NCBI GenBank assembly: GCA_947646735.1
Contig: CANTFK010000072.1
Span: forward strand, 186,001-250,000
Length of the DNA stretch: 64,000 nucleotides
Direction: 5' to 3'
From: Peronospora farinosa
Lineage: Eukaryota > Oomycota > Peronosporomycetes > Peronosporales > Peronosporaceae
The translations under genes and the position numbers were made by a program. The notes under the pieces were generated by a model, which was not told where the DNA came from, made no database searches, and was given only the letters and a program-made list of their open reading frames with translations. Shown here piece after piece: positions 1-64,000 of the stretch. Every line of letters begins with the position of its first letter. Positions within the stretch are counted from its first letter, which is position 1.

Positions 1-1
1 T

Positions 2-136
2 GCCCCACGCCCAGTGTCTCGTAACACTGGGAGTGAAGATCGACCGTCTGCCAAGAAGGGCCAGAGACGTGGGTCCCACGTTGCTGCGAAATCGCAACAA
101 CATGGTGGACCATCAAAAAACGGTCGGGGTCAGTAG
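2..136 (+). pseudogene. gag C-terminal tail of Gypsy copy L
   Basis: This frame is basic and polar and ends at TAG 134-136. It aligns with the stretch that follows the CCHC zinc knuckle in the other copy (about 60285-60429). The window begins just after the knuckle. The pol frame that follows is offset by -1, so gag and pol were probably joined by frameshifting. Confidence 0.6.
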
Positions 137-258
137 GGGCGGAGCGCCCTACTGATCCAGCAACGTCAAGAGAGTTCGCGGGACTCTTGACGAAGGTTTC
201 TCCCAACACACAGTAACTGTGTGTTGCCGCTCCCAGTGATGAGGTATCCCTCATCACC

Positions 259-921
259 TTGAAGATCGAAGTGACAAAGAACATGTCACTTCGCGCCCTA
301 GTTGATTGTGGGGCTTCGAACAACTTTGTTCGGCGCCAATCGCTAGACGATCGTAGGCTCAAATATGTTGAGCCTACTCCAACGAGGATGACGGTGCGCC
401 TTGCAACTGGCGCATCCGTAACAGTAAAGAAACGTGTAGTGGGAATTCACTACACGCTTGAAGGCAAAAAGTACGATGATGATTTCATCGTACTTGACCT
501 AGATGACAAGTTTGATGTCATCCTAGGATTACCATGGCTCAGAAGGTACGAGCCATGGGTCGGCTGGCAGCATCGAACCGTGAAGATGCCTGCCGCTTGT
601 TCATCAGATGACCATCTGATGAACGTCTTGGAGCTTTCACAAGCGTGTGAATGTACTACGAGTGAGTGTGATGGCCTCACTTGTGGTTCGGTCGCTAGTA
701 CGACTGCACAAGAACTCAGCGTGACAGACAGTCACGCTGTGGAGCAAGCTGCCGGCGGCTGTGCACAAGCACAGGCAGCGCTGAAGGTCCACCACTCGAA
801 TAAGTCGGGTGGACCGGGACATGAATGCTCGCCTAGAGGGCAGCATTCACCGAAGAGTAAACCGATTGCCCAGAAGCGGCAACACGGTAATCCTAGATCA
901 ACTGGAGAGTTGATCGTATAG
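259..921 (+). pseudogene. Retropepsin-like aspartic protease region (pol N-terminus)
   Basis: The sequence VDCGAS is the D-T/S-G-A type active-site loop, here with Cys in place of Thr/Ser. It is followed by NFVRRQS, a small-residue beta region, and the second conserved ILGLPWL segment that follows the flap in Gypsy proteases. The C-terminal third is a low-complexity linker. The frame ends at a stop at 919-921 where the other copy reads Glu. An upstream in-frame TAA at 211-213 separates it from gag. Confidence 0.8.
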
Positions 922-930
922 GATCTCGCT

Positions 931-2058
931 GTGGTTGCGCCACCACAGCTAGAGGAAGTCGATGGAACAAGTTTCATCGAGCCTGCGGGAATAAGTCCCC
1001 AGGAAATAATCACTGAGGGAATAAGTCCCCAGTGCCCTGAGGGAATAAGTCCCCAGGAAGTAACCGAGACGTTGAACGTCTTGGTTAATGACGGATCAAA
1101 CGTAGGCGCTTATACGCTTGATCTGATCGCGCCTCCGAAATTAACTTCGGAGATAACTCAGTTGCCTACGCTAGAACCTAAAAGGTTCTTGCGTGATCTG
1201 CGTAGTGGCAAAGTCAAGCAGATCTGTGTGCTCGTCGCAGAAGACGAGTACATGACTGACATTCGGTCAGCAACAGTTTTTGCCGAGAACGAACGGGTTC
1301 TCAGCAGCTCATCAATGGACGAAAGCGTCCTTGATAAGACGACTCGGATTGAACGATATACATCGCAATCCTGGGAGTCGCTGAAGTCAAATCCTTTGTA
1401 CAAGGATTTGGTCGAATTCAAGGATGTATTCCCTGAATCCGTTCCGTGCGAGTTGCCTAAGGATAAAGGCACTCGACACGAGATCGACCTTGTTCCTGGC
1501 ACAAAATATTGTGTCATGAAGCAGTGGCCACTGCCTCGGGAACAGGTCGAGGCGATCGACAAGTTCTTTGCCGATCGCCTAGCAGCGGGCCATGTGAGGG
1601 AGTCAACTTCACCTCACAGCTCTCCGACCTTCTGTGTGCGCAAGGCCACAGGAGGGTGGCGGATAGTGCACGCGTTCAATAAGTTGAACGCTGCAACGAT
1701 ACCGGCGCAAACGCCAATATCGAGAAAGGACGTAATCATAGATGGTATGTCTAAGAGTACCATCTTTTCGTCCATGGATCTGATGGATGGTTTCTATCAG
1801 ATCCTAATGCGTGAACGGGACATCCCGTACACAGCAGTGAGCACTCCCAGTGGTATGCTCTGGGAATGGTTGGTGATGCCGCAAGGGCTCAGTAATGCAC
1901 CAGCCACATTCAATAGATGTGTTTCACATCTATTGAGACCGGTGCGCGAATTCGCACCGAGTTACTTCGATGATGTGTTCGTCCATAGTCAAGCTATGGA
2001 CGGGAAAACAGACGTGGAAGTCCATAGACTTCACGTCCGTACTTATGCGCGAGCATAA
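931..2058 (+). pseudogene. Reverse transcriptase, N-terminal and catalytic part
   Basis: After a linker with a repeated GISPQ motif comes the RT proper: RHEIDLVPGTKY, then SPTFCVRKATGGWR, FNKLNAATIPAQTPI, SSMDLMDGFYQI (first catalytic Asp), VMPQGLSNAPATF, and SYFDDVFVHS with the FDD form of the YxDD box. An 11-nt deletion relative to the copy at 62290-62340 throws the frame at about 2040, so RT is broken after the catalytic motif. The linker repeats and RT motifs are well preserved, pointing to fairly recent decay. Confidence 0.9.
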
Positions 2059-3202
2059 GTTGTACGCCAACCTCAAGAAGTGCATATTCGAAGCTAGCGA
2101 AATACCACTTCTTGGGTGCATCGTCAGAAAGAACGGCGTACGCTCTGATCCAGAGAAGATCAAGGCGATAACCGACTGGCCAGTGCCAGTCGATGTCAAG
2201 GGACTAAGGAAGTTCCTTGGGCTAGCGGCGTACTTGCACAAGTACTCGCGCAATTACGCGGAAATGACAGTACATCTTTCTTGTTTACTCAAGAAAAATT
2301 TAAAGTGGAACTGGAACGCTGATTGTCAGCGTTCCTTTGAACGTATCAAGCAAAGCTTGATGCAATCGCCAGTGTTGGCGATTGCCGATCAAGACAGACA
2401 ATTTCATGTGGTCTGTGACGCCAGTGATTTTGCAATCGGCTGCGCACTGATGCAATATGATACAGACGGCGCAGAGCGTGTCGTCTGTTATCAATCGCGT
2501 CAGCTGCAACCGGCCGAGCGCAATTACCCGGTGCAGGACAAGGAACTCCTTACCATAAAGTATGCACTGGCTAATTTTCGCGGGTATCTCTTAGGAAATA
2601 GACCGTTCATTGTATATACAGACCATGCGTCACTACGAAAGGCGGTAAACAGTTCACACCTCTCGCAACAAATGGCGAGATGGTTGTCGTTCTTCGCGGA
2701 GTACAACTTCTCCGTGGAGTATAAGCCGGGACGACTTAACGTCGTCGCCGATGCTCTTTCACGTCGGCCTGACCTAGAGCCGACTGTGCAATCCGACAGT
2801 GATGTAAACACCACTGTCGCCACGCTGAGTAACAGCGTCTTGTCGTCGAGCTTACTCGACGACATTAGAAGGGCATGCGCACAAAATAATGATCTTGTAC
2901 GCCTGATGGATTATCTCACGGACCCATCCATGCAAGCTAAGAAGCGCTTGCCTGCCATGTATCGATCTTCTCTCGATCGATACACCCAGCGGAACGGCTT
3001 ACTGTACTACACAGCCGTCAACAACGACACGCCTCGTGTCGTTGTACCGCCACAACATGATCTCAGGTTACGGATCATGTTTGAATGTCACGATGCACCA
3101 ATAAGTGGGCATCGCGGCCGTGAGAAGACTTACCTCACGGTCAGTCTCGACTTTTACTGGCCACGCCAGTATAAGTTTGTGCGCAAGTACGTGCGTGCTT
3201 GA
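2035..3202 (+). pseudogene. RT connection, RNase H and integrase zinc-binding start
   Basis: This continues the polyprotein in a new frame. It has the RT thumb motif LRKFLGLAAYLHKYSRNYAEM and then the Ty3-type RNase H: VVCDASDFAIGCAL, YPVQDKELLTIKYAL, VYTDHASL, and the terminal GRLNVVADALSRRP. The integrase N-terminal HHCC region follows (CHDAPISGHRGREKTY), ending at a TGA where the second zinc-finger Cys codon should be. RNase H residues Asp and Glu appear in the expected places. Confidence 0.88.
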
Positions 3203-3370
3203 GAGGTGTGTCAACGAGTGAAGCCTAGGCCTTCACTCCGTGCACCATTGCAGCCTCAACCCGTTCCGGCAGAGTGCTTGGAAGCCTGTATCAATGGACT
3301 TCGTCTTTGGGTTTCCCAAAGACGCTCACGGGAATAATGGTATTCTCGTGTTTTAGACAGGTTCAGCAAG

Positions 3371-3850
3371 ATGGTACATCTTGTTGCTGTACCTGAGTCG
3401 ATCACAGCAGAGGGCTGTGCTCGAGTGTTTATCGATACAATCTTTCGATTGCACGGTTTACCCCGTGAACTTGTGTCCGATAGAAACCCCCGGTTCACGG
3501 CTGAGTTTTGGTGTTCCGTGTTCCAAACACTTGGAACACGGCTCACAATGTCTACTTCTGACCATCCAGGAACTGATGGTCAGACTGAACGCGCCAATCG
3601 CGTCCTCGAAGAGATTCTTCGAGGTTACGTCCACTCGTTTACGAGTTGGAGTGAGTTCTTGTCAATGGTCGAATTTGCCATCAACAACTCCGTGCATGCC
3701 TCCACGACGCATACACCGTTCTACGTATATGGCCTTCGCCACCCACGTGTTCCCACCTTAGTAGAGGGTGACTCTAATTCAATGGGGGAGGGACTCGCTC
3801 GAGCGAGAACCAATCTGGCTCTTGCTCATCACGCGACGACGTTATGGTAG
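3371..3850 (+). pseudogene. Integrase catalytic core
   Basis: The segment reads MVHLVAVPESITA, RLHGLPRELVSDRNPRFTA (second Asp of the DDE triad) and TSDHPGTDGQTERANRVLEE (Glu of the triad). The first Asp, in the DRFSKM motif, lies just upstream beyond a frameshift at about 3350. It is followed by NNSVHASTTHTPFYVYGLRHP, the usual Gypsy integrase ending. The frame is lost at 3850. Confidence 0.88.
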
Positions 3851-4476
3851 ACGCGAAAGTTACCGAAGTCGTACCATTCGACTTTGGTGAAGAGGAAAAA
3901 AGTAAGAGCGATGACGCTCTTACTGATAACGATGCTGAAGATGTCAGCATCGTTCGAGGTATCACAAGTGAGAACAGTAATGTTCTCGCTGAATTAGTAA
4001 CCGATATCTCTGCAGTGCACTCACGATGCACTGCAGCCAAAAGCAACGAGTCAGCTGAGGATTTCCTGCTGACTCGAGAAGCGGTAGTCCGTTTCGTGCA
4101 AGATTCCATCGCGGAAGCGGTGGATAAGCAAAAGCGAAATGCAGACAATAATGGAAGGGCAAATGCTCAAACATTTATTGAGGGTGATTTAGTTTTACTG
4201 TCAACAGTAAACCTACCCAAACATGTAGTGACTAACGTGGGCATCAATAAATTGTTGCCCAAGTACATCGGCCCGTTTCGTGTATTGCGCCGCCTAGGCA
4301 ACGCATACACGATCGAGTTGCCACGCAGGATGCGTACGCATCCTACGTTTACGTGGGACGTCTTCGTCCGTACGTTCAGTACGCGGCTTCTTCGAACGAC
4401 GAAAATAGCCATTACTCTCAAGAATCCCCTTCAGATTCTTGTTGTCACGAACCAGATTCGATATCTGGTCGTGTAG
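3844..4476 (+). pseudogene. Integrase C-terminal region with GPY/F module
   Basis: An acidic linker leads into GDLVLLSTVNLP and then KLLPKYIGPFRVLRRLGNAYTIELP, the GPY/F module of chromoviral integrases. A one-base loss near 4346 moves the following VGRLRPY segment into another frame, which stays open to 4625. The expected chromodomain is absent. The LTR starts soon after 4740, so a deletion has removed it. Confidence 0.82.
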
Positions 4477-4787
4477 AGATGATATCTTTCCATGATATTG
4501 GACGATCTCCTGACGAGCTGTCGCCAGCTCGTTACTCAGAGAATGAAGTCGCCGTTCATTCTCCAATAGTGCGACAGCATTGTTTGCCCGAGATCAAACC
4601 CAAGCTGTCGCACAATGTCCTCTAAGCGGCGACGCTTATCCCGTTCGTGATCAACATCACAACGGAGCTCACGAGTTACACGGGCAAACCCGTCTAACTC
4701 AGCAGCCAAGTCCGATGAAAGAATCGGACAGGGTTTTTCCTCCAATATTGTTCCTAGATCTCCTTGAAGTTGGAGATGCCCTCTCAT
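4294..4787 (-). pseudogene. Antisense coiled-coil ORF, copy L (two overlapping fragments)
   Basis: The minus strand carries two frames, 4787-4536 and 4566-4294, that together form one coiled-coil protein: RVTRELRCDVDHERDKRR, LEDIVRQLGF, then NERRLHSLSNELATARQEI and a basic C-terminus. The plus-strand-oriented counterpart at 63465-63911 has them in one frame. A roughly 10-nt deletion at about 4600 separates them here. The reading starts inside the LTR edge and ends near the integrase C-terminus. By hand alignment the antisense protein differs from the other copy at about 20-29% of positions against about 42-48% for the overlapping sense frame. No function is known. Confidence 0.5.
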
Positions 4788-5102
4788 TGGTTGATATGGG
4801 CCATCATATCAACCAACGCGCTGACCAATGACCGATAGACGCGCGCAATGAGTGGAGGGCAAGTCGTCAACATACATAGTTGTAGTTTAATATAGTTAAC
4901 ATAGGTTATAACAGATTAGTTTTATTAAGATAGTTAACTATATTAAATACAGTTTTTCTTTTCCTCTACTTCTAAGCGTTTGTTTAGAAGTAAAGCTTCC
5001 TCTGCCTCTTGTGTAAGAGAGGTTTTAAGGCACCTGCTTTCACTGTAATCAGTGAAAGTAGACTATCCTGTAATCAGTATAGTCGGAGGGTGCCTCATTA
5101 CA
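4749..5102 (+). repeat. 3' LTR of Gypsy copy L
   Basis: It aligns with 58842-59179, the 5' LTR of the second copy, and has TG...CA ends. The left boundary is approximate because a few bases of similarity continue upstream. It carries a 12-bp stem at 4787-4798/4805-4816 and two hairpins near its end (5037-5058 and 5061-5084). Confidence 0.8.
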
Positions 5103-6106
5103 CCTGTTGTGTGACGATTAGACAGATGGGACAAAAGAAGACAGGTTTTTTTTGACAGTTAGGACAAGGCCCCTACGCTTGCAATGTGGACCACCGAGAT
5201 GGGCAGGTGAGACGGATGCCATCTGACACATACATGATCAAGTTGCAGTGCCTTTAGGATACATGTTGTACTGTTGACAAACAAGAGTAGTGAATGCTAA
5301 ATATATTTTACTTTTACTTCTATCCACCTTTGCACAAGTGCATCAACTAAAAGCATCAATTTTTACAGGTTATGAGCCCAATCAGGCGGTGTAGCTAATC
5401 AAGCTGGACCCGTCGTGGTAGCTGACGGCCCTAACAAACCGACGACCACCGCTTGAATTGAAGTTGGCAGCGTTCGTGGCGGCCATTGACATGGTGCTGG
5501 TTATGCTCGGGGACCCATCCGAACGGATCAATCGGACGGAGGTCTCCCAGAAAGAGCAAGTCGGCAAGCACTGAAAGGGCCCATCAAAGCAAAGCAGTTT
5601 TGGTCTGTTAGAGGGCGTCCTGCGGACCATGTTTCCGTGGGCTTTAACATAAGCCCGGGTGCATCACAGGCAGGATATGCCTGCGGGCTACAATCTCGGT
5701 ATGGGTATGCCGAAAAGGATGTATGTTCACCCGACAACCTGTCAAACACGATCTTTTGTAACATCAACACGTCTTGAGAGTTTCAAGCGAATCGGTACGT
5801 GTCAGACTTTTCTTGAAGAAAGTGAATAGGTACGGAGATATAAGGGATCGAGGGTAATTTCGTGGTAATCTTGTTTGTTTAGCATGTTTCCATCAGGTAA
5901 ATAAGTAAAACAATGCTGTTTTCTTTAGCAAAAGTCCCAAGTAAACGATGCTCATGTAGTATTTTTTTCTGCCGTGGAAAGGGCAGGTATCCGTCCTAGC
6001 TTGTCATACTATGACTCACTCCTACAGTTTGGGCCAAAACGACATATAAAACTGCCGTTGGCATCGAATTATTAACATATACTTCGATGTAAATTATAAA
6101 TCTTCA
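5103..6106. other. Intergenic, no supported gene
   Basis: It lies between the LTR and the bZIP stop codon. Two overlapping minus-strand frames (5382-5630, 5528-5770) could be a decayed coding fragment, but no family is recognisable. Confidence 0.5.
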
Positions 6107-7090
6107 CTACATGCTATCCCTAACAGCATCAAGCCTGCTAATCACGCTCTCCGAAGAAATTTGAGCATGCTCGAGAACTATCGATACGTCCCTTAGACTC
6201 CCCAACACCCGTAGCAAAGCCGGCATCAAGTCGATCGTAGTCGCCAAACGCACCACACGATAACTATCTTTGTCGAATAAAAAAGTCATCAAGCAGCTGC
6301 ACTCAAGACGCTGGCCCAATAGTTGCTGGTACAATTGTTCGCGGCCAGCTTTCACTTGGTATTCACCTGCTGGCTTCTCCAAATGAGGAAAAAGGTACTG
6401 CAACGTGAACTCAGTCACCGTCACGCTGAGCTTTGCTTGGGCAGACATCACGGAACCGACCGACTCGATACGTTGGAGCTGCAAGCTCGGTTTGTCAAAG
6501 CAATGCGAGTATAATCGCAGCTGATCCATCAAAGCATCAACTCCGCGTAGCTCACCCATCGCGACATCGTGTGCAAACGCTCGCTCTAGAGTAACCACGA
6601 TCTGTCGAGTCTCCGTATACTTTTTCATCTCCTGAGTATTGGACATGCTCCACGGCGAACGGAAGCCGGTCTCGATTAGTCGAAAGACTTCTGCAGCAAT
6701 CAACCATGAACTATGATTACTCCTCTCGTGAGACGACACGTCTCGATATCGACGTTTTAAAATCTCCAACTCCTGATGCAGCTCCTCAACACTCTTGTCC
6801 AGTGCCAACTGTGCGATTTTCTGTTTGTCTCGGTATCGAGCTTGATTAGCTCGACACTGCTCCCGACGACGATACTTACTGATCTCAGCACGTTTACGTT
6901 TGTGCCTTTCCTTGATGTCGTCTTCAATCAATCTCGGCGTCCCGTTTACTTTGCGTAACTGCGATGATCTGTCAACTGTTACACCAGTGAGAAAGAGGAG
7001 CGCAGTGGACGCTTCCCCTTCGGATCCAACTTTAGAGTGGAGCGACACAAGAGGACTCGCTGTTCGTCTTGACCGGTAGTACGGCATCAT
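6107..7090 (-). CDS. bZIP transcription factor, oomycete Cys-type basic region
   Basis: This is a 327-residue nuclear DNA-binding protein. Residues about 61-91 form a Lys/Arg-rich basic region, RREQCRANQARYRDKQ, continuing into a leucine zipper (LALDKSVEELHQELEILKRR). The position normally held by the invariant DNA-contacting Asn is Cys79; bZIPs with this change are a known oomycete-specific class. The C-terminal 200 residues are an oomycete bZIP companion region without a recognised domain. The start is the first of two adjacent ATGs (7088-7090). The frame stays open upstream, and a possible acceptor near 7120 means an upstream exon cannot be excluded. Confidence 0.85.
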   Translation of the reverse strand: MMPYYRSRRTASPLVSLHSKVGSEGEASTALLFLTGVTVDRSSQLRKVNGTPRLIEDDIKERHKRKRAEISKYRRREQCRANQARYRDKQKIAQLALDKSVEELHQELEILKRRYRDVSSHERSNHSSWLIAAEVFRLIETGFRSPWSMSNTQEMKKYTETRQIVVTLERAFAHDVAMGELRGVDALMDQLRLYSHCFDKPSLQLQRIESVGSVMSAQAKLSVTVTEFTLQYLFPHLEKPAGEYQVKAGREQLYQQLLGQRLECSCLMTFLFDKDSYRVVRLATTIDLMPALLRVLGSLRDVSIVLEHAQISSESVISRLDAVRDSM

Positions 7091-8746
7091 GGTGTCCACG
7101 AAGTCGGCATTGTGGTTGTCTGCAGGGACACGGGGCAACACGAGGCCATCGCTCTTGTCGTTTGGACGTGGTGGGAAAGTGGTTCATTGAATTTTCAAGA
7201 GTTGATTGATCACCGAGTAAGACGATTCCGAAGTGGACTATCACGTGGCATTGAGCGAGAGAGTTAGGCATATTGTTGATTGCCAGCAGATCTCAGGATT
7301 TCAAGTTCGACCGGTACTTGAAGCTTTGTTTCATACCAAAGCGACTCGACTAAACGTGCATGCGGTCACGCTTCTTGGTCAAAGTACAAGCAACTAGTAA
7401 ACACGACGCCGTCGAATATATTCCGTGACACGAAGCTTACACTTATACGTAACTAAACAAGTCGATATGTCAAAAAAGAGGTATACTTTATGCCCTCAGG
7501 TGGAGAATCCTGTTAAGATCAAATACGTACAACACGTACGAAATTGAGCTTAGTTTGATCAAACACGGAACTGATCCGTTTACTCAATCAAGAATTCTTA
7601 CTAACACTTACTCCATAGCGGCATGGCTTGTCCGCGGAAGTCAGTCCATCTGTAACAATGTGTAACTTGCACTTCCCCAGCACATTACAGTGTTCGTATG
7701 TATCAACAAGCTTGCCCTATTTCTACATATACAAGTGTTACCAGTTTATATGATTTATCGTATGTCTAAAGGTCTGTGCTTAGGCGAGTAGTTTGTTTGA
7801 AGACTATTTACTAGTTACTTTTAGTACGGAGGCACGTGGTATTACAGCGCCCGTAAACCACGTACTGTGATTGATAGCACGAGCATCAGATATGTATCAA
7901 CAACACACTCACAAGATTATTAATAAAGATCCAAAGAAGGCTGTTCGATGTCGGCCAACGGCAGCTAAAGTTCTAGAAACACCAAATGGAACTTGTGCAA
8001 TGTTTCTGTCAGCATCCCCATTCATCTTTCTGCTGTTTTGTCAAGAACAAACTCTTAAGGATGTATGTAATCTTGTCCTTGTTTATCGTCTAACCTATCG
8101 ATCGATGCAAAACTCAAGTAAATTTGTGTAGTATCACTTGAACCATAGTAATCCTTTTACGAGGTCTCGCAATACTAGGGGTTAAGGTCGAAGGATACGG
8201 ACGCGAAAGATTTGCTCAATCCAACACTGATTTTACAGCGGTTGCTGCGAAAATACGTGCATTACAAACTTTCCCTATCGCGTAGGAAGCTGCCTATATG
8301 TGTGCTTTATTAATAGATGGAACGCTCAAATGAGGTGTAAATTATGCCAAGCTTGCGTGCTGTAGGGCCAAATCATTCCACGTTTTAAGGACCCTTGTCA
8401 ACCATCATTCAAAAGATTTAACTCCGCTGGAGGGCTCATGGCACTACTCTAAACGTCACGAGCGATAATATACGGTTCCTGTCACACGTTGATCTACTAA
8501 CTATCTTCTAGGAGGGGTAAGACTATTTGGGTATTGGCTGAATTCGGTTCGCGTCTATCTGTAGTGGTCAATTTCCAGCTGTCAAGTGTTCCGGCTCAAA
8601 ACCATTAACCTTGATAGTTTGAGCCGGAACACTTTTAGAAAAACCCTTTTTTTAGAAATGGGAAACAGTACCTATTTTATGAAAAATGTTTTTTTTTAAA
8701 GTGGACCAAATATAAAATTGCATTTTTTAACGTGATCAAATAAACA
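7091..8746. other. Intergenic between divergent bZIP and small coiled-coil genes
   Basis: This is the shared upstream region of two divergent genes. It has no supported ORF. The one notable feature is the isolated hairpin at 8584-8634. Confidence 0.5.
8584..8634. repeat. Perfect 17-bp inverted repeat
   Basis: The arms at 8584-8600 and 8618-8634 are exactly complementary, with a 17-nt loop. The sequence is followed by an A/T-rich run. It may be a MITE or transposon-end remnant or a transcribed hairpin. Confidence 0.85.
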
Positions 8747-9382
8747 ATGGCGAAGGTAGGTGCGCTCTTATATAGAGAGACGTCTGCTTCGACTACCGCT
8801 CGAGCACTAACCTCGTTCTCACTGCTCTGTATCGTTTTATTGTCTGCATCGCTTTTCAGGATCTGGACCAGATCAACATGGATCTTAACGTACGATTGAA
8901 TCCCCAGCAGTTCCCTGTCTTGCACTCTCTTACCGAATGATCGTCCTGTTTCCTCTCTCTCCTTTTTCAGAACGTGTTAAACCGCATGGACGTCATCGAG
9001 ACGCGACTGGCAGATGAGATAAAGCAAGTGGATGGTCCTGTAGGTGGCGCTAATCTCCGCGAGTATCAAACACAGCTGCTGCTAAAGCTACGCGCTATCC
9101 GAGGTATCAACTACCTCTGCATTTGCATCTATCTGTGTCTGTTGCAATGCTAATATTTGTAGCACTGGATAAAAAGAGACTAACAATGTGACGTATGTCG
9201 TGTATTGTATTGTAGATTCAATGCAGAAGGAAGGGTCGTCCCTAGAGCAGCTACGTAAGGAACGTGACGACGCTCGCATTGAGCGTGACGCCCTTAAGAA
9301 ACAAGTGGATAAACTCAATTATCGTGTGCACCACCTGAAGCAGCATGTGCCTGTGCCATCGCCCACTGACATGAAGCTCTAA
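8747..9382 (+). CDS. Small coiled-coil protein, four exons (8747-8755, 8860-8889, 8971-9103, 9216-9382)
   Basis: Splicing predicted from the sequence gives 112 residues in one frame. Exon 1 is only 9 nt (Met-Ala-Lys), then GT..AG introns of 104, 81 and 112 nt, each with a pyrimidine-rich acceptor. Exon lengths 9+30+133+167 total 339 nt, exactly 113 codons including the stop. The protein begins MAKDLDQINMDLNN and is helical throughout. Its C-terminus is strongly heptad-like (LRKERDDARIERDALKKQV, then KLNYRVHHLKQH). I do not recognise the family. It resembles small conserved coiled-coil subunits of larger complexes. The next gene starts 174 nt downstream on the same strand. Confidence 0.7.
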
Positions 9383-9544
9383 ACAGCCGTGTTTATTTTA
9401 CTTACAATCTCTGGTTCTTGATACCATATCATATATCCCAGGGTTTAAAAGCTCCTATTTTATTTTGACCTTTTTCGTTCTCCATATCAAATTATCTTTT
9501 TCAAAACCGGTATCAAACCGATACTTGTTAACGCTTCCAGTTAG

Positions 9545-9555
9545 CTCATTATCAA
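9545..9555 (+). promoter_or_regulatory. Candidate oomycete initiator (Inr)
   Basis: GCTCATTATCAA-like sequence sits immediately before the ATG at 9557 and resembles the oomycete initiator core (TCAYT followed by CA). If used, the 5' leader would be almost absent. Confidence 0.3.
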
Positions 9556-9556
9556 G

Positions 9557-12500
9557 ATGACCAAGACAGAAGCCACTGAGTCCGACGTTGTGGCGTCACT
9601 CGGTCATTCGACAGCTACAGAAGCGGTGAAAAGCAACGCAACCAGTTCCTCAGTATCTACAGATGTGGAAATGGCGCTAGAGGCTCGTCTCACGTCGTTT
9701 TTCAGTGCCTACGACGCCTCAGACGACGAGCAAGAATTAATTACCGCCTTCTTGACCACATCTCGTGCCTCTCAGTGCCTGTTGACGCAGCAATTATTAG
9801 CCAATTCAGCAGTCAAGAGCTTTTCGAAGCTACTCCAGTTCTTTTTATGTGTTATAATGGCTGCACATACCCGGTCACACGTCAGTTACCGCGAGAAAAA
9901 ACCGGTACACGAGACGAGTTCAATTTGTTGCTCGTTATCCCGAAATACCGTTGAAAGTTGCAGGAATGTAGCGCAAACCGAGCGTGTTACTGGTATGAAA
10001 GACAGTTGCGACAAGTTGAAGTTGCCCGAGAAGTTTCACAAGTGTTTAGCAACTCATTATGGCAGTATCAAGCGACTCAAGTGTGAAGAAGTGTGGCATG
10101 GAGACCATATGGCGTACAGATGCAGGACTTGTGGTCTCTCGGATTCGAGTTGTATGTGTCTAGCATGTTTTGATCCAGCGGACCATGAAGGACATGATTA
10201 TCGAGTGTATCGCTGTTCTTCTGGTGGCTGTTGTGATTGTGGAGATCCATTGGCTTGGAAACCTCAAGGTTTTTGCAAGAACCACAGTGCTCAAAAGGAG
10301 AAAAAAGGACAGAGTGAAGATAAAGTGACTATGATGAAGATGCATCCAGAAGAAAATGCGATTGTTCAGATGTTTGTAAGGCAAATTATGGAGTTTTGCG
10401 TCGAAACGTTACGTGAAGTACATGTGTCGTGTTTGAGACCACATGCAAGAGAAAATGCAGATCCATTCTATCCGCGTCGAATGCTGCCTAGGACAGGAAT
10501 GCTGCGCTCGGCGTTTCCTCCGATTGTTAAGGTGCACGTTGACAGATTGCAGCAGACGCTGACGTGGCTGCAGATGCTCTCGATGAGTTGTCTTTATTAT
10601 CGCAAGGTGATATCGGGGATGTTCTTTGAAGAGGTACCAGCGGGATTTGAGCTGGATGCGGTGTCTACTCAGAGCACCATGAGCACCTTAGAGAGTTTGT
10701 CTGAGCAACCGATTGAAGAAGGACCAGTCGAGACGGTACCAATAACCGGAAAATCAGATGGAGAAGAAGTGATGGGAGGAGCTTTCAATCATGGACCTCT
10801 GCTGATGCTTGATATATTTCTAAAAGCAGGGGTACTGCTGCCTGTTGAGACGTGTGATGTGCTTGGCGTGTTGTACCTGAAGCTACTGTTCGACCAATCG
10901 TTCAAGCAAATGTACACTTGCCACTTTGTAGAATGGTATCCGTACTTTATCGAGCTGTACCTGACTGCTAGCGACGAAAACAATGAAGACGGCATGCGAA
11001 ACCTGTCACGATTTATTGATCGTCTCTTCTGCCAGCTCTTCCACAGTAACGCACAATTGCGCGAACTGGAGATTGTTTTCGCGTCGATGCGACCTACTTT
11101 CAACACACATGAGACCCAAGGAACCCGTTGTCGTCGACGGCGGCGGCAGCCACATCATGTTGATGGCATCTTTGCTCCAGCGTCCGACTCGACACCATCA
11201 TCCTGTGTCGAATGGCTAATGATATTTTTGCTAGAGAAGCTCAATGATTTATTTCGAAGTACTCTCCGGCTAATGACTATCCTGCCTCAGCCTCTTATAA
11301 ATGGGATCCCAACTAGTAGTAGCAGTACAAATGGGAGCAGCACATCTACGGTGGCCATAGGAACTGTACCAGAGGCTCCGCCTGTGTTACGGGCAGTCCA
11401 AACGGTGGACTGCGGACGAAATGTGTACAAGAAACGAATATATGCCCGATTATGCTCCGATTTACGAACACTACTGGTACATCCACAGATCGCAGCGGAA
11501 GTATTATTGAGGTCTTACCGTTGCATTGGCGAAGACGACCGTGTTCTTCGCGAGGCGTCAGTGTATGCGCAGCTCATGAAAGCCTTCGAGTTGCTGCAGC
11601 ATATGGATTTACAGACTCGTCATGTTCACCAACATGTCGAGTATGAGTCTCAAAACTGGACATTTGCTTTTGTAGCAGACTATGAAATGAAGCTACTGCT
11701 TAGTGCTTTCCTTACGGGCATTCCTGCTTGCTTTTCCAGAGAGGTGTGGCAGAGTATTACAACGGGGAAACAAGGAGCAATGGGAGTAATTACGGGTGGC
11801 ACACCGCTCAATCCGTTAGAAGTAGATACCTTCCGACCTGTTGCGCTGGCTCGAGCAATTTTACAACCCGTGCGAGCATCGCTGGCCCGGTGGACGAAAC
11901 GCAATGGAAGACTCGAATTCGTATTTGATGCGGCAGAACTAGCTGTAACTTCCGCTGGTCCTGGCGAGGCAGCGGATACCGAGGCTGCAACAGTCACTCA
12001 GCTTGTTAAGTACTATGAGCAGGGCACTGTAGCTCATGGGGGCGCAAGTGCAAAGAGCTTTCACTTTCCGCTTCATCAAATGTACGCAGCACTAATTCAT
12101 GCTCTGTGCGGCGTTGTGCGTCCCCAGACTTTGAACGACTGGCGCGAGTTGCTGGGCATGGGATCTACTGATGCTGAAAAGCGTGAGGACTTGACGTTCT
12201 GGTATAGCGCGCTGGATCACCCTCTCCGTGTGCTTCTTTTTTCGAGAGAGATTAAAGCTGGTCTATGGGTACGAAATGGTGGAGTGATGCTGCAACAGTT
12301 GATTCATTATCATTCAAAACATTGGCGGTACTTCGGTCTTCATTCTGACTTGTTCTTATGCCAACTGGGGGCTACCCTCCTTCCGCACGGGAGTTTCGCG
12401 CGTATTTTCTTTCAGCAGTTGCCGTTTAGTATTCGTGATTCGCATGTGCTTGGACTAAGCTCGCCGACTATCATGCAAACTGGTGACGTTGCTGGCAACG

Positions 12501-15500
12501 CTGACCACAGTCGTGAGCTGCGCCAGGAGCTAGACGTTGTGGAGGAGGCGCTGCGCCTCTTACTTCAGCTTGTGCTGGCACCTGTCAAACTGGCATCTGC
12601 AAGCTCACCCGAAACAGCCGCGGTATGGCTTCTTGAGCGCGAGATCATGCACTGGCTGACATTAGGCCCGTTTACGCGTAGTGAGGTAATCATGCGAACA
12701 GACATGAAGTTGGTGGAGCAGATTAAGCAACTTCCAGCGCACGAATGGGCAGAGTTGGAAGAGGAGGAAATTCTTACCCATGTACTGGAGAACGTTGGTG
12801 TACATGACGACCCAGTTGGAAGCAGTAGTGGTTCTCGTACTTCTCGAAGCGGCAGCGTTTTAGGATGCGGACTCAAGATGAGTGGGTCGTGGAAATTGAA
12901 GCCCGATCTGTGGTCTCGAGTGTCTCCTCTGTTTGAATGTTTCACGCCATCTGAAGCACAGCAATGCGAACAAAACACCCGCAAGAGTGTTCTTAGGACA
13001 AGTGGCGAAAATGATATCTCGACAACATCCGCTGTCCTGTCCATGTTGCCTTGCGCACAATTTGAAGGAGCGTGTAGCGTTGACATGCATGGTGCGATTG
13101 CCGAAACGATGTTGAATTCGTCGTATATGGCCAGCGTTTTGTTCGTCATTTTTGAAAACTACAAACGTAAGATTGTCGCACAGCACCAAAGCGAGCGAGT
13201 AGACAGCGACGATCAAGACAGCACCACAAACGAGAATCTTTTGCTTGCTGCACTGCATTGTCTGTACGTGGCGGTCGAGATGCTACCAAAGGATATTCGG
13301 AGCCAGCGCGTGCAAACTTCGGGAAACTGTGTTGTTATCGAAAGCAAACTAAATCTGGACGACATTGCCAAATGCTTCGAGGAAGAGAGCAGCTTCTTCT
13401 TCAAACTTTGTACCGAGATACCGCTAGAACCCAATGCTCAGTACAAGGGGAACGAAGCAACAACTTCTTCATGTAGTTTGTTGTCGCTGCTGCTATTCTT
13501 CGCTGAAGACAAAAGGGGGATGGAGGACTCGCGCTTTATGGTGAATATGATTCTTGAATCACTACGTGATAAATCGGCAGCCTGCTCACAGTATATTGAG
13601 CAAAAAAAGGTGGATGCCCAGTCGATAGAGCGTATCAATGACTCCAATTCTGATCGCGTTGGTCGATGGGACAGCGTCGACACACGTGGCGAACAACCAA
13701 AGCCTAGTGCAAAAGAGATGATAAGAAGACGACAGCAACAGATATTAGAGAAAATGCGGTCACAGCAGTTGCAGTTTTTGTCTTGCAACAGTGACACATT
13801 GGTAGACGAGACCATGGAAAGTAATCGTAATGTTACAGAAGGCAACGGCATAGATGTGGACTCTAATAGCGACAGCTATGACGAAGCAATGGAGTCTGAT
13901 GAGTATGTGGAAGAAGACCATGAGGAAGAGAAAGATGAATGGGGGTTTCCTACTGGTCAGGTAGATGTGCATCTGTATTTGGATCATGTTACCTCAGCTA
14001 TCGCTCATATGAGAGAAAAGCAGCGAAAGTGTCAAGACCGGAGACGGCGGCGCAGGCGACGCACTCGAAGCTCGTCAATTACGGCCGAGAGCGACGAGAG
14101 GGAACGCTCATCCTCCGTAAGTTACGACTGCGGCTCGCTAGATGATCATTTGCCTCAGACTGAAGAGTGTGGTTTGTGTCGTTTACCGTGCGACCCACGT
14201 TCCCGTGAATCATCGTTTGGTCTTGTGGGTATGATATTGCCGACGAATATGCCACACAAAATGGAAAAATGCTCACTACTTACCACGAGTTCGGACGTCC
14301 GTCCTTTTGTGTCATCACGACTACCTTCACTCCGCGTGCGTATACCAGGAGATACCGATGAAACGTGCATGCAGCTTCCGGACAGCGTGGTTTGGAGCTG
14401 TGGCCACGCTATTCATCACACATGCTTAAAGGCGTATCTTATGTCGTTGTGGAAGCAAAAGCACGGCCGTGTTCCCTTGGAGATGGCAAGTGGTGAAGAC
14501 CGCCTTCTTAGCGAGCGTGATATGGAGTTTGTGTGTCCAATCTGTCGCCGGCTTTCCAATTGTCTGGTTCCGCGCATTTCCCTTGAAAAGCTTCGTGAGC
14601 GGGTATCAGCCACTGAGTTGATGGACATGGAACTTGGATCGGACGAAGAAGAGGAAGAGAAAGACGATGGACAGGATCCATTGGACTTCCTTCAGTGGCT
14701 CGACACCCAGATGAGTTTTCGCGATGACTCGCCAGTAGTCAAGCGACGGCGCTCTCGGACGCAGTCGAGTTTGCGTCTAAGGCGGCGTTTGCTGTCATCT
14801 GCATCGAAATCGTCGTTATCTCCCAGGTCGCGATCCTCTGCTGGCTCTACGTCGTTTTGTGGTGAGCAGGGTCCTACTGAGCAAGATGTAAGCGTAGAGC
14901 GTGAGATTGGCGCCTTCTGTCACGAAATCGTGTTACGTTCCGTGCGTGCCCAGTTGTACCTACCGACGCTCCTGACAAGCTCCATGCGCGATGAGAGTAG
15001 CCTGGATTTGGAAATGCAGCAGCTGAGCTCGGAGTGCGGTGCCCAAACTCCAGCGTGGCAATTGCTTTTGCATTGTTTAGAGGTGCAATTACGCGTGGCT
15101 GCACGTGAAAAAACACTTTTGCAGACGGATGCTGTAGATTCGTTACAGCTCCGTTCAATGCGCCAGCTTGCAGATATAACAGCAGCTGCAGTGGCGTTTT
15201 ATACTCCAAGTTCATTGGCATGGACTGTGGTAGAAGCGCCGACTGACAAGCAGTTTGAGAGCGTTATGACACGACTCAATGGTCTGATATTCGGCCAGCA
15301 AGTGCTCGTTGAAGAAGATGATGATGCATGCACTACTAAGTATAATACTCGCTACCAGCTGCAAACGGGTGACTCCGAGGAAACAACAAATGCAGCATTA
15401 GTTGGGACGCCAATATTGTGCCACCCGCGGTTGCTGACGTGTTTTGCAATGAGGATGATGTGGAGACAAAGCATAGCAACACCGAACGCTGATGTAGCAG

Positions 15501-16750
15501 CTGAGCAGCTACTCACTGAAGCATTTTTCTCGGCGCGGATATTGTTCACAGCCCAGGTGCTGCAATCACTTGCCTATCTATCACTGCAAGATGGGCAGCA
15601 GTCATCGACTAATGAAGCAAACAATAGGAAAGAAGCAAATGTCAAGAATACTAAAGAAATTCGTGACTTTGAGGGAGTAGAGTCGCTTCGCGACGCATCT
15701 GCGTGGATTTCGCTGATGCTGGCGCGGTCTCGCTTAATGGAGAGCAAACCGATCGTGTCGCCTGACGTTAAGCTTCAAAGAAAGCAGAACAAAGCTGCGA
15801 TCGAGGAACAAGTGAGCGTGTTGTGCTTACCACTGGCTCAGCAGATGCTTCTGCTCATGGATGTCGTCGTGCCTCCAATGCCACATCAACACCACAACGA
15901 TAGTCAAGGAAACGGCGAATCCCAAGCGCCCCAGGTTGTTACCGAGTCTTGTGCCGTGTGTGATGGATTGTTTTCTTCGACATCGGCGTCAACTGAATCA
16001 CCTTCGGCGTCTGTGCTGCTGGAAAAGTGTCTGCGGAGACTTCATTTACCCCCTCTGAGACTCTTCTTCCACCGTCAGATATTCCCGTCCAGTCAGCGCG
16101 CATTGTGCCAGCTCTGGGGTGCTCAGCTCGAAGCAAAGGCTGCCGTTTCTCGACAGCAAGCTCGCTCTAAGGCGCTGGTAACTTGTGATTCTCCTTCTCT
16201 GGCCGATATGTTTCCGCTACAGCAACAAGTGATGCTACTTTCGTCTCGAGCTTTCGCCATCGCCTCTAGTGGAGCAAACTACCGCGTTCTCATTCCACTG
16301 CCGCGCGTGTACATGGACTTGTTTATCCGTTACAACGAGAAGCCGACAGGAGTCTGTCACCAATGCGCCCAGGTCCCCCAACATCCAGGATTGTGCCTCT
16401 TTTGTGGTGAAGTGATGTGCTGTTTTTCGGCATGCTGCGAGTCAAAAGAAGGTGGTGGCGTGGGTGAGTGTACTCAGCATGCCCAGCGTTGCGGTCTTGG
16501 ATTGGGTGCTTTCTTGTTACTGCGTGCGTGCACCGTAATCCTCTTTTTAGGCAACGAACGACGGTGTGTATGGGGAAGTCTCTATGTGGATAAGAATGGC
16601 GAAGAAGACCCATACCTGCGACGTGGTAAGACGCTGTATCTCGACTCGAGTCGCCGCTTGGCGCTGGAATCATTGTTGGTCTCGCATAGCTTCTCCCAGA
16701 ACACTGCTATCTTGCAGAACACGTCAAGACGGGACGGACGTCGGTATTGA
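9557..16750 (+). CDS. UBR-type E3 ubiquitin ligase of the N-degron pathway (UBR1/PRT6-like)
   Basis: This is a single open frame of 2397 residues. Residues about 175-243 are a UBR-box zinc finger (KCEEVWHGDHMAYRCRTCGL, then CDCGDPLAW, FCKNH), which binds basic N-terminal degrons. Residues about 1536-1665 are a split RING-H2: ECGLCRLPC, an insert, CGHAIHHTCLKAYL, and FVCPICRRLSN. Residues about 2230-2380 are the C-terminal UBR autoinhibitory (UAIN) zinc region (CHQCAQVPQHPGLCLFCG; GEEDPYLRRGKTLYLD), ending near VSHSF as in UBR1/2, so the protein is complete. Acidic and Arg/Ser-rich low-complexity stretches flank the RING. It would ubiquitinate N-degron substrates in cytosol or nucleus. Residues about 100-140 look like a lineage-specific insert or a retained intron. 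Confidence 0.92.
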   Translation: MTKTEATESDVVASLGHSTATEAVKSNATSSSVSTDVEMALEARLTSFFSAYDASDDEQELITAFLTTSRASQCLLTQQLLANSAVKSFSKLLQFFLCVIMAAHTRSHVSYREKKPVHETSSICCSLSRNTVESCRNVAQTERVTGMKDSCDKLKLPEKFHKCLATHYGSIKRLKCEEVWHGDHMAYRCRTCGLSDSSCMCLACFDPADHEGHDYRVYRCSSGGCCDCGDPLAWKPQGFCKNHSAQKEKKGQSEDKVTMMKMHPEENAIVQMFVRQIMEFCVETLREVHVSCLRPHARENADPFYPRRMLPRTGMLRSAFPPIVKVHVDRLQQTLTWLQMLSMSCLYYRKVISGMFFEEVPAGFELDAVSTQSTMSTLESLSEQPIEEGPVETVPITGKSDGEEVMGGAFNHGPLLMLDIFLKAGVLLPVETCDVLGVLYLKLLFDQSFKQMYTCHFVEWYPYFIELYLTASDENNEDGMRNLSRFIDRLFCQLFHSNAQLRELEIVFASMRPTFNTHETQGTRCRRRRRQPHHVDGIFAPASDSTPSSCVEWLMIFLLEKLNDLFRSTLRLMTILPQPLINGIPTSSSSTNGSSTSTVAIGTVPEAPPVLRAVQTVDCGRNVYKKRIYARLCSDLRTLLVHPQIAAEVLLRSYRCIGEDDRVLREASVYAQLMKAFELLQHMDLQTRHVHQHVEYESQNWTFAFVADYEMKLLLSAFLTGIPACFSREVWQSITTGKQGAMGVITGGTPLNPLEVDTFRPVALARAILQPVRASLARWTKRNGRLEFVFDAAELAVTSAGPGEAADTEAATVTQLVKYYEQGTVAHGGASAKSFHFPLHQMYAALIHALCGVVRPQTLNDWRELLGMGSTDAEKREDLTFWYSALDHPLRVLLFSREIKAGLWVRNGGVMLQQLIHYHSKHWRYFGLHSDLFLCQLGATLLPHGSFARIFFQQLPFSIRDSHVLGLSSPTIMQTGDVAGNADHSRELRQELDVVEEALRLLLQLVLAPVKLASASSPETAAVWLLEREIMHWLTLGPFTRSEVIMRTDMKLVEQIKQLPAHEWAELEEEEILTHVLENVGVHDDPVGSSSGSRTSRSGSVLGCGLKMSGSWKLKPDLWSRVSPLFECFTPSEAQQCEQNTRKSVLRTSGENDISTTSAVLSMLPCAQFEGACSVDMHGAIAETMLNSSYMASVLFVIFENYKRKIVAQHQSERVDSDDQDSTTNENLLLAALHCLYVAVEMLPKDIRSQRVQTSGNCVVIESKLNLDDIAKCFEEESSFFFKLCTEIPLEPNAQYKGNEATTSSCSLLSLLLFFAEDKRGMEDSRFMVNMILESLRDKSAACSQYIEQKKVDAQSIERINDSNSDRVGRWDSVDTRGEQPKPSAKEMIRRRQQQILEKMRSQQLQFLSCNSDTLVDETMESNRNVTEGNGIDVDSNSDSYDEAMESDEYVEEDHEEEKDEWGFPTGQVDVHLYLDHVTSAIAHMREKQRKCQDRRRRRRRRTRSSSITAESDERERSSSVSYDCGSLDDHLPQTEECGLCRLPCDPRSRESSFGLVGMILPTNMPHKMEKCSLLTTSSDVRPFVSSRLPSLRVRIPGDTDETCMQLPDSVVWSCGHAIHHTCLKAYLMSLWKQKHGRVPLEMASGEDRLLSERDMEFVCPICRRLSNCLVPRISLEKLRERVSATELMDMELGSDEEEEEKDDGQDPLDFLQWLDTQMSFRDDSPVVKRRRSRTQSSLRLRRRLLSSASKSSLSPRSRSSAGSTSFCGEQGPTEQDVSVEREIGAFCHEIVLRSVRAQLYLPTLLTSSMRDESSLDLEMQQLSSECGAQTPAWQLLLHCLEVQLRVAAREKTLLQTDAVDSLQLRSMRQLADITAAAVAFYTPSSLAWTVVEAPTDKQFESVMTRLNGLIFGQQVLVEEDDDACTTKYNTRYQLQTGDSEETTNAALVGTPILCHPRLLTCFAMRMMWRQSIATPNADVAAEQLLTEAFFSARILFTAQVLQSLAYLSLQDGQQSSTNEANNRKEANVKNTKEIRDFEGVESLRDASAWISLMLARSRLMESKPIVSPDVKLQRKQNKAAIEEQVSVLCLPLAQQMLLLMDVVVPPMPHQHHNDSQGNGESQAPQVVTESCAVCDGLFSSTSASTESPSASVLLEKCLRRLHLPPLRLFFHRQIFPSSQRALCQLWGAQLEAKAAVSRQQARSKALVTCDSPSLADMFPLQQQVMLLSSRAFAIASSGANYRVLIPLPRVYMDLFIRYNEKPTGVCHQCAQVPQHPGLCLFCGEVMCCFSACCESKEGGGVGECTQHAQRCGLGLGAFLLLRACTVILFLGNERRCVWGSLYVDKNGEEDPYLRRGKTLYLDSSRRLALESLLVSHSFSQNTAILQNTSRRDGRRY

Positions 16751-16834
16751 GCAAATTGAAGTGCGACTAACGTCACCTGCATCCTGACAGCTTGTGTAGA
16801 GTGAAGATTCAGCAGCAGTACTGACACTTGATTT

Positions 16835-17359
16835 GTGAAAGCTGATGCGTCTGGTTTCCAGATACAGGAATGCAGCGTGCGGATCAGCGGACAGTTGCCG
16901 ACTGCCAGCGGTTCTGAAAGGGCTAGGATGCAGGGGGTATCGTATTCTATGCGAATTCAGTCATTAACAGGTTCCCATCAAGCGTGTCCAGCACTATCGC
17001 GAACAAACAACGTACTATTGGCCCTGAAGAAACAACCGTTTCGTCGCTACAAAGGTGTGGAAAGCATGCTGATACGAACGCTGAAGACAGTCAAGGACTC
17101 AGCGCGGGGAAGTGCGTGGCAGACAGCAGTTTTACAGCAGATAGCAATCAATTTATGGGCTCATCGAAACGAGCTCACCGTGTACCATGTTTGGGTCGTC
17201 TATAGAAGCGCAAAGAGGCAACTAAATAGCTGCCATCCAGACCAAGAACAAGATAATAGTTGCTGCAAGCTCCACTGCTGCCAAGGAGTGAAGGAAACAC
17301 TGTACCATATCTGCTGGACATGCCCGTGCGCGCAAGCTTGCTGGCAGAAGCTCATCTAG
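16835..17359 (+). pseudogene. Possible non-LTR retrotransposon (zf-RVT-like) remnant
   Basis: The C-terminal part, KETLYHICWTCPCAQACWQ, has the spacing of the Cys/His zf-RVT segment found at the end of LINE-type reverse transcriptases. The rest is not recognisable. It lies directly behind the UBR gene. It could equally be a chance ORF. Confidence 0.3.
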
Positions 17360-18617
17360 AAGAACGATGGAGGTTTGGATGACTCTTGCAAAAAAATGCA
17401 AGCAGACCCGAGTGATGTTTCAGCAAGTGAATGTGACCATCGCCGGTAGCGTTTATGAATTTTAAAAAAACTTGCATGAGGCAATTTCAAGCCGTAGCAA
17501 AGCGAGAGCGTTGGCAAAGCAACACAAATATACAAAAAAAATTCGTGTGACGAACCAGGCGCTTAGGATCGACCTGACAGACATCCTGCTATCACTAAAA
17601 GTTAGATAGACTCGTCTGTCCCTCTCTCTCTCTAGCTAGAAAACCCACTTGATTTCAGCAGTATACAGTTATGTTCCTCCCCCCCCCAATCGTTTGTTTG
17701 TACTATACTAAGTGCAAGTGGTGTTGGACTCTTCTTTGATCCATTTCAATAGGGAACCACTATCAAATATGCTTGACAAATCCGAGAATGAACCCATACT
17801 TTTGTCCATGTCGCAATGTCGAGTGGACGTTTGTAATTGCGTTTTGGCAGTTCAGTCCGCACGCAAGCGACGGTATAATGCTAGAAAGTACAGTAGATCA
17901 GGTTTTATAGGCTGGTGAGGGTATGCAACAGATGTGTTGTATGCATGGTGAAGTGTTAGTTATTAGCTCGACAGATTTCTTGAAAGTATGTTTCTTTTAT
18001 CATAACGAATACTAAGTTAAAGATCAAAGACAAACGTCACATTTCTTCCGGGCTTTGAAAATGAGGGGTATCATTCAGGTAGTAAGACACTTGAGCCAAT
18101 GAAATCACTAAACATTGTTGTCACGGTAACGTCTTCTATCTTCAATGAAAGAGAGAGTATCAGCTGTCGTAGAGTGAATCCACTCGCATATTGTCTGTTC
18201 ACAACTAGCGATCGACTACGTTTTTGTTGAATAATACTTGGGAAAGTGATGAAATAGCTAGTCATGTGAAAGACACTTGAAGCCCTTGACGACTTGCATA
18301 TATATATGTACATTTCCATACGATTCATGAAGCCACATGTGATTCCTAAAGCTTACAATGTCGACTTTTACTCACCCTGCGTACATTACCACTTGTTAAA
18401 ATTTCTAAATGGTAACGCGGCCTGAGCCATGAACAACCGACGGATGGGCCCTGTCGTATGTTGACCTTATACAGCCACGTACGGACGATCATCCCTTTGT
18501 AGTACAATTTGATGCAGGTCGGCCGTACATCTCGACGTCAATCCCATTCCAATTTTCACCTTGTCACGGTGACTTTGCACCCTTCCGCTCGTCTCGATAG
18601 CTCACTCTAAGCTCAAT
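17360..18617. other. Intergenic, nothing recognised
   Basis: A/T-rich with short homopolymer runs (for example a C tract near 17680). Short ORFs show no family features. Confidence 0.5.
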
Positions 18618-19751
18618 ATGTGGCGTCAATTCGGTCTGCTCTGCGCGCTACTAGGTGTTACTGCTACTGCTGATACATCTAGCAACGCTACCGGGTGGCA
18701 CATGGCACCTATCACCATCATGACGGCCCGCATCCAAGGCGACCCTCCTGTCTGGAACGCAGAGTTGGGTCTCTGGCTCTCCAAGTACGGTTCGACAACG
18801 AATGAAGCCTAAATGAACAACCTCGACACGGTCAACATGGCATCTATTGATGGCGCTTTAATGTTCGTTCAGGCTGAAGGGATCAACGTGAATAAACAGT
18901 CGGTCAAGTGCGAGCGCAAGAACAAGATGCAGTACGTTGTGTTCTACGAAATGGTGATCATGCAGCCAACCAGTAGCATCGCGTACTACAACAACAAGCA
19001 CAATGTCCCTGAGTTTGGCCCATTTGTGGCCATGGACGGTGGCAAGTGCACGAATGCAGGAGTCGACTTGCCTGAAAGCTGCAAGGTCTACTACGGATTG
19101 GACGGAACCATAAACGTTGGTCCGAATGTTGGCTGCAGCCTTCAATCATCGGATCCACGTGCACTTTACCCTGGCACTTCCTGGATTTCATTCCCAAACT
19201 CATGCGCTCATAAATACCGTGCGGAGAAGACGCATGAGTTCAGAGCTCAGTTCCCTGGTGGTCTTTGTCCCATGGGAGTACAACCTGATGGAGTGATCTG
19301 CACGTTCACTTACAAGATCAAGGGCTACTTAAACATCGACGACCTGGTTGGAATTACCAAGATGGGCTTTAGCAGCTACCAGCAGTTTTGCGAAAGTGGC
19401 GGTGTGGAGTTCAAGGCTACGAACACTGGTCAAGGATTCCAAGTGGAGCAGTGTATTGATTTTTGGAAAAATTCTGGTGACCCACAGGCGAATGCCATGC
19501 GCACCACTCAAATGATTGACATGTATAACCAAATGTCAAGTAGCGGTTCCATCCCCAACATGACCCCGCTTCCAAATGTTGAGGTGCTCACCGAATCGAA
19601 CCCGCCTTGCTACCGAAATAGCGCGACATGTGCACAGGCTCAATACGGTTGCAAGCGTGAAGGGCTTTCACAAATCTGTTCGGTGTGTAACGGCGAGGAG
19701 CCTGGTTGTAAGAAGGCTCCTGCAGACTACTCATTCCCCGTCCTGTCGTAG
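18618..19751 (+). pseudogene. Secreted cysteine-rich family, copy 1, with in-frame stop
   Basis: It starts with a clear signal peptide (MWRQFGLLCALLGVTATA) and matches copies 2 and 3 across the cysteine-rich domain (WHMAPITIMTARIQGD, NNLDTVNMAS, GGLCPMG, YLNIDDLVGITKMG, QICSVC). Codon 65 is TAA at 18810-18812 where both other copies have TAT, and the frame is otherwise intact on both sides. It also stops right after the domain and lacks the Ser-rich tail and GPI signal of copies 2 and 3. It is either a recent pseudogene or, if the stop is an assembly error, a soluble secreted variant. Function is unknown. Confidence 0.75.
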
Positions 19752-20191
19752 CCGCAAGCCAACTTGTGGCTCCTTTGGCTCGTTCATTCGGTCTGTTTAC
19801 GGTCTAGCTATTTCAAGGGGCTGCTTCAGTAAGCAAGCAGTACACAATAACATCAACGAAAAAATATGTTTAAACCTGCACCGATGTCTTTGTCATGTGC
19901 CATAAGATTGTAGTAGTGACTTCGTGATGAGGTGCCATGGGACGCTACAAAATGGTATCAAGGTCGTTTTTCCGACGTATTTCGCTAGTCTACAGCCATA
20001 TCCGAGGTAGAGACCCTTTTGTACTGTACCAAAAACAATGTGATTCCCTTCCCATTGCACAAAAAAATCAGGTTCATCCCCATCCTGTGTCCTCTACAAA
20101 TCAAGGGGGGGGGCATTAACCAATTCCTTTTGTAGGATATCTACAGTATCTACTATTTGCGTATAGGGTGTCTTGATCGAACTCGTGAACA
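19752..20191. other. Intergenic between copies 1 and 2
   Basis: No supported gene. It contains the upstream region of copy 2, with a run of G residues near 20106. Confidence 0.5.
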
Positions 20192-21631
20192 ATGTGGCAC
20201 CGCTTCGGATTGTTTCTCTCTCTTCTCATTGGAGCTCCTCTGGCTTTGGCTTCTCACACTGCGCATCTCACCATGATGGTAACCAAGGAGTCTTCGAGCA
20301 CTCCGACCACTTCAGGTTCCATGCCAATGGCAGGACCTATATCGACGGCCGATGCAGGACCTGTTTCGGCACCGGCCGATCCAGGAACTGTCTCGGCTGC
20401 CGACATTAAAGACTCCACTTCGTCTGACAAACTTGTTACTTCTAACCCGTCATCTAGCGGCAGCTGGCACATGTCGCCCGTGACGGTCGTCCAGGCTCGT
20501 ATTCAAGGTGACGCTCCTGTATGGAACAAAGACGCCAAGATGTGGCTGTCTAAGTTCGGTGACACGGCCGAGCTTGCTTATATGAACAACTTGGACACTG
20601 TCAACACGGCGTCGGTCGAAGGAGCTTTGATGTTTGTACAGGCGGAAGGAATTAACGTGAACGAACAGTCAGTCAAGTGTGAACGTAAGAACAAGATGCA
20701 TTACGTGGTCTTTTACGAGGTGATGATCGCTCAACCAGCGTACGGCATCAAATATTACGAGAACCACACGCCCCCTGAGTATGGCAAGTTTGTGGCTATG
20801 GACAGTGCCAAATGTACAGACGAGAACAGCGATCTGCCGGTGGATTGTAAGGTCTACTACGGACTGGACGGCGAGCCTGACATTGGTCCAATGGTGGGCA
20901 GCAACCTACAGACATCGGACCTTCGTGCACCGTACCGTAACAACTTCTGGTTCTCGTACCCAAGCTCGTGCGCACAGAAGGTGCGTGAGGAGAAGACGGA
21001 CGAGTGTCGTGCTGAGTATCCTGGTGGACTGTGTCCTATGGGCGTCAAGCCTGATGGTGACAAGTGCACGTTCAGCTACAAGATCCTGGGTTATCTGAAC
21101 ATTGACGATCTGGTTGGGATCACTGAGATGGGCTACAGTAGTTACAAGGAGTTTTGTGAGGACGGAGGGGTGGAGTTCAAGGCCACGAACACCGGTAGCG
21201 GCTTCAAAGTGGAGGAGTCGATCGACTTTTGGAAGAAGCCGGGGGATGAAGACGCCAACTCAAACCGCACGAGGTCCATGGTAGAACTGTACAATAAGCT
21301 GGTGAGCAAAGACACGAGCTCTAATATGGAATCACTTCCGACGATTAAGAAGCTGACAGCGGCGAACCCCAAGTGTTACGAAAACAGCAAAGCGTGCGCG
21401 ACCTCCCAGTACGGCTGCAGCCGTACATTGTATTCGCAGATCTGCTCGGTGTGCAACTCGTCAAGCAATGGCTGTGAGGTTGCTCCCTCTACGTTCTCGT
21501 TCCCAGAGCTGAAGCTGCCAGCCAAATCCGATGGCTCTTCAGGCCCGGGAACTTCTGGTTCATCAAGCAGCTCTGTGACGGCTTCATTGACGTCGGTTCT
21601 CGTGGCCGTTTTTATCACCAGCCTGCTGTAA
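20192..21631 (+). CDS. Secreted cysteine-rich GPI-anchored protein, copy 2
   Basis: This 479-residue protein has a signal peptide at residues 1-20, a Pro/Thr/Ser-rich spacer to about residue 90, a cysteine-rich domain at about 93-445, and a Ser/Gly-rich tail. It ends in a hydrophobic stretch (TASLTSVLVAVFITSLL) preceded by small residues, typical of a GPI-attachment signal. It is therefore probably displayed on the cell surface. I recognise the family only as an oomycete secreted one, with no known biochemical role. The core is almost identical to copy 3 (minus strand, 27511-28572), while N-terminus, spacer and tail differ sharply. Confidence 0.85.
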   Translation: MWHRFGLFLSLLIGAPLALASHTAHLTMMVTKESSSTPTTSGSMPMAGPISTADAGPVSAPADPGTVSAADIKDSTSSDKLVTSNPSSSGSWHMSPVTVVQARIQGDAPVWNKDAKMWLSKFGDTAELAYMNNLDTVNTASVEGALMFVQAEGINVNEQSVKCERKNKMHYVVFYEVMIAQPAYGIKYYENHTPPEYGKFVAMDSAKCTDENSDLPVDCKVYYGLDGEPDIGPMVGSNLQTSDLRAPYRNNFWFSYPSSCAQKVREEKTDECRAEYPGGLCPMGVKPDGDKCTFSYKILGYLNIDDLVGITEMGYSSYKEFCEDGGVEFKATNTGSGFKVEESIDFWKKPGDEDANSNRTRSMVELYNKLVSKDTSSNMESLPTIKKLTAANPKCYENSKACATSQYGCSRTLYSQICSVCNSSSNGCEVAPSTFSFPELKLPAKSDGSSGPGTSGSSSSSVTASLTSVLVAVFITSLL

Positions 21632-22640
21632 GTGTAGGATGGCTGCTGTCTGACATTCTTTTTGTTCACGCTGGAGCATTCATAAAGGCTAGGCGAATCC
21701 AACTTCATTTGGTTTTGATTTTGTATCCGAACTCGTTGATGGTGCTTTTGCTTAAGTTGGCATCGCATTTCTAGTAAGGAGGCTTTCTAAGTTGGCAGGA
21801 AGTTTGGTCAGCGAGTTTGCCATCATCATGTTAATTTGTTTATCTCAAAGCACATCTGGCCCTTCGCAGAATGCCTATCATAAAGCTCAAGGCTAAAGAA
21901 AAAGTGATGGCTACGAGCATTGAAGTGCTGTCGACTTATAGTTTCTCCTGCTTCACATCTTGTCCAAACGTTTCAACAAACTGACACTACTTGCTTGACT
22001 TCTTTCCTTTGATTTTCTCGATCGCAAGTCATTCCGTACCGATGTAATGGTAACGAGCTCTGATTGTGTAAACTTGTGCGCTTCTGGAGTCAGAATAGCT
22101 GTTTTCAAGTGCTCGAGATCCATCAGCACCCACAATCGTTCATACACTTATAAGATGATTGTCTTCTCGCTATCTGCTAAACATCATGCGGATAGTCTAG
22201 TCTGTCCAGCCAACGAAGGTGGAAACTGTACACGTTCTCGCAGATTAAAGACTACCTGCTTGCTGGTAGCATAAGTTGTTTCGTTGAAGCAATGTTGTTT
22301 CCTACTGTGCCACGTTGGAAGGTTGTGGTAGTGGCACTAGTTTGCAATCAACAATAAGCCACGCATTGTCCCAGGATCGACAGCACCACAGCACTAGAAT
22401 CTCAGCATGGTGATAGAAATGTTTCAACACGAGCTAGTACGCGTCAGGGTCTCGTGCTTTCACAGGATTTTTGTAGCGAGATACGGGCGTTTAAATGCTG
22501 ACAACACCACACCATTCACTGCACGCGTACGAAGAAATCCGGTGAATTAAACCGACAATACACGGAAAGAAGATTAGGACTGACCATCTGAGCAGCACCA
22601 GTCACGTTTATATGGAGGTGATGGCCCAACTCTTTTGCGC
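21632..22640. other. Intergenic, nothing recognised
   Basis: It lies downstream of copy 2. Only short ORFs without family features are present. Confidence 0.45.
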
Positions 22641-22649
22641 GTCTTCTAA

Positions 22650-23206
22650 GGTCGTTAATCACGTTGCTCCATCGTTATCGATAATCTTAGGCAAGAAATG
22701 CCTCGTTGGTGTAGTTGGGCATCGCATTGAAGCGTGGCTTTTCGTTATGGGCAACAATGCCAGCAACAAAGTGGCCACCATGCCGCCATAACGCCCCAAT
22801 AGATAACTGATGCAGAACACGAGGTCCAAAGCGACAAGATTGTTTGCCACCAAAGGTCTAAGCTTCACGTGGAATGTACTGGTTGAGCTACTCAGCTGTT
22901 GGACAATACGAGTTTATCATCGACGGGACCGCACGAATGCTCAGAAGAATGCTACCGCACCCCACTTTACCGCTTGAGCTAACGGATGGGGATATTTACG
23001 ACGCCGCAGCAGAATCGCTTGGAACAACACCCACTGGCGTTCAGTTGCTGCTCATATACTTGCTTCGATTGCGGCTCCAGCGGCATGGAGGGAGACAGGA
23101 GCATCACGCTAGCTGCCGTGGTTGCTATCTAAGACCCCTACTGCTGCTAAATGGTCACCTGCATCTCAGAACATTATTGCAATATAATCAGCCCAAGCAT
23201 GCGTAG
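22650..23206 (+). pseudogene. Degenerate transposase-like fragment
   Basis: Plus-strand translation near 22660-22790 gives KKCLVGVVGHRIEAW, resembling the Cys...His segment of hAT-type transposases. The following frame 22874-23206 (SAVGQYEFIIDGTARM, LELTDGDIYDAAAESLG) is protein-like but interrupted. This is a tentative DNA-transposon fossil and could be another element type. Confidence 0.3.
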
Positions 23207-23302
23207 CGTGGGCGTGAAAAACTGTCCTTCATTTCTTCTTCTCTCTGCGAGGTAAGCTAAATTTTTACAATCTCGTCCGTCCGTACGCAAGCATCTGAAT
23301 CC

Positions 23303-23956
23303 TCACATTCCTACTGTCTCGGTCATGGACTCGTTCCATCCAAGTTCCAAAGCTATCTTCTGTTCCGGATCAAACAACGCTTTACTCATAGCGAAAGAGT
23401 TCAAAAAGGCATTGCGCGCTTTGTATTCGTCGTCAAAGGTTCTCACCGACGTTTTTCCGGAATCGAGCGAAATCTCAGCAAGGACCCAGAGACCCTTGTC
23501 CTCATTTTCATCGTCAGCTCCATTAGCCGCATCGGTCAAGTTGGCTCGATTCGCCATTGACAGTTTGGCCTTAACGAAAAGTGCAGTGCCACCGATGATT
23601 GCTCCGCCAGCAACAAGTCCTAGACCTAGTGGTGCCGCCAGTCCAATAGCTCCAATACTCTGCATAATTGCGATGACACTCCCACTGGCTACGCCACCAC
23701 CATTGGCAACTGCAGCGGCAGACATCATCGAAGCAGCAGTCGAGCCGCTAGCGATACCACCAGCTCCAAAGCCTACCAAATTAACAATAGGCGTTGCCAA
23801 ACCCCATAGACCCATCCCAGCTGCGGCTCCAGTTGCAGCACCTCGTGCTGTATTACCAACTGTATTGTTTTCTGGGTTAGTATTACTACTTAATGTACTT
23901 GGCATGGGGTGGACCGCTTTTTTACACGTCTTGGACATGGTCGATTTCGTCTTCAT
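23303..23956 (-). CDS. IFI6/IFI27 (ISG12)-like small membrane protein
   Basis: This is a 217-residue protein with an ATG at 23954-23956. Residues about 40-125 form a Gly/Ala/Ser-rich hydrophobic domain: GFGAGGIASGSTAASMMSA, AVANGGGVASGS, MQSIGAIGLAAPLG. This follows closely the pattern of the interferon-inducible 6-16 family (GAGIAA...SAAAIANGGGV...LQSVGAAGL), whose animal members sit in mitochondrial or ER membranes and influence apoptosis. The C-terminal 75 residues (WVLAEISLDSGKTSVRTF) look like a separate soluble domain. Family membership is well supported by the motif. The role here is unknown, since interferon signalling is absent from oomycetes. Confidence 0.75.
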   Translation of the reverse strand: MKTKSTMSKTCKKAVHPMPSTLSSNTNPENNTVGNTARGAATGAAAGMGLWGLATPIVNLVGFGAGGIASGSTAASMMSAAAVANGGGVASGSVIAIMQSIGAIGLAAPLGLGLVAGGAIIGGTALFVKAKLSMANRANLTDAANGADDENEDKGLWVLAEISLDSGKTSVRTFDDEYKARNAFLNSFAMSKALFDPEQKIALELGWNESMTETVGM

Positions 23957-24256
23957 GAAGAAAATGCGACTTTGATGGACTGTCGCTTGTCTAAAAAAGA
24001 TTTAGATGCACCGCTAAATTATCTTCCAATACGTTATAACCTCTGTCAAGGCTAGCATTTATGTTTACCAACTTTTGCTTTATTCATTTTCTTTTGTATG
24101 TATTTGATTTTCCAAAACGTTATATCCCCCCGTAAGGTACTCAAATGGATGTCCACCGTACCCATACTTAATTTGCATCATTCTTACACATTCAACTTCA
24201 GTTTTACAGCTACACTTTATTTGTTTTTTATTAACACGTTATCAATTGAGGGTTTT

Positions 24257-24748
24257 TTAGGGCATTTTCCTTCGAATGTTTTTGTTTCCACGGGGGTCCC
24301 CAACGATGCTAGTGAGACCGATACCCAACTCACTCGGTCGATATAAAGGTGGCATGGAGCTTACTTTCGGTAATGAATGAGTCTCACAGAGTGAATTGAG
24401 CAGCGGATAACTCTTCCGACGAGACATAACCTTCATGGATGTTGCTGGTGGGGTTGTGCAGCCACCGAGCACACTGGATGAGTCTGACGTGGTGCATGAG
24501 TCCCACGTGGCGTCTTCGCTTGGATTGGGTGCGAGTGGTGTGATTACATCAACATCTTGCTCATCCCACTCTGCGTCAAAATAATCTTGAACTTCTTCCT
24601 CTTCTGTGTATGTAAGGATGGACAAGTTGCCGTGGATTTGATCACGTTCACTGAAGACTTCAAAAGCTTGTGTTGTTGTTGGAACCATATCTGCTGCTTT
24701 TTGCCTTGTGCAAATTAGAAAGTGATCAATTAAGGCACCCGATGCCAT
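24257..24748 (-). CDS. Hypothetical protein, 163 residues
   Basis: ATG at 24746-24748, stop at 24257-24259. It is acidic in the middle (EEEEVQDYFDAEWDEQDVDV) and Ser/Pro-rich afterwards, with no signal peptide or membrane segment and no family I recognise. It probably is a disordered regulatory protein. The 3' end may be altered by an unrecognised intron around the GGGGACCCCC stretch. Confidence 0.4.
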   Translation of the reverse strand: MASGALIDHFLICTRQKAADMVPTTTQAFEVFSERDQIHGNLSILTYTEEEEVQDYFDAEWDEQDVDVITPLAPNPSEDATWDSCTTSDSSSVLGGCTTPPATSMKVMSRRKSYPLLNSLCETHSLPKVSSMPPLYRPSELGIGLTSIVGDPRGNKNIRRKMP

Positions 24749-25569
24749 CGGGTGACAGCCTAGCCAAGAAAGCCGCGTGTGGCTTCAAGCCATTTGCCGT
24801 TTCAGTCGTCAGAGCACTTGCCTGTCTGTCCATCACGCTGGATTATTCTCTCAAAGAAATTTAGCGAACCAAGAACTGGTTCGATGGAAAAAATAACGCA
24901 TACTAAGTATCCACAAAGTCTATTTGTGGCCACGCAAGGCCTTTTTGATCGGCACTGTATGCTAGGCTCAGTAGTCTAGGAGAGGCGGAATTCCAGCAGC
25001 GTTTGGCTAAGCTACTTATTACAATGGTTGAGGTCGTAGCAATGGCGTACCGTTGCCACTTTTTCTACTAAGGAAGTTCGTCTTCTGAGACTGCGTTAGC
25101 CAATACTAGACCGACGATCGTCTTGTCGATTTTTCATAGTTTTCTTTGGTGTGCGCCAGGTTCAGTTCAGTTGTCCTTTTAGTGCTTCGTCAATGATGTT
25201 GATGATCTGGCCACACATCCATGTCATTTCTAACTGTCCTTAGAAACGTACCCATGGCATGGTGGAATTTTAAGTTAAAACATATCCATTTTATTTCGAA
25301 GTATCTTTAAACCCACAAATCATCAACGACAAAGATCGTCTGATTCGCATAAATTCTTACAGTGACTTGTACCATAAAAAACAACATCACGTAAAATTCC
25401 AAGTTTTCTAGACGTTAAATATTCGAAATGGTATGAAGCCACACAACTGGAAAGGACTCCAGTTGTGCACCGTCGCTAATTGCTCATTCTCCAATTGACC
25501 ACCTGATAGGAACAACAAAAGTTTCTTGCTGCAATCACACTCGTCGTGTTCGTCCGAATGTCTGTTGTC
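24749..25569. other. Intergenic, nothing recognised
   Basis: This is the upstream region shared by the divergent hypothetical protein and small secreted protein genes. Confidence 0.45.
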
Positions 25570-25791
25570 ATGAAATTTGCTGTGCTCATCGCTGCCCTGC
25601 TGGGCGTGACCGCCAATGCGTCGTCGCACTTGCGCGTCCACGTCCTGGGCGAGCTTGTACGACCAGGGCTGGATGAACAGTGTGAGTGGAAGCACAAGGC
25701 CATAAAATGCCAAGTCAATGAACACAACCTGTACTGCGCCGCTGATGGCTTTTGCAGAAAAAAAGAGACGAAATCGAAGCTCAACGTCTAA
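25570..25791 (+). CDS. Small secreted cysteine-containing protein, possibly truncated
   Basis: Starting at the ATG at 25570, the 73-residue product has a classic signal peptide (MKFAVLIAALLGVTANA). The mature part of about 56 residues has four cysteines (EQCEW, IKCQ, LYCA, GFCRK). There is no RXLR motif. Downstream of the stop the DNA stays protein-like in shifting frames (for example DLYITYQYSQARVKSWQD near 25856-25910). The ancestral protein was probably longer and this copy has lost its C-terminal half through stops and frameshifts. An upstream in-frame ATG at 25558 is also possible. Confidence 0.5.
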   Translation: MKFAVLIAALLGVTANASSHLRVHVLGELVRPGLDEQCEWKHKAIKCQVNEHNLYCAADGFCRKKETKSKLNV

Positions 25792-27312
25792 TCCAGTGGC
25801 AAGGTCACTGCTGCCGGTTGGTCGTGCTCTGCAGTGATGCTCAAACCTCAAGTGATTTGTACATCACATATCAGTACAGCCAGGCCCGTGTCAAGTCGTG
25901 GCAAGATTAACATACAAGGCCACGTACGAGAAGGTGGCAGCCGAGAGCTGAGGACGGTGGGTCTGTGCATGAAGAGGAAGGCCGACTTGGTCAACCAATG
26001 TACCTGAGGTCGTCTCTGCAGTTATGCACGCATAGACAGACAGTGTATCTTTGTCGTAGAACAAGAGGTGCCTTACATCTTGAATGCAAGCTTTATTTCA
26101 TTTTGTATGAACTATAATGTGTAAGCCATTGTGTCAGTTTAGCTGATTGTTTTGCTGTCATTACATACCAAGTAGATATGACACGGATGGTGGAAGCATC
26201 ATGAAGCAGATTTTAACTGGATGCAACACCATAGCGGTGCTCGCTATCGCTGCTCGACGTGGTATACTTCTCAAAGCAGGAAAGAAAGCTTCCCTTAGCA
26301 ACCAACTAACCACTTTCCAACCATCGTCTAACTCGATAAACTAAAGTGTAAGGTAATCATCACAATAGTGCGTCCCTGTTCCATTGCTGGCACCAAGTGG
26401 CGAGTATGGCCAAGAGAGCTGGTCCAGCTTTGTAGCCGAATATTAGGACGTATGCCAAGTGCGTTTTCAATGACATTTCATGGTTCAACATCTGTGTAAA
26501 AAGCAGCCTGATGTCTATACAAAGCGGCAGCGGCTTCGCTGCCGCAACTTCTTCAGTTGTTGTTATACATCCTATCAATCTAGCCATGTGTCCAGCGTGC
26601 AATCGAGCAAGTGACGATAGGCGTTGTGCCGAGTTTCAGCCATAAATTCAATTAGGAATGCGCAATTCTATACATTTCACCGACCAAAAACGTGTTTTTT
26701 CTGCTCAGATCTATATAAAGAAAAACAATTGATGCCCTGCTCGTGGCGTTTCTTAACGACGCACATTGGAGCCTTAGCTTTCAGCTTGTGAGCTTTTTTC
26801 TTGTGTTGAAATGAAAATGGCAGAATAAAAACTGAGATCATAGTTAAAATCTCAATGCGGGTTTGATATAATATGCCTTTGTTAAAACAATTATATCGAT
26901 ATGCTCACCTTTCTGCTTTTATGCATAGATGAATACTAATGGAGTAGTATATACTATTACTGTTTTGCGAGACAGTTTTTACTTACGTTACTATTGCATA
27001 AAAATTTAAATTCTTTAATGTATACTTTACAAAGTGCAGTATGTTTTTTACTACTGGCACTTTTGATCATACTGGTAAGACTCTTTTTATGACCCAAGAC
27101 GTCAAATTAATATTGCGGTTTTAGATCCTGGTAAAAAATCACTAGCAGCTTGGTATACTATAAACAGCTCTGCAAATCTGCATAAACTCGCAACACAATG
27201 AATTTGTCGGGATACTTGAGATTTGCAACCTTTATCTCGTCATTATGAACACTCCTGTCAGCAAGGGCGCGTTAATACATACCAGGCAAAAAAATTGACA
27301 CACACGCAGGGT
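25792..27312. other. Intergenic; decayed 3' part of the small secreted gene, then A/T-rich DNA
   Basis: Up to about 25990 lie frame-shifted fragments of the secreted gene. From 26640 on the sequence becomes A/T-rich with no coding signal. Confidence 0.45.
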
Positions 27313-28710
27313 TTAGACCAAGTAGATAGTGACTAGAGCCACGAGTGCCACAATACTTGGCACTATTGTCCCCGTCACAGCACTGCTGCTCTGGTTCTTG
27401 TTCTTACTGCTGCTGTCCGACAGAGTTTTACCACCGTCTTTGGAAATCGCAGTGTCACTGCTGCTCAAGGTATCGGCACCCCTAGTCGACGAGGAAGACA
27501 ACGAGTGGGTTGGCAGCTTCAGCTCTGGGAACGAGAATGAAGAGGGAGCAACCTCACAGCCATCGCCTGCCGATTTACACACCGAGCAGATCTGCAAATA
27601 CAATGTACGGCTGCAGCCGTACTGGGAGGTCGCGCACGCTTTGCTGTTCTCGTAACACTTGGGGTTCACCGCTGTCAGCTTCTTAATCGTCGGAAGTGCT
27701 TCCATATTAGAGCTTGTGTCTTTGCTCACCAGCTTATTGTACAGTTCCACCATCTTGGACGCACGTTTCGAGTTGGCGTCTTCATCCCCCGGCTTCTTCC
27801 AAAAGTCGATCGACTCCTCCACTTTGAAGCCGCTACCGGTGTTCGTGGCCTTGAACTCCACCCCTCCGTCCTCACAAAACTCCTTGTAACTACTGTAGCC
27901 CATCTCAGTGATCCCAACCAGATCGTCAATGTTCAGATAACCCAGGATCTTGTAGCTGAACGTGCACTTGTCACCATCAGGCTTGACGCCCATAGGACAC
28001 AGTCCACCAGGATACTCAGCACGACACTTGTTCGTCTTCTCCTCACGCAGCTTCTGTGCGCACGAGCTTGGGTACGAGAACCATTGGTTATTAGGGTACG
28101 GTGCACGAAGGTCCGATGTCTGTAGGTTGCTGCCCACCATTGGACCAATGTCAGGCTCGCCGTCCAGTCCGTAGTAGACCTTACAATCCACCGGCAAATC
28201 GCTGTTCTCGTCTGTACATTTGGCACTGTCCATAGCCACAAACTTGCCATACTCAGGGGGCGTGTGGTTCTCGTAATATTTGATGCCGTACGCTGGTTGA
28301 GCGATCATCACCTCGTAAAAGACCACATACTGCATCTTGTTCTTACGTTCACACTTGACCGACTGTTCGTTCACGTTAATCCCTTCCGCCTGTACAAACA
28401 TCAAAGCTCCTTCGACCGACGCCATGTTGACAGTGTCCAAGTTGTTCATATAAGCAAGCTCGGCCGTGTCACCGAACTTAGACAGCCACATCTTGGCGTC
28501 TTTGTTCCATACAGGAGCGTCACCTTGAATACGAGCCTGGACGACCGTCACGGGCGACATGTGCCAGCTGCCGTTGGTGGAGGACGACGGGGCGACCGTA
28601 GCGGTGTCGGACTTGGCTAAAGAGTTCGATGGCTTTGTTGTGGTGAGGTGCACGGCATTGGTGACCGAGATCAGAGGTAGGAGATATACTAGACCGAAGC
28701 AACACCACAT
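27313..28710 (-). CDS. Secreted cysteine-rich GPI-anchored protein, copy 3
   Basis: This is a 466-residue protein from the ATG at 28708-28710. The frame is open further upstream, but this Met begins the signal peptide MWCCFGLVYLLPLISVTNA. A short Ser/Thr spacer leads into the same cysteine-rich domain as copy 2, with about 15-20 differences over about 355 residues. A Ser-rich tail follows and ends in a hydrophobic GPI signal (TGTIVPSIVALVALVTIYLV). It lies in inverted orientation to copy 2, about 6 kb away. A pyrimidine-rich TTCATTTG initiator-like sequence lies about 40 nt upstream. Confidence 0.85.
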   Translation of the reverse strand: MWCCFGLVYLLPLISVTNAVHLTTTKPSNSLAKSDTATVAPSSSTNGSWHMSPVTVVQARIQGDAPVWNKDAKMWLSKFGDTAELAYMNNLDTVNMASVEGALMFVQAEGINVNEQSVKCERKNKMQYVVFYEVMIAQPAYGIKYYENHTPPEYGKFVAMDSAKCTDENSDLPVDCKVYYGLDGEPDIGPMVGSNLQTSDLRAPYPNNQWFSYPSSCAQKLREEKTNKCRAEYPGGLCPMGVKPDGDKCTFSYKILGYLNIDDLVGITEMGYSSYKEFCEDGGVEFKATNTGSGFKVEESIDFWKKPGDEDANSKRASKMVELYNKLVSKDTSSNMEALPTIKKLTAVNPKCYENSKACATSQYGCSRTLYLQICSVCKSAGDGCEVAPSSFSFPELKLPTHSLSSSSTRGADTLSSSDTAISKDGGKTLSDSSSKNKNQSSSAVTGTIVPSIVALVALVTIYLV

Positions 28711-30674
28711 GTTATACGATGTTTCGTACAAGGCAAAAAAACAAATGAATTGCATGCACTTGTCCACCAACGTAGTTAAAAAAAGCTGGTACCATGCGAG
28801 ATTAGAGACAAGTTAAAACGTTGGAAGAGTCAGTGGCTGATGTCGTTGCGCCGTTGAGGTTATCACTGATTTGCAATCGCTCCTTTGCACTGCGACGTTT
28901 GAACACAGTCCAGCGCTTGTTTTCATCGAGTCAGTGTCTTTGTGCTGCGTTTTTAGTTGGAAAATTGGATGGATAGTTACTTACGTTCAAACATCTCCTT
29001 GTGTTTTTCTCTATGTTACTAGCATCTACTCGATGCAACGTTGGCCTGTTGTGAAGCATGCGCATGGGCCGGCAAGATAATGTTAGGATGACGCTGTATG
29101 ACTTTTATCTGTAACTCCCTATATTAGTTGGTACGCTACACTGAATTGTTGAAGCTCCCTGCTTGAACATGATGCAACAAAAGCGTTCGTACATAATAGT
29201 AGAAAGCACTGCTACGGGATCCTAACAACGATGACCCGCTTACGCGTTTTTTCTGCTGCAGAACAGACGCAGGGCATGGCGACGACAGACAACAATAGAT
29301 TGAAAGAGTGCGCTCGATATGGTTTTTTTCTTGCATTGACCTCTACATGACGTAGCCGCACCGAGATTGCCATGAAGTGCACGAGTATGCCAGCAAGATT
29401 CTCACGGAAGGGCTTTGTCGTGGGTGAAGTCGGACACTGCTGACACGACATCTAGGTTTCGTTTCTTATCCTTGCCCAAAAACCGTTTTGCAGTTTGTGC
29501 AAATTCACTCGTACATGCATGCACATGTAGTGGATGAAGTAAAGTCTCCGTTCCACTCACCAGGACCATAGAGAAAAAAGGATTTTCGTCTTGTCTGATC
29601 GTGTGCTATACCGACTTGAAGTCACCGCCGTAGAAGTGGACCAACGTTACGCGCTCGTCGTTGCTGCTAGGTTGTTACTTTTCATTGTGGGATACGTCGC
29701 CAGTCGAGCGACATGTTACTCAGCTACGACGAGCATTTTGACACTAAGAGAGTGTGTTGCTTGGACCTACAAAAATGACAGAAGACGCGGAAGATCGAGC
29801 CAAAGATCAATTTGAATGCTATGGCTCTGCGTTGTTATGCTAGCTCAGTCTAAACGACAATTTGACGGTCCAGTGACACCAATTTGCAGTACGGCAGTGT
29901 ATAGAGCATTATTGCAATTGAACACAACGTGAGGTGAGCCCTGCAAGTCGACACTTAACAGTTGCAACAGGTGTGATTGCAGACGACCGCTCGTAGAGAC
30001 CCTTTGTTTGTTGTCGAGGCATATATATGAGGCGTGCAGCCTCTTTGGCGTCTGTCTAAGCTTTTTGTTGCATACAAAGATTGGTGTTGCTATTCTATGT
30101 CGTGTAGAATTTACCACGTACGTATCATCGTCAACTGGGTGAGTATTTGTGAGCATCATATTGGGCAGAACTTGATGAACTTAATGCTAGAGATCATTTG
30201 ACAAATGAAAGCATAACACATTGAGATCCGTAAAGGACTTCTGCCAGTCAACTGCTAATCCATCGGAGAACCGGTTGGATCACATTGTTATGATTGACAC
30301 TTTGCACTCTCATGACAGATTTTCTACATCATGTAGGCGGACACACGAAGCGATAGTCAGATTTAGCACGCAAGTATCCTAACAGCAAATTGAATTAAGG
30401 AAATATTAGGCTTTTCAAGGATTAGTACAAACTTGGCGACTATATGTCGGACGGCCATCGTTTACTATGACAAGCATCCATAATGATTGGGAGATAAATC
30501 ACAATCTACGTCAAATTATTGAGGAGTGTGACGTACTGGTGGAAATTGGTCGCTTCTATTTTATTGCCTATATGTTGAGTGTTAAAATTTATTTTTTAAT
30601 TTTATGTAATAAGAGTATGCAGTATAAAAGCCGGATATTTGGTGTGGATAAATTGAACATTATCCAACTTGTCG
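28711..30674. other. Intergenic, nothing recognised
   Basis: This long stretch has no supported gene. The minus-strand frame 29845-30159 has no family features and is probably chance. Confidence 0.45.
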
Positions 30675-31709
30675 ATGTCGTCGTCAGACCTGAATTTCCA
30701 GGACGATGCATGGCTGCTAGTGGAGCCCAAAAGGACCTTTTGCTCACCTCGTTATCGCCAGGAACGTTTTTTAGTACGTTGTCAAGCTCTGACGTTCTGG
30801 AGCCAACCTCAAACTGTGCTACAATTGGGTCAAATTGAGTATTTGGTCCTCAATTGCGATGCAGCCGACGCGTGCAAGCGCAGCGGAGACTTAAAGGAGA
30901 CGAAGAAGCTACTGCAATTGTCTGTGAGGCCATTGGATGACGTGAGACGCACTCAGTTGTACCACACGTCAGCTCATGCTCAAGTCCTTGAGGTTTTTGT
31001 GGATGGGGAAGGGACGAGGGAGCTGCTATTGCGCTGTCTACGAGGAGAAAAAAATGAGAAGAAGCTGTTGGATGACGCCTTTGAATCCTTGGTAAGAGCA
31101 CAGCAGAGCAGAGATAAGGAGACGGCTATTGGACTTTATAAGGAGGCAGAGAGAGGTTTCGGGGAGGCTGAGAAAGTCGTGGATGCCAGATCGAGAGAGC
31201 TGTTGAGAGAAAGGAGAGGAGACTTGCAGAGGACAATTAGAGAGCTGGAGGAGGAGGTACAGGAAGGAATAAGGAATGCTGTTGCTGGTGTTGTGCCGAA
31301 GAAAGTGACGTTGATCTCCCAGACGATAGATATCAGTGCGCGATTAGAGGAGTTGCGTCGCTTTGCTGCTAAACAGGATGACGCGAACGCTTTGCAGGGG
31401 AATCGTGCGAATCTGACAGGTCGATTGGCAGCACTGAAGAACGAAAAGGCACAATCTGCAATGCCAGTGGATGTCTTGACGGAGAGGCTGCGGCGACTAC
31501 GAGGATATATTGGGCCAGACGAAGGTGCACCTGTGGTTGGAAGTAGTGGAGTAGAGCGGATGAGCGCGGTGGATCGTGTTATTCAGCAGGTGGTAGACGA
31601 AATTGCTTTCGATATTGAGGATGAAGATTTTGATGTGGATGAGACAGTGGAGGAAAGTGACAGTTCGAGTTATGGCAGCAGCCATGTCAGCAAGAGTAGC
31701 AAGTTTTGA
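30675..31709 (+). CDS. MIT-domain protein with ANCHR (ZFYVE19)-like C-terminus
   Basis: 344 residues from the ATG at 30675. Residues about 129-195 have the three-helix pattern of an MIT domain (LLDDAFESLVRAQQSRDKET, AIGLYKEAERGF), which binds ESCRT-III tails. Residues 249-277 carry GRLAALKNE and ERLRRLRG, and residues 299-312 VDRVIQQVVDEI. These match in order and spacing the repeated RLAAL motifs and terminal coil of ANCHR, the abscission-checkpoint protein, though no FYVE finger is present here. The first 120 residues are not recognised. A role with ESCRT-III/VPS4 is inferred from the motifs only. Confidence 0.6.
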   Translation: MSSSDLNFQDDAWLLVEPKRTFCSPRYRQERFLVRCQALTFWSQPQTVLQLGQIEYLVLNCDAADACKRSGDLKETKKLLQLSVRPLDDVRRTQLYHTSAHAQVLEVFVDGEGTRELLLRCLRGEKNEKKLLDDAFESLVRAQQSRDKETAIGLYKEAERGFGEAEKVVDARSRELLRERRGDLQRTIRELEEEVQEGIRNAVAGVVPKKVTLISQTIDISARLEELRRFAAKQDDANALQGNRANLTGRLAALKNEKAQSAMPVDVLTERLRRLRGYIGPDEGAPVVGSSGVERMSAVDRVIQQVVDEIAFDIEDEDFDVDETVEESDSSSYGSSHVSKSSKF

Positions 31710-31739
31710 GCAGGCTGAGTTTCCGCGCAGATTGCGGGA

Positions 31740-32224
31740 TTGCGTGAATACCTGGGCCAAGCGGTTTTAGGATCGTCCAGCTTGCGAAGCTTGCATCTTT
31801 ATGTCCGGAGATTAATGGCTAAGCGTTCGAGGCTGCAAGTTCAGATACATGAGACAAAGCGTACCGTCGATGACAATCTAGAAACGACGCACGCGACTGA
31901 AAAGCATCTACAGGCAGCGCAGTGCCAACTTCCAATGTCCAGGAACAACTCAAAGCAGTTCAACGCACCATAGCACGAGTGACGCAGACCACCATTAACG
32001 GAGACCCGTGAATAAAACGAAGCACAAGCAGCATGATGCGACGGAGCTATGCTTGCTTATAAAATAGTACAACGATGATGGACAAGCTAGATGCCAAAAT
32101 CGAAGGAGAACTGCTCGTGTGGCAACTACGTACGCGGAAGTCGCAAATCAAAGCAGAACCACTGACTGGACAGCGTCTGCTGATCTTGCAGGGCGAATAC
32201 GTTGAATTCGCAAAGCTTGTTTGA
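31740..32224 (+). pseudogene. Decayed coiled-coil coding fragment
   Basis: Two plus-strand pieces look coding. One is 31740-31973 (RRLMAKRSRLQVQIHETKR). The other is about 32076-32224 (KLDAKIEGELLVWQLRTRKS, then LLILQGEYVEFAKLV). They are separated by stops. Both are helical and charged. No family is recognised. Confidence 0.3.
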
Positions 32225-32847
32225 TCACTTCGCCCGTACAATTCATGCACTGGTGCTAGGATTCCCGGATGCATCGCGTGAAAGCACAAGGAAATCTATC
32301 ACATGCGCAAGTTTACTTCATCGCGTCCTCAGACTTGATAATTCTTGCAACCGAGCATACATCATCGTTGCAGCATCTTGAGGCTGAATTCTACGGTCGA
32401 TCACCTATTCACAAATGATTGATGTTATATTTTCCAGGCGGCTTAGCAGTAGTAACCTGATTCGCGGCGGATTTCGTGATATGCGCGAGTGCAATGCATC
32501 AAGAAGCATGTTGTTCAAAGGCGTCACGCGTGCCATGAAAGCATCGCGATTCACAGCTGACAACGCGACATATCGATTATCAGCATCGTCATCCAGCGCA
32601 GGTTTTTGCCTCTACGCCGAGCCTTAACATAAGACCCAGGATCTTGGACACTGCATCTACCCTTGCAAGTCTCGTGTGAAGCCAACCCCATCTTTCACCC
32701 GTTGTATCCCAAGATACTTAAAGCAAGCCAATCCAGAACCAACACAAACGAACGAGCTAGAAAAAGGTCATTCATACCTATATAACATCGCTGCTTTCAA
32801 ACACACGGTTTTCTCTATACATCTTCACCTGCTCCCGACGTGAGATT
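32225..32847. other. Intergenic, nothing recognised
   Basis: No supported gene between the decayed fragment and the CLPTM1 stop codon. Confidence 0.45.
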
Positions 32848-34794
32848 CTACTCCGCCAGCCTCGCAGTCTCCTCAAGTGTGTTGGCACGCTTGGACATTA
32901 GATACTCTGTGGATGGAGGGGTAGACGGCGGAGGTGGAACCTCCTCCGTTTCATCAACAGCAGCAGCAACAGACTCTGGGGTCGCATCAGTTATCAACTC
33001 TGGGTTGCCGTTAGCAGATCTAGCAGCACCTTCAATAGCATTAGATACATCTTCGTCTTCAACGGGACCCTGACCAAACTCATTTGTGCGCTTAGCATCC
33101 ACCGGGTACTTCCAACGCTGGTACAGGTAGATAAAAAAGATAAGATCATCACGAAAGCAGCTCAGACGGTGCATCCACGGCATCTTGATCACGAAAGCAA
33201 ACAAATCATCGATAAACGTGTTCAGTGACTTATACACCATGGCACGCCACGGCAAGTGCGCCACCGATTTTAGCTTGTAGTTGATGTACAACTGCGGGGT
33301 CATCATGATAAACCCAAACGCGTACACGAAACTCGTTAGGCTCGAAACGACCCACGAGTACCAGCTCTTGTGCACACCATACATGAGCGTGTAAACAGCT
33401 TGACCAATAATCAGTGGGTACAGAACATACGACAAGTGAGCCACTGCCACGCGGTCGTGTTCAGCAGTTGGTGAGTCTTCGTAACTCTCCACGCCCGACA
33501 CAACAAGTCTGTTATTGGCGTCACGCGAAACAACAAGGGCCTTTTTAATCTTCCACACTTCAATGACAAGACCAATACCTGACTGAACAAGGATCAGCCA
33601 CGACGTGTCATTGTCCATCAGGTACAAGAAGATTACGAGCTGGAAGAACGTATTGAGTGCGATGGAACGCAGCGATAAGCCCACAAGCGACTTCTGATTC
33701 TTCCAAAAACTGATGTCGTTTTTGAATGCCAGAAAATCAAAGAGCGAGTGCAGCAGTGACACCATCACCGTCACTGCCAGCAGATAAGGGTTTGTCTCAA
33801 GAAAGATGCTCTTCATATTGTCCGTTTCTCGTTTCGAGGACGCGCCTGTAGCCTCCTGGTTGCGAAAGTTTTGCTCCATTTGCGTGTACAGTGCGTACTT
33901 GTACATAGGCAATGGGTAGAATGAAATGTCTAGCGGTAACGTCGTCAGTGTGTCGTTTATAGGGATAAGATGCTCCTCCAGGAGCCAGAAATCATTCAGG
34001 AATAGCACCGGCGAATACAATCCTGCTTCTTTATCCATGTCCATCTCCGTTGACACAAGCAGCGGTGGTGGTTGATGTGTCGAGTACGTTGTGTGATCTA
34101 ACACCACATTCACATAAAATGAAGGTTTCCACATTGTAATGTACGCGTCAGTATCCGACTGCTGCTGCTCTGGCTCTTTCTCCTCTTTCATCTCCAGCAA
34201 ATTGCGTTTCTTGACAGTCTTGGGCGGTGGACGGAAGGCCGTGAGCTCAATGGAGCGGTGGACGGAACTCATGGCGTCGTACGTACTGTCTATTGGGTTG
34301 GGCGAGTAGCCGTCCTTGGTCACAAACACGTGTGCGTATAAGGAGCCGTTCGTCAGCAAATGGTCATCAACTGTGATGTTTATATGACAAGCCCACACGC
34401 CGTCTTCACGCTTCGGGTTGGGTGTAGCATCGTATGTAAGTGCGTCTTGAAACCATCGCAGCGTCTCTTGCTCCCTCTCCACGGCGTCGTCTGCGAATGA
34501 AAAGTGTTGGTCAGGAGTGACATACACTCTCAAGTTTATTGCGTCACTCAAGTGAAACGAGTTTGTTAAAAGTTGAAGTTGAGAGGGACCACTATTCGGG
34601 TTGTCCGCATTTTGGACATCGACGTCTTGGACGTCGGAATGCACGTGCTGTGGCAGTTTCGGCACGAACATGCTCATGACGGACGTAATAGCATAGTATA
34701 TGCATACCATGCGCAGTACGGGCCACAAACGATCCATAAGACTCTCCTGTGCGGGTGCCGCGGCGCCGCCGGCCGCAGTTACATCTTCGGTCAT
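32848..34794 (-). CDS. CLPTM1 family multi-pass membrane protein
   Basis: This is a 648-residue protein. The start is the ATG at 34792-34794 (MTEDVTAAGG); the frame extends further only through non-ATG codons. A membrane anchor near residues 26-46 is followed by a large lumenal domain. A cluster of at least five membrane segments begins at about residue 338 (NPYLLAVTVMVSLLHSLFDF, LAFKNDISFWKNQKSLVGLS, SWLILVQSGIGLVIEVWKIK), with family hallmarks QLYINYKLKSVAHLPW and FIDDLFAFVIKMPWMHRLSCF. Length and order match CLPTM1/CLPTM1L proteins, which act in the ER in receptor trafficking and lipid scrambling. The C-terminal tail is acidic and Pro/Ser-rich. Confidence 0.93.
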   Translation of the reverse strand: MTEDVTAAGGAAAPAQESLMDRLWPVLRMVCIYYAITSVMSMFVPKLPQHVHSDVQDVDVQNADNPNSGPSQLQLLTNSFHLSDAINLRVYVTPDQHFSFADDAVEREQETLRWFQDALTYDATPNPKREDGVWACHINITVDDHLLTNGSLYAHVFVTKDGYSPNPIDSTYDAMSSVHRSIELTAFRPPPKTVKKRNLLEMKEEKEPEQQQSDTDAYITMWKPSFYVNVVLDHTTYSTHQPPPLLVSTEMDMDKEAGLYSPVLFLNDFWLLEEHLIPINDTLTTLPLDISFYPLPMYKYALYTQMEQNFRNQEATGASSKRETDNMKSIFLETNPYLLAVTVMVSLLHSLFDFLAFKNDISFWKNQKSLVGLSLRSIALNTFFQLVIFLYLMDNDTSWLILVQSGIGLVIEVWKIKKALVVSRDANNRLVVSGVESYEDSPTAEHDRVAVAHLSYVLYPLIIGQAVYTLMYGVHKSWYSWVVSSLTSFVYAFGFIMMTPQLYINYKLKSVAHLPWRAMVYKSLNTFIDDLFAFVIKMPWMHRLSCFRDDLIFFIYLYQRWKYPVDAKRTNEFGQGPVEDEDVSNAIEGAARSANGNPELITDATPESVAAAVDETEEVPPPPSTPPSTEYLMSKRANTLEETARLAE

Positions 34795-35270
34795 AATGAA
34801 TACGTGTGCCAAACGTTGAAAAGGGGCGAGGGCTACGATTGGCTGGATGGACTGCTTTCAAATATCAAGATAAAATGATATTATCTTTGACGGGGATACA
34901 CGCATTATGATGACGTAAACTCGAATAATGGCGAAGCGCAACTTAAAGTACGTCAGATCCTCCAAAAGGCACGAATTGACATGAACATGAATGGTTTCTC
35001 TTTGTCTTATGACGCGACCAAGAGGACTAAAAGGTAAAGCTAGTCACATGCTAAGCATTAACGCCACTACGGGAGAATAACGCGACGTGGGTCCCTAAGT
35101 GCCTGCTGGACAGCAACGCAAAGCTGACAAATCTAAGTTGACGCGTGCCTGCTTGCTCACACTTTTTGTTTATACAGGTCCTCCAGACGCGCCACTCCAT
35201 CTCCCGTTTAACAGCTAACGGATTCGTGAAATATCTGTCATCGCCACCATTACCGTTACTGTTGTTGCTA
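34795..35270. other. Intergenic between CLPTM1 start and PDZ gene end
   Basis: The CLPTM1 upstream region and the PDZ gene 3' flank. No ORF is supported. Confidence 0.5.
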
Positions 35271-35714
35271 CTATGTTGTGGGATTAAATCCACACACCTT
35301 CGTCTTCCTCTCTTCTTCTTCTTCTTCTTCCGAGTTTGAGTTCGAGTTTGAGTCTGAATTCGAGTCCGAGTCCGAGTCGTCCTGCGGGTGCAGGCGGTCC
35401 ACCATGGACATGCGTTCATCCGCTTGACTCGTTAGTTTCTTAAATAAACTAATCTGCTCCTCGCTCAAGCCGTCATCAGTAACCTCATCATCGTCGTCGT
35501 CACCAGACATGCTAATAGACATACGTGCACGCTCAATGACACTATGAGCCTCATCTAGCTGCCGTGCTAGCGCAAAGTTCTTCTCCTCCACCTCCCGAAG
35601 CACATCCTCCTCATCATTCATTTGCATTTGGTCTTCAGCCTCCTCATCCGAGTTCACATCAGCGTAGTCATTGCCAGCATCTGCACTTGTAGTTGGTGAA
35701 CCAGGACTATCCAC
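35271..35714 (-). CDS. C-terminal segment of the PDZ protein in a shifted frame
   Basis: The frame has no ATG at its start and reads on from the 3' end of the triple-PDZ gene if one base is ignored. It is coiled-coil and acidic (EEKNFALARQLDEAHSVIE; EEQISLFKKLTSQADERMS), ending in alternating Asp-Ser and Glu tracts encoded by a GAG/GAC-rich microsatellite at about 35311-35395. An extra A at 35770 in the + strand repeat unit would account for the break. It is probably part of the preceding protein rather than a separate gene. Confidence 0.55.
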   Translation of the reverse strand: MDSPGSPTTSADAGNDYADVNSDEEAEDQMQMNDEEDVLREVEEKNFALARQLDEAHSVIERARMSISMSGDDDDDEVTDDGLSEEQISLFKKLTSQADERMSMVDRLHPQDDSDSDSNSDSNSNSNSEEEEEEERKTKVCGFNPTT

Positions 35715-38478
35715 CGCAACGACAGCTGCCGTTGCCGCGACTGTTGCCGCTTTCGTGGCTGTTGCCGCTATTCGTGGCTGTTGCCTCTACTACCGCTGCA
35801 GTTGCCTCTTCGTGAGGAGTGTCCCCTGCAATTGCCTCTTCGTGAAGAATATCCGCTGCAGTTACCTCTTCGGGTGCAGCTTCTTCTTCTGGTGCAGCTT
35901 CCTCTTCGGGTGCAGCTGCCTCTTCGTCATGAATGTCCACTGCGGCAACAGGAGACAACGTGGGCTCCAGCGAAATAGGTGGTGAATCTGAGACCGGAAT
36001 TTGGGAAGGTAAGCTCAAATCTTCGCTCACTGAGCGACTCAGTTCCAGTGACGAATCGACCTGCATTGGTGATGCTAACTTCGACTTCGTGGGACTGTCG
36101 TGTCTATTCCTTAACTCGGCATCATTAGTCACGAGCAAGTTGCCCATCGACGAAAACGGCGTCATAGGACTGTCGCCAGATGTCTCAGCCATAGTCCGTG
36201 CGCGTTGGGCACTCAACTTCTTAGCCAATCCAAGATTGCCCTCCGCACGAGCACGTTCTTCTTCTTCAAATAGCGCCTGAGCAAGTTCCTCCAAACCACG
36301 ACGCTCTCGCCGTGAGCGGTCCGCGTTACTCTTGTGCAACTGTCGCTCGGGTACGAAAGTGCCTGAGCGACGAAGCTCCTTGATTTCCATAAGCTTGTGC
36401 TCTGCTTCAACACGCGCTTTTTGCTCCTCAGCCTCACGGTCTTCAATAGCGACGCGGCTCGACCGCAATGGCGCATCAAGCAAGGACGGCGATACCTCGT
36501 CTTCTACATCCACTGGTATGGACGGTACGGTAACCACAGGAAGTTCCTCTACTATAGCTGGCAGTTCTGGTTCAGCCACTGGCACCACGGAGGCTTCTGC
36601 TGTAGATGGGTCAGCTGGAGAAGATCCAGATAGGTTAAGGAACTTGTCCCAGCAATCCTTGCAGTAATACTCACCATCACCGTCCATATCTAGCTTAGAC
36701 TCATTCTCAGTGGTACCACACTCAGCACAAAATTTCGCAGTTGGAACAACCACTGGGATGCTCATTACATTGTGCAGGTCATCCATGATTTTCTGCACGT
36801 GTTCGTCCTCTTCAATTACAGGTGGAACGATATCAACATCAGTGTACGAGTCGCGTTTGAAACCCGAAATCACACCTGCCAACTCGCTAATCACGTTGTT
36901 CTGACGTTTCACTACCTCTTGTGGCTTGTGTTGCACTGCCATCGCGAGTACACGCTCACGCGACTGCGCTTCCAGAATTTCTTCATATTTCTTTGCCTGG
37001 CTCTTCACCTTCTCTAGTGCCTCCTGAAGTACCTTGGCTTCCTGTTCTGCACGCGATAACGCCTCCTTTGCAGGTGTGCTGCGGTCCGCCTTAGCCTTAT
37101 TTGCAATACAAAGTTTGGCCTGAACGCGAAGTAGGTGCGCTTCCTTGGAGCCGTCTTCAATGGCAGTGATAGGGATACCAGCAAAAATGGCGTGCTCTAA
37201 GTCGGAACCTTGAGACGCTGCCACCAGTTCGCGTGCTACATCTAGCGGAATGCGTTTCTTCCGTCTTTGTCGCTCATGGTCAGGGCGTTCACGATTAGAA
37301 CGATCACGATTAGAACGTTCACGATCAGAACGTTCGCGGTCATGCCGCGAAGATTTAGTCGGATGCGATAGCCCTCCAGGTTCGGGCGGGGAAGAGCTGC
37401 CGTGGTAAAGAGGTACGTGTTGGCGACTCGTTACCTTTGTTACTTCACGCTGGGTGCTCGGATTCGAGCGAACCGATGACACAGATACCGCAGACATCAT
37501 CGAATCCGGGCGACTCTTTCCAGGACGGAAGCGCAGCACCGCTGGCTTTGGTGAGTGCTTCAACATACGCAGCGTATCTTGATAAGCCTCACCTTCCACG
37601 TGTGTTCCATTCACTGAAACCAACTCATCGCCCACTTGAGCATTCTGCAGACCACTAGCATTGCCCTTTCCTGTAAGTTTACTGAGGACTGGAACGTCCC
37701 GATATCCAGGCTTTAGCTTCAGACCAAGGTCTCCCTCACGCCACACAATATCATACGACCCCGTATCGCTCGGAATGCCACTTACACTGCGACTTCCTAA
37801 AGACGCCTCCTTTGACAATCTCTTGCGTGAGATGCGCCGCCCCATGCGCTTAAACTTAAGCACCGCTGGTTTTCTGATTGTCTTTAACAGTGAAATCGTG
37901 CTTCGGAAGCCCAAAGCCTTAGTTTCCTGACCATTCACTGCAACAAGAATATCCCCCACTGTAGCTCGCTCCATTCCCGTGCCAGCACCTTTACCTGTAA
38001 TCTTACGTATGCAAGGTACATGACAGTCATCGTCGTCGGGACGAAGAATCATCCCCAGAGGACCTTCCGTCCACACCACCGTATACTGCTCACGTCTACG
38101 TGCTGTCGAGCTTGTACTTGGCGATGAATTTCCAGAATCTGACCATGAAGTCCCCGTAGAGCCGCGGCTACGACGCGCAGCACTGCGCGACGAGTCACGA
38201 TACGCATTAAGGCCGCCTGTCATTGCGCGTGGTACACGGAATCTTAGCGTAGCTGGCCGTGGAATCTTCTGTAATGTCTCTACAACGTGGTCGTAGCCCT
38301 TACGGGCCGTATCCATGCCGTTAATGCTCACAAGCATGTGACCGACCGACACTTTTGCCATCGCTGCAGCTGAATCCTGACGTGTGATGCGACCCACTAC
38401 AGGCGGCATATCTTCTCCTAGATCAGGACGTAGTGTCAGACCTAATGGGCCGTCTCCCCACATTACCTCGTACTCCAT
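35707..38478 (-). CDS. Triple-PDZ scaffold protein with zinc-binding motif
   Basis: 923 residues from the ATG at 38476-38478. Three PDZ domains lie at about 1-82, 132-213 and 241-322. Each starts with a GPLG/GDLG carboxylate-binding loop (WGDGPLGLTLRP, WTEGPLGMILRP, WREGDLGLKLKP) and has the VGD/VGH-x-LVxVNG strand-helix motif. Then come an Arg/Glu-rich segment, a helical coiled-coil region around 450-560, and a Cys4 motif at about 585-615 (CAECG...CKDC). Glu/Ala-rich repeats (EEAAPEEEAAPEE) complete it. It probably is a cytoplasmic scaffold. The end SRGNGSCRCGG looks like frameshifted sequence, and the true C-terminus likely continues in 35271-35714. Confidence 0.85.
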   Translation of the reverse strand: MEYEVMWGDGPLGLTLRPDLGEDMPPVVGRITRQDSAAAMAKVSVGHMLVSINGMDTARKGYDHVVETLQKIPRPATLRFRVPRAMTGGLNAYRDSSRSAARRSRGSTGTSWSDSGNSSPSTSSTARRREQYTVVWTEGPLGMILRPDDDDCHVPCIRKITGKGAGTGMERATVGDILVAVNGQETKALGFRSTISLLKTIRKPAVLKFKRMGRRISRKRLSKEASLGSRSVSGIPSDTGSYDIVWREGDLGLKLKPGYRDVPVLSKLTGKGNASGLQNAQVGDELVSVNGTHVEGEAYQDTLRMLKHSPKPAVLRFRPGKSRPDSMMSAVSVSSVRSNPSTQREVTKVTSRQHVPLYHGSSSPPEPGGLSHPTKSSRHDRERSDRERSNRDRSNRERPDHERQRRKKRIPLDVARELVAASQGSDLEHAIFAGIPITAIEDGSKEAHLLRVQAKLCIANKAKADRSTPAKEALSRAEQEAKVLQEALEKVKSQAKKYEEILEAQSRERVLAMAVQHKPQEVVKRQNNVISELAGVISGFKRDSYTDVDIVPPVIEEDEHVQKIMDDLHNVMSIPVVVPTAKFCAECGTTENESKLDMDGDGEYYCKDCWDKFLNLSGSSPADPSTAEASVVPVAEPELPAIVEELPVVTVPSIPVDVEDEVSPSLLDAPLRSSRVAIEDREAEEQKARVEAEHKLMEIKELRRSGTFVPERQLHKSNADRSRRERRGLEELAQALFEEEERARAEGNLGLAKKLSAQRARTMAETSGDSPMTPFSSMGNLLVTNDAELRNRHDSPTKSKLASPMQVDSSLELSRSVSEDLSLPSQIPVSDSPPISLEPTLSPVAAVDIHDEEAAAPEEEAAPEEEAAPEEVTAADILHEEAIAGDTPHEEATAAVVEATATNSGNSHESGNSRGNGSCRCGG

Positions 38479-39610
38479 AGCCTCTCAAGGCACTGCCTGT
38501 TGTTATTGGGCTTGTCTCTTGTCCTACAGGCCACCAAAACGCGCCGAAACTGCGTGAGCCTTGTAATATCCTGAGCGTGGATCGATTCTACAGCAATGGA
38601 TACGTACGTGCGCTGTTATCGGCTGGTCCTTGAACCGCAAAAGTGTCTTGTCGTTCTTCTCCAAGGCGTTCGCCTTCGGCTTTTGCTGCACAAATAAGTC
38701 CCCCGCTTTTGAGCGGAGAAGCCGGAAAAACCTCGGAAGGTTGGGGTTTTACCGTCACAAAAACTGGTGCAATTGGCTGATAATCATTTTCTTACTAGTT
38801 TAGACCAATCATACAGACGTTTTGAGTGACGCACCACGGCGGACCACCGCAAGTGATAAGCTGTTGCAAAACCCATTTTACTGCTGGCTACCTACTTGGC
38901 TTTCTGGCAATGTAATGTTGCTATAGAGCATCTACAGCGTGTGTAAGGCAAAAGCTGTAGATGTAGTACCAAAAGAACAAGAGGCTTGAGGTGGAAATGT
39001 ACGGTAAATAAGGCCTTTGCTGGTCGTTGAGACAGAGATCATTGCCATGCAGGCTAGCTAGCTAGTGGTACCGCATTGACGGCGACCTTTTTTTTGCTGA
39101 AGTTACTTGACGTTGTACACGTCCATTGGTCGCTAACGAACGATGTTCAGCCAAAGACGCGTGTGTGTTATCACCAGGCTATCCACGGCTTGCCGTATGC
39201 TCGTGAAGTCTCGGTGGGAGGATCATTAGGCTTTAATGACTGAAGAATGTGCTCACAATCTTCTTAGATTGCTAGCCGATGTTTTGATTCGGAACCAAAA
39301 CATCGGCTAGAAATCTAATAATAGTTACCCCGCTCGCTCACTGTAAATGGATTACTTCCATCACATTATATACAGCACGCTATTTATAGTGCATGTACCT
39401 TCACATAGTGAGTGATACATTGTTTTGATGCCTCTACGGTTGCAACACTTTTTCACAAAAAAACAGTGCCTAATTCAATATGTACCTATGTTGTGATTCA
39501 GGTTTAGTGCTCCACATGATTTTAGTCGACACAAATTTGTTACTTTCTCAAATTTGATAATTATTATTTTCGACGGATAGTCGCTACGTGGCGCCAATCA
39601 AAACGACCTA
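38479..39610. other. Intergenic between divergent PDZ and lectin genes
   Basis: Divergent promoter region with no ORF supported. It contains the isolated hairpin at 39264-39318. Confidence 0.5.
39264..39318. repeat. Near-perfect 23-bp inverted repeat
   Basis: Arms 39264-39286 and 39296-39318 pair with a single mismatch around a 9-nt loop. No relation to the hairpin at 8584 is visible. It may be a MITE end or a hairpin RNA source. Confidence 0.85.
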
Positions 39611-40852
39611 ATGAATATCTATGTGCTGCTCCTGTGCACATGCGTGGCCCTATTAAGCCGCTATGCAGCCGCCGAAAGGATGGAGGATGCGTCATTTAAA
39701 CCTCCCTTCGATATCGTAGACCTCGATGGCCGCCGCTTGGTCAACACCAGCTGGTTGCACGGTGGTCACGCGGACGTGAAGAAGCATTTCATCCGCCTAA
39801 CGACTGACCGTCAGAGCAAACGCGGTTATCTGTGGCAGAGGAACCCCGTGAACCGTGACGAACTATCGGCTGTTCTGACGTTTCGTATTTCGGGCCAGGG
39901 CAAACGCTGGTTTGGCGACGGCATCGGTTTGTGGTTTACGGATCAAAAGACGTTCACGCCCGGCATTAACCACGGCTTTACAGAAAAGTACAAGGGTGTA
40001 GGTGTGGTCATTGACACTTTCAACAACGGGGAGCACAAGGGTGGTCACAGGGACATTAGTGTCTTTACGAACGATGGCACAAAGAGCTACGATCAGATGT
40101 ATGACGAGAAACGCGTGGGCTGCAATGCCGCTGTGCGCTATCACGAGCAGAACGCCAACTTTGACCCAGTGCACAGCATCTCGCGTATCAAAGTGAGGAT
40201 TGACAAAACCCGACTTGTGGTGGAGGTGGACGAGCATGCCTCGGGTCAGTGGATTGATTGCCATGAGATGACATTACCGTTTAATGCGGACTGGCTGCGA
40301 ACGTCTACGATCGGCATCTCGGCCTCAACGGGTGCGGTAGCAGACAACCATGACATCATTCGTTTTGACACGTACTCGGAGTTTATGGACGCAACGATCG
40401 GCGCGGTGGACTCAGAGACGGTGATGAACTCGGTGTCCAAGGGCTACAAGAAATGGTTGGACTCGCCCAGTTGTGGCACGGACTGTGTCATTGCTATTAT
40501 CAAGAAGGAGCTATCGAACTTTCGCATTGACGCAGAGCACCGCTTTACTGAGTTGAAAGAGAAGACAGAAAACACTGTCGAGAAGCTAAAGAAACAAGAA
40601 AGTGAGAATGAGCGCCGTGTGCGTGAGATTGAGGCCAAGGTGCGTAATGGCATTGACTCGTCGTTGGAGGAGACGAAGAAGGTGCTGGGAGAGGAGGTAA
40701 ATGAGAAGATTACAAAGCAACTGGAGAAGAACCCGGACATTGCCAGCGGTGGCTGGAAGACCCCATTCGCGCTACTGTTTATCGGTATGGTTGCAGGCGC
40801 TGCGTATGTGTACCGCAAGTACCAGGCCCTCATGAAGTCACACTTGTTGTAG
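39611..40852 (+). CDS. L-type lectin, ERGIC-53/VIP36-like cargo receptor, copy 1
   Basis: This is a 413-residue type I membrane protein. Residues 1-21 are a signal peptide and about 28-255 the legume-like lectin domain. Visible carbohydrate and calcium site residues are FGDGIGLWFT, VIDTFNNGE (Asp135, Phe137, Asn139) and DNHDII (His247, Asp248). Two cysteines (171 and 217) are placed for the usual disulfide. A coiled coil spans about 300-375, a single membrane span about 384-401, and a short basic cytosolic tail ends KSHLL. This is the layout of ER-Golgi glycoprotein cargo receptors, though the tail lacks the KKFF signal of ERGIC-53. A paralogue follows 292 nt downstream. Confidence 0.93.
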   Translation: MNIYVLLLCTCVALLSRYAAAERMEDASFKPPFDIVDLDGRRLVNTSWLHGGHADVKKHFIRLTTDRQSKRGYLWQRNPVNRDELSAVLTFRISGQGKRWFGDGIGLWFTDQKTFTPGINHGFTEKYKGVGVVIDTFNNGEHKGGHRDISVFTNDGTKSYDQMYDEKRVGCNAAVRYHEQNANFDPVHSISRIKVRIDKTRLVVEVDEHASGQWIDCHEMTLPFNADWLRTSTIGISASTGAVADNHDIIRFDTYSEFMDATIGAVDSETVMNSVSKGYKKWLDSPSCGTDCVIAIIKKELSNFRIDAEHRFTELKEKTENTVEKLKKQESENERRVREIEAKVRNGIDSSLEETKKVLGEEVNEKITKQLEKNPDIASGGWKTPFALLFIGMVAGAAYVYRKYQALMKSHLL

Positions 40853-41144
40853 ATCCGTCACTTTGGTCGATAAAGTGTCAGTTACATGGCATCTACCGCT
40901 TATAAGTGTCCTAGCCAACATTAAACTGCCACATTTCATCAGTCACGTTTTCAGTCCGTGTTTTATATCGCTATGTGGTCCACAGATTGACATCCTCTGA
41001 TAGACGGTACTATCTTCAAAAGGGGTTCTACCTACGTGTCAGTCACTCCAACACTTCGCTCCTCGTATTTCTATCGCCGCGTCGCTCAACGACTCTCAAA
41101 TTTTCTAACGTCGCCTTCCTTTGTGCTTGAATCCTTCCTCTACG

Positions 41145-42389
41145 ATGCTTTGTCAATTTCTTACACTGTTGTCTACCACGGCGCTGAGCTTTGTAGCCAT
41201 TGTGTCGGCCTCTTCACTACCAGCATTGACCTTCACGCAGCCATTTGAAGTAGTGGACTCGCAAGGTAAACGACAGATCTCGAACGATGTCATCTACGGT
41301 GGCACGACGGAGGTCAAGAAGAACTTTATCCGCCTCACGCCCGATCGTCAGAGCAAACGTGGCCACATTTGGACCAAGAACGTCATTGATCGAGACGAGT
41401 TTGCGACTGTCATTACATACCGCATTCACGGTCAGGGAAAGAAGTGGTTTGGTGATGGTATTGGTCTCTGGTTCACACAGGAACTTGCATGGAAGAATGG
41501 CGAAAACCACGGCTTTATAGACAAGTACAATGGCTTTGGCATTATTCTGGATACATTCCACAATGTAGAGCACCGTGGCGGCCACAAAGACGTGACGATA
41601 CAGGTAAATAACGGTCAGAAGGAGCTGGACGATCTCAATGACGCGGAAAAGATTGGCTGCGATGCCGCTTTTCGCTACAATTCGGATAGCGCCACCTTTG
41701 ATCCTGTCTACAGCTCGGCGCGTATCCGTGTGAAGATCAAGGGTAATTCACTTGAAGTGGATGTGGATCCAAACAACTCAGGAGCCTGGACGGAGTGCTA
41801 CAAAGGCGCTCTACCATTTCAGAATGACTGGCTCCGTCGTGCTACTTTCGGAATCACGGGGTCAACTGGTGCTCTGGCTGACAATCACGATATTCTGCGT
41901 GTGCAGTCATTCGACCAAATCAATGATCTTGGTCTGGGTACGGTGGATGCCGAGACGTGGACGCACAACTACTCGAAGGAATTTGAATCGCTCATGGAGA
42001 GCAAGACGTGCGATCAATCGTGCAAAGTAACGATTTTGGAAAAGTTCTTGACCAATTTCCAAATGGAGACCGAGCACTGGTTTGAGATGCTGCGTGAGCA
42101 GACGGAGAACACCATTAACAACCTGAAGGAGAAGGAGCGCGAGAATCATCGCAAGATTGAGGTGCTGACGGATCGCATGACGACCATGATGGAGCAAAAG
42201 ATCGGCCAGAAAATGGCGGACGTGCGCTCCAAAGTGAACGAGAAGATCGCGACCGAGGTTGAGGGTGAACTTACGGTAGCGCACTCCAGCTGGCGCTTGC
42301 CTTTCTTTATTATGATCATGCTCATCAGTGCCGGTGTGGGCATAGCCTACCAGAAGTACCGCAAGTTGGTCAAGAGCCACTTGTATTAA
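41145..42389 (+). CDS. L-type lectin, ERGIC-53/VIP36-like cargo receptor, copy 2
   Basis: 414 residues from the ATG at 41145, chosen because it opens the signal peptide (MLCQFLTLLSTTALSFVAIV). It has the same domain order as copy 1: lectin domain with FGDGIGLWFTQ, ILDTFHNVE and DNHDILRV, then coiled coil (TENTINNLKEKERENHRK), then a membrane span near the end and the tail KSHLY. At the calcium/sugar loop Asn-Asn-Gly of copy 1 reads His-Asn-Val, so sugar specificity may differ. It is a tandem duplicate, diverged through the whole length, so the duplication is old. Confidence 0.93.
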   Translation: MLCQFLTLLSTTALSFVAIVSASSLPALTFTQPFEVVDSQGKRQISNDVIYGGTTEVKKNFIRLTPDRQSKRGHIWTKNVIDRDEFATVITYRIHGQGKKWFGDGIGLWFTQELAWKNGENHGFIDKYNGFGIILDTFHNVEHRGGHKDVTIQVNNGQKELDDLNDAEKIGCDAAFRYNSDSATFDPVYSSARIRVKIKGNSLEVDVDPNNSGAWTECYKGALPFQNDWLRRATFGITGSTGALADNHDILRVQSFDQINDLGLGTVDAETWTHNYSKEFESLMESKTCDQSCKVTILEKFLTNFQMETEHWFEMLREQTENTINNLKEKERENHRKIEVLTDRMTTMMEQKIGQKMADVRSKVNEKIATEVEGELTVAHSSWRLPFFIMIMLISAGVGIAYQKYRKLVKSHLY

Positions 42390-42624
42390 GGTTTGTAGCT
42401 GTCGAAAATGTGGATCAGTAGGCGAGGCAATGAGATACAGAGGCTGACGCCTTGAGGACGACCAAACGCGTGTCGATAGATTTTTCTATAGACGAGACTG
42501 ATGGCAGTGACATAGATGCATCGCCATTCCTTTGTTTACTTCAGCATGATGAAATTAATGATGTGTCACAGCTTCGTCCGTTCTTCGTCAGTCTGAAATT
42601 TTCCATAGGTACAATTAATACATT

Positions 42625-44373
42625 ATGGGAACGAATGCGCGTGTAGGTGGCTCATTGCTGGTACTAGTATCAATTGCGGTGGTAGGATTTACCTTTAGGG
42701 AGAAGCTACAGGAGACACTACATCTCACATACGAGCATCGGTCACTGAGTGTCGACCGCGATGCGGCGTTTAAGAACGTCATGATTTACCGCAACGGATA
42801 CTCGACCGGTGGCGTGCAACTACAGCTTAGTGCGGAGCTCGTGGCTGCTCGCACAGGCAAGGGAGAGCTGGCAGCGTATCTGTCACAGTTTGTAGCGGTT
42901 GAAGGGCTCCACGAGTCTGTCACCCAAGAGCCTGTCACGAAAGACATTAAGCCTTTGGATGAGAGCAAGGAAAATGAGTACGACGTGCCTGGTGTCGTGG
43001 CCAATCGCGTGTTCAACGGCCGTGGAGAGCTACTGCAGACTTATGCGGACATTCTATCGGGAGATCGACTCTATCTCGTTGCTCCTGGACTATTTTTTAT
43101 GTGGCCCTTTGTAGAGCTTGGTCATCGCGTAAACGTGACGTCAGAAGCTAGTCCGACCAAGGAGCCGGTGATCATTGAGTCCATCTCAGAGTCTCCGCGT
43201 ACATTCCGTCTGCACAACTTCTTCAGTGACGAGGAGGTGGACAAACTGATCAATAGCACACTGGCGATTGATGAACCAGGCCACAAGCTGCAGCAGTCGA
43301 GAGTGGGTGCGCATTTCTCAAAAAAGAAGTCGAAATTTCGCACGAGCGAAAACGCCTTTGATAGCGTCTCGGACACAGCAGTGAACATCCGCAAGCGCGC
43401 ATTCAACATTCTCTCGATTGAAGAGTTCAAAGAAGAAATGTGCGATGGTCTTCAGCTGCTGCGATACCAGCAGAAGCAAGCATACATTGCCCACTACGAC
43501 TACTTTGAAGTGGACTCCGTGCCCGATTTTAACTTGGACCCGCACAAAGGTGGTTCCAATCGCTTTGCTACCGTCTTCCTGTATCTTTCGGAGGTTGCAC
43601 AAGGTGGACAGACCGTATTCCCGAAAGTCGAAATGCCTGAGGGTCTCCCAGTTGAGTATGGTCACCCTTCGAACGCGGCCCAAGACTACGAGGCTATCGG
43701 TGCAGAGCTATTTGGATCAGAGAGCTGGGAGATGGACATGGTGAAAAAGTGCTCGACAAAGTTGGCGTTCTACCCTTCAAAAGGTGGTGCAGTGCTGTTC
43801 TACAGTCAAAAGCCGAATGGTGAATTGGACCCCATGTCACTGCACGGAGGCTGTCCCGTGCTCGAAGGTACCAAGTGGAGTGCAAATCTCTGGGTCTGGA
43901 ACAAAAGTCGCCTGAATCGTGTCGCCCCCGCAGTCACCGTTACCTTTGAGAACCCAACGTCGCATGAAGTGGATCTTTACTGGTCCGACCAGCTGATGGC
44001 TACTCTTGACGCCAACGGTGGCAGCCGCGAATTCAAGACATATGAAGGACACCAGTGGATTTTCAAACACGGCGATCAAATCTTGTTCGAAGTCATTATC
44101 GACACCAAGAATGGCAACAAGCAGACAATTCTTACCGCACCAATTGAAGTATCATCTGCAGCGCAACTGGAAGACAAAGACGCAAAGACCAACGTTAACG
44201 ACAATATCAATGCGAAGGACGCAGTCGAGGCGAAAACCAACGACAACGAAAATGCCAAGGACACAGTTGAGGCGAAGGCCAACGACAACGTCAATGCCAA
44301 GGACGCAGACGAGGCGAAGACCAACGACAACGACAATGACAACGACAATACTGATGCCAAGGATGAGCTGTAG
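42625..44373 (+). CDS. Prolyl 4-hydroxylase with VHL-like beta domain and KDEL ending
   Basis: 582 residues. An N-terminal signal anchor (residues 8-23) puts the rest in the ER lumen. The 2-oxoglutarate/Fe(II) dioxygenase domain spans about 193-426. It has HYDYF (His290, Asp292), LHGGCPV (His407) and GTKWSANLWVW (Lys417, the 2-oxoglutarate ligand), with FLYLSEVAQGGQTVFP before them; this is the P4H pattern. Residues about 437-495 resemble the beta domain of pVHL: VTFENPTSHEVDLYW, then FKTYEGHQWIFK, with Thr472, Tyr473, His476 and Trp478 at positions of the hydroxyproline pocket. A four-fold Asn/Asp/Ala/Lys repeat follows, and the last four residues are KDEL, an ER-retrieval signal. Confidence 0.88.
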   Translation: MGTNARVGGSLLVLVSIAVVGFTFREKLQETLHLTYEHRSLSVDRDAAFKNVMIYRNGYSTGGVQLQLSAELVAARTGKGELAAYLSQFVAVEGLHESVTQEPVTKDIKPLDESKENEYDVPGVVANRVFNGRGELLQTYADILSGDRLYLVAPGLFFMWPFVELGHRVNVTSEASPTKEPVIIESISESPRTFRLHNFFSDEEVDKLINSTLAIDEPGHKLQQSRVGAHFSKKKSKFRTSENAFDSVSDTAVNIRKRAFNILSIEEFKEEMCDGLQLLRYQQKQAYIAHYDYFEVDSVPDFNLDPHKGGSNRFATVFLYLSEVAQGGQTVFPKVEMPEGLPVEYGHPSNAAQDYEAIGAELFGSESWEMDMVKKCSTKLAFYPSKGGAVLFYSQKPNGELDPMSLHGGCPVLEGTKWSANLWVWNKSRLNRVAPAVTVTFENPTSHEVDLYWSDQLMATLDANGGSREFKTYEGHQWIFKHGDQILFEVIIDTKNGNKQTILTAPIEVSSAAQLEDKDAKTNVNDNINAKDAVEAKTNDNENAKDTVEAKANDNVNAKDADEAKTNDNDNDNDNTDAKDEL

Positions 44374-44458
44374 AAACCCCAAGACCAATATGGTTCGTAT
44401 TAGCGTGTGTCCTTATCATCAAAAGCTGGATAAACTTGTCTTTCTAAGTTGTTGCATG

Positions 44459-45181
44459 CTAAGCAACACGGCGTTTCTTGTTCTTGCTACTTGCGACAAA
44501 GACTTTTTCTAGGTCTCTGTCTCCTAGTGACTGGTTCTGTTTGCTACTGGTTGGCGTCTTCTGATGGAACGTACGACGCACCTGTTGCATAGTATCATGT
44601 GCACCATCCTTGTCCATCTTCTTGTCGGCCTTGCGTGCCTCCATCTTCTCAAACTGTTTTGACTGATCCACACGTTCCAAGTACGCTTCATTTTCCTTCT
44701 TGGCCTGTGCGATTTCCATCCGTAACTTTTGGTCACGAATGCGATTCTCGTACGCAATCTTCTCTGTCAAATGGTCCCATTTGAAACCCTTGAGGTATTT
44801 GAGGTTCCATATGTCGTCATGATAGTAATCGCGTTTCCGGCCACCGATTTGCGTCGTATTCAGCATTTTGGCCACACGTTTGGCCACCTTTTTGTCCTCA
44901 AACTCAATCCATCCTTCCGTGTACTTTTGACGGCGGTTACCACCTGTACTCACTCGTTTATTGTGAAGTGTCTTGTCCTCTGGCACGAGGTAGATGCGAT
45001 TTAGATCGCCGTACTTGGTCAGCAGATATCGCAACTTTTCAGGCTTCATAAAGGGTGGCACACGAGAGATGTATACTACACCACGTCGCTCGGCTTTTTC
45101 CTTGAATTGTTTCATCTTCTCGCATGACAGACCGGCCAAAACGTTGGTCGTGGGCTCCCTGGCATCAGCTTCAGATGTCAT
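44459..45181 (-). CDS. ABT1/ESF2-like RNA-binding protein, ribosome biogenesis
   Basis: This is a 240-residue protein with an ATG at 45179-45181. Residues about 33-130 are an atypical RRM (GVVYISRVPPFMKPEKLRYL, YGDLNRIYLVPED, YTEGWIEFEDKKVAKRVA) followed by the family signature YYHDDIWNLKYLKGFKWDHL. The rest is a Lys/Arg-rich helical tail. This is the eukaryotic ABT1/Esf2 family, which acts in 18S rRNA processing in the nucleolus. It converges on the hydroxylase gene with an 85-nt gap between stop codons. Confidence 0.93.
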   Translation of the reverse strand: MTSEADAREPTTNVLAGLSCEKMKQFKEKAERRGVVYISRVPPFMKPEKLRYLLTKYGDLNRIYLVPEDKTLHNKRVSTGGNRRQKYTEGWIEFEDKKVAKRVAKMLNTTQIGGRKRDYYHDDIWNLKYLKGFKWDHLTEKIAYENRIRDQKLRMEIAQAKKENEAYLERVDQSKQFEKMEARKADKKMDKDGAHDTMQQVRRTFHQKTPTSSKQNQSLGDRDLEKVFVASSKNKKRRVA

Positions 45182-45507
45182 GCTCTTGGTATTGACTGGC
45201 GATGATTTTACCGTTTAGTATGCAGTGTATACTTGCATTTATTGATAAAAAATAGAGAAATAGAAAATATACGAATTCATGCCAAAAGAAAAAACTATAC
45301 ACCATAAGAAAAAGTATTGATATTTTACAAAAGCGTATACTATACGTATGGCATCACAAAAATTAAGTGTAACGGGGTTACACGACAGTTGGATAACCAG
45401 TAAGAAGCGTGAATGATACAAAATGTAAGCTGATAGTATCGGTAATACCACACCCAATCGGTTATGATTCGATAACTGAGGGCAATAGTTCTAAAGATCG
45501 AATTATG
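45182..45507. other. A/T-rich upstream region of ABT1-like gene
   Basis: No ORF supported. It is bounded on the right by the transposon target duplication. Confidence 0.5.
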
Positions 45508-45668
45508 GCCTATGGCCAGGCCTCTTTATATACATATTAATTTGTAGATAGGGTAATTAGCTAGTTTACCGCTTATTATATACGGATCACGTATTATTTA
45601 TCTCTTAAAACTAAAATATAAGCATAAAAGTTGTAACGGGTAACACGACAATTTTAACATCATTCCGA

Positions 45669-45782
45669 AAGTTTACGGTTAAAGTTTCCCTTTATTGCAT
45701 ATAATGCAATCTTGATACTTCTCTTTAGAGAGGAATCAAGATTGCATTATATGCAATAAAGGGAAACTTTAACCGTAAACTT
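45669..45782. repeat. Perfect 48-bp inverted repeat (hairpin)
   Basis: Arms 45669-45716 and 45735-45782 are exactly complementary, with an 18-nt spacer that itself nearly self-pairs. A 23-bp piece (45711-45733) is repeated directly at 45785-45807. It lies inside the transposon end. Confidence 0.95.
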
Positions 45783-46302
45783 CTCTTGATACTTCTCTTT
45801 AGAGAGGTATTAAGTATGAGCGTTAAAGATACAGTATTCGGTAATACCGTATCTTATCGATTAGGATTCGATAAATCGATAACGCTGTACTAAGTACATC
45901 ATAAACAAATGTTTAGACGATACGTCGTTGAATAGCAAAGTCTGCATATTATAATTACTGTTATAGTAATTAATCTAGTGTAGAGTACTTAGAGTAGGAC
46001 TATTCATATAATCTTAAAGCATAAATAAAATCAGTTCTCCTTTTGAGTTTAAGATCGCAAGTCGTTCTGACTTTTTCTCTTGTGCACTTCGTGCGTTGGT
46101 TCTCTGAACCTTTAAGCTTCTAGCTTGTTCTTGCACTCTGTGCGTTGGTTCTCTGAACCTTCAGCTTATTGCTTGACTGACTAAAAGTCTCTCCTAGCTC
46201 CTTAGAACAGGATGACTTCTTAGTCGTATAATTAGTTCCTTAGAACTAAGTGGCTTTTAGCCTTAACTCTATTTAGTTCTCTAGAACTAAGAGGCTTCCA
46301 GC

Positions 46303-48277
46303 CTAAAGTCTTCCTCTGGCTAAAGAGCTGTGCAGCTCCGCTACAAAAATGTCAAGTGCTTTGTTTGATTGAGGGCACAATGAGACTAACATTTTTCTTT
46401 GCTTGCAATGAAATACTTTCTCTAGCCAAAGGTCGGTGTTACTGTAGCGAAAACTGTCTATTATAACTTTCAAAATCGAATAAACAAGTTTAACTTGACT
46501 TGTACCGGGAAACACAGTAGCAACTCCACCACAGAGTCTTTGAAGATACTTAAACCTGTCTAAAAACACCTTATGATTCATTAAAAGTAGGTTCTCATTA
46601 AAGAAGTCTAATCTTTTTTTGATAGCAGGTTCACATCTTACAGCATTTAACAGCTCACCGTTCTCATGCTTAGTTATAATGATCTTTTCGAGTGTCCAAC
46701 GCGCTAGAAGGCGCTCCTTCTGACTCCTCACAATCGCACTAAATTCAGAGGTGCGAATCAAAATCAGGTCTCGGGGTACAACGGGTGGGAGTATAAAGTC
46801 CTTTGAAATCGTGCCTCGACCATTGGAATCGCGCTCAGCCACAATCTCATTTATACTGTTAATGGCATTGATAAACAAAGTCGCGATGCTTTTTAAAACA
46901 TCTTATACTTCTACGTCATCCATGGACGCAAGAATCTCCGACACGAATGAACCCTGATCAGGAATGAAACTTTTCACTTCGACGAGACTAGCAACAAAGT
47001 TTTTGGAGGTCGACACATGTCATTGATTAGAATTCAGTGTGTCCGCCGCACCACCATCCGCCAGGAATGGACCTTTGGCGCCGGCGCATATGATGTAGAA
47101 CAACATCAAACTCTTTAAATATCCTCGCTGCATCGAAACCGTGACAGAGTGCTTTTGGAGCTGCTTAAATGTTACCGTCGCGCGTGCTGCAAAGGCTTCA
47201 GCAGTAATAATGTAAATTCACCAACGGTCAGTCGGGGTGCATGATGGGTTCTTTTCGGCCAAGTAGGCACGAACACGGACACGTGTGGCCTTGAACCAGT
47301 CACCAACCTTGCCTATTGACTGCCAACGGAAAGTAGGTAGTTTTGGGCAAGCCGTTTTCATTTCGCTGATTAGGTTTTGCTGTCGACGAAGGTAGGAAAT
47401 GATGGAGGTCAATACTTTATAAATTCGTTATCACCGAAATGGACGTACACGTCTTGTATTACGATGTATGGCTGGTGCGCGCCACAACAAACTCGAATAA
47501 CTCCAGGCTTTGCAACCTTTTGAAATCTGGTGACACAACCGCTAAATCGGCCTGTCATTTTTTCGCCATTTGAAGAGGTGCCAATAATGATGTTACGCCA
47601 TTAAGGCATCATAGCGTCAAGCGCTTCACAAGCAGTCGAGAATATGACCTTGCCAGTGTGTCGTTCGTATACTGGAATCGCCAAAAAGTGGAAATTGAGA
47701 ATATCATAATAATAATATATTAAAGGAGACGGATGGCCAGATACGAAGTGCGCATGTGTGTCGACATATCCAGTGCAATAGAGAACGTCCAAGACTGCTT
47801 TAACAACTCTACAATCTTTTGTAAGTTGATGACAACATCAAACCGAGCATACTTGGCTACAGTTGCGTCACTGGAACACCTAATCGAAGCCAATCTTGTC
47901 AAATCTTTCGTAGACAGCAAAATATGAGAACTCTGACGAAACGTGCATCCAGCTGCCAAATATCCAACAGCAAGATTGAATTGCAGGGAATTCTTAATAT
48001 CACTACGGTAGCGGTCGACACCATCTCCATCTTTAAGGTCTTTAGACCCGTCAGCAATGATAACAAACGGCTGCATCATCTTTGTTTGATTCTCACCCTC
48101 AACTTTGTCTGGATCCCAAAACACTCTCCAATATTTTGTCGACAATTGGCGCGTTAGTTGTATGCTGCCTCGGCACCTGCTGAGATCGAAAATGCGAATG
48201 CAAGGTGTGCTTAATTGGATGGACATTCTCAGAAAGCCCTTCTTGACTTCATTAGAGAGGCCTAGGTGCTCCTGCAA
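46303..48277 (-). pseudogene. Broken transposase (hAT-like, oomycete type)
   Basis: Minus-strand pieces in order are 48277-47720 (QSWTFSIALDMSTHMRTSYL), about 47690-47600 (FHFLAIPVYERHTGKVIF), 47412-47218 (RQQNLISEMKTACPK; RWQSIGKVGDWFK) and 46878-46303 (CGGVATVFPGTSQVKL, VFHCKQRKML). Together they follow the order of a common oomycete transposase with a hAT-like dimerisation end. Gaps, stops and frame changes separate all pieces, so it is inactive. Confidence 0.65.
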
Positions 48278-48896
48278 CCTTCCGGGGTGTTGTAGTTTTA
48301 GGTGCTGCGTATAGTTGCTTGCTCGGAATTGGGCCGAGTAATTATTGGTGTTAGTAGTTCTCGCACGTTTTGCGCCTGGCGTGCTCTTGCGACCGAAATA
48401 AATACGTAAAAGACATTACTGAGACAACCGCGCGGTATTTGGTGCTCCTCTGATCGATTCGAACACCATATTTTAGAGCATGGCCATGTGAAAGGGAGTC
48501 TCTCGCTTGTTCTATATGTGTAAAAGCTTTTCCTACGGGTTGTTGCGAGTTCTAGGGCTCTATATTTGGCTAAGTTGTTAGTCGCGAAAGATGGGGGTCT
48601 TTCTATATTGCGGGAGTCAATTTTGGGTCCCCGTTTCTTTTTCCAGTAGCTTTTTTCTCACAAATTCCTAACGAACTCGCTCACTTGCCCATTTAATATC
48701 CCAATCCGAATAATGCTATGTATCTAGACATTCTAAACCAGGTTGTTTACGGCTCGCCAGAAATATTTTTTACGGCGTCAAATACGTAAATAACCGTTAT
48801 GTCCGTATATAAAGAGGCCTGCCTATGGCCCTGAGTTGCTTAATGCACGCCTTGTCTAATAGAAAGAGGTGAAGAGAGCTTAGCCCGGACGGCTTC

Positions 48897-50101
48897 GTGG
48901 AAGCTTCCACGGAGCGTGGGTACAAGTCCAGCTTGTTGGTTGTGTCGGCAGCCGTTGAGGGCTTTGAGAAGCCATGGTCAACTTTAATTGACCCAAGAGT
49001 GTGGAATAATTATGTCCGACGCCGTTCGCTTAAAGGGAGTCAGCGATATGCTGAGGCGCTACAAGCGCATGAAGGTATTTTTACGGTCCTTCTCGTGACT
49101 GTTCACCGTTCCTAGAGTTTAGTTGAGCTTAGGAGTGAAGTTTTGGACTTCGGAAGCATTCAACGATGTCTTGTACTAGATTTTGAACTCAAGATATGAT
49201 CTCATTTTCAGTATGGCTTGGCTAGAACGCCATGATACATGGATTGATTAGAGATCCAAAACCTTAGCGGCTACGCACAATGTGTTTAGTGAAGCTTCAG
49301 AAAGACATGATTCCACCTTCGCTAGGAACAAAAGTGCTATTGGCGCGAACCACTGACTGAGTTGGTTAATGTGCTGGATATTGGTGTTTGTCTAAGTTAC
49401 TAGACACCCATATCATGCTGAGCAATGCAAATTGACACGTTGTGAACCGGCACGTACTCCGTTGAGTAATCTCGTAGCGATAAGAGTCACTGAATGCTTA
49501 AAGCATTTCATGCCTAGAGCCGAGTCATGAATAAATAGCACGATTGATGCGAGTGAAGTGGCACATATAAATTCACCGAGTGGTGTTGGCTGTTATAGCG
49601 ACTCACTAGATGTCGGTTATGACATCGGCTCTCGTATATAGCAAGATAAGGTCAAGGAGTCTATTGACCTTGAGGATGGTTATATTTCAAAAATGTTAGC
49701 TATCACGGTCTCTTCAGTAATACGGCAGCGTTGCCAAATGGCTGCTGCGAGAAGTAAGACGTCTGTTTAATCGCGTGGTGATTTCACCAAACAATATATA
49801 CCATTGTCAATGGAGTGAAATGTGATGTAGATGGCGCGGTTGTCCTTGAGGCTCTTCCATCATTTAACGCTATGTTATAACTAGACGAATTGTCGTGGAT
49901 GAGTTTTATCAAGCTTTGACGGCTGGTGATTTATCCGATATGGTGAGTCTTCGACCTGACCTTGAACTTAACCCATCATTTCTTATAGATGAGGCAGTCC
50001 ATAAAGATACAAAAGCTGCAATTAGTGCACGTAGTGGATCCTCTCTCTTATTTTTCCTTCATATACCTACTATCTTTTGGTTAAGAAATTTTAAGACGTA
50101 G
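48897..50101 (+). pseudogene. Gypsy pol remnant (protease to RT linker), another family
   Basis: Plus-strand frames read FEKPWSTLIDPRVWNNYVRR at 48950-49025, where the protease active-site loop is mutated from D-S-G-A. Further on come RCLVLDFELKYDLI and MAWLERHDTWID near 49170-49250, the second protease segment, and [20 protein letters not shown] at 49895-49955, a linker before RT. Stops and frameshifts separate the pieces. Confidence 0.6.
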
Positions 50102-50329
50102 TGTGACATTATTTACCGCCATTTCTACCTCCTGATAGCGATGCACGTCATGAAATTATTTTATTTTCCGGAATCTAAATACTGACGAGATTTATCATAA
50201 AAAGCGCACTCTTCCGATGACATGCGTGGCAAAAATCTGACTACCCAGTCTTCAGCATTTTATATTTTGGGAGTAACATTAGCACATTCAGATGAGCTAG
50301 ACCCGAAGGCTTGATTGGAAATCAATCAA

Positions 50330-50830
50330 ATCGTCAGGTGAACTATCGAAGAACTTACTTCGATATGTGTCCGTTAGCCCAGCAAACATAGTTTCGCTCG
50401 GCTGGCCGTCGGTAACACGTCAATTAACTTCGGCGATCCTGAATCTATCGTGTCAGGATCAACACCAATCTTAAGGTATCCATACAAGGCTTTGTTGATC
50501 AGACGTTGAAAGATTTTCGGAGCATTGTTCAGCTCAAAAGGCACTCGAAGATACTCAAACAGACCTGAAGGTGCAAAAAACGCAGAATTTATTCAGGCTC
50601 GATTACGTCATTTCCACAACATAATATTTGCTCACCACATCCAGAAGCAAGACCACATCACCTTATTTAAGTCGTGCAACAGATCGCTTATCAATGGAGC
50701 GAAACAACATCGCCTCATATAAGTCTTCGATTATCAACGGAATAAAACCTATCAACCGTATACGGTATTTGACGCGTCAGTAGTCAATCCGCAAACGTAT
50801 GCTCGATGTATACGGGCGCTTTTACAAGTG
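50330..50830 (-). pseudogene. Reverse transcriptase remnant
   Basis: Reverse-strand reading gives RLRIDY near 50800, and PFELNNAPKIFQRLINKALY near 50475-50535, matching the F-x-L-x-NAP-x-x-F/YQR RT motif, then GVDPDTIDSGSPKLIDVLP. Many stops are present. It belongs to a different lineage from the flanking family-1 copies. Confidence 0.55.
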
Positions 50831-51019
50831 CCACGTACTACAAGCACGCACACCTTCAGAATAATGAGGAAGCGATTAAATCATCTTACCACGCGTGATG
50901 TGGTGGGGTTGCCGGTTGCCGCGACAGCTCGTGCAACAGTTGTCGGTCGCCGAAGTGTTTCGAACAGGAACTCAGAGAAACGCTTGACTACGTCGCATAA
51001 GCTGTAAATTGTCTTTTAG

Positions 51020-51215
51020 GGGCGTAGTGCGTATTTCGTTACAATTTTTAAACTGATTTATATTTAATAAAAGTAACTAAATGTAGATCTAGTTAATGAT
51101 TAGTCGATTTATGTATTGGTGGGTACGCGTCTTTTTTTTTGCACATCCTTACGTGGCGAGCTTAAATATATTTGAAGCTTAAAGTGGTGATAAGCACAGT
51201 GTTTTAATGGGACAT
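51020..51215 (-). repeat. Probable 3' LTR remnant of family-2 element
   Basis: It shares TACGCGTCT, ATCCTTACGTG and CGAGCTTAAA in the same order as 57850-58010. Edges are uncertain. Confidence 0.5.
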
Positions 51216-51217
51216 AT

Positions 51218-52260
51218 GTCCCCTCGAAATTGAGACGCCCAGCCTTTAAGAACTTCTATGCTCCTGACAGTGAGGGTCATGCCTCGTCGTCTGATCCAAC
51301 GAGAATAGCGACTGTTACCGAGCAACGCTTCTCATAATGGTGCCGAGTCAGCTCAATCGATGTCACAAGCAACTGTCGCGAGGGAGGCTACGTGGCTGGT
51401 AGTATATTTCAAATGCCACCACCATCCAACTAGTTAAGGTCGGATGGAAGTAGCAGATCGTGTCATTATTAACGCCAAATCGATATTAAACGTGTTTTCA
51501 TCATAAAAGCAACAGTACAACGCTTGACCACATTTCCCCTATCCGGTCGTGTTGGATTTAAATGAATCAACCGACGAATCCGAAGCTGAGTTCCTGCGCC
51601 GTAATAAGCCAAATTTAATGCGGCTAAACAACGGTCGCAGCAAATTAAGTTCGCTATGAAGCTTGCAGAGGATGAGGTAGAAAGCTAATCCTATCTCTTC
51701 TCGCCACGTCGCCCCTACTAGTCCTTCTGGGCCTAGCAAAGGAGCTGCAGCTGATTCTTGTGATTATAAGCGGCACCAGCCCCCGAACCTCGACACGTAG
51801 AGCATCGAATGGTTTCTAAGAGTCAAACTCTTCGTATATCCTATCTAATGGACGAGGATCTAAATCTTCTACTTTATAGCGGTGGTATAACTAACATCCA
51901 ACAAGGAAGCGTTTGTTCCCACACGCATCCACCAATGCAGGAGGCGCCCGATAGAAGCGGCGATTACGCCAAACTACTAGCGGCTGCCGATCATGCTGCC
52001 CTCCGACGCACGCGCAGAATGATGCGTTGAGAAGGCAGGTTGTAGATCTCGAGAGCAAAGTTGCTTGACTTACTGTGAGTTTCCAAGATGCGAAGTCGAA
52101 GGACCGTCAGGAGTATGACCGCCTGAAACTTCGTTTGGACATTTTAGAGCTACTGTCGATGAGAGACCCGCATCAAACGCGGAGTCCTTCTCGAATACCG
52201 AGTCCTCCATGCCTCGACCGTATACAGGAAGCCTTTCGGCTTCACCGTTGCCATCGGTAT
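51218..52260 (+). pseudogene. Antisense coiled-coil coding region of family-2 element
   Basis: The strand opposite to pol reads protein-like from the LTR edge to the integrase end: RRPAFKNFYAPDSEGHASSS at about 51233-51290, DLNESTDESEAEFLRRNKP at about 51555-51610, then DYAKLLAAADHAAL and LRRQVVDLESKVA, DRQEYDRLKLRLDILELL at 52095-52155. Frames change several times. The architecture (starts beside the LTR, ends beside integrase, coiled-coil) equals that of the antisense frame in family 1. No function is known. Confidence 0.4.
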
Positions 52261-52345
52261 TGTTAGCCTTATGTGGATATGTGATCTCTTCTGGATGAAC
52301 ATACCGATTCAGACGACCCACGTAAAATACGGGGGGTGTTTTCAT
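52070..52345 (-). pseudogene. Integrase C-terminal end, family 2
   Basis: FYVGRLNRYVHPEE is the strand after the GPY/F module in Gypsy integrases. A polar linker follows and overlaps the antisense coiled-coil frame. Confidence 0.5.
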
Positions 52346-52905
52346 ATACGGTGGGAGATTTAGTCTATCATTTAGGTCTCCACCACCGTAAATGGCTCAA
52401 TGAATTGGAGCAATAGGCTAGTAGTACCTTTTGTTAGTACAGAAATTGCATTTTAGGAAGGGTAGAAGTACTTAATAGCACTTTGCCCCAATAATACAGT
52501 GCTCATTGTTTTTGCGACCATGTTGGTCTGCATATTGTTTTTGCTTGCTCTGTGCGCTTGCCATCGTGTCACAGACTTTACGTGTGATGGCTTATCGCTC
52601 ATCACCGAAGCGCTGAGCTTCGCTCACGCTTTTAGCATCCAGCTCGCCTATGGCACCCCTAAGAGGTCGGTCAAGGGTCGACGCTGTTGATAATACTATA
52701 GTGTTATCATCAAGCAACACAGGCATTTCTTGCCGTGTCTCCTCGTTGACACCTATAAGTGTCGTGATCACTGCTAAATTAGCAGTGGCACTAGGGCAAA
52801 TTTGACCCTCTTGGGCATTCGCACCAAGCGAAGTGAGGGGCCCTCCCCCACTAAAACTCGGGCTGCACACAAACGATACTGGCGTCCGAGGATGGCGCAG
52901 TCCGT

Positions 52906-53591
52906 TTATATAAAACGGTGTTTAACCCTTATGGCGTGAACAATGTTACTAATAACGAAATTTTCGAAGGGCAATTTCTTGCTCCATTCCTTAGGAGTCT
53001 CTATTGTGCGCAATGCATCCGCCACGACTCGTTTGGCTCGTCGTTCTGTTTGGCCATCGGTCTCGGGATGATCGGCTGTTGACATGTGAAGCTTGCTTCC
53101 CAGCAACTCAGACACATGACGCCAAAAACTGACGTAAAACGCGGATCCCGATCCGATACTATCGATTCGGGCATCCAGTGTAGTCGGTACACATGATCCA
53201 GATTCAAGAGGGCAACCTTTTTTCCTGAGATCTTGGTGCTACATGATTCCAATTGCACCATCTTGCTCAGTCTGTCTACAAAGACAACGAGTCCCTACCT
53301 GCCTTTATGTTCATGCATAAAGCCAAACATGAAGTCCAAAGTGAACTACTTCCAAAAATCCGTTGGAATCGGCAGTGGCTTCAGTGGCGCATTGCTAGAA
53401 GGTTCAGGCTTAATGCGCTGGAACACTCGGATATAGTTGGCCACCCACCGATAAAGGTGGAGCGACCAAAATCCCCCTGACACTCGTAAGAATGTCTTTT
53501 GACGGCCCATATGCCCACTAGATGGCGCATCATGGCACTTATGAAGTATCATCAGCTTGACATCTGTGTCATGAGGGACATAGATTCTCAA
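52906..53591 (-). pseudogene. Integrase, family 2, broken
   Basis: Two frames. 53591-53346 holds the zinc-binding region (LHKCHDAPSSGHMGRQKTFL). 53261-52906 holds the core (LHWMPESIVSDRDPRFTSVF and DHPETDGQTERRAKRVV). Triad residues Asp and Glu are visible, but frames are disrupted. Confidence 0.75.
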
Positions 53592-54126
53592 GGGATCACA
53601 GAGTGACAGCTAATGCCATAATAGGCCATCAATGTAACTAAAGCGATTAAGCTTCGCTTTCAGGTGCGATGGAAGGGTAACCTTTCGATCTCCAACATGA
53701 TCCAACAGCAGACGACAATGTTCGTCCTGCCTGCACTCCTTTATATCGGAGGCCATGGAGCTCGTCACATGTTAGGCCTTCATGGCTGCCAATGTTGACG
53801 GCTCAACTTGTGATTTCGCACGAGACACATTTCCTGGTGTCTTGCCTCGAAGTCTGGTCTGCGCGATAAAGCTTCAGCCAAGACATTCGACTTACACGGC
53901 TTGTATTCAACTTTGAAATTAAAATTTAGACAAGAATGTCAGCCATCTCGTCATCCTAGGCGATAGGAGCGGTGAATTTATAGCGGTCCGCAGTGATGCG
54001 TGATCCGTATAACCACAAAAGGTTCGGTGATCAAGAGGTGCACCCGAAACTTAACAAGAGCATACTTTATATAAAAGTAGCTCCTTATCATGCACAGGGT
54101 AGCTCTGCGGCTTTCAAAAGCCGAGA

Positions 54127-55228
54127 CTAATACGAAATGACACGGTCAACGCCGCTGTCATCCTTCTGCATGAGCGTTCTGCCGATTGCAAAATTGCTTG
54201 CATCGCAGACGACACTAAAGGGCTTATCCGCGTCTGGAAATGCCAAGGCCGGTGCCTCTACAGGAGATTGCATCACTGATGTTAACGCATCTACTTCTTT
54301 CTTTGACCAAGTCCATTCTACATCCTTTTTCAAAAGGTCAGACAATGGCTTAGTCTGCTCCGCATATTTCTTGCTGTACTTATGCAAGTCATTATCGAGC
54401 CCAAGGAATTGGCGCAGATCCTTCACATGACGTGGGACTGGACATTCCTTGATATTCTTAACCTTCTAGGTCTGCCGTACACCATGTGTACCTACGATTG
54501 AAGACCAGCACAGGTATCTCGGGAACCCGTTATAACGCACTTTTTGCAAGTTTACGTATAATTGAGCGTCACCCAGAGTCTGCAACACAGCGTCTAAATG
54601 ACGCTTGTGCGACTCTATCGCGCTCAGACCGTCCTCCGCCCTACTATGCACGAGTACATCGTCAAAGTAATGGGGTGCGTAGGCACGGTGCTGACGCATC
54701 ACGTGAGCCACCACTCGGTTGAATGTTGCGGGGGCATTTTACAACTTTGTGGCATCACAAGCCACTCCCATAGCATACCTCTTGGGGGTTCTTAATGCCG
54801 TTTTAATTACATCAGTATCTCTCATTAGAACTTGATACTAGCCATCCTTCAGATACAACGCGGAAAGGATAGTTGACTTTCCCATGGAATTCAACAAACA
54901 TCTTCCGCGGGATCGGCGTTTGAGCTGGAATGGTGGCCGTGTTCAGCTTATTATAAGCATGAACCACGCGCCATCCACCTGTTGCTTTACGCACACAGAA
55001 GGTCGGGCTGCAGTGAGACGACTTGCTCGCACATACATGTCCCGCCTTGGATCGCTTTCCGAAGGATTCATCGATGTAATCGACTTGTTCCTTCGGCAAC
55101 GGACATTGCCTGGTCACACAATACTTGGTGCCAGGCTCCAAGTCAATCTCGTGCCTGATGCCCCTATCGACCGGTAGGCGGCTCAGCACTTCTGCTGAAA
55201 ACACATCACCGTGTTTCCACAGAATCAT
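54127..55228 (-). pseudogene. Reverse transcriptase and RNase H, family 2, broken
   Basis: RT pieces are RHEIDLEPGTKYCVTRQCPL, SPTFCVRKATGGWRVVHAYN (55228-54812) and HYFDDVLVHSRAEDG (54714-54466). RNase H begins at LRQFLGLDNDLHKYSKKYAE and FSVVCDASNFAIGRTLMQ (54426-54127). Stops and frameshifts separate them. Confidence 0.8.
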
Positions 55229-56208
55229 AGAACGGGCTGTCCTCTAAGGCATCCTAGACTTGAAAAGCAAACCGTTTCTTCTTGTCGGTTTCCAATACTC
55301 CTTAGTCTACTGTGGACGACGAGCAGCAGTCCACCACGTTCTCTTCTGGAACTGGTGCGACTATTTCGTGGATCTTTCCTTCCTTTAGTTCGGACAGAAC
55401 AGATCCCACGTCATCTTCGAGAGATTTACTATCTCCTCGGAAGATGCCAAGACAAGCTGGAGCACCTCAACTGAGGATGCCTCCGGCATATTGTCTTTGG
55501 CGACCTCGAACAACTCGTTCGTAGGTCCGTACTCTTGAACCGAGACTGATCCAAGGTGCACTCGTTTCGACGTGCCCTTTATCGTCTTAATGCGTCTGGT
55601 GCTCGTTGTTCAAGTCCTTACGACCTTTGACCTGGAAGAAGGTGTCGTTGCTGTATCAGCCAACGCACCCCATCCAACCGCACCAGGCTCTTGGCTCTGT
55701 GCCGGTTCTCATGGCTCTTGCCTTCCTGTCAGCCAACCATCAACTGCCACATTCTCTCGGCTCTGTGCAGAGTCATTGGACGCATGAATACCTGCCATAG
55801 TCCCATTAACTACACCAGTCTCCTCGAGATGGGTAGGAATTTGTGCCATATGACTTTTTGTAAGGACAATTTCAACTACTCCAGGCTCAACAAGCTGGGT
55901 AGTACCTGGTGACGATTGACATACCGTCATCGCACCTTCGAATGTGTTGGACACAGCATCAGTACATATGCTTATCGCACGAAGACATCCTTTTTGGTGG
56001 CCAGCGTAGAGTGAGCGAATATTCATGTACGCCAGTAAATCCATGGTTGGTGTTTAGCCAACCAAGGCATGCCTAGGATGAGGTCATACGGACTCTCCAT
56101 ACCTAGTACTGTGAACTTCTCTTTACAAAAGAAGTCACTAAAGCAGAAGGAGAGTTCAACTTGAACTCCCTCTAATTTGACGAGCGTACCGTTCGCTAAA
56201 CGAACGAT

Positions 56209-56607
56209 CTACTCTTCTCGCTTGCCATCCTGGCAAAGCGACTCATAACTCGCCGGACTCTTTTTCAGAGCCGCGAGTTTCACAAAATTATGTGATGCAC
56301 CCGAATCCACGAGAAGGGTTATTACTTGGTCATAGCCTCGTACTCGAACGCTATAAACCAAAACGACTAAGGTCCGACCTTTCGGTACCTCAGGGACTAT
56401 GCTACCCATTTGTTCGATCACTCTGAACATAGAGGTATTTTTAGAGCCCGCGACAGTAGGGTATCCCGACCCTACTGCGCTCCCATATTTCCCGACCCAT
56501 CTTGGGCAGGTGCTGAACCCGTGCGTCGTACACGCTGGTTTTTCGCACTTTTTTAGGGTAAGAAGCCTCTCTGCTGAATGCCTTAGCACCAGCAGCAAGT
56601 TTGGCAT
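56209..56607 (-). pseudogene. Aspartic protease region, family 2
   Basis: VITLLVDSGASHNFVKLAAL contains an intact D-S-G-A active-site loop. The stretch upstream is a degraded gag end without a readable zinc knuckle. Confidence 0.65.
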
Positions 56608-56866
56608 AGCATCGAGCCATCATATGGTCGCGCTTGGCTTACTTGTAAAAGACCACGTCTGCATTACCTAACTCCATTGGAGTATCATCCGACTTCTCGG
56701 CCGACGGCTTATAATAAGCTGTCGCCGAGACACTGTTGTAGGATTGCTCCTCAACTAAAGCAATTTCATTGCCTCTTCCATCGTCTTTGTCACCTTCCTA
56801 AAAGGTCTTGACGCGATGGGTCATGCCATAGTCCGTTCATGAACGTAGGCAACTTATTGTGTTCCG

Positions 56867-57568
56867 TTATCGGACCCGCATAATTGGAAGAAGACAGCGA
56901 ACGCATCGCCTGCAGATACTCTTGTAGAGATCGTTTCGCCTGTCGTGCAAAGAAGCGCGCCTGAATTTACACTTCATCATTAGGCGGCTGGTACATGGCG
57001 CGAATCTTTGACTTAAAGATCGTCCATGCTGGAAACGCATCAGCGTTTGCCATAAGCGCAGAATAAGCCCACTCTGACGCTTTGCCATGAAATTTTGACA
57101 TGGTATACGACACCATCCTGGTGTCACCTTCTATGAGCTGCGCCATACCACATTGCTTTACGGCTAAAATCCAATCGTATGTGAGACAGTCCCATCAAAC
57201 TTGGAGGATCCATCCGAATGGGCCTTGGCTGTTTAGATCGGGCAGAGAGCGTCTCAACAATTCTGTTGAGCGCGTCGTTCGCGAGCTTTCTCACGCGAAA
57301 GCTCATCCTGAGTCGTATTGATGGACTCAGTCGTTGCTTGGGTGTTAACCTCAGACGCGTTTCTACGCTGTCCGAGCCCAAACGCGTTTCTACGCTGTCC
57401 GAGCCCAAACGCCTCGAATTGCTCCAACTGAGCGACATGTTGCTCAGAAGGACAATTTAAGAGGTTGGCCAGGGATTTTTCACCAAGTCCCTGCACCAAA
57501 TGCTCTGCCAACTCCCTATGATGTTGGGAGAGGTGAGGGAAGTCACTCCAATTCACGTTGAGGGACAC
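56867..57568 (-). pseudogene. gag capsid region, family 2
   Basis: Frame pieces include a Gln/Arg-rich helical N-terminus (57568-57254) and a capsid-like segment at 57127-56867. The alternate frame there reads like a retrotransposon gag (HGKASEWAYSALMANADAF, FKSKIRAMYQPP). A 27-nt unit (57355-57381, 57382-57408) is duplicated in frame, giving AFGLGQRRN twice. Confidence 0.6.
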
Positions 57569-57849
57569 ACGTACGCTCAGAGAGACGGGTCGTGGGAAGG
57601 AATAATAGTGCTACCAAGTGTAGACGAGCGCTTCGAAAAGAGCTTCCACAAATTACGCTGGAACACACCTTCAAACAGCGTGAGGAAGCAAATAGACCGT
57701 CTTACCTCCGCGTGCGGTGGTGGTGGTGTTGTTCGGCGCTTAAAGCGCAGTATCTACTGTTGCCGGCCGCTTAAAGCGATCCGCGCAATGAAAGTAAGAA
57801 AAAGCACCTACTTGCGTCACGGAAGATGTTTCCAGTCTTCTCGTGCGCA

Positions 57850-58010
57850 GTGAGTGTGATGTAGTAAATTTAAGACTGACTTATATATAATTGTCTTAAT
57901 TGAATATAATTCTAACTACTGATTGGTCAAAGATCGGATACGCGTCTCTTTAGAATCGTATCCTTACGTGCGAGCTTAAAACATATTCAAGATCGCTGAT
58001 GACGTCTGTC
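57850..58010 (-). repeat. Probable 5' LTR remnant of family-2 element
   Basis: Partner of 51020-51215 with the same ordered shared words. It may extend to about 58250, where short hairpins (58162-58184, 58189-58211) occur. Confidence 0.45.
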
Positions 58011-58242
58011 TGAAGCGTCACCATGACTCCCAGTCCCAACTGGCGTCATCCTCGTTAAGTGTGAATCCATCCATGGATATCACATTCACGAGGGTGGGGC
58101 GCATTGATGTGCCACACCCAAGTGGCAGGCGTAAGGTACCTCGAACCCTTCTAGGTCTGTCCGTTAAGTATTCGATACTTAACGAACCGTGTAACTTTTA
58201 GCCCGTTACACAACCGGTGATTAAAAAAGTAAAGTAATAGGT

Positions 58243-58800
58243 CAATATACTATCATCGAAGAATTTGTGCACCTATCCGTCGAAACGACGGGCAGTATTA
58301 AGACACTGCACATTGGCTAAAAGTAGCATAAAAAGCTGTGTGACACACCAACATTCAGTCCTTACTAATCGTTTAAATCTATATGTTCGGTCCGCGCGCA
58401 CCTATCCGCCGAAACGACGGGCACACATACAAGCGAAGCCTTGCGTTAAAGATGATTATATATACTATCAGCGTAGGCTTCGCGCGACATGTCCGTCGGA
58501 AAAGACGGATATCTATTTTTGCAAATTGCTGGGTTTAAGATGCCTTTACTAACTAATTTGCACCGTCGGAACGACGGGTGAACACCCTAAATGAACCAAT
58601 ATACTATCAGCCTAGAATACGCGCACGTATCTGTCGGAACAACGAGGAGCATTTAAAAGCTGCACACAGCCTAAAAGAAGCATAAAAGAGCTGGGTGGCC
58701 CACATAGATAAAATCAACATTCGGTCTTTTATACATAATTTAATCTATATACTCGGTCCGTGCGCACCATGTCCGTCGGAACGAAGGGCACACACCCTAG
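58243..58800. repeat. Degenerate tandem repeat with hairpin-like core motif
   Basis: A unit beginning AATATACTATCA at 58244 recurs at 58598 (period about 354 bp), and a third partial start lies at 58458. Within the units a CCGTCGGAACGACGG-like self-complementary motif appears at about 58272, 58408, 58490, 58563, 58631 and 58770, usually after GCGCAC. No ORF is present. It sits directly upstream of the family-1 LTR. Confidence 0.7.
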
Positions 58801-58841
58801 TAGCTAATGATATTTGACAACATTACCTTTTCCTTTAATAT

Positions 58842-59179
58842 TGTCCCTGCATCTCCTTGAGGTTGGAGATGCCCTCTAACATGTTGATATAAGCCATTAT
58901 ATAAATCAGGGCGCTGACCAATGACCGATGGACGCGCGCAATAAGTGGAGGGCAAGTTGTTAACATACATACTTGTAGTTTAATATAGTTAATACAGGGT
59001 TAAAACAAGTTAGTTTATATTAAATAGGTATAGTATATTAAATACAGCTCTCTTTTTTCAATCCTCGTTATAAGACTTCTTCTGTCACGTGTACGTGAAG
59101 TTTTGAGGCACCTGCTTTCATTGTAGTCAGTGAAGGTAAATTATACTCTAAGAGTATAATCGGAGGGTGCAACATTGCA
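58842..59179 (+). repeat. 5' LTR of Gypsy copy R
   Basis: Aligns with 4749-5102, with TG...CA ends. It ends in two hairpins (59115-59136, 59140-59160) equivalent in position to those of copy L. Their second stem has different sequence but stays paired. Confidence 0.8.
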
Positions 59180-59280
59180 CGTGGAAGCACTTTGTGGTCC
59201 GTTCGATGACCATCGTACCATCCGCTATGTGACCAGCGGATGAAGAACGTCATCACGCAACGCGTGATGAATTTCGCCGT
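59180..59280 (+). other. Gypsy copy R leader with consecutive hairpins
   Basis: The stretch between LTR and gag holds stems 59195-59199/59208-59212, 59219-59226/59235-59242 and 59251-59258/59262-59269. No primer-binding site matching a tRNA end was identified with confidence. Confidence 0.55.
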
Positions 59281-60429
59281 TTGAGTTATCTCGAATGGAA
59301 TACGGTTCAGCGTATGGATGAAACCATCGGCAACCCTGCCTTTAGTGCAATGTTGCTCTTTCTTAGCGGAGACAAACAACATGCATCCATCTCCAGATCC
59401 ATACAACACGAATTTGACGAAGTTGTAAAGAAACTCACCTTGCTACAGGAGCAAGTTTCTCAACAGGTAGACCTGTTGAGAGAACAAGGCGCTCAACAAG
59501 CTGACTTGTTGATACAGCAGGGTGATCAACAGTCTAAACTGTTGAGACAACATCAGGCTAGTGCAGTTGCTGCCGGGTCGACGTGTATACGTCGACCCGA
59601 GTCCTTGAAGATTTATGTCTCCAAGTACAAGGCAGTCGAAAGCGACTCCTTGTTGAGATGGTTCGTCGAGCTCGACGATGCCATTGAGGCTCGTCGCATC
59701 GATGACTATGCGATGAAAGTCCAGTTCGCAATGTCTAACTTGGCTGGACGTGCTAAAGCTTGGGTCTCAGGGCTCAAGTTGCATGAACCATACATTTTAC
59801 CAACGTATGATGTCTTCAAAGCCGGATCAAACACGCGTTTGAACCGCCTCGCGCCAATTTCAGATCTCGGGCTGAGCTCCTGGATTTGAAATAGGGTAAG
59901 CGAGATATACACGCTTACGGACAACACGTACGATACCTTGTTAGTTGTATCGTGCTAAACCCAATAGATGGACACAAGCAGGTCACTGTGCCTCATCAAG
60001 TTTCTGAGGGATAGTCCCGTCGAGACCCACCAATTCCGCTTGAAACTAGACTCGCTCGATCAGGCGATCTCTGCCGCGGAACAGGAGAGCTTCAGACTAC
60101 AACAGGATCATGTTCACTCGGGATCCTATCGTCCAACGAGACAGCAGAGGGGCGGAGGTCCAGAACCAATGGACCTCTCCTATGTAAAGAGCGAGCGACC
60201 TCTCTCTCCAGGGTACAAGCGATTGCAAAAGTGCAATCGCTGTCAAAAGTTGGGTCACTACGCTTATGAGTATAGTTCCCCACGCCTAGTGTCTCGTAAC
60301 ACTGGCGGTGACGATCGTCCGTCTGCCAAGAAGTCCAGAGACGCGGGTCCCACGCTGCTGCAAAATCGCAACAATGTGGTGAACGATCAAAAAATGGTCG
60401 GGGTCAGTAGGTGCGGAGTGCCCTACTGA
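59281..60429 (+). pseudogene. gag of Gypsy copy R, frameshifted
   Basis: Frame 59281-59889 has a coiled N-terminus with repeated LL-x-QGxQQ units, then a capsid region (YKAVESDSLLRWFVELDDAI, MSNLAGRAKAWVSGL). It breaks at about 59880 and resumes at 59968-60429. The zinc knuckle there reads CNRCQKLGHYAYEY, so the last Cys of the CCHC set is Tyr. Confidence 0.8.
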
Positions 60430-60493
60430 TCCATCAACGTCAAGAGAGTTCGCGATACTCCTGACGAAGGCGCTCCCAACACACAGTCACTAT

Positions 60494-60808
60494 GTGTTGC
60501 CGATCCCAGTGATAAGGTATCACTCATCACCTTATAAAAACGAAGTGACAAAGAACATGTCACTTTGCGCCCTATTTGACTGTGGGGCGTCGATGAACTT
60601 TGTTCGACGCCAGTCGATAAATGATCGTAGGCTCGGATATGTCAAGCGCGAGTGTCCTTCAACGAGAATGACGGTGAACCTTGCAGCTGGCGCATCCGTA
60701 AAAGTAAAGAAACGTGTAGTGGGAATTCACTACACGCTTGAAGGTAAAGAGTACGATGATGATTCCATCGTAATCGATATGGATGACAAATCTGATGTCA
60801 TCCTATGA
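60494..60808 (+). pseudogene. Aspartic protease region, copy R
   Basis: Reads FDCGASMNFVRRQS and ends at a TGA at 60806-60808, in the conserved ILGLPW segment where copy L has Gly. Compare 259-921. Confidence 0.78.
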
Positions 60809-61107
60809 TTACCATGGCTCAGAAGGTACAAGCCATGGGTCAGCTGGCAGATAGAAACATGAAGATGCCTGCCGCTTGTTCATCAGATGGCCATCTGATG
60901 AACGTCTTGGAGCGTTCTCAGGCGTGTGAATGTACTACGAGTGTGTGTGATGGACTAACTTGTGGTACGGTCGTAAGCACTACTGCAAAAGAACTCAGTG
61001 TGATAGAAAGTCACACTGTGGAGACAGCTGCCGGCGGCTGTGAACAAGCACAAGCAGCGCCAAAGGTCCACTAGTCATATAAGTCAAGTGGACCGGGACA
61101 TGGATGC

Positions 61108-61911
61108 TTGCTTAGAGGGCAACATTTACATAAGATCAAACCGGTTGCCCAGAAGCGGCAACATGGTAATCCTAGATCAACTGGAGGGTTGATCGTAGAG
61201 TATCTCGCTGTGGTTGCGCAGCCACAGCTAGAGGAAGTCGATGGAATAAGTTCCATCGAGCCTGAGGGATTAAGTACCCAGAAAACAATCACTGAGGGAG
61301 TAAGTCCCCAGTGCCCTGAGGGAATAAGTCCCCAGGAAGTAACCGAGACGTTGAATGTCTTGGTTAATGACGGATCAAACGTAGGCGCTTATACGCTTGA
61401 TCTGATCGCGCCTCCGAAGTTAACTTCGGAGATAACTCAGTTGCCTACGCTAGAACCTAAAAGGTTCTTGCGTGATCTGCGTAGTGGCAAAGTCAAGCAG
61501 ATTTGTGTGCTCGTCGCAGAGGACGAGTACATGACTGACATTCGGTCAGCAACACTTTTTGCCGAGAACGAACGGGTTCTCAGCAGCTCATCAATGGACG
61601 AAAGTGTCCTAGATGAGAAGACTCGGATTGAGCGATACACATCGCAATTCTGGGTGTCACTAGAGTCAAATCCTTTGTATAAGAATTTGGTCGAATTTAA
61701 GGATGTATTCCGTGAATCCGTACCGGGCGAATTACCTAAGAATAAAAGTACTCGACACGAGATCGACCTAGTACCAGGCACAAAATATTGTGTCATGAAG
61801 CAGTGGCCACTGCCCCGGGAACAGGTCGAGGCGATCAACAAGTTATTTGCTGATCGCCTAGCTGCAGGCCATGTGAGGGAGTCACAGCTCTCCGACCTTC
61901 TGTGTGTGTAA
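61108..61911 (+). pseudogene. RT N-terminal region and linker, copy R
   Basis: The linker with repeated GISPQ-type units is followed by RHEIDLVPGTKYCVMKQWPL. The frame is lost at about 61890, where about 9 nt present in copy L are missing and a later stop appears. It is highly similar to 1050-1600. Confidence 0.85.
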
Positions 61912-62009
61912 GGCCACAGAAGGGTGGCGGATAGTGCACGCGTTTAACAAATTGAACGCTTCAACGATACCGGCGCAAACGCCAATATCGAGAAAGGACG
62001 TAATCATAG

Positions 62010-63417
62010 ATGGTATGTCTAAGAGCACCATCTTTCGTCCATGGATCTGATGGATGGTTTTTATCAGATTCTAATGCGCAAACGGACATCCCGTTCACAG
62101 CGGTGAGCACTCACAGTGATATGATCTGGGAATGGTTGGTGATGCCACAAGAGCTTAGTAATGCACCAGCCACATTCAATAGATGTGTTTCACATCTATT
62201 GAGACCGGTGCGGGATTTTGCACCGAGTTATTTCGATGATGTGTTCGTCCATCGCCGCGCTATGGATGGGAAAACAGACGTGGAAGTCCACCGACTTCAC
62301 GTCCGTAAGTTTCTTACACTTATGCGCGAGCATAAATTGTACGCCAACCTCAAGAAGTGTATTTTCGCAGCTAGCGAAATACCACTTCGTGGGTGCATCG
62401 TTAAAGACACTACGTAAGCCCTGATCGAGAAAAGATCAATGCGATCACTTACTGGCCAGTTCCAATCCATGTTAAGGTACTAAGGAAGTTCCTTGGGCTA
62501 GCGGCGTACTTGCACAGGTACTCACGCAAATACACCGAAATGACAATACATCTTTCTTGTTTACTCAAGAAAAATGTAAAGTGAAATCGGAACACTTTAT
62601 GTCAGCGTTCCTTTGAGCGTATCAAGCCAAGCTTGATGCAATTTTATGTATTGGCGATTGCAGATCAGGACAGACCAATTTATGTGGTCTGTAACGCCAG
62701 CGATTTCGCAATCGATTACTCACTGATGCAGTATCGACACAGACGGTTCAGAGCGCGTCGTCTGCTATCCATCGCGTCAGCTGCAACCAGCTGAGCGCAA
62801 TTACCCGGTGCATGACAAGAAACGCCTTGCCATGAAGTATGCACTGGCTAAGTTTCGCATCTATCTCTTCGGAGATAGACCGTTCATTGTGTATATACAA
62901 ACCATGCGTCACTACGCACGGCTGTAAACAGTTCACACTTCTCGCAACAAATGGCGAGATGGTTGTCGTTCTTCGCGGAGTACAACTTCTTCGTGGAGTA
63001 TAAACCGGGATGACTCAAAGTCGTCGCCGATGTGCTCTCACGTCGACCCGACTTTGAGCCGACTTTACAGTCCGACAGAGATGTGAACACCACTGTCGCT
63101 ACGCTAAGTACCAGAGTTTTGTCGTCGAGTTTATTTGACGACATTAAAATGGCATGCGCACAAGATAGTGATCTCGTACGCCTGATGGAGTATCTCAAGG
63201 ACCCATCCAAGCAAGCTAAGAAGCGCTTGCCTGCCATATATCGATCTTCTATAGATCGATACACCCAGCGGAACGGATCCTGTACTACACAGTCGTTAAC
63301 GGCGTCACGCCTCGTGTCGTCGTACCGCCCCAACATGATCTCAAATTACGGATCATGTTTGAAGGTTACGATGACCCGACAAGTGGGCATCGCGGCCGTG
63401 AGAAGACTTACCTCACG
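62010..63417 (+). pseudogene. RT palm, RNase H and integrase start, copy R
   Basis: 62010-62417 holds VMPQELSNAPATF and SYFDDVFVHRRAMD. From 62420 to 63020 RNase H is present only as frame-shifted pieces. 63032-63417 holds the RNase H end and the integrase zinc region in shifted frames (SGHRGREKTYLT). Copy R is more decayed here than copy L. Confidence 0.8.
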
Positions 63418-63418
63418 A

Positions 63419-64000
63419 TCCCTTCACGTCACGGTGATTCAGCAAGCTCCCTAAAACGAAGTGATTCCCATCGTGTGAGTCCACCAGCGGATGCGGTGGT
63501 GGAGGAACACCCTGTCCGATTCTTTCATCGGACTTGTATACTGGCTTAGACGGGATTTCCCGCGTAACTCGTGAGCTACGTCGTGATATTGACCACAAGC
63601 GGGATAAGCGTTACCGCCTGAAGGACATCGTGCGACAGCTTGGATTTGACGATGAGAAGTCTCGAGAAAACAATGCTGTCGCACTGTTGAAGAATGAACG
63701 GCGGCTTCGCTCTCTGAGTAATGAAATGGCGACAGCTCGTCACGAGATTGCTCAATATTTTGGGACGATCTCGGTTTTAACCGACCAGGTTGCAATACTC
63801 GTTCGTGACCACAAGAATTAGATAGAGATTCTTGAGAGTGGCGGCTATCTTCGTCGCACGAAGAAGACGCGTACTAAACGTACGGAAGAAGACGTCCCAC
63901 TTAAAACGTAGGATGCGTACGCATCGTGCGTAGCAGCTCGATCGTGTATGTGCTTCCTATGCGGCGCAATAAACGAAATGGACAATGTACTTAAACAGCA
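63419..64000 (-). mobile_element. Inverted 3' segment of a family-1 Gypsy element
   Basis: The reverse complement of this stretch aligns with 4250-4740 of copy L (integrase GPY/F end and linker). It includes a partial chromodomain start (HFVLGSLLNHRDVKGS on the minus strand) that copy L has lost. The switch of orientation is abrupt at about 63418, in the integrase zinc-finger region. It may be an internal inversion or a second copy joined head to tail. The segment continues past the window. Confidence 0.85.
63465..63911 (+). pseudogene. Antisense coiled-coil ORF, copy R
   Basis: Relative to pol this is the antisense strand. One frame stays open from 63465 to a TAG at 63819-63821 and continues to 63911. 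It gives CPILSSDL, RVTRELRRDIDHKRDKRYR, LKDIVRQLGF, NNAVALLKNERRLRSLSNEM, ATARHEIAQY, and after the TAG the basic tail LRRTKKTRTKRTEEDVP. Heptad spacing of Leu/Ile is clear. Where copy L has a Leu codon, this copy has TAG. The initiation codon is not identified. Confidence 0.5.

What the first reader, a model, noticed from the sequence alone, without database searches (positions are those of the whole stretch)
1..4816. Gypsy family 1 is built of back-to-back short perfect palindromes
Almost every 25-60 bases of copy L holds an exact inverted repeat with a short loop, mostly inside coding sequence. Checked examples (arm/arm): 10-17/24-31, 353-362/368-377, 433-441/448-456, 471-479/485-493, 532-540/550-558, 602-609/614-621, 718-725/731-738, 896-903/908-915, 928-935/942-949, 1672-1679/1684-1691, 1911-1921/1925-1935, 1980-1988/1994-2002, 2362-2371/2376-2385, 3516-3525/3532-3541, 3901-3910/3915-3924, 3928-3938/3944-3954, 4010-4019/4027-4036, 4787-4798/4805-4816. 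With equal base use, stems of 8 or more with loops of 3-14 should occur about once in this length. I see several tens. Neighbouring cellular genes (for example the UBR gene) show nothing like it on reading. Copy R shows it too (59458-59468/59471-59481, 59574-59584/59589-59599, 60219-60227/60232-60240). Possible causes are selection for genome-wide RNA structure, or template-switch correction of imperfect palindromes during reverse transcription.
Basis: partly seen in the sequence, partly recalled or inferred. Interest (0 to 1): 0.87.

Follow-up and report, generated by a model that had tools for sequence, protein, structure and literature searches.

The report
Hairpin-tiled Gypsy retrotransposons in an oomycete
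A family of jumping genes in a fungus-like microbe is written almost end to end as short self-pairing hairpins that are kept only while the element goes on copying itself, which suggests that its genome is held folded by selection and helped by a copying slip that flips and matches hairpin arms.

Summary
All 21 cited arm pairs are exact. Copy L holds 45 perfect hairpins (stem 8 or more, loop 3-14) against 0.84 in dinucleotide shuffles; host genes sit at chance. Codon-preserving shuffles also stay near chance: 43 against 1.1 in one pol frame. The element is an abundant Ty3/Gypsy family of an oomycete genome. All 20 loci fetched at 7 kb show the pattern, and density falls as copies diverge. Changes private to one copy hit stems, loops and the rest alike. 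Variants shared by three or more copies avoid stems: codon-position-3 rates are 0.028 in stems, 0.109 in loops, 0.053 elsewhere. Sister Gypsy families fold in other styles. Loops inverted in place (14 seen, 0.1 in controls) and one complex change mirrored in both arms show that template switching acts too. I favour selection for a folded replicating genome, with template switching as helper. Which strand is selected, and for what benefit, is unresolved. No report was found, but only six of twelve paper searches answered.

The parts
1..4744 (+). Copy L: internal part of a family-A Ty3/Gypsy element, tiled with perfect hairpins; it enters the window from the left and lacks a 3' stretch that other copies have after the position matching 4744
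4735..5106 (+). LTR piece joined to copy L, with hairpins 4787-4798/4805-4816, 4967-4975/4984-4992 and 5037-5045/5050-5058
259..921 (+). aspartyl protease region (RVP_2)
931..2058 (+). reverse transcriptase region (RVT_1)
1970..3202 (+). RNase H and integrase zinc-binding region (RT_RNaseH_2, RT_RNaseH, Integrase_H2C2)
3844..4476 (+). SH3_Tf2-1 region near the end of pol
353..377 (+). example hairpin, stem 10, loop 5
433..740 (+). representative stretch predicted as a row of hairpins: MFE -146.5 kcal/mol, shuffles -92.8, z -10.4
1910..1936 (+). example hairpin, stem 12, loop 3
3928..3954 (+). example hairpin, stem 11, loop 5
58801..63420 (+). Copy R: older relative (about 90% identical to family-A copies), 5' LTR and internal part, with fewer intact hairpins
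51879..57600 (-). Family-E Gypsy copy (edges approximate): few perfect short hairpins (3 against 0.8) but strong imperfect folding (MFED 16.6%, z -14.8)

Best explanation
Copies L and R belong to an abundant Ty3/Gypsy family (family A) whose length, LTR and coding, is a row of short perfect hairpins. Shown: the hairpins exceed codon-preserving chance about 25-50 fold, belong to the element (in the one copy checked they stop at its LTR edge), are lost as inserted copies diverge, and are depleted of variants only among those shared by several copies, that is, among variants likely to have passed through replication. Inferred: the folding of the replicating nucleic acid (genomic RNA, or the cDNA copied from it) is under purifying selection, with synonymous sites doing most of the work. 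Template switching, seen directly as inverted loops and one mirrored arm change, adds a mutational pull toward perfect palindromes. Most likely benefit, not tested: a compact, self-paired genome that packages well and offers few open targets to the host's small-RNA machinery, whose Argonaute- and Dicer-type domains are present.
For: Codon shuffles: 43 against 1.1 in the L013 pol frame, 19 against 0.74 in gag, 14 against 0.52 in the third frame. Folding of four family-A coding pieces beats codon shuffles by z -14.5 to -24.8 in sense; a 5' and a 3' noncoding piece exceed dinucleotide shuffles by 41% of MFE; MS2 and Qbeta genes reach 18-25% against codon shuffles. Hairpins in L037 stop beyond the LTR and a neighbouring LTR piece: 0 in 1601-2800. 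Density against divergence from L013: Spearman -0.92, 18 loci. Private changes per codon-position-3 site: stem 0.293, loop 0.340, out 0.282; variants in 3 or more copies: stem 13/464, loop 16/147, out 75/1428; stem against loop P 0.0002, stem against out P 0.03. Compensatory double changes L013 against R: 8 WC of 9, 2.3 expected, P 0.003; family C stems read in B: 12 WC of 20, 4.7 expected, P 0.0005. Fixed interior mismatches more often lack a codon-position-3 partner than paired positions do (18 of 31 against 202 of 540; P 0.035). Hairpin phase in pol and gag favours pairings that use wobble positions (28, 22, 10; P 0.015). Family E folds strongly without family-A style palindromes. Host: 4 Piwi-domain hits, paired RNase III domains in two frames.
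Against: No strand preference: in family A sense and antisense folding gains are equal, and G-U does not exceed A-C among fixed interior coding mismatches (4 against 14) or significantly among shared stem variants (15 against 8; P 0.38 relative to private ones). At codon positions 1 and 2, shared variants are as frequent in stems (0.0144) as outside (0.0146), and in the noncoding part they are not clearly depleted in stems (0.0227 against 0.0297 in loops and 0.0318 outside). Against R, stems diverge about as much as the rest (0.090 against 0.095; loops 0.124), though R is an old copy. Few hairpin positions are shared between A and B, C or D (2, 2 and 0 at stems of 8 or more). Family E shows no compensatory signal (0 of 3 and 1 of 1 double changes standard), family D no double changes, and A stems read in B are at chance (20 of 62, 19.3 expected). 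L054 of family D shows no sense-strand folding gain. Loop inversions and a mirrored arm change show a mutational process that could do part or all of the work. Amino-acid changes are slightly more frequent in family-A stems (16/75 against 49/414, P 0.04).
Confidence: 0.55

Rival explanations
1. Template-switch self-correction is the main cause: during reverse transcription or DNA synthesis the nascent strand copies the opposite arm, turning imperfect palindromes into perfect ones and inverting loops, so palindromes spread through the element as a mutational runaway limited by the protein.
For: 14 exact loop inversions in 2466 loop comparisons against 0.1 per control set of equal-length intervals outside hairpins; they fall in 10 loops. 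One hairpin at L013 331-356 differs in four copies by a multi-base change plus indel mirrored in both arms. Arm homogenization and spacer inversion are reported as products of template switching in yeast genes (PMC8604942, passages read). No G-U preference. Slightly raised amino-acid change in family-A stems.
Against: Exact inversions (0.6% of comparisons) are far fewer than broken stems (506 of 2430, 20.8%), and private changes are not reduced in stems. Compensatory changes against R are single pairs and all 8 are transitions. Fixed interior mismatches flanked by matching pairs remain, more often where no codon position 3 can adjust. Family E folds strongly with few perfect palindromes, and family D mostly stops at 6 pairs.
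Confidence: 0.27
2. Hairpins are dispersed binding sites for an element-encoded protein such as Gag, and each family has its own preferred hairpin size.
For: Geometry differs by family: A has stems to 12 and loops to about 15; D has stems of 4-6 and loops of 3-6, with loops of 7-14 at chance. Closing pairs differ too: 46 purine-first of 74 in A, 39 pyrimidine-first of 57 in D.
Against: I saw no shared sequence motif on reading the printed hairpins, without a motif search; no binding data; a thermodynamic or polymerase-specific cause would also differ by family.
Confidence: 0.1
3. Chromosome-level cause: host replication or repair makes or keeps the palindromes, as part of a general property of the genome or of composition.
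For: Template switching can act in chromosomes (PMC8604942), and in 7 of the 10 inverted loops the inversion is seen in a single copy.
Against: Host genes are at chance and most tiles outside L and R are near it (mean z -0.77 of 132; 18 below -3, 12 of them in the family-E copy). Copia and LINE-like loci show little. Density falls with divergence; private changes hit stems as often as other sites.
Confidence: 0.03

Closest known systems
[quoted passage not shown]
   Same: Excess folding spread over the whole coding genome against codon-preserving controls; suggested role in shielding RNA (PMC9784701, passages read).
   Different: Here a nuclear LTR retrotransposon with short perfect hairpins. 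Family-A coding pieces exceed codon shuffles by 30-35% of MFE (arithmetic), MS2 and Qbeta genes by 18-25%.
Leviviruses MS2 and Qbeta
   Same: Coding RNA with folding gain on both strands.
   Different: Stems of 8 or more with loops 3-10: 0 and 1 in the two MS2 genes tested, 37 in family-A pol.
Template switching at short inverted repeats in yeast genes
   Same: Arm homogenization and spacer inversion (PMC8604942, passages).
   Different: There it acts on scattered repeats in host genes; here inverted loops were seen in 10 of the hairpins of one transposon family that holds about 90 hairpins per 7 kb.
Ty3/Gypsy elements in general; structured 5' RNA of Ty1
   Same: Protease, RT, RNase H, integrase parts and LTRs; Ty1 RNA has structured 5' motifs (PMC5454406, start of abstract in the listing).
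   Different: The structures I know of are local signals (partly recalled); here they run through the whole element.

Membership tests
Ty3/Gypsy LTR retrotransposon | Protease, RT, RNase H, integrase in that order | tested here: met
   RVP_2, RVT_1, RT_RNaseH_2/RT_RNaseH, Integrase_H2C2, SH3_Tf2-1 in order in copy L; the integrase catalytic core gave no Pfam hit in the ORF 3371-3850
Ty3/Gypsy LTR retrotransposon | Direct LTRs at both ends | tested here: met
   L013 7-469 equals L037 787-1248 at 98.9%, same strand, in the one copy checked; copies L and R of the window are incomplete
Genome-scale ordered RNA structure | Folding energy beyond codon-preserving shuffles | tested here: met
   z -14.5 to -24.8 in four family-A coding pieces; four host genes z 0.0 to 2.0 in sense
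Genome-scale ordered RNA structure | Spread over the whole genome, not local signals | tested here: met
   all 13 tiles of L z -4.4 or lower; 3-12 hairpins in each of the fourteen 500-base steps of L013
Genome-scale ordered RNA structure | Conserved or covarying pairs | tested here: inconclusive
   excess compensatory changes for A against R and C against B (B against C P 0.057); none in D; A stems read in B at chance; none in E
Genome-scale ordered RNA structure | The RNA folds so in the cell and resists pairing | not testable with these tools
   Needs chemical probing
Template-switch homogenization of inverted repeats | Inverted loops between the arms | tested here: met
   14 exact inversions, control 0.1
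Template-switch homogenization of inverted repeats | Multi-base changes copied into the other arm | tested here: met
   one clear event (hairpin 331, four copies); two single-pair mirrored changes in one copy each (L016, L025)
Template-switch homogenization of inverted repeats | Rate high enough to keep arms perfect | tested here: inconclusive
   low among the copies compared; the rate per round of replication was not measured

The most novel reading that the evidence does not exclude
A clade of LTR retrotransposons in one nucleus has evolved whole-genome folding in several family-specific hairpin styles (long perfect hairpins, strict 5-6 bp mini-hairpins, imperfect branched folds), held by selection in the replicating lineage and reinforced by a self-palindromising template switch, so that coding sequence is written under a geometric rule.
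Probability: 0.35. Interest if true: 0.87.

Novelty: new variant of a known kind. Interest (0 to 1): 0.74.

Why it matters
Genome-wide RNA structure is known from RNA viruses, where its purpose is debated. A nuclear retrotransposon with many recent copies gives two clocks at once: changes private to a copy (mostly after insertion) and variants shared among copies (mostly passed through replication). That makes the question whether structure is selected or made by the polymerase directly testable. Sister families with different folding styles in one host, and Copia elements with little structure beside them, are built-in controls.

Tried and rejected
Chance or base composition: rejected by dinucleotide and codon shuffles. 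A host-wide habit: rejected by host genes and most tiles. A property of all retroelements: not so, with limits. Copia L038-L040 (best matches of one search, much alike) have 2 hairpins per ORF against 0.2-0.33 and L038 an MFED of 1.4%; L081 has 2 against 0.42 with MFED 9.4% (z -5.7), L082 0 with 5.3%, and both have about twice the expected mini-hairpins (12 against 6.0, 11 against 5.8), so a mild effect in some Copia is possible; LINE-like L079 and L080 have none in the ORF. A repeated sequence motif: the printed hairpins of family D differ in sequence except for copies inside an 87-base tandem repeat, which I left out. A strand test by mismatch types: the avoidance of purine-purine mismatches looked like a minus-strand signal, but MS2 shows a like pattern at small numbers, so I do not use it. 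A wobble test: first numbers (10 G-U against 2 A-C among shared stem variants with 27 copies) shrank to 15 against 8 with 48 copies. Conserved hairpin positions between A and other families: few. Relatives in IMG/VR: 58 pattern matches, none confirmed. Literature: twelve searches were sent. Six failed on time. Six answered: five about structure in retroelements and one about template switching. They were narrow, so absence from print is not shown. One search failed on a wrong LTR assumption and was replaced.
Full report
CHECK. All 21 cited arm pairs are exact. In copy L (1-4816) there are 45 non-overlapping perfect hairpins with stems of 8 or more and loops of 3-14, against 0.84 in 100 dinucleotide shuffles (max 4). 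Copy R has 28 against 0.9. The UBR gene has 1 against 1.08 and the other host stretches are near chance; 44500-58500 is mildly raised, 9 against 2.4, and part of it is another Gypsy element.

WHAT IT IS. Pfam places protease, RT, RNase H, integrase zinc-binding and SH3_Tf2-1 parts in Ty3/Gypsy order in copy L. In the genome (G000, 46.85 Mb, 274 contigs) the 40 scored of 492 candidates for the RT piece are 97-100% identical. In the one copy checked the LTR is about 463 bases, 98.9% identical at both ends, giving an element of about 8.2 kb (the total length is arithmetic). Twenty-two Elicitin hits point to an oomycete; that this domain marks oomycetes is recalled knowledge.

THE PATTERN IN THE FAMILY. 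Twenty family-A loci of 7 kb have 6.7 to 13.0 hairpins per kb; the mean of five shuffles is 0-1.6 per locus. Codon-preserving shuffles of 20 ORFs in 8 copies give 0.28-1.35 where 13-43 are seen. In L013 the excess of stems of 7 or more is 41-47 fold for loops of 3-6, 4.6 fold at 12-15 and 1.4 fold at 51-100; the longest perfect stem among its hairpins is 12. The hairpins run through LTR, coding and 3' noncoding DNA and stop outside: in L037 there are none in 1601-2800, beyond the LTR and a neighbouring inverted LTR piece. Predicted folding of window 433-740 is a row of hairpins.

FOLDING. Four family-A coding pieces fold at -391 to -407 kcal/mol per kb in sense, codon shuffles at -265 to -273 (z -14.5 to -24.8), an excess of 30-35%. 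Against dinucleotide shuffles, a 5' and a 3' noncoding piece show 41%. MS2 and Qbeta genes show 18-25% against codon shuffles; E. coli 16S and 23S rRNA show 7.0 and 3.9% against dinucleotide shuffles. Families B, C and D gain less (z -3.1 to -7.7 in sense). Sense and antisense gain alike in family A, and in the phages both strands also gain, so this test does not tell the strand.

TWO CLOCKS. Copies differ mostly by private changes. Hairpin density falls with divergence from L013 (Spearman -0.92, 18 loci; L027 and L029 left out as incomplete). With 48 copies (21 of them covering 2.9 kb or less, 7 more about 3.2 kb), private changes per codon-position-3 site are 0.293 in stems, 0.340 in loops and 0.282 elsewhere, whereas variants in three or more copies are 13/464, 16/147 and 75/1428. 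Stem against loop P 0.0002; stem against elsewhere P 0.03. Three other stem thresholds give the same order. Caveats: variants in three or more copies may include repeated hits; three loop variants come from one shared loop inversion; at codon positions 1 and 2 stems (0.0144) equal the outside (0.0146) while loops are higher (0.0462); in the noncoding part stems are not clearly depleted (0.0227 against 0.0297 and 0.0318).

COMPENSATION. Against R (90% identical), 531 stem pairs of L013 show 76 single and 9 double changes; 8 of 9 doubles keep pairing, 2.3 expected (P 0.003), all transitions. R stems read in L013: 2 of 2 doubles, 0.17 expected (P 0.0065). Family C stems read in B: 12 of 20 doubles pair, 4.7 expected (P 0.0005); B stems of 7 or more read in C: 8 of 17, 4.4 expected (P 0.057), of 6 or more: 10 of 27, 6.9 expected (P 0.13); A read in B: 20 of 62, 19.3 expected; D: no double changes in four comparisons.

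PROTEIN CONSTRAINT. The 31 fixed interior mismatches in coding hairpins lack a codon-position-3 partner in 18 cases, against 202 of 540 paired positions (P 0.035). Hairpin phase favours pairings that use wobble positions (28, 22, 10; P 0.015). In family A, residues conserved in B, C and D are changed slightly more often in stems (16/75) than outside (49/414; P 0.04); not so in B, C or D.

SISTER FAMILIES. Families B and C (three 3.3 kb pieces) have 13, 11 and 9 perfect hairpins (stem 8 or more) against about 0.6. Two family-D pieces have 1 and 0, but mini-hairpins (stem 5 or more) in L032 number 25, 18, 10 and 8 for loops 3, 4, 5 and 6 against 2.9-4.2, and are at chance for loops of 7-14, after leaving out a tandem-repeat stretch; two D relatives show the same (23 against 5.1 and 13 against 3.0). 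Family E (L056 and a copy in this window on the minus strand, about 51.9-57.6 kb) has few perfect hairpins (3 in 5.6 kb against 0.8) but strong imperfect folding (MFED 16.6%, z -14.8); 12 of the 13 tiles from 52401 to 57600 have z below -3, while L056 tiles are uneven (z -2.2, -2.4, -7.6). No compensatory signal was found for E. Of 132 tiles outside L and R, 18 have z below -3: those 12, one with a 48-bp inverted repeat (45601), and five others (8401, 20001, 39201, 48801, 50801). Copia pieces show MFED 1.4, 9.4 and 5.3%; two LINE-like ORFs none. B and C share 7 hairpin centres (of 31 and 28, stems of 6 or more; 0.45 expected); at stems of 8 or more A shares 2 with B (P 0.034), 2 with C (P 0.018) and 0 with D.

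TEMPLATE SWITCHING IS REAL HERE. In 2466 loop comparisons between L013 and 49 other copies, 14 loops are exact reverse complements of the L013 loop, with two or more bases changed, against 0.1 for equal-length intervals outside hairpins; they fall in 10 loops. One changes seven of seven bases (L076), one is a 14-base loop with four bases changed (L016). At L013 331-356 four copies share a multi-base change plus indel mirrored in both arms. Loop inversion and arm homogenization are reported products of template switching (PMC8604942, passages read). But 506 of 2430 hairpin-copy comparisons have broken stems. The seen inversions are thus too rare, at least among these copies, to explain why arms stay perfect. 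The rate per round of replication was not measured.

HOW IT MOST LIKELY WORKS. Shown: hairpins belong to the element, are eroded in diverged copies, are depleted of shared third-position variants, and undergo template switching. Inferred: selection on the folding of the genomic RNA or cDNA, with synonymous sites adjusted to pair. Benefit guessed: compaction for packaging and fewer open targets for small-RNA control. The host carries four Piwi-domain hits and two frames with paired RNase III domains; that these make a working pathway is not tested.

NOVELTY. Genome-scale structure is known for RNA viruses (PMC9784701, passages). Five answered searches that pair structure with retroelements or Ty3 listed no such case, but six others failed and most subscription papers are not held. 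I call it a new variant of a known kind.

Noticed in passing
45669-45716/45735-45782: Perfect 48-bp inverted repeat with an 18-base loop (tile z -12.8), next to sequence related to the LINE-like locus L079; looks like a small inverted-repeat element.
   Followed up: partly
49579-50184: Fragment about 75% identical to family-D Gypsy, including part of its 87-base tandem repeat region.
   Followed up: no
63500-63807: Inverted fragment matching the 3' internal end of family A (79-85% identical) shortly after copy R breaks off: a nested or rearranged insertion.
   Followed up: partly
39272-39286/39296-39310: Perfect 15-bp inverted repeat about 300 bases upstream of a legume-like lectin ORF (39611); two such lectin ORFs lie in tandem (39611-40852, 41121-42389).
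   Followed up: no
L032:1-400: The fetched family-D piece begins with an 87-base in-frame tandem repeat whose units each carry several mini-hairpins.
   Followed up: partly
27 family-A copies mapped on L013: Private changes are rich in C>A and G>T (152 and 153 of 1291) beside C>T and G>A (249 and 259), alike on both strands, which may reflect an oxidative signature.
   Followed up: no
L037:1247-1539: An inverted LTR piece lies directly against the 3' LTR of the copy in L013/L037, giving head-to-head LTRs.
   Followed up: no
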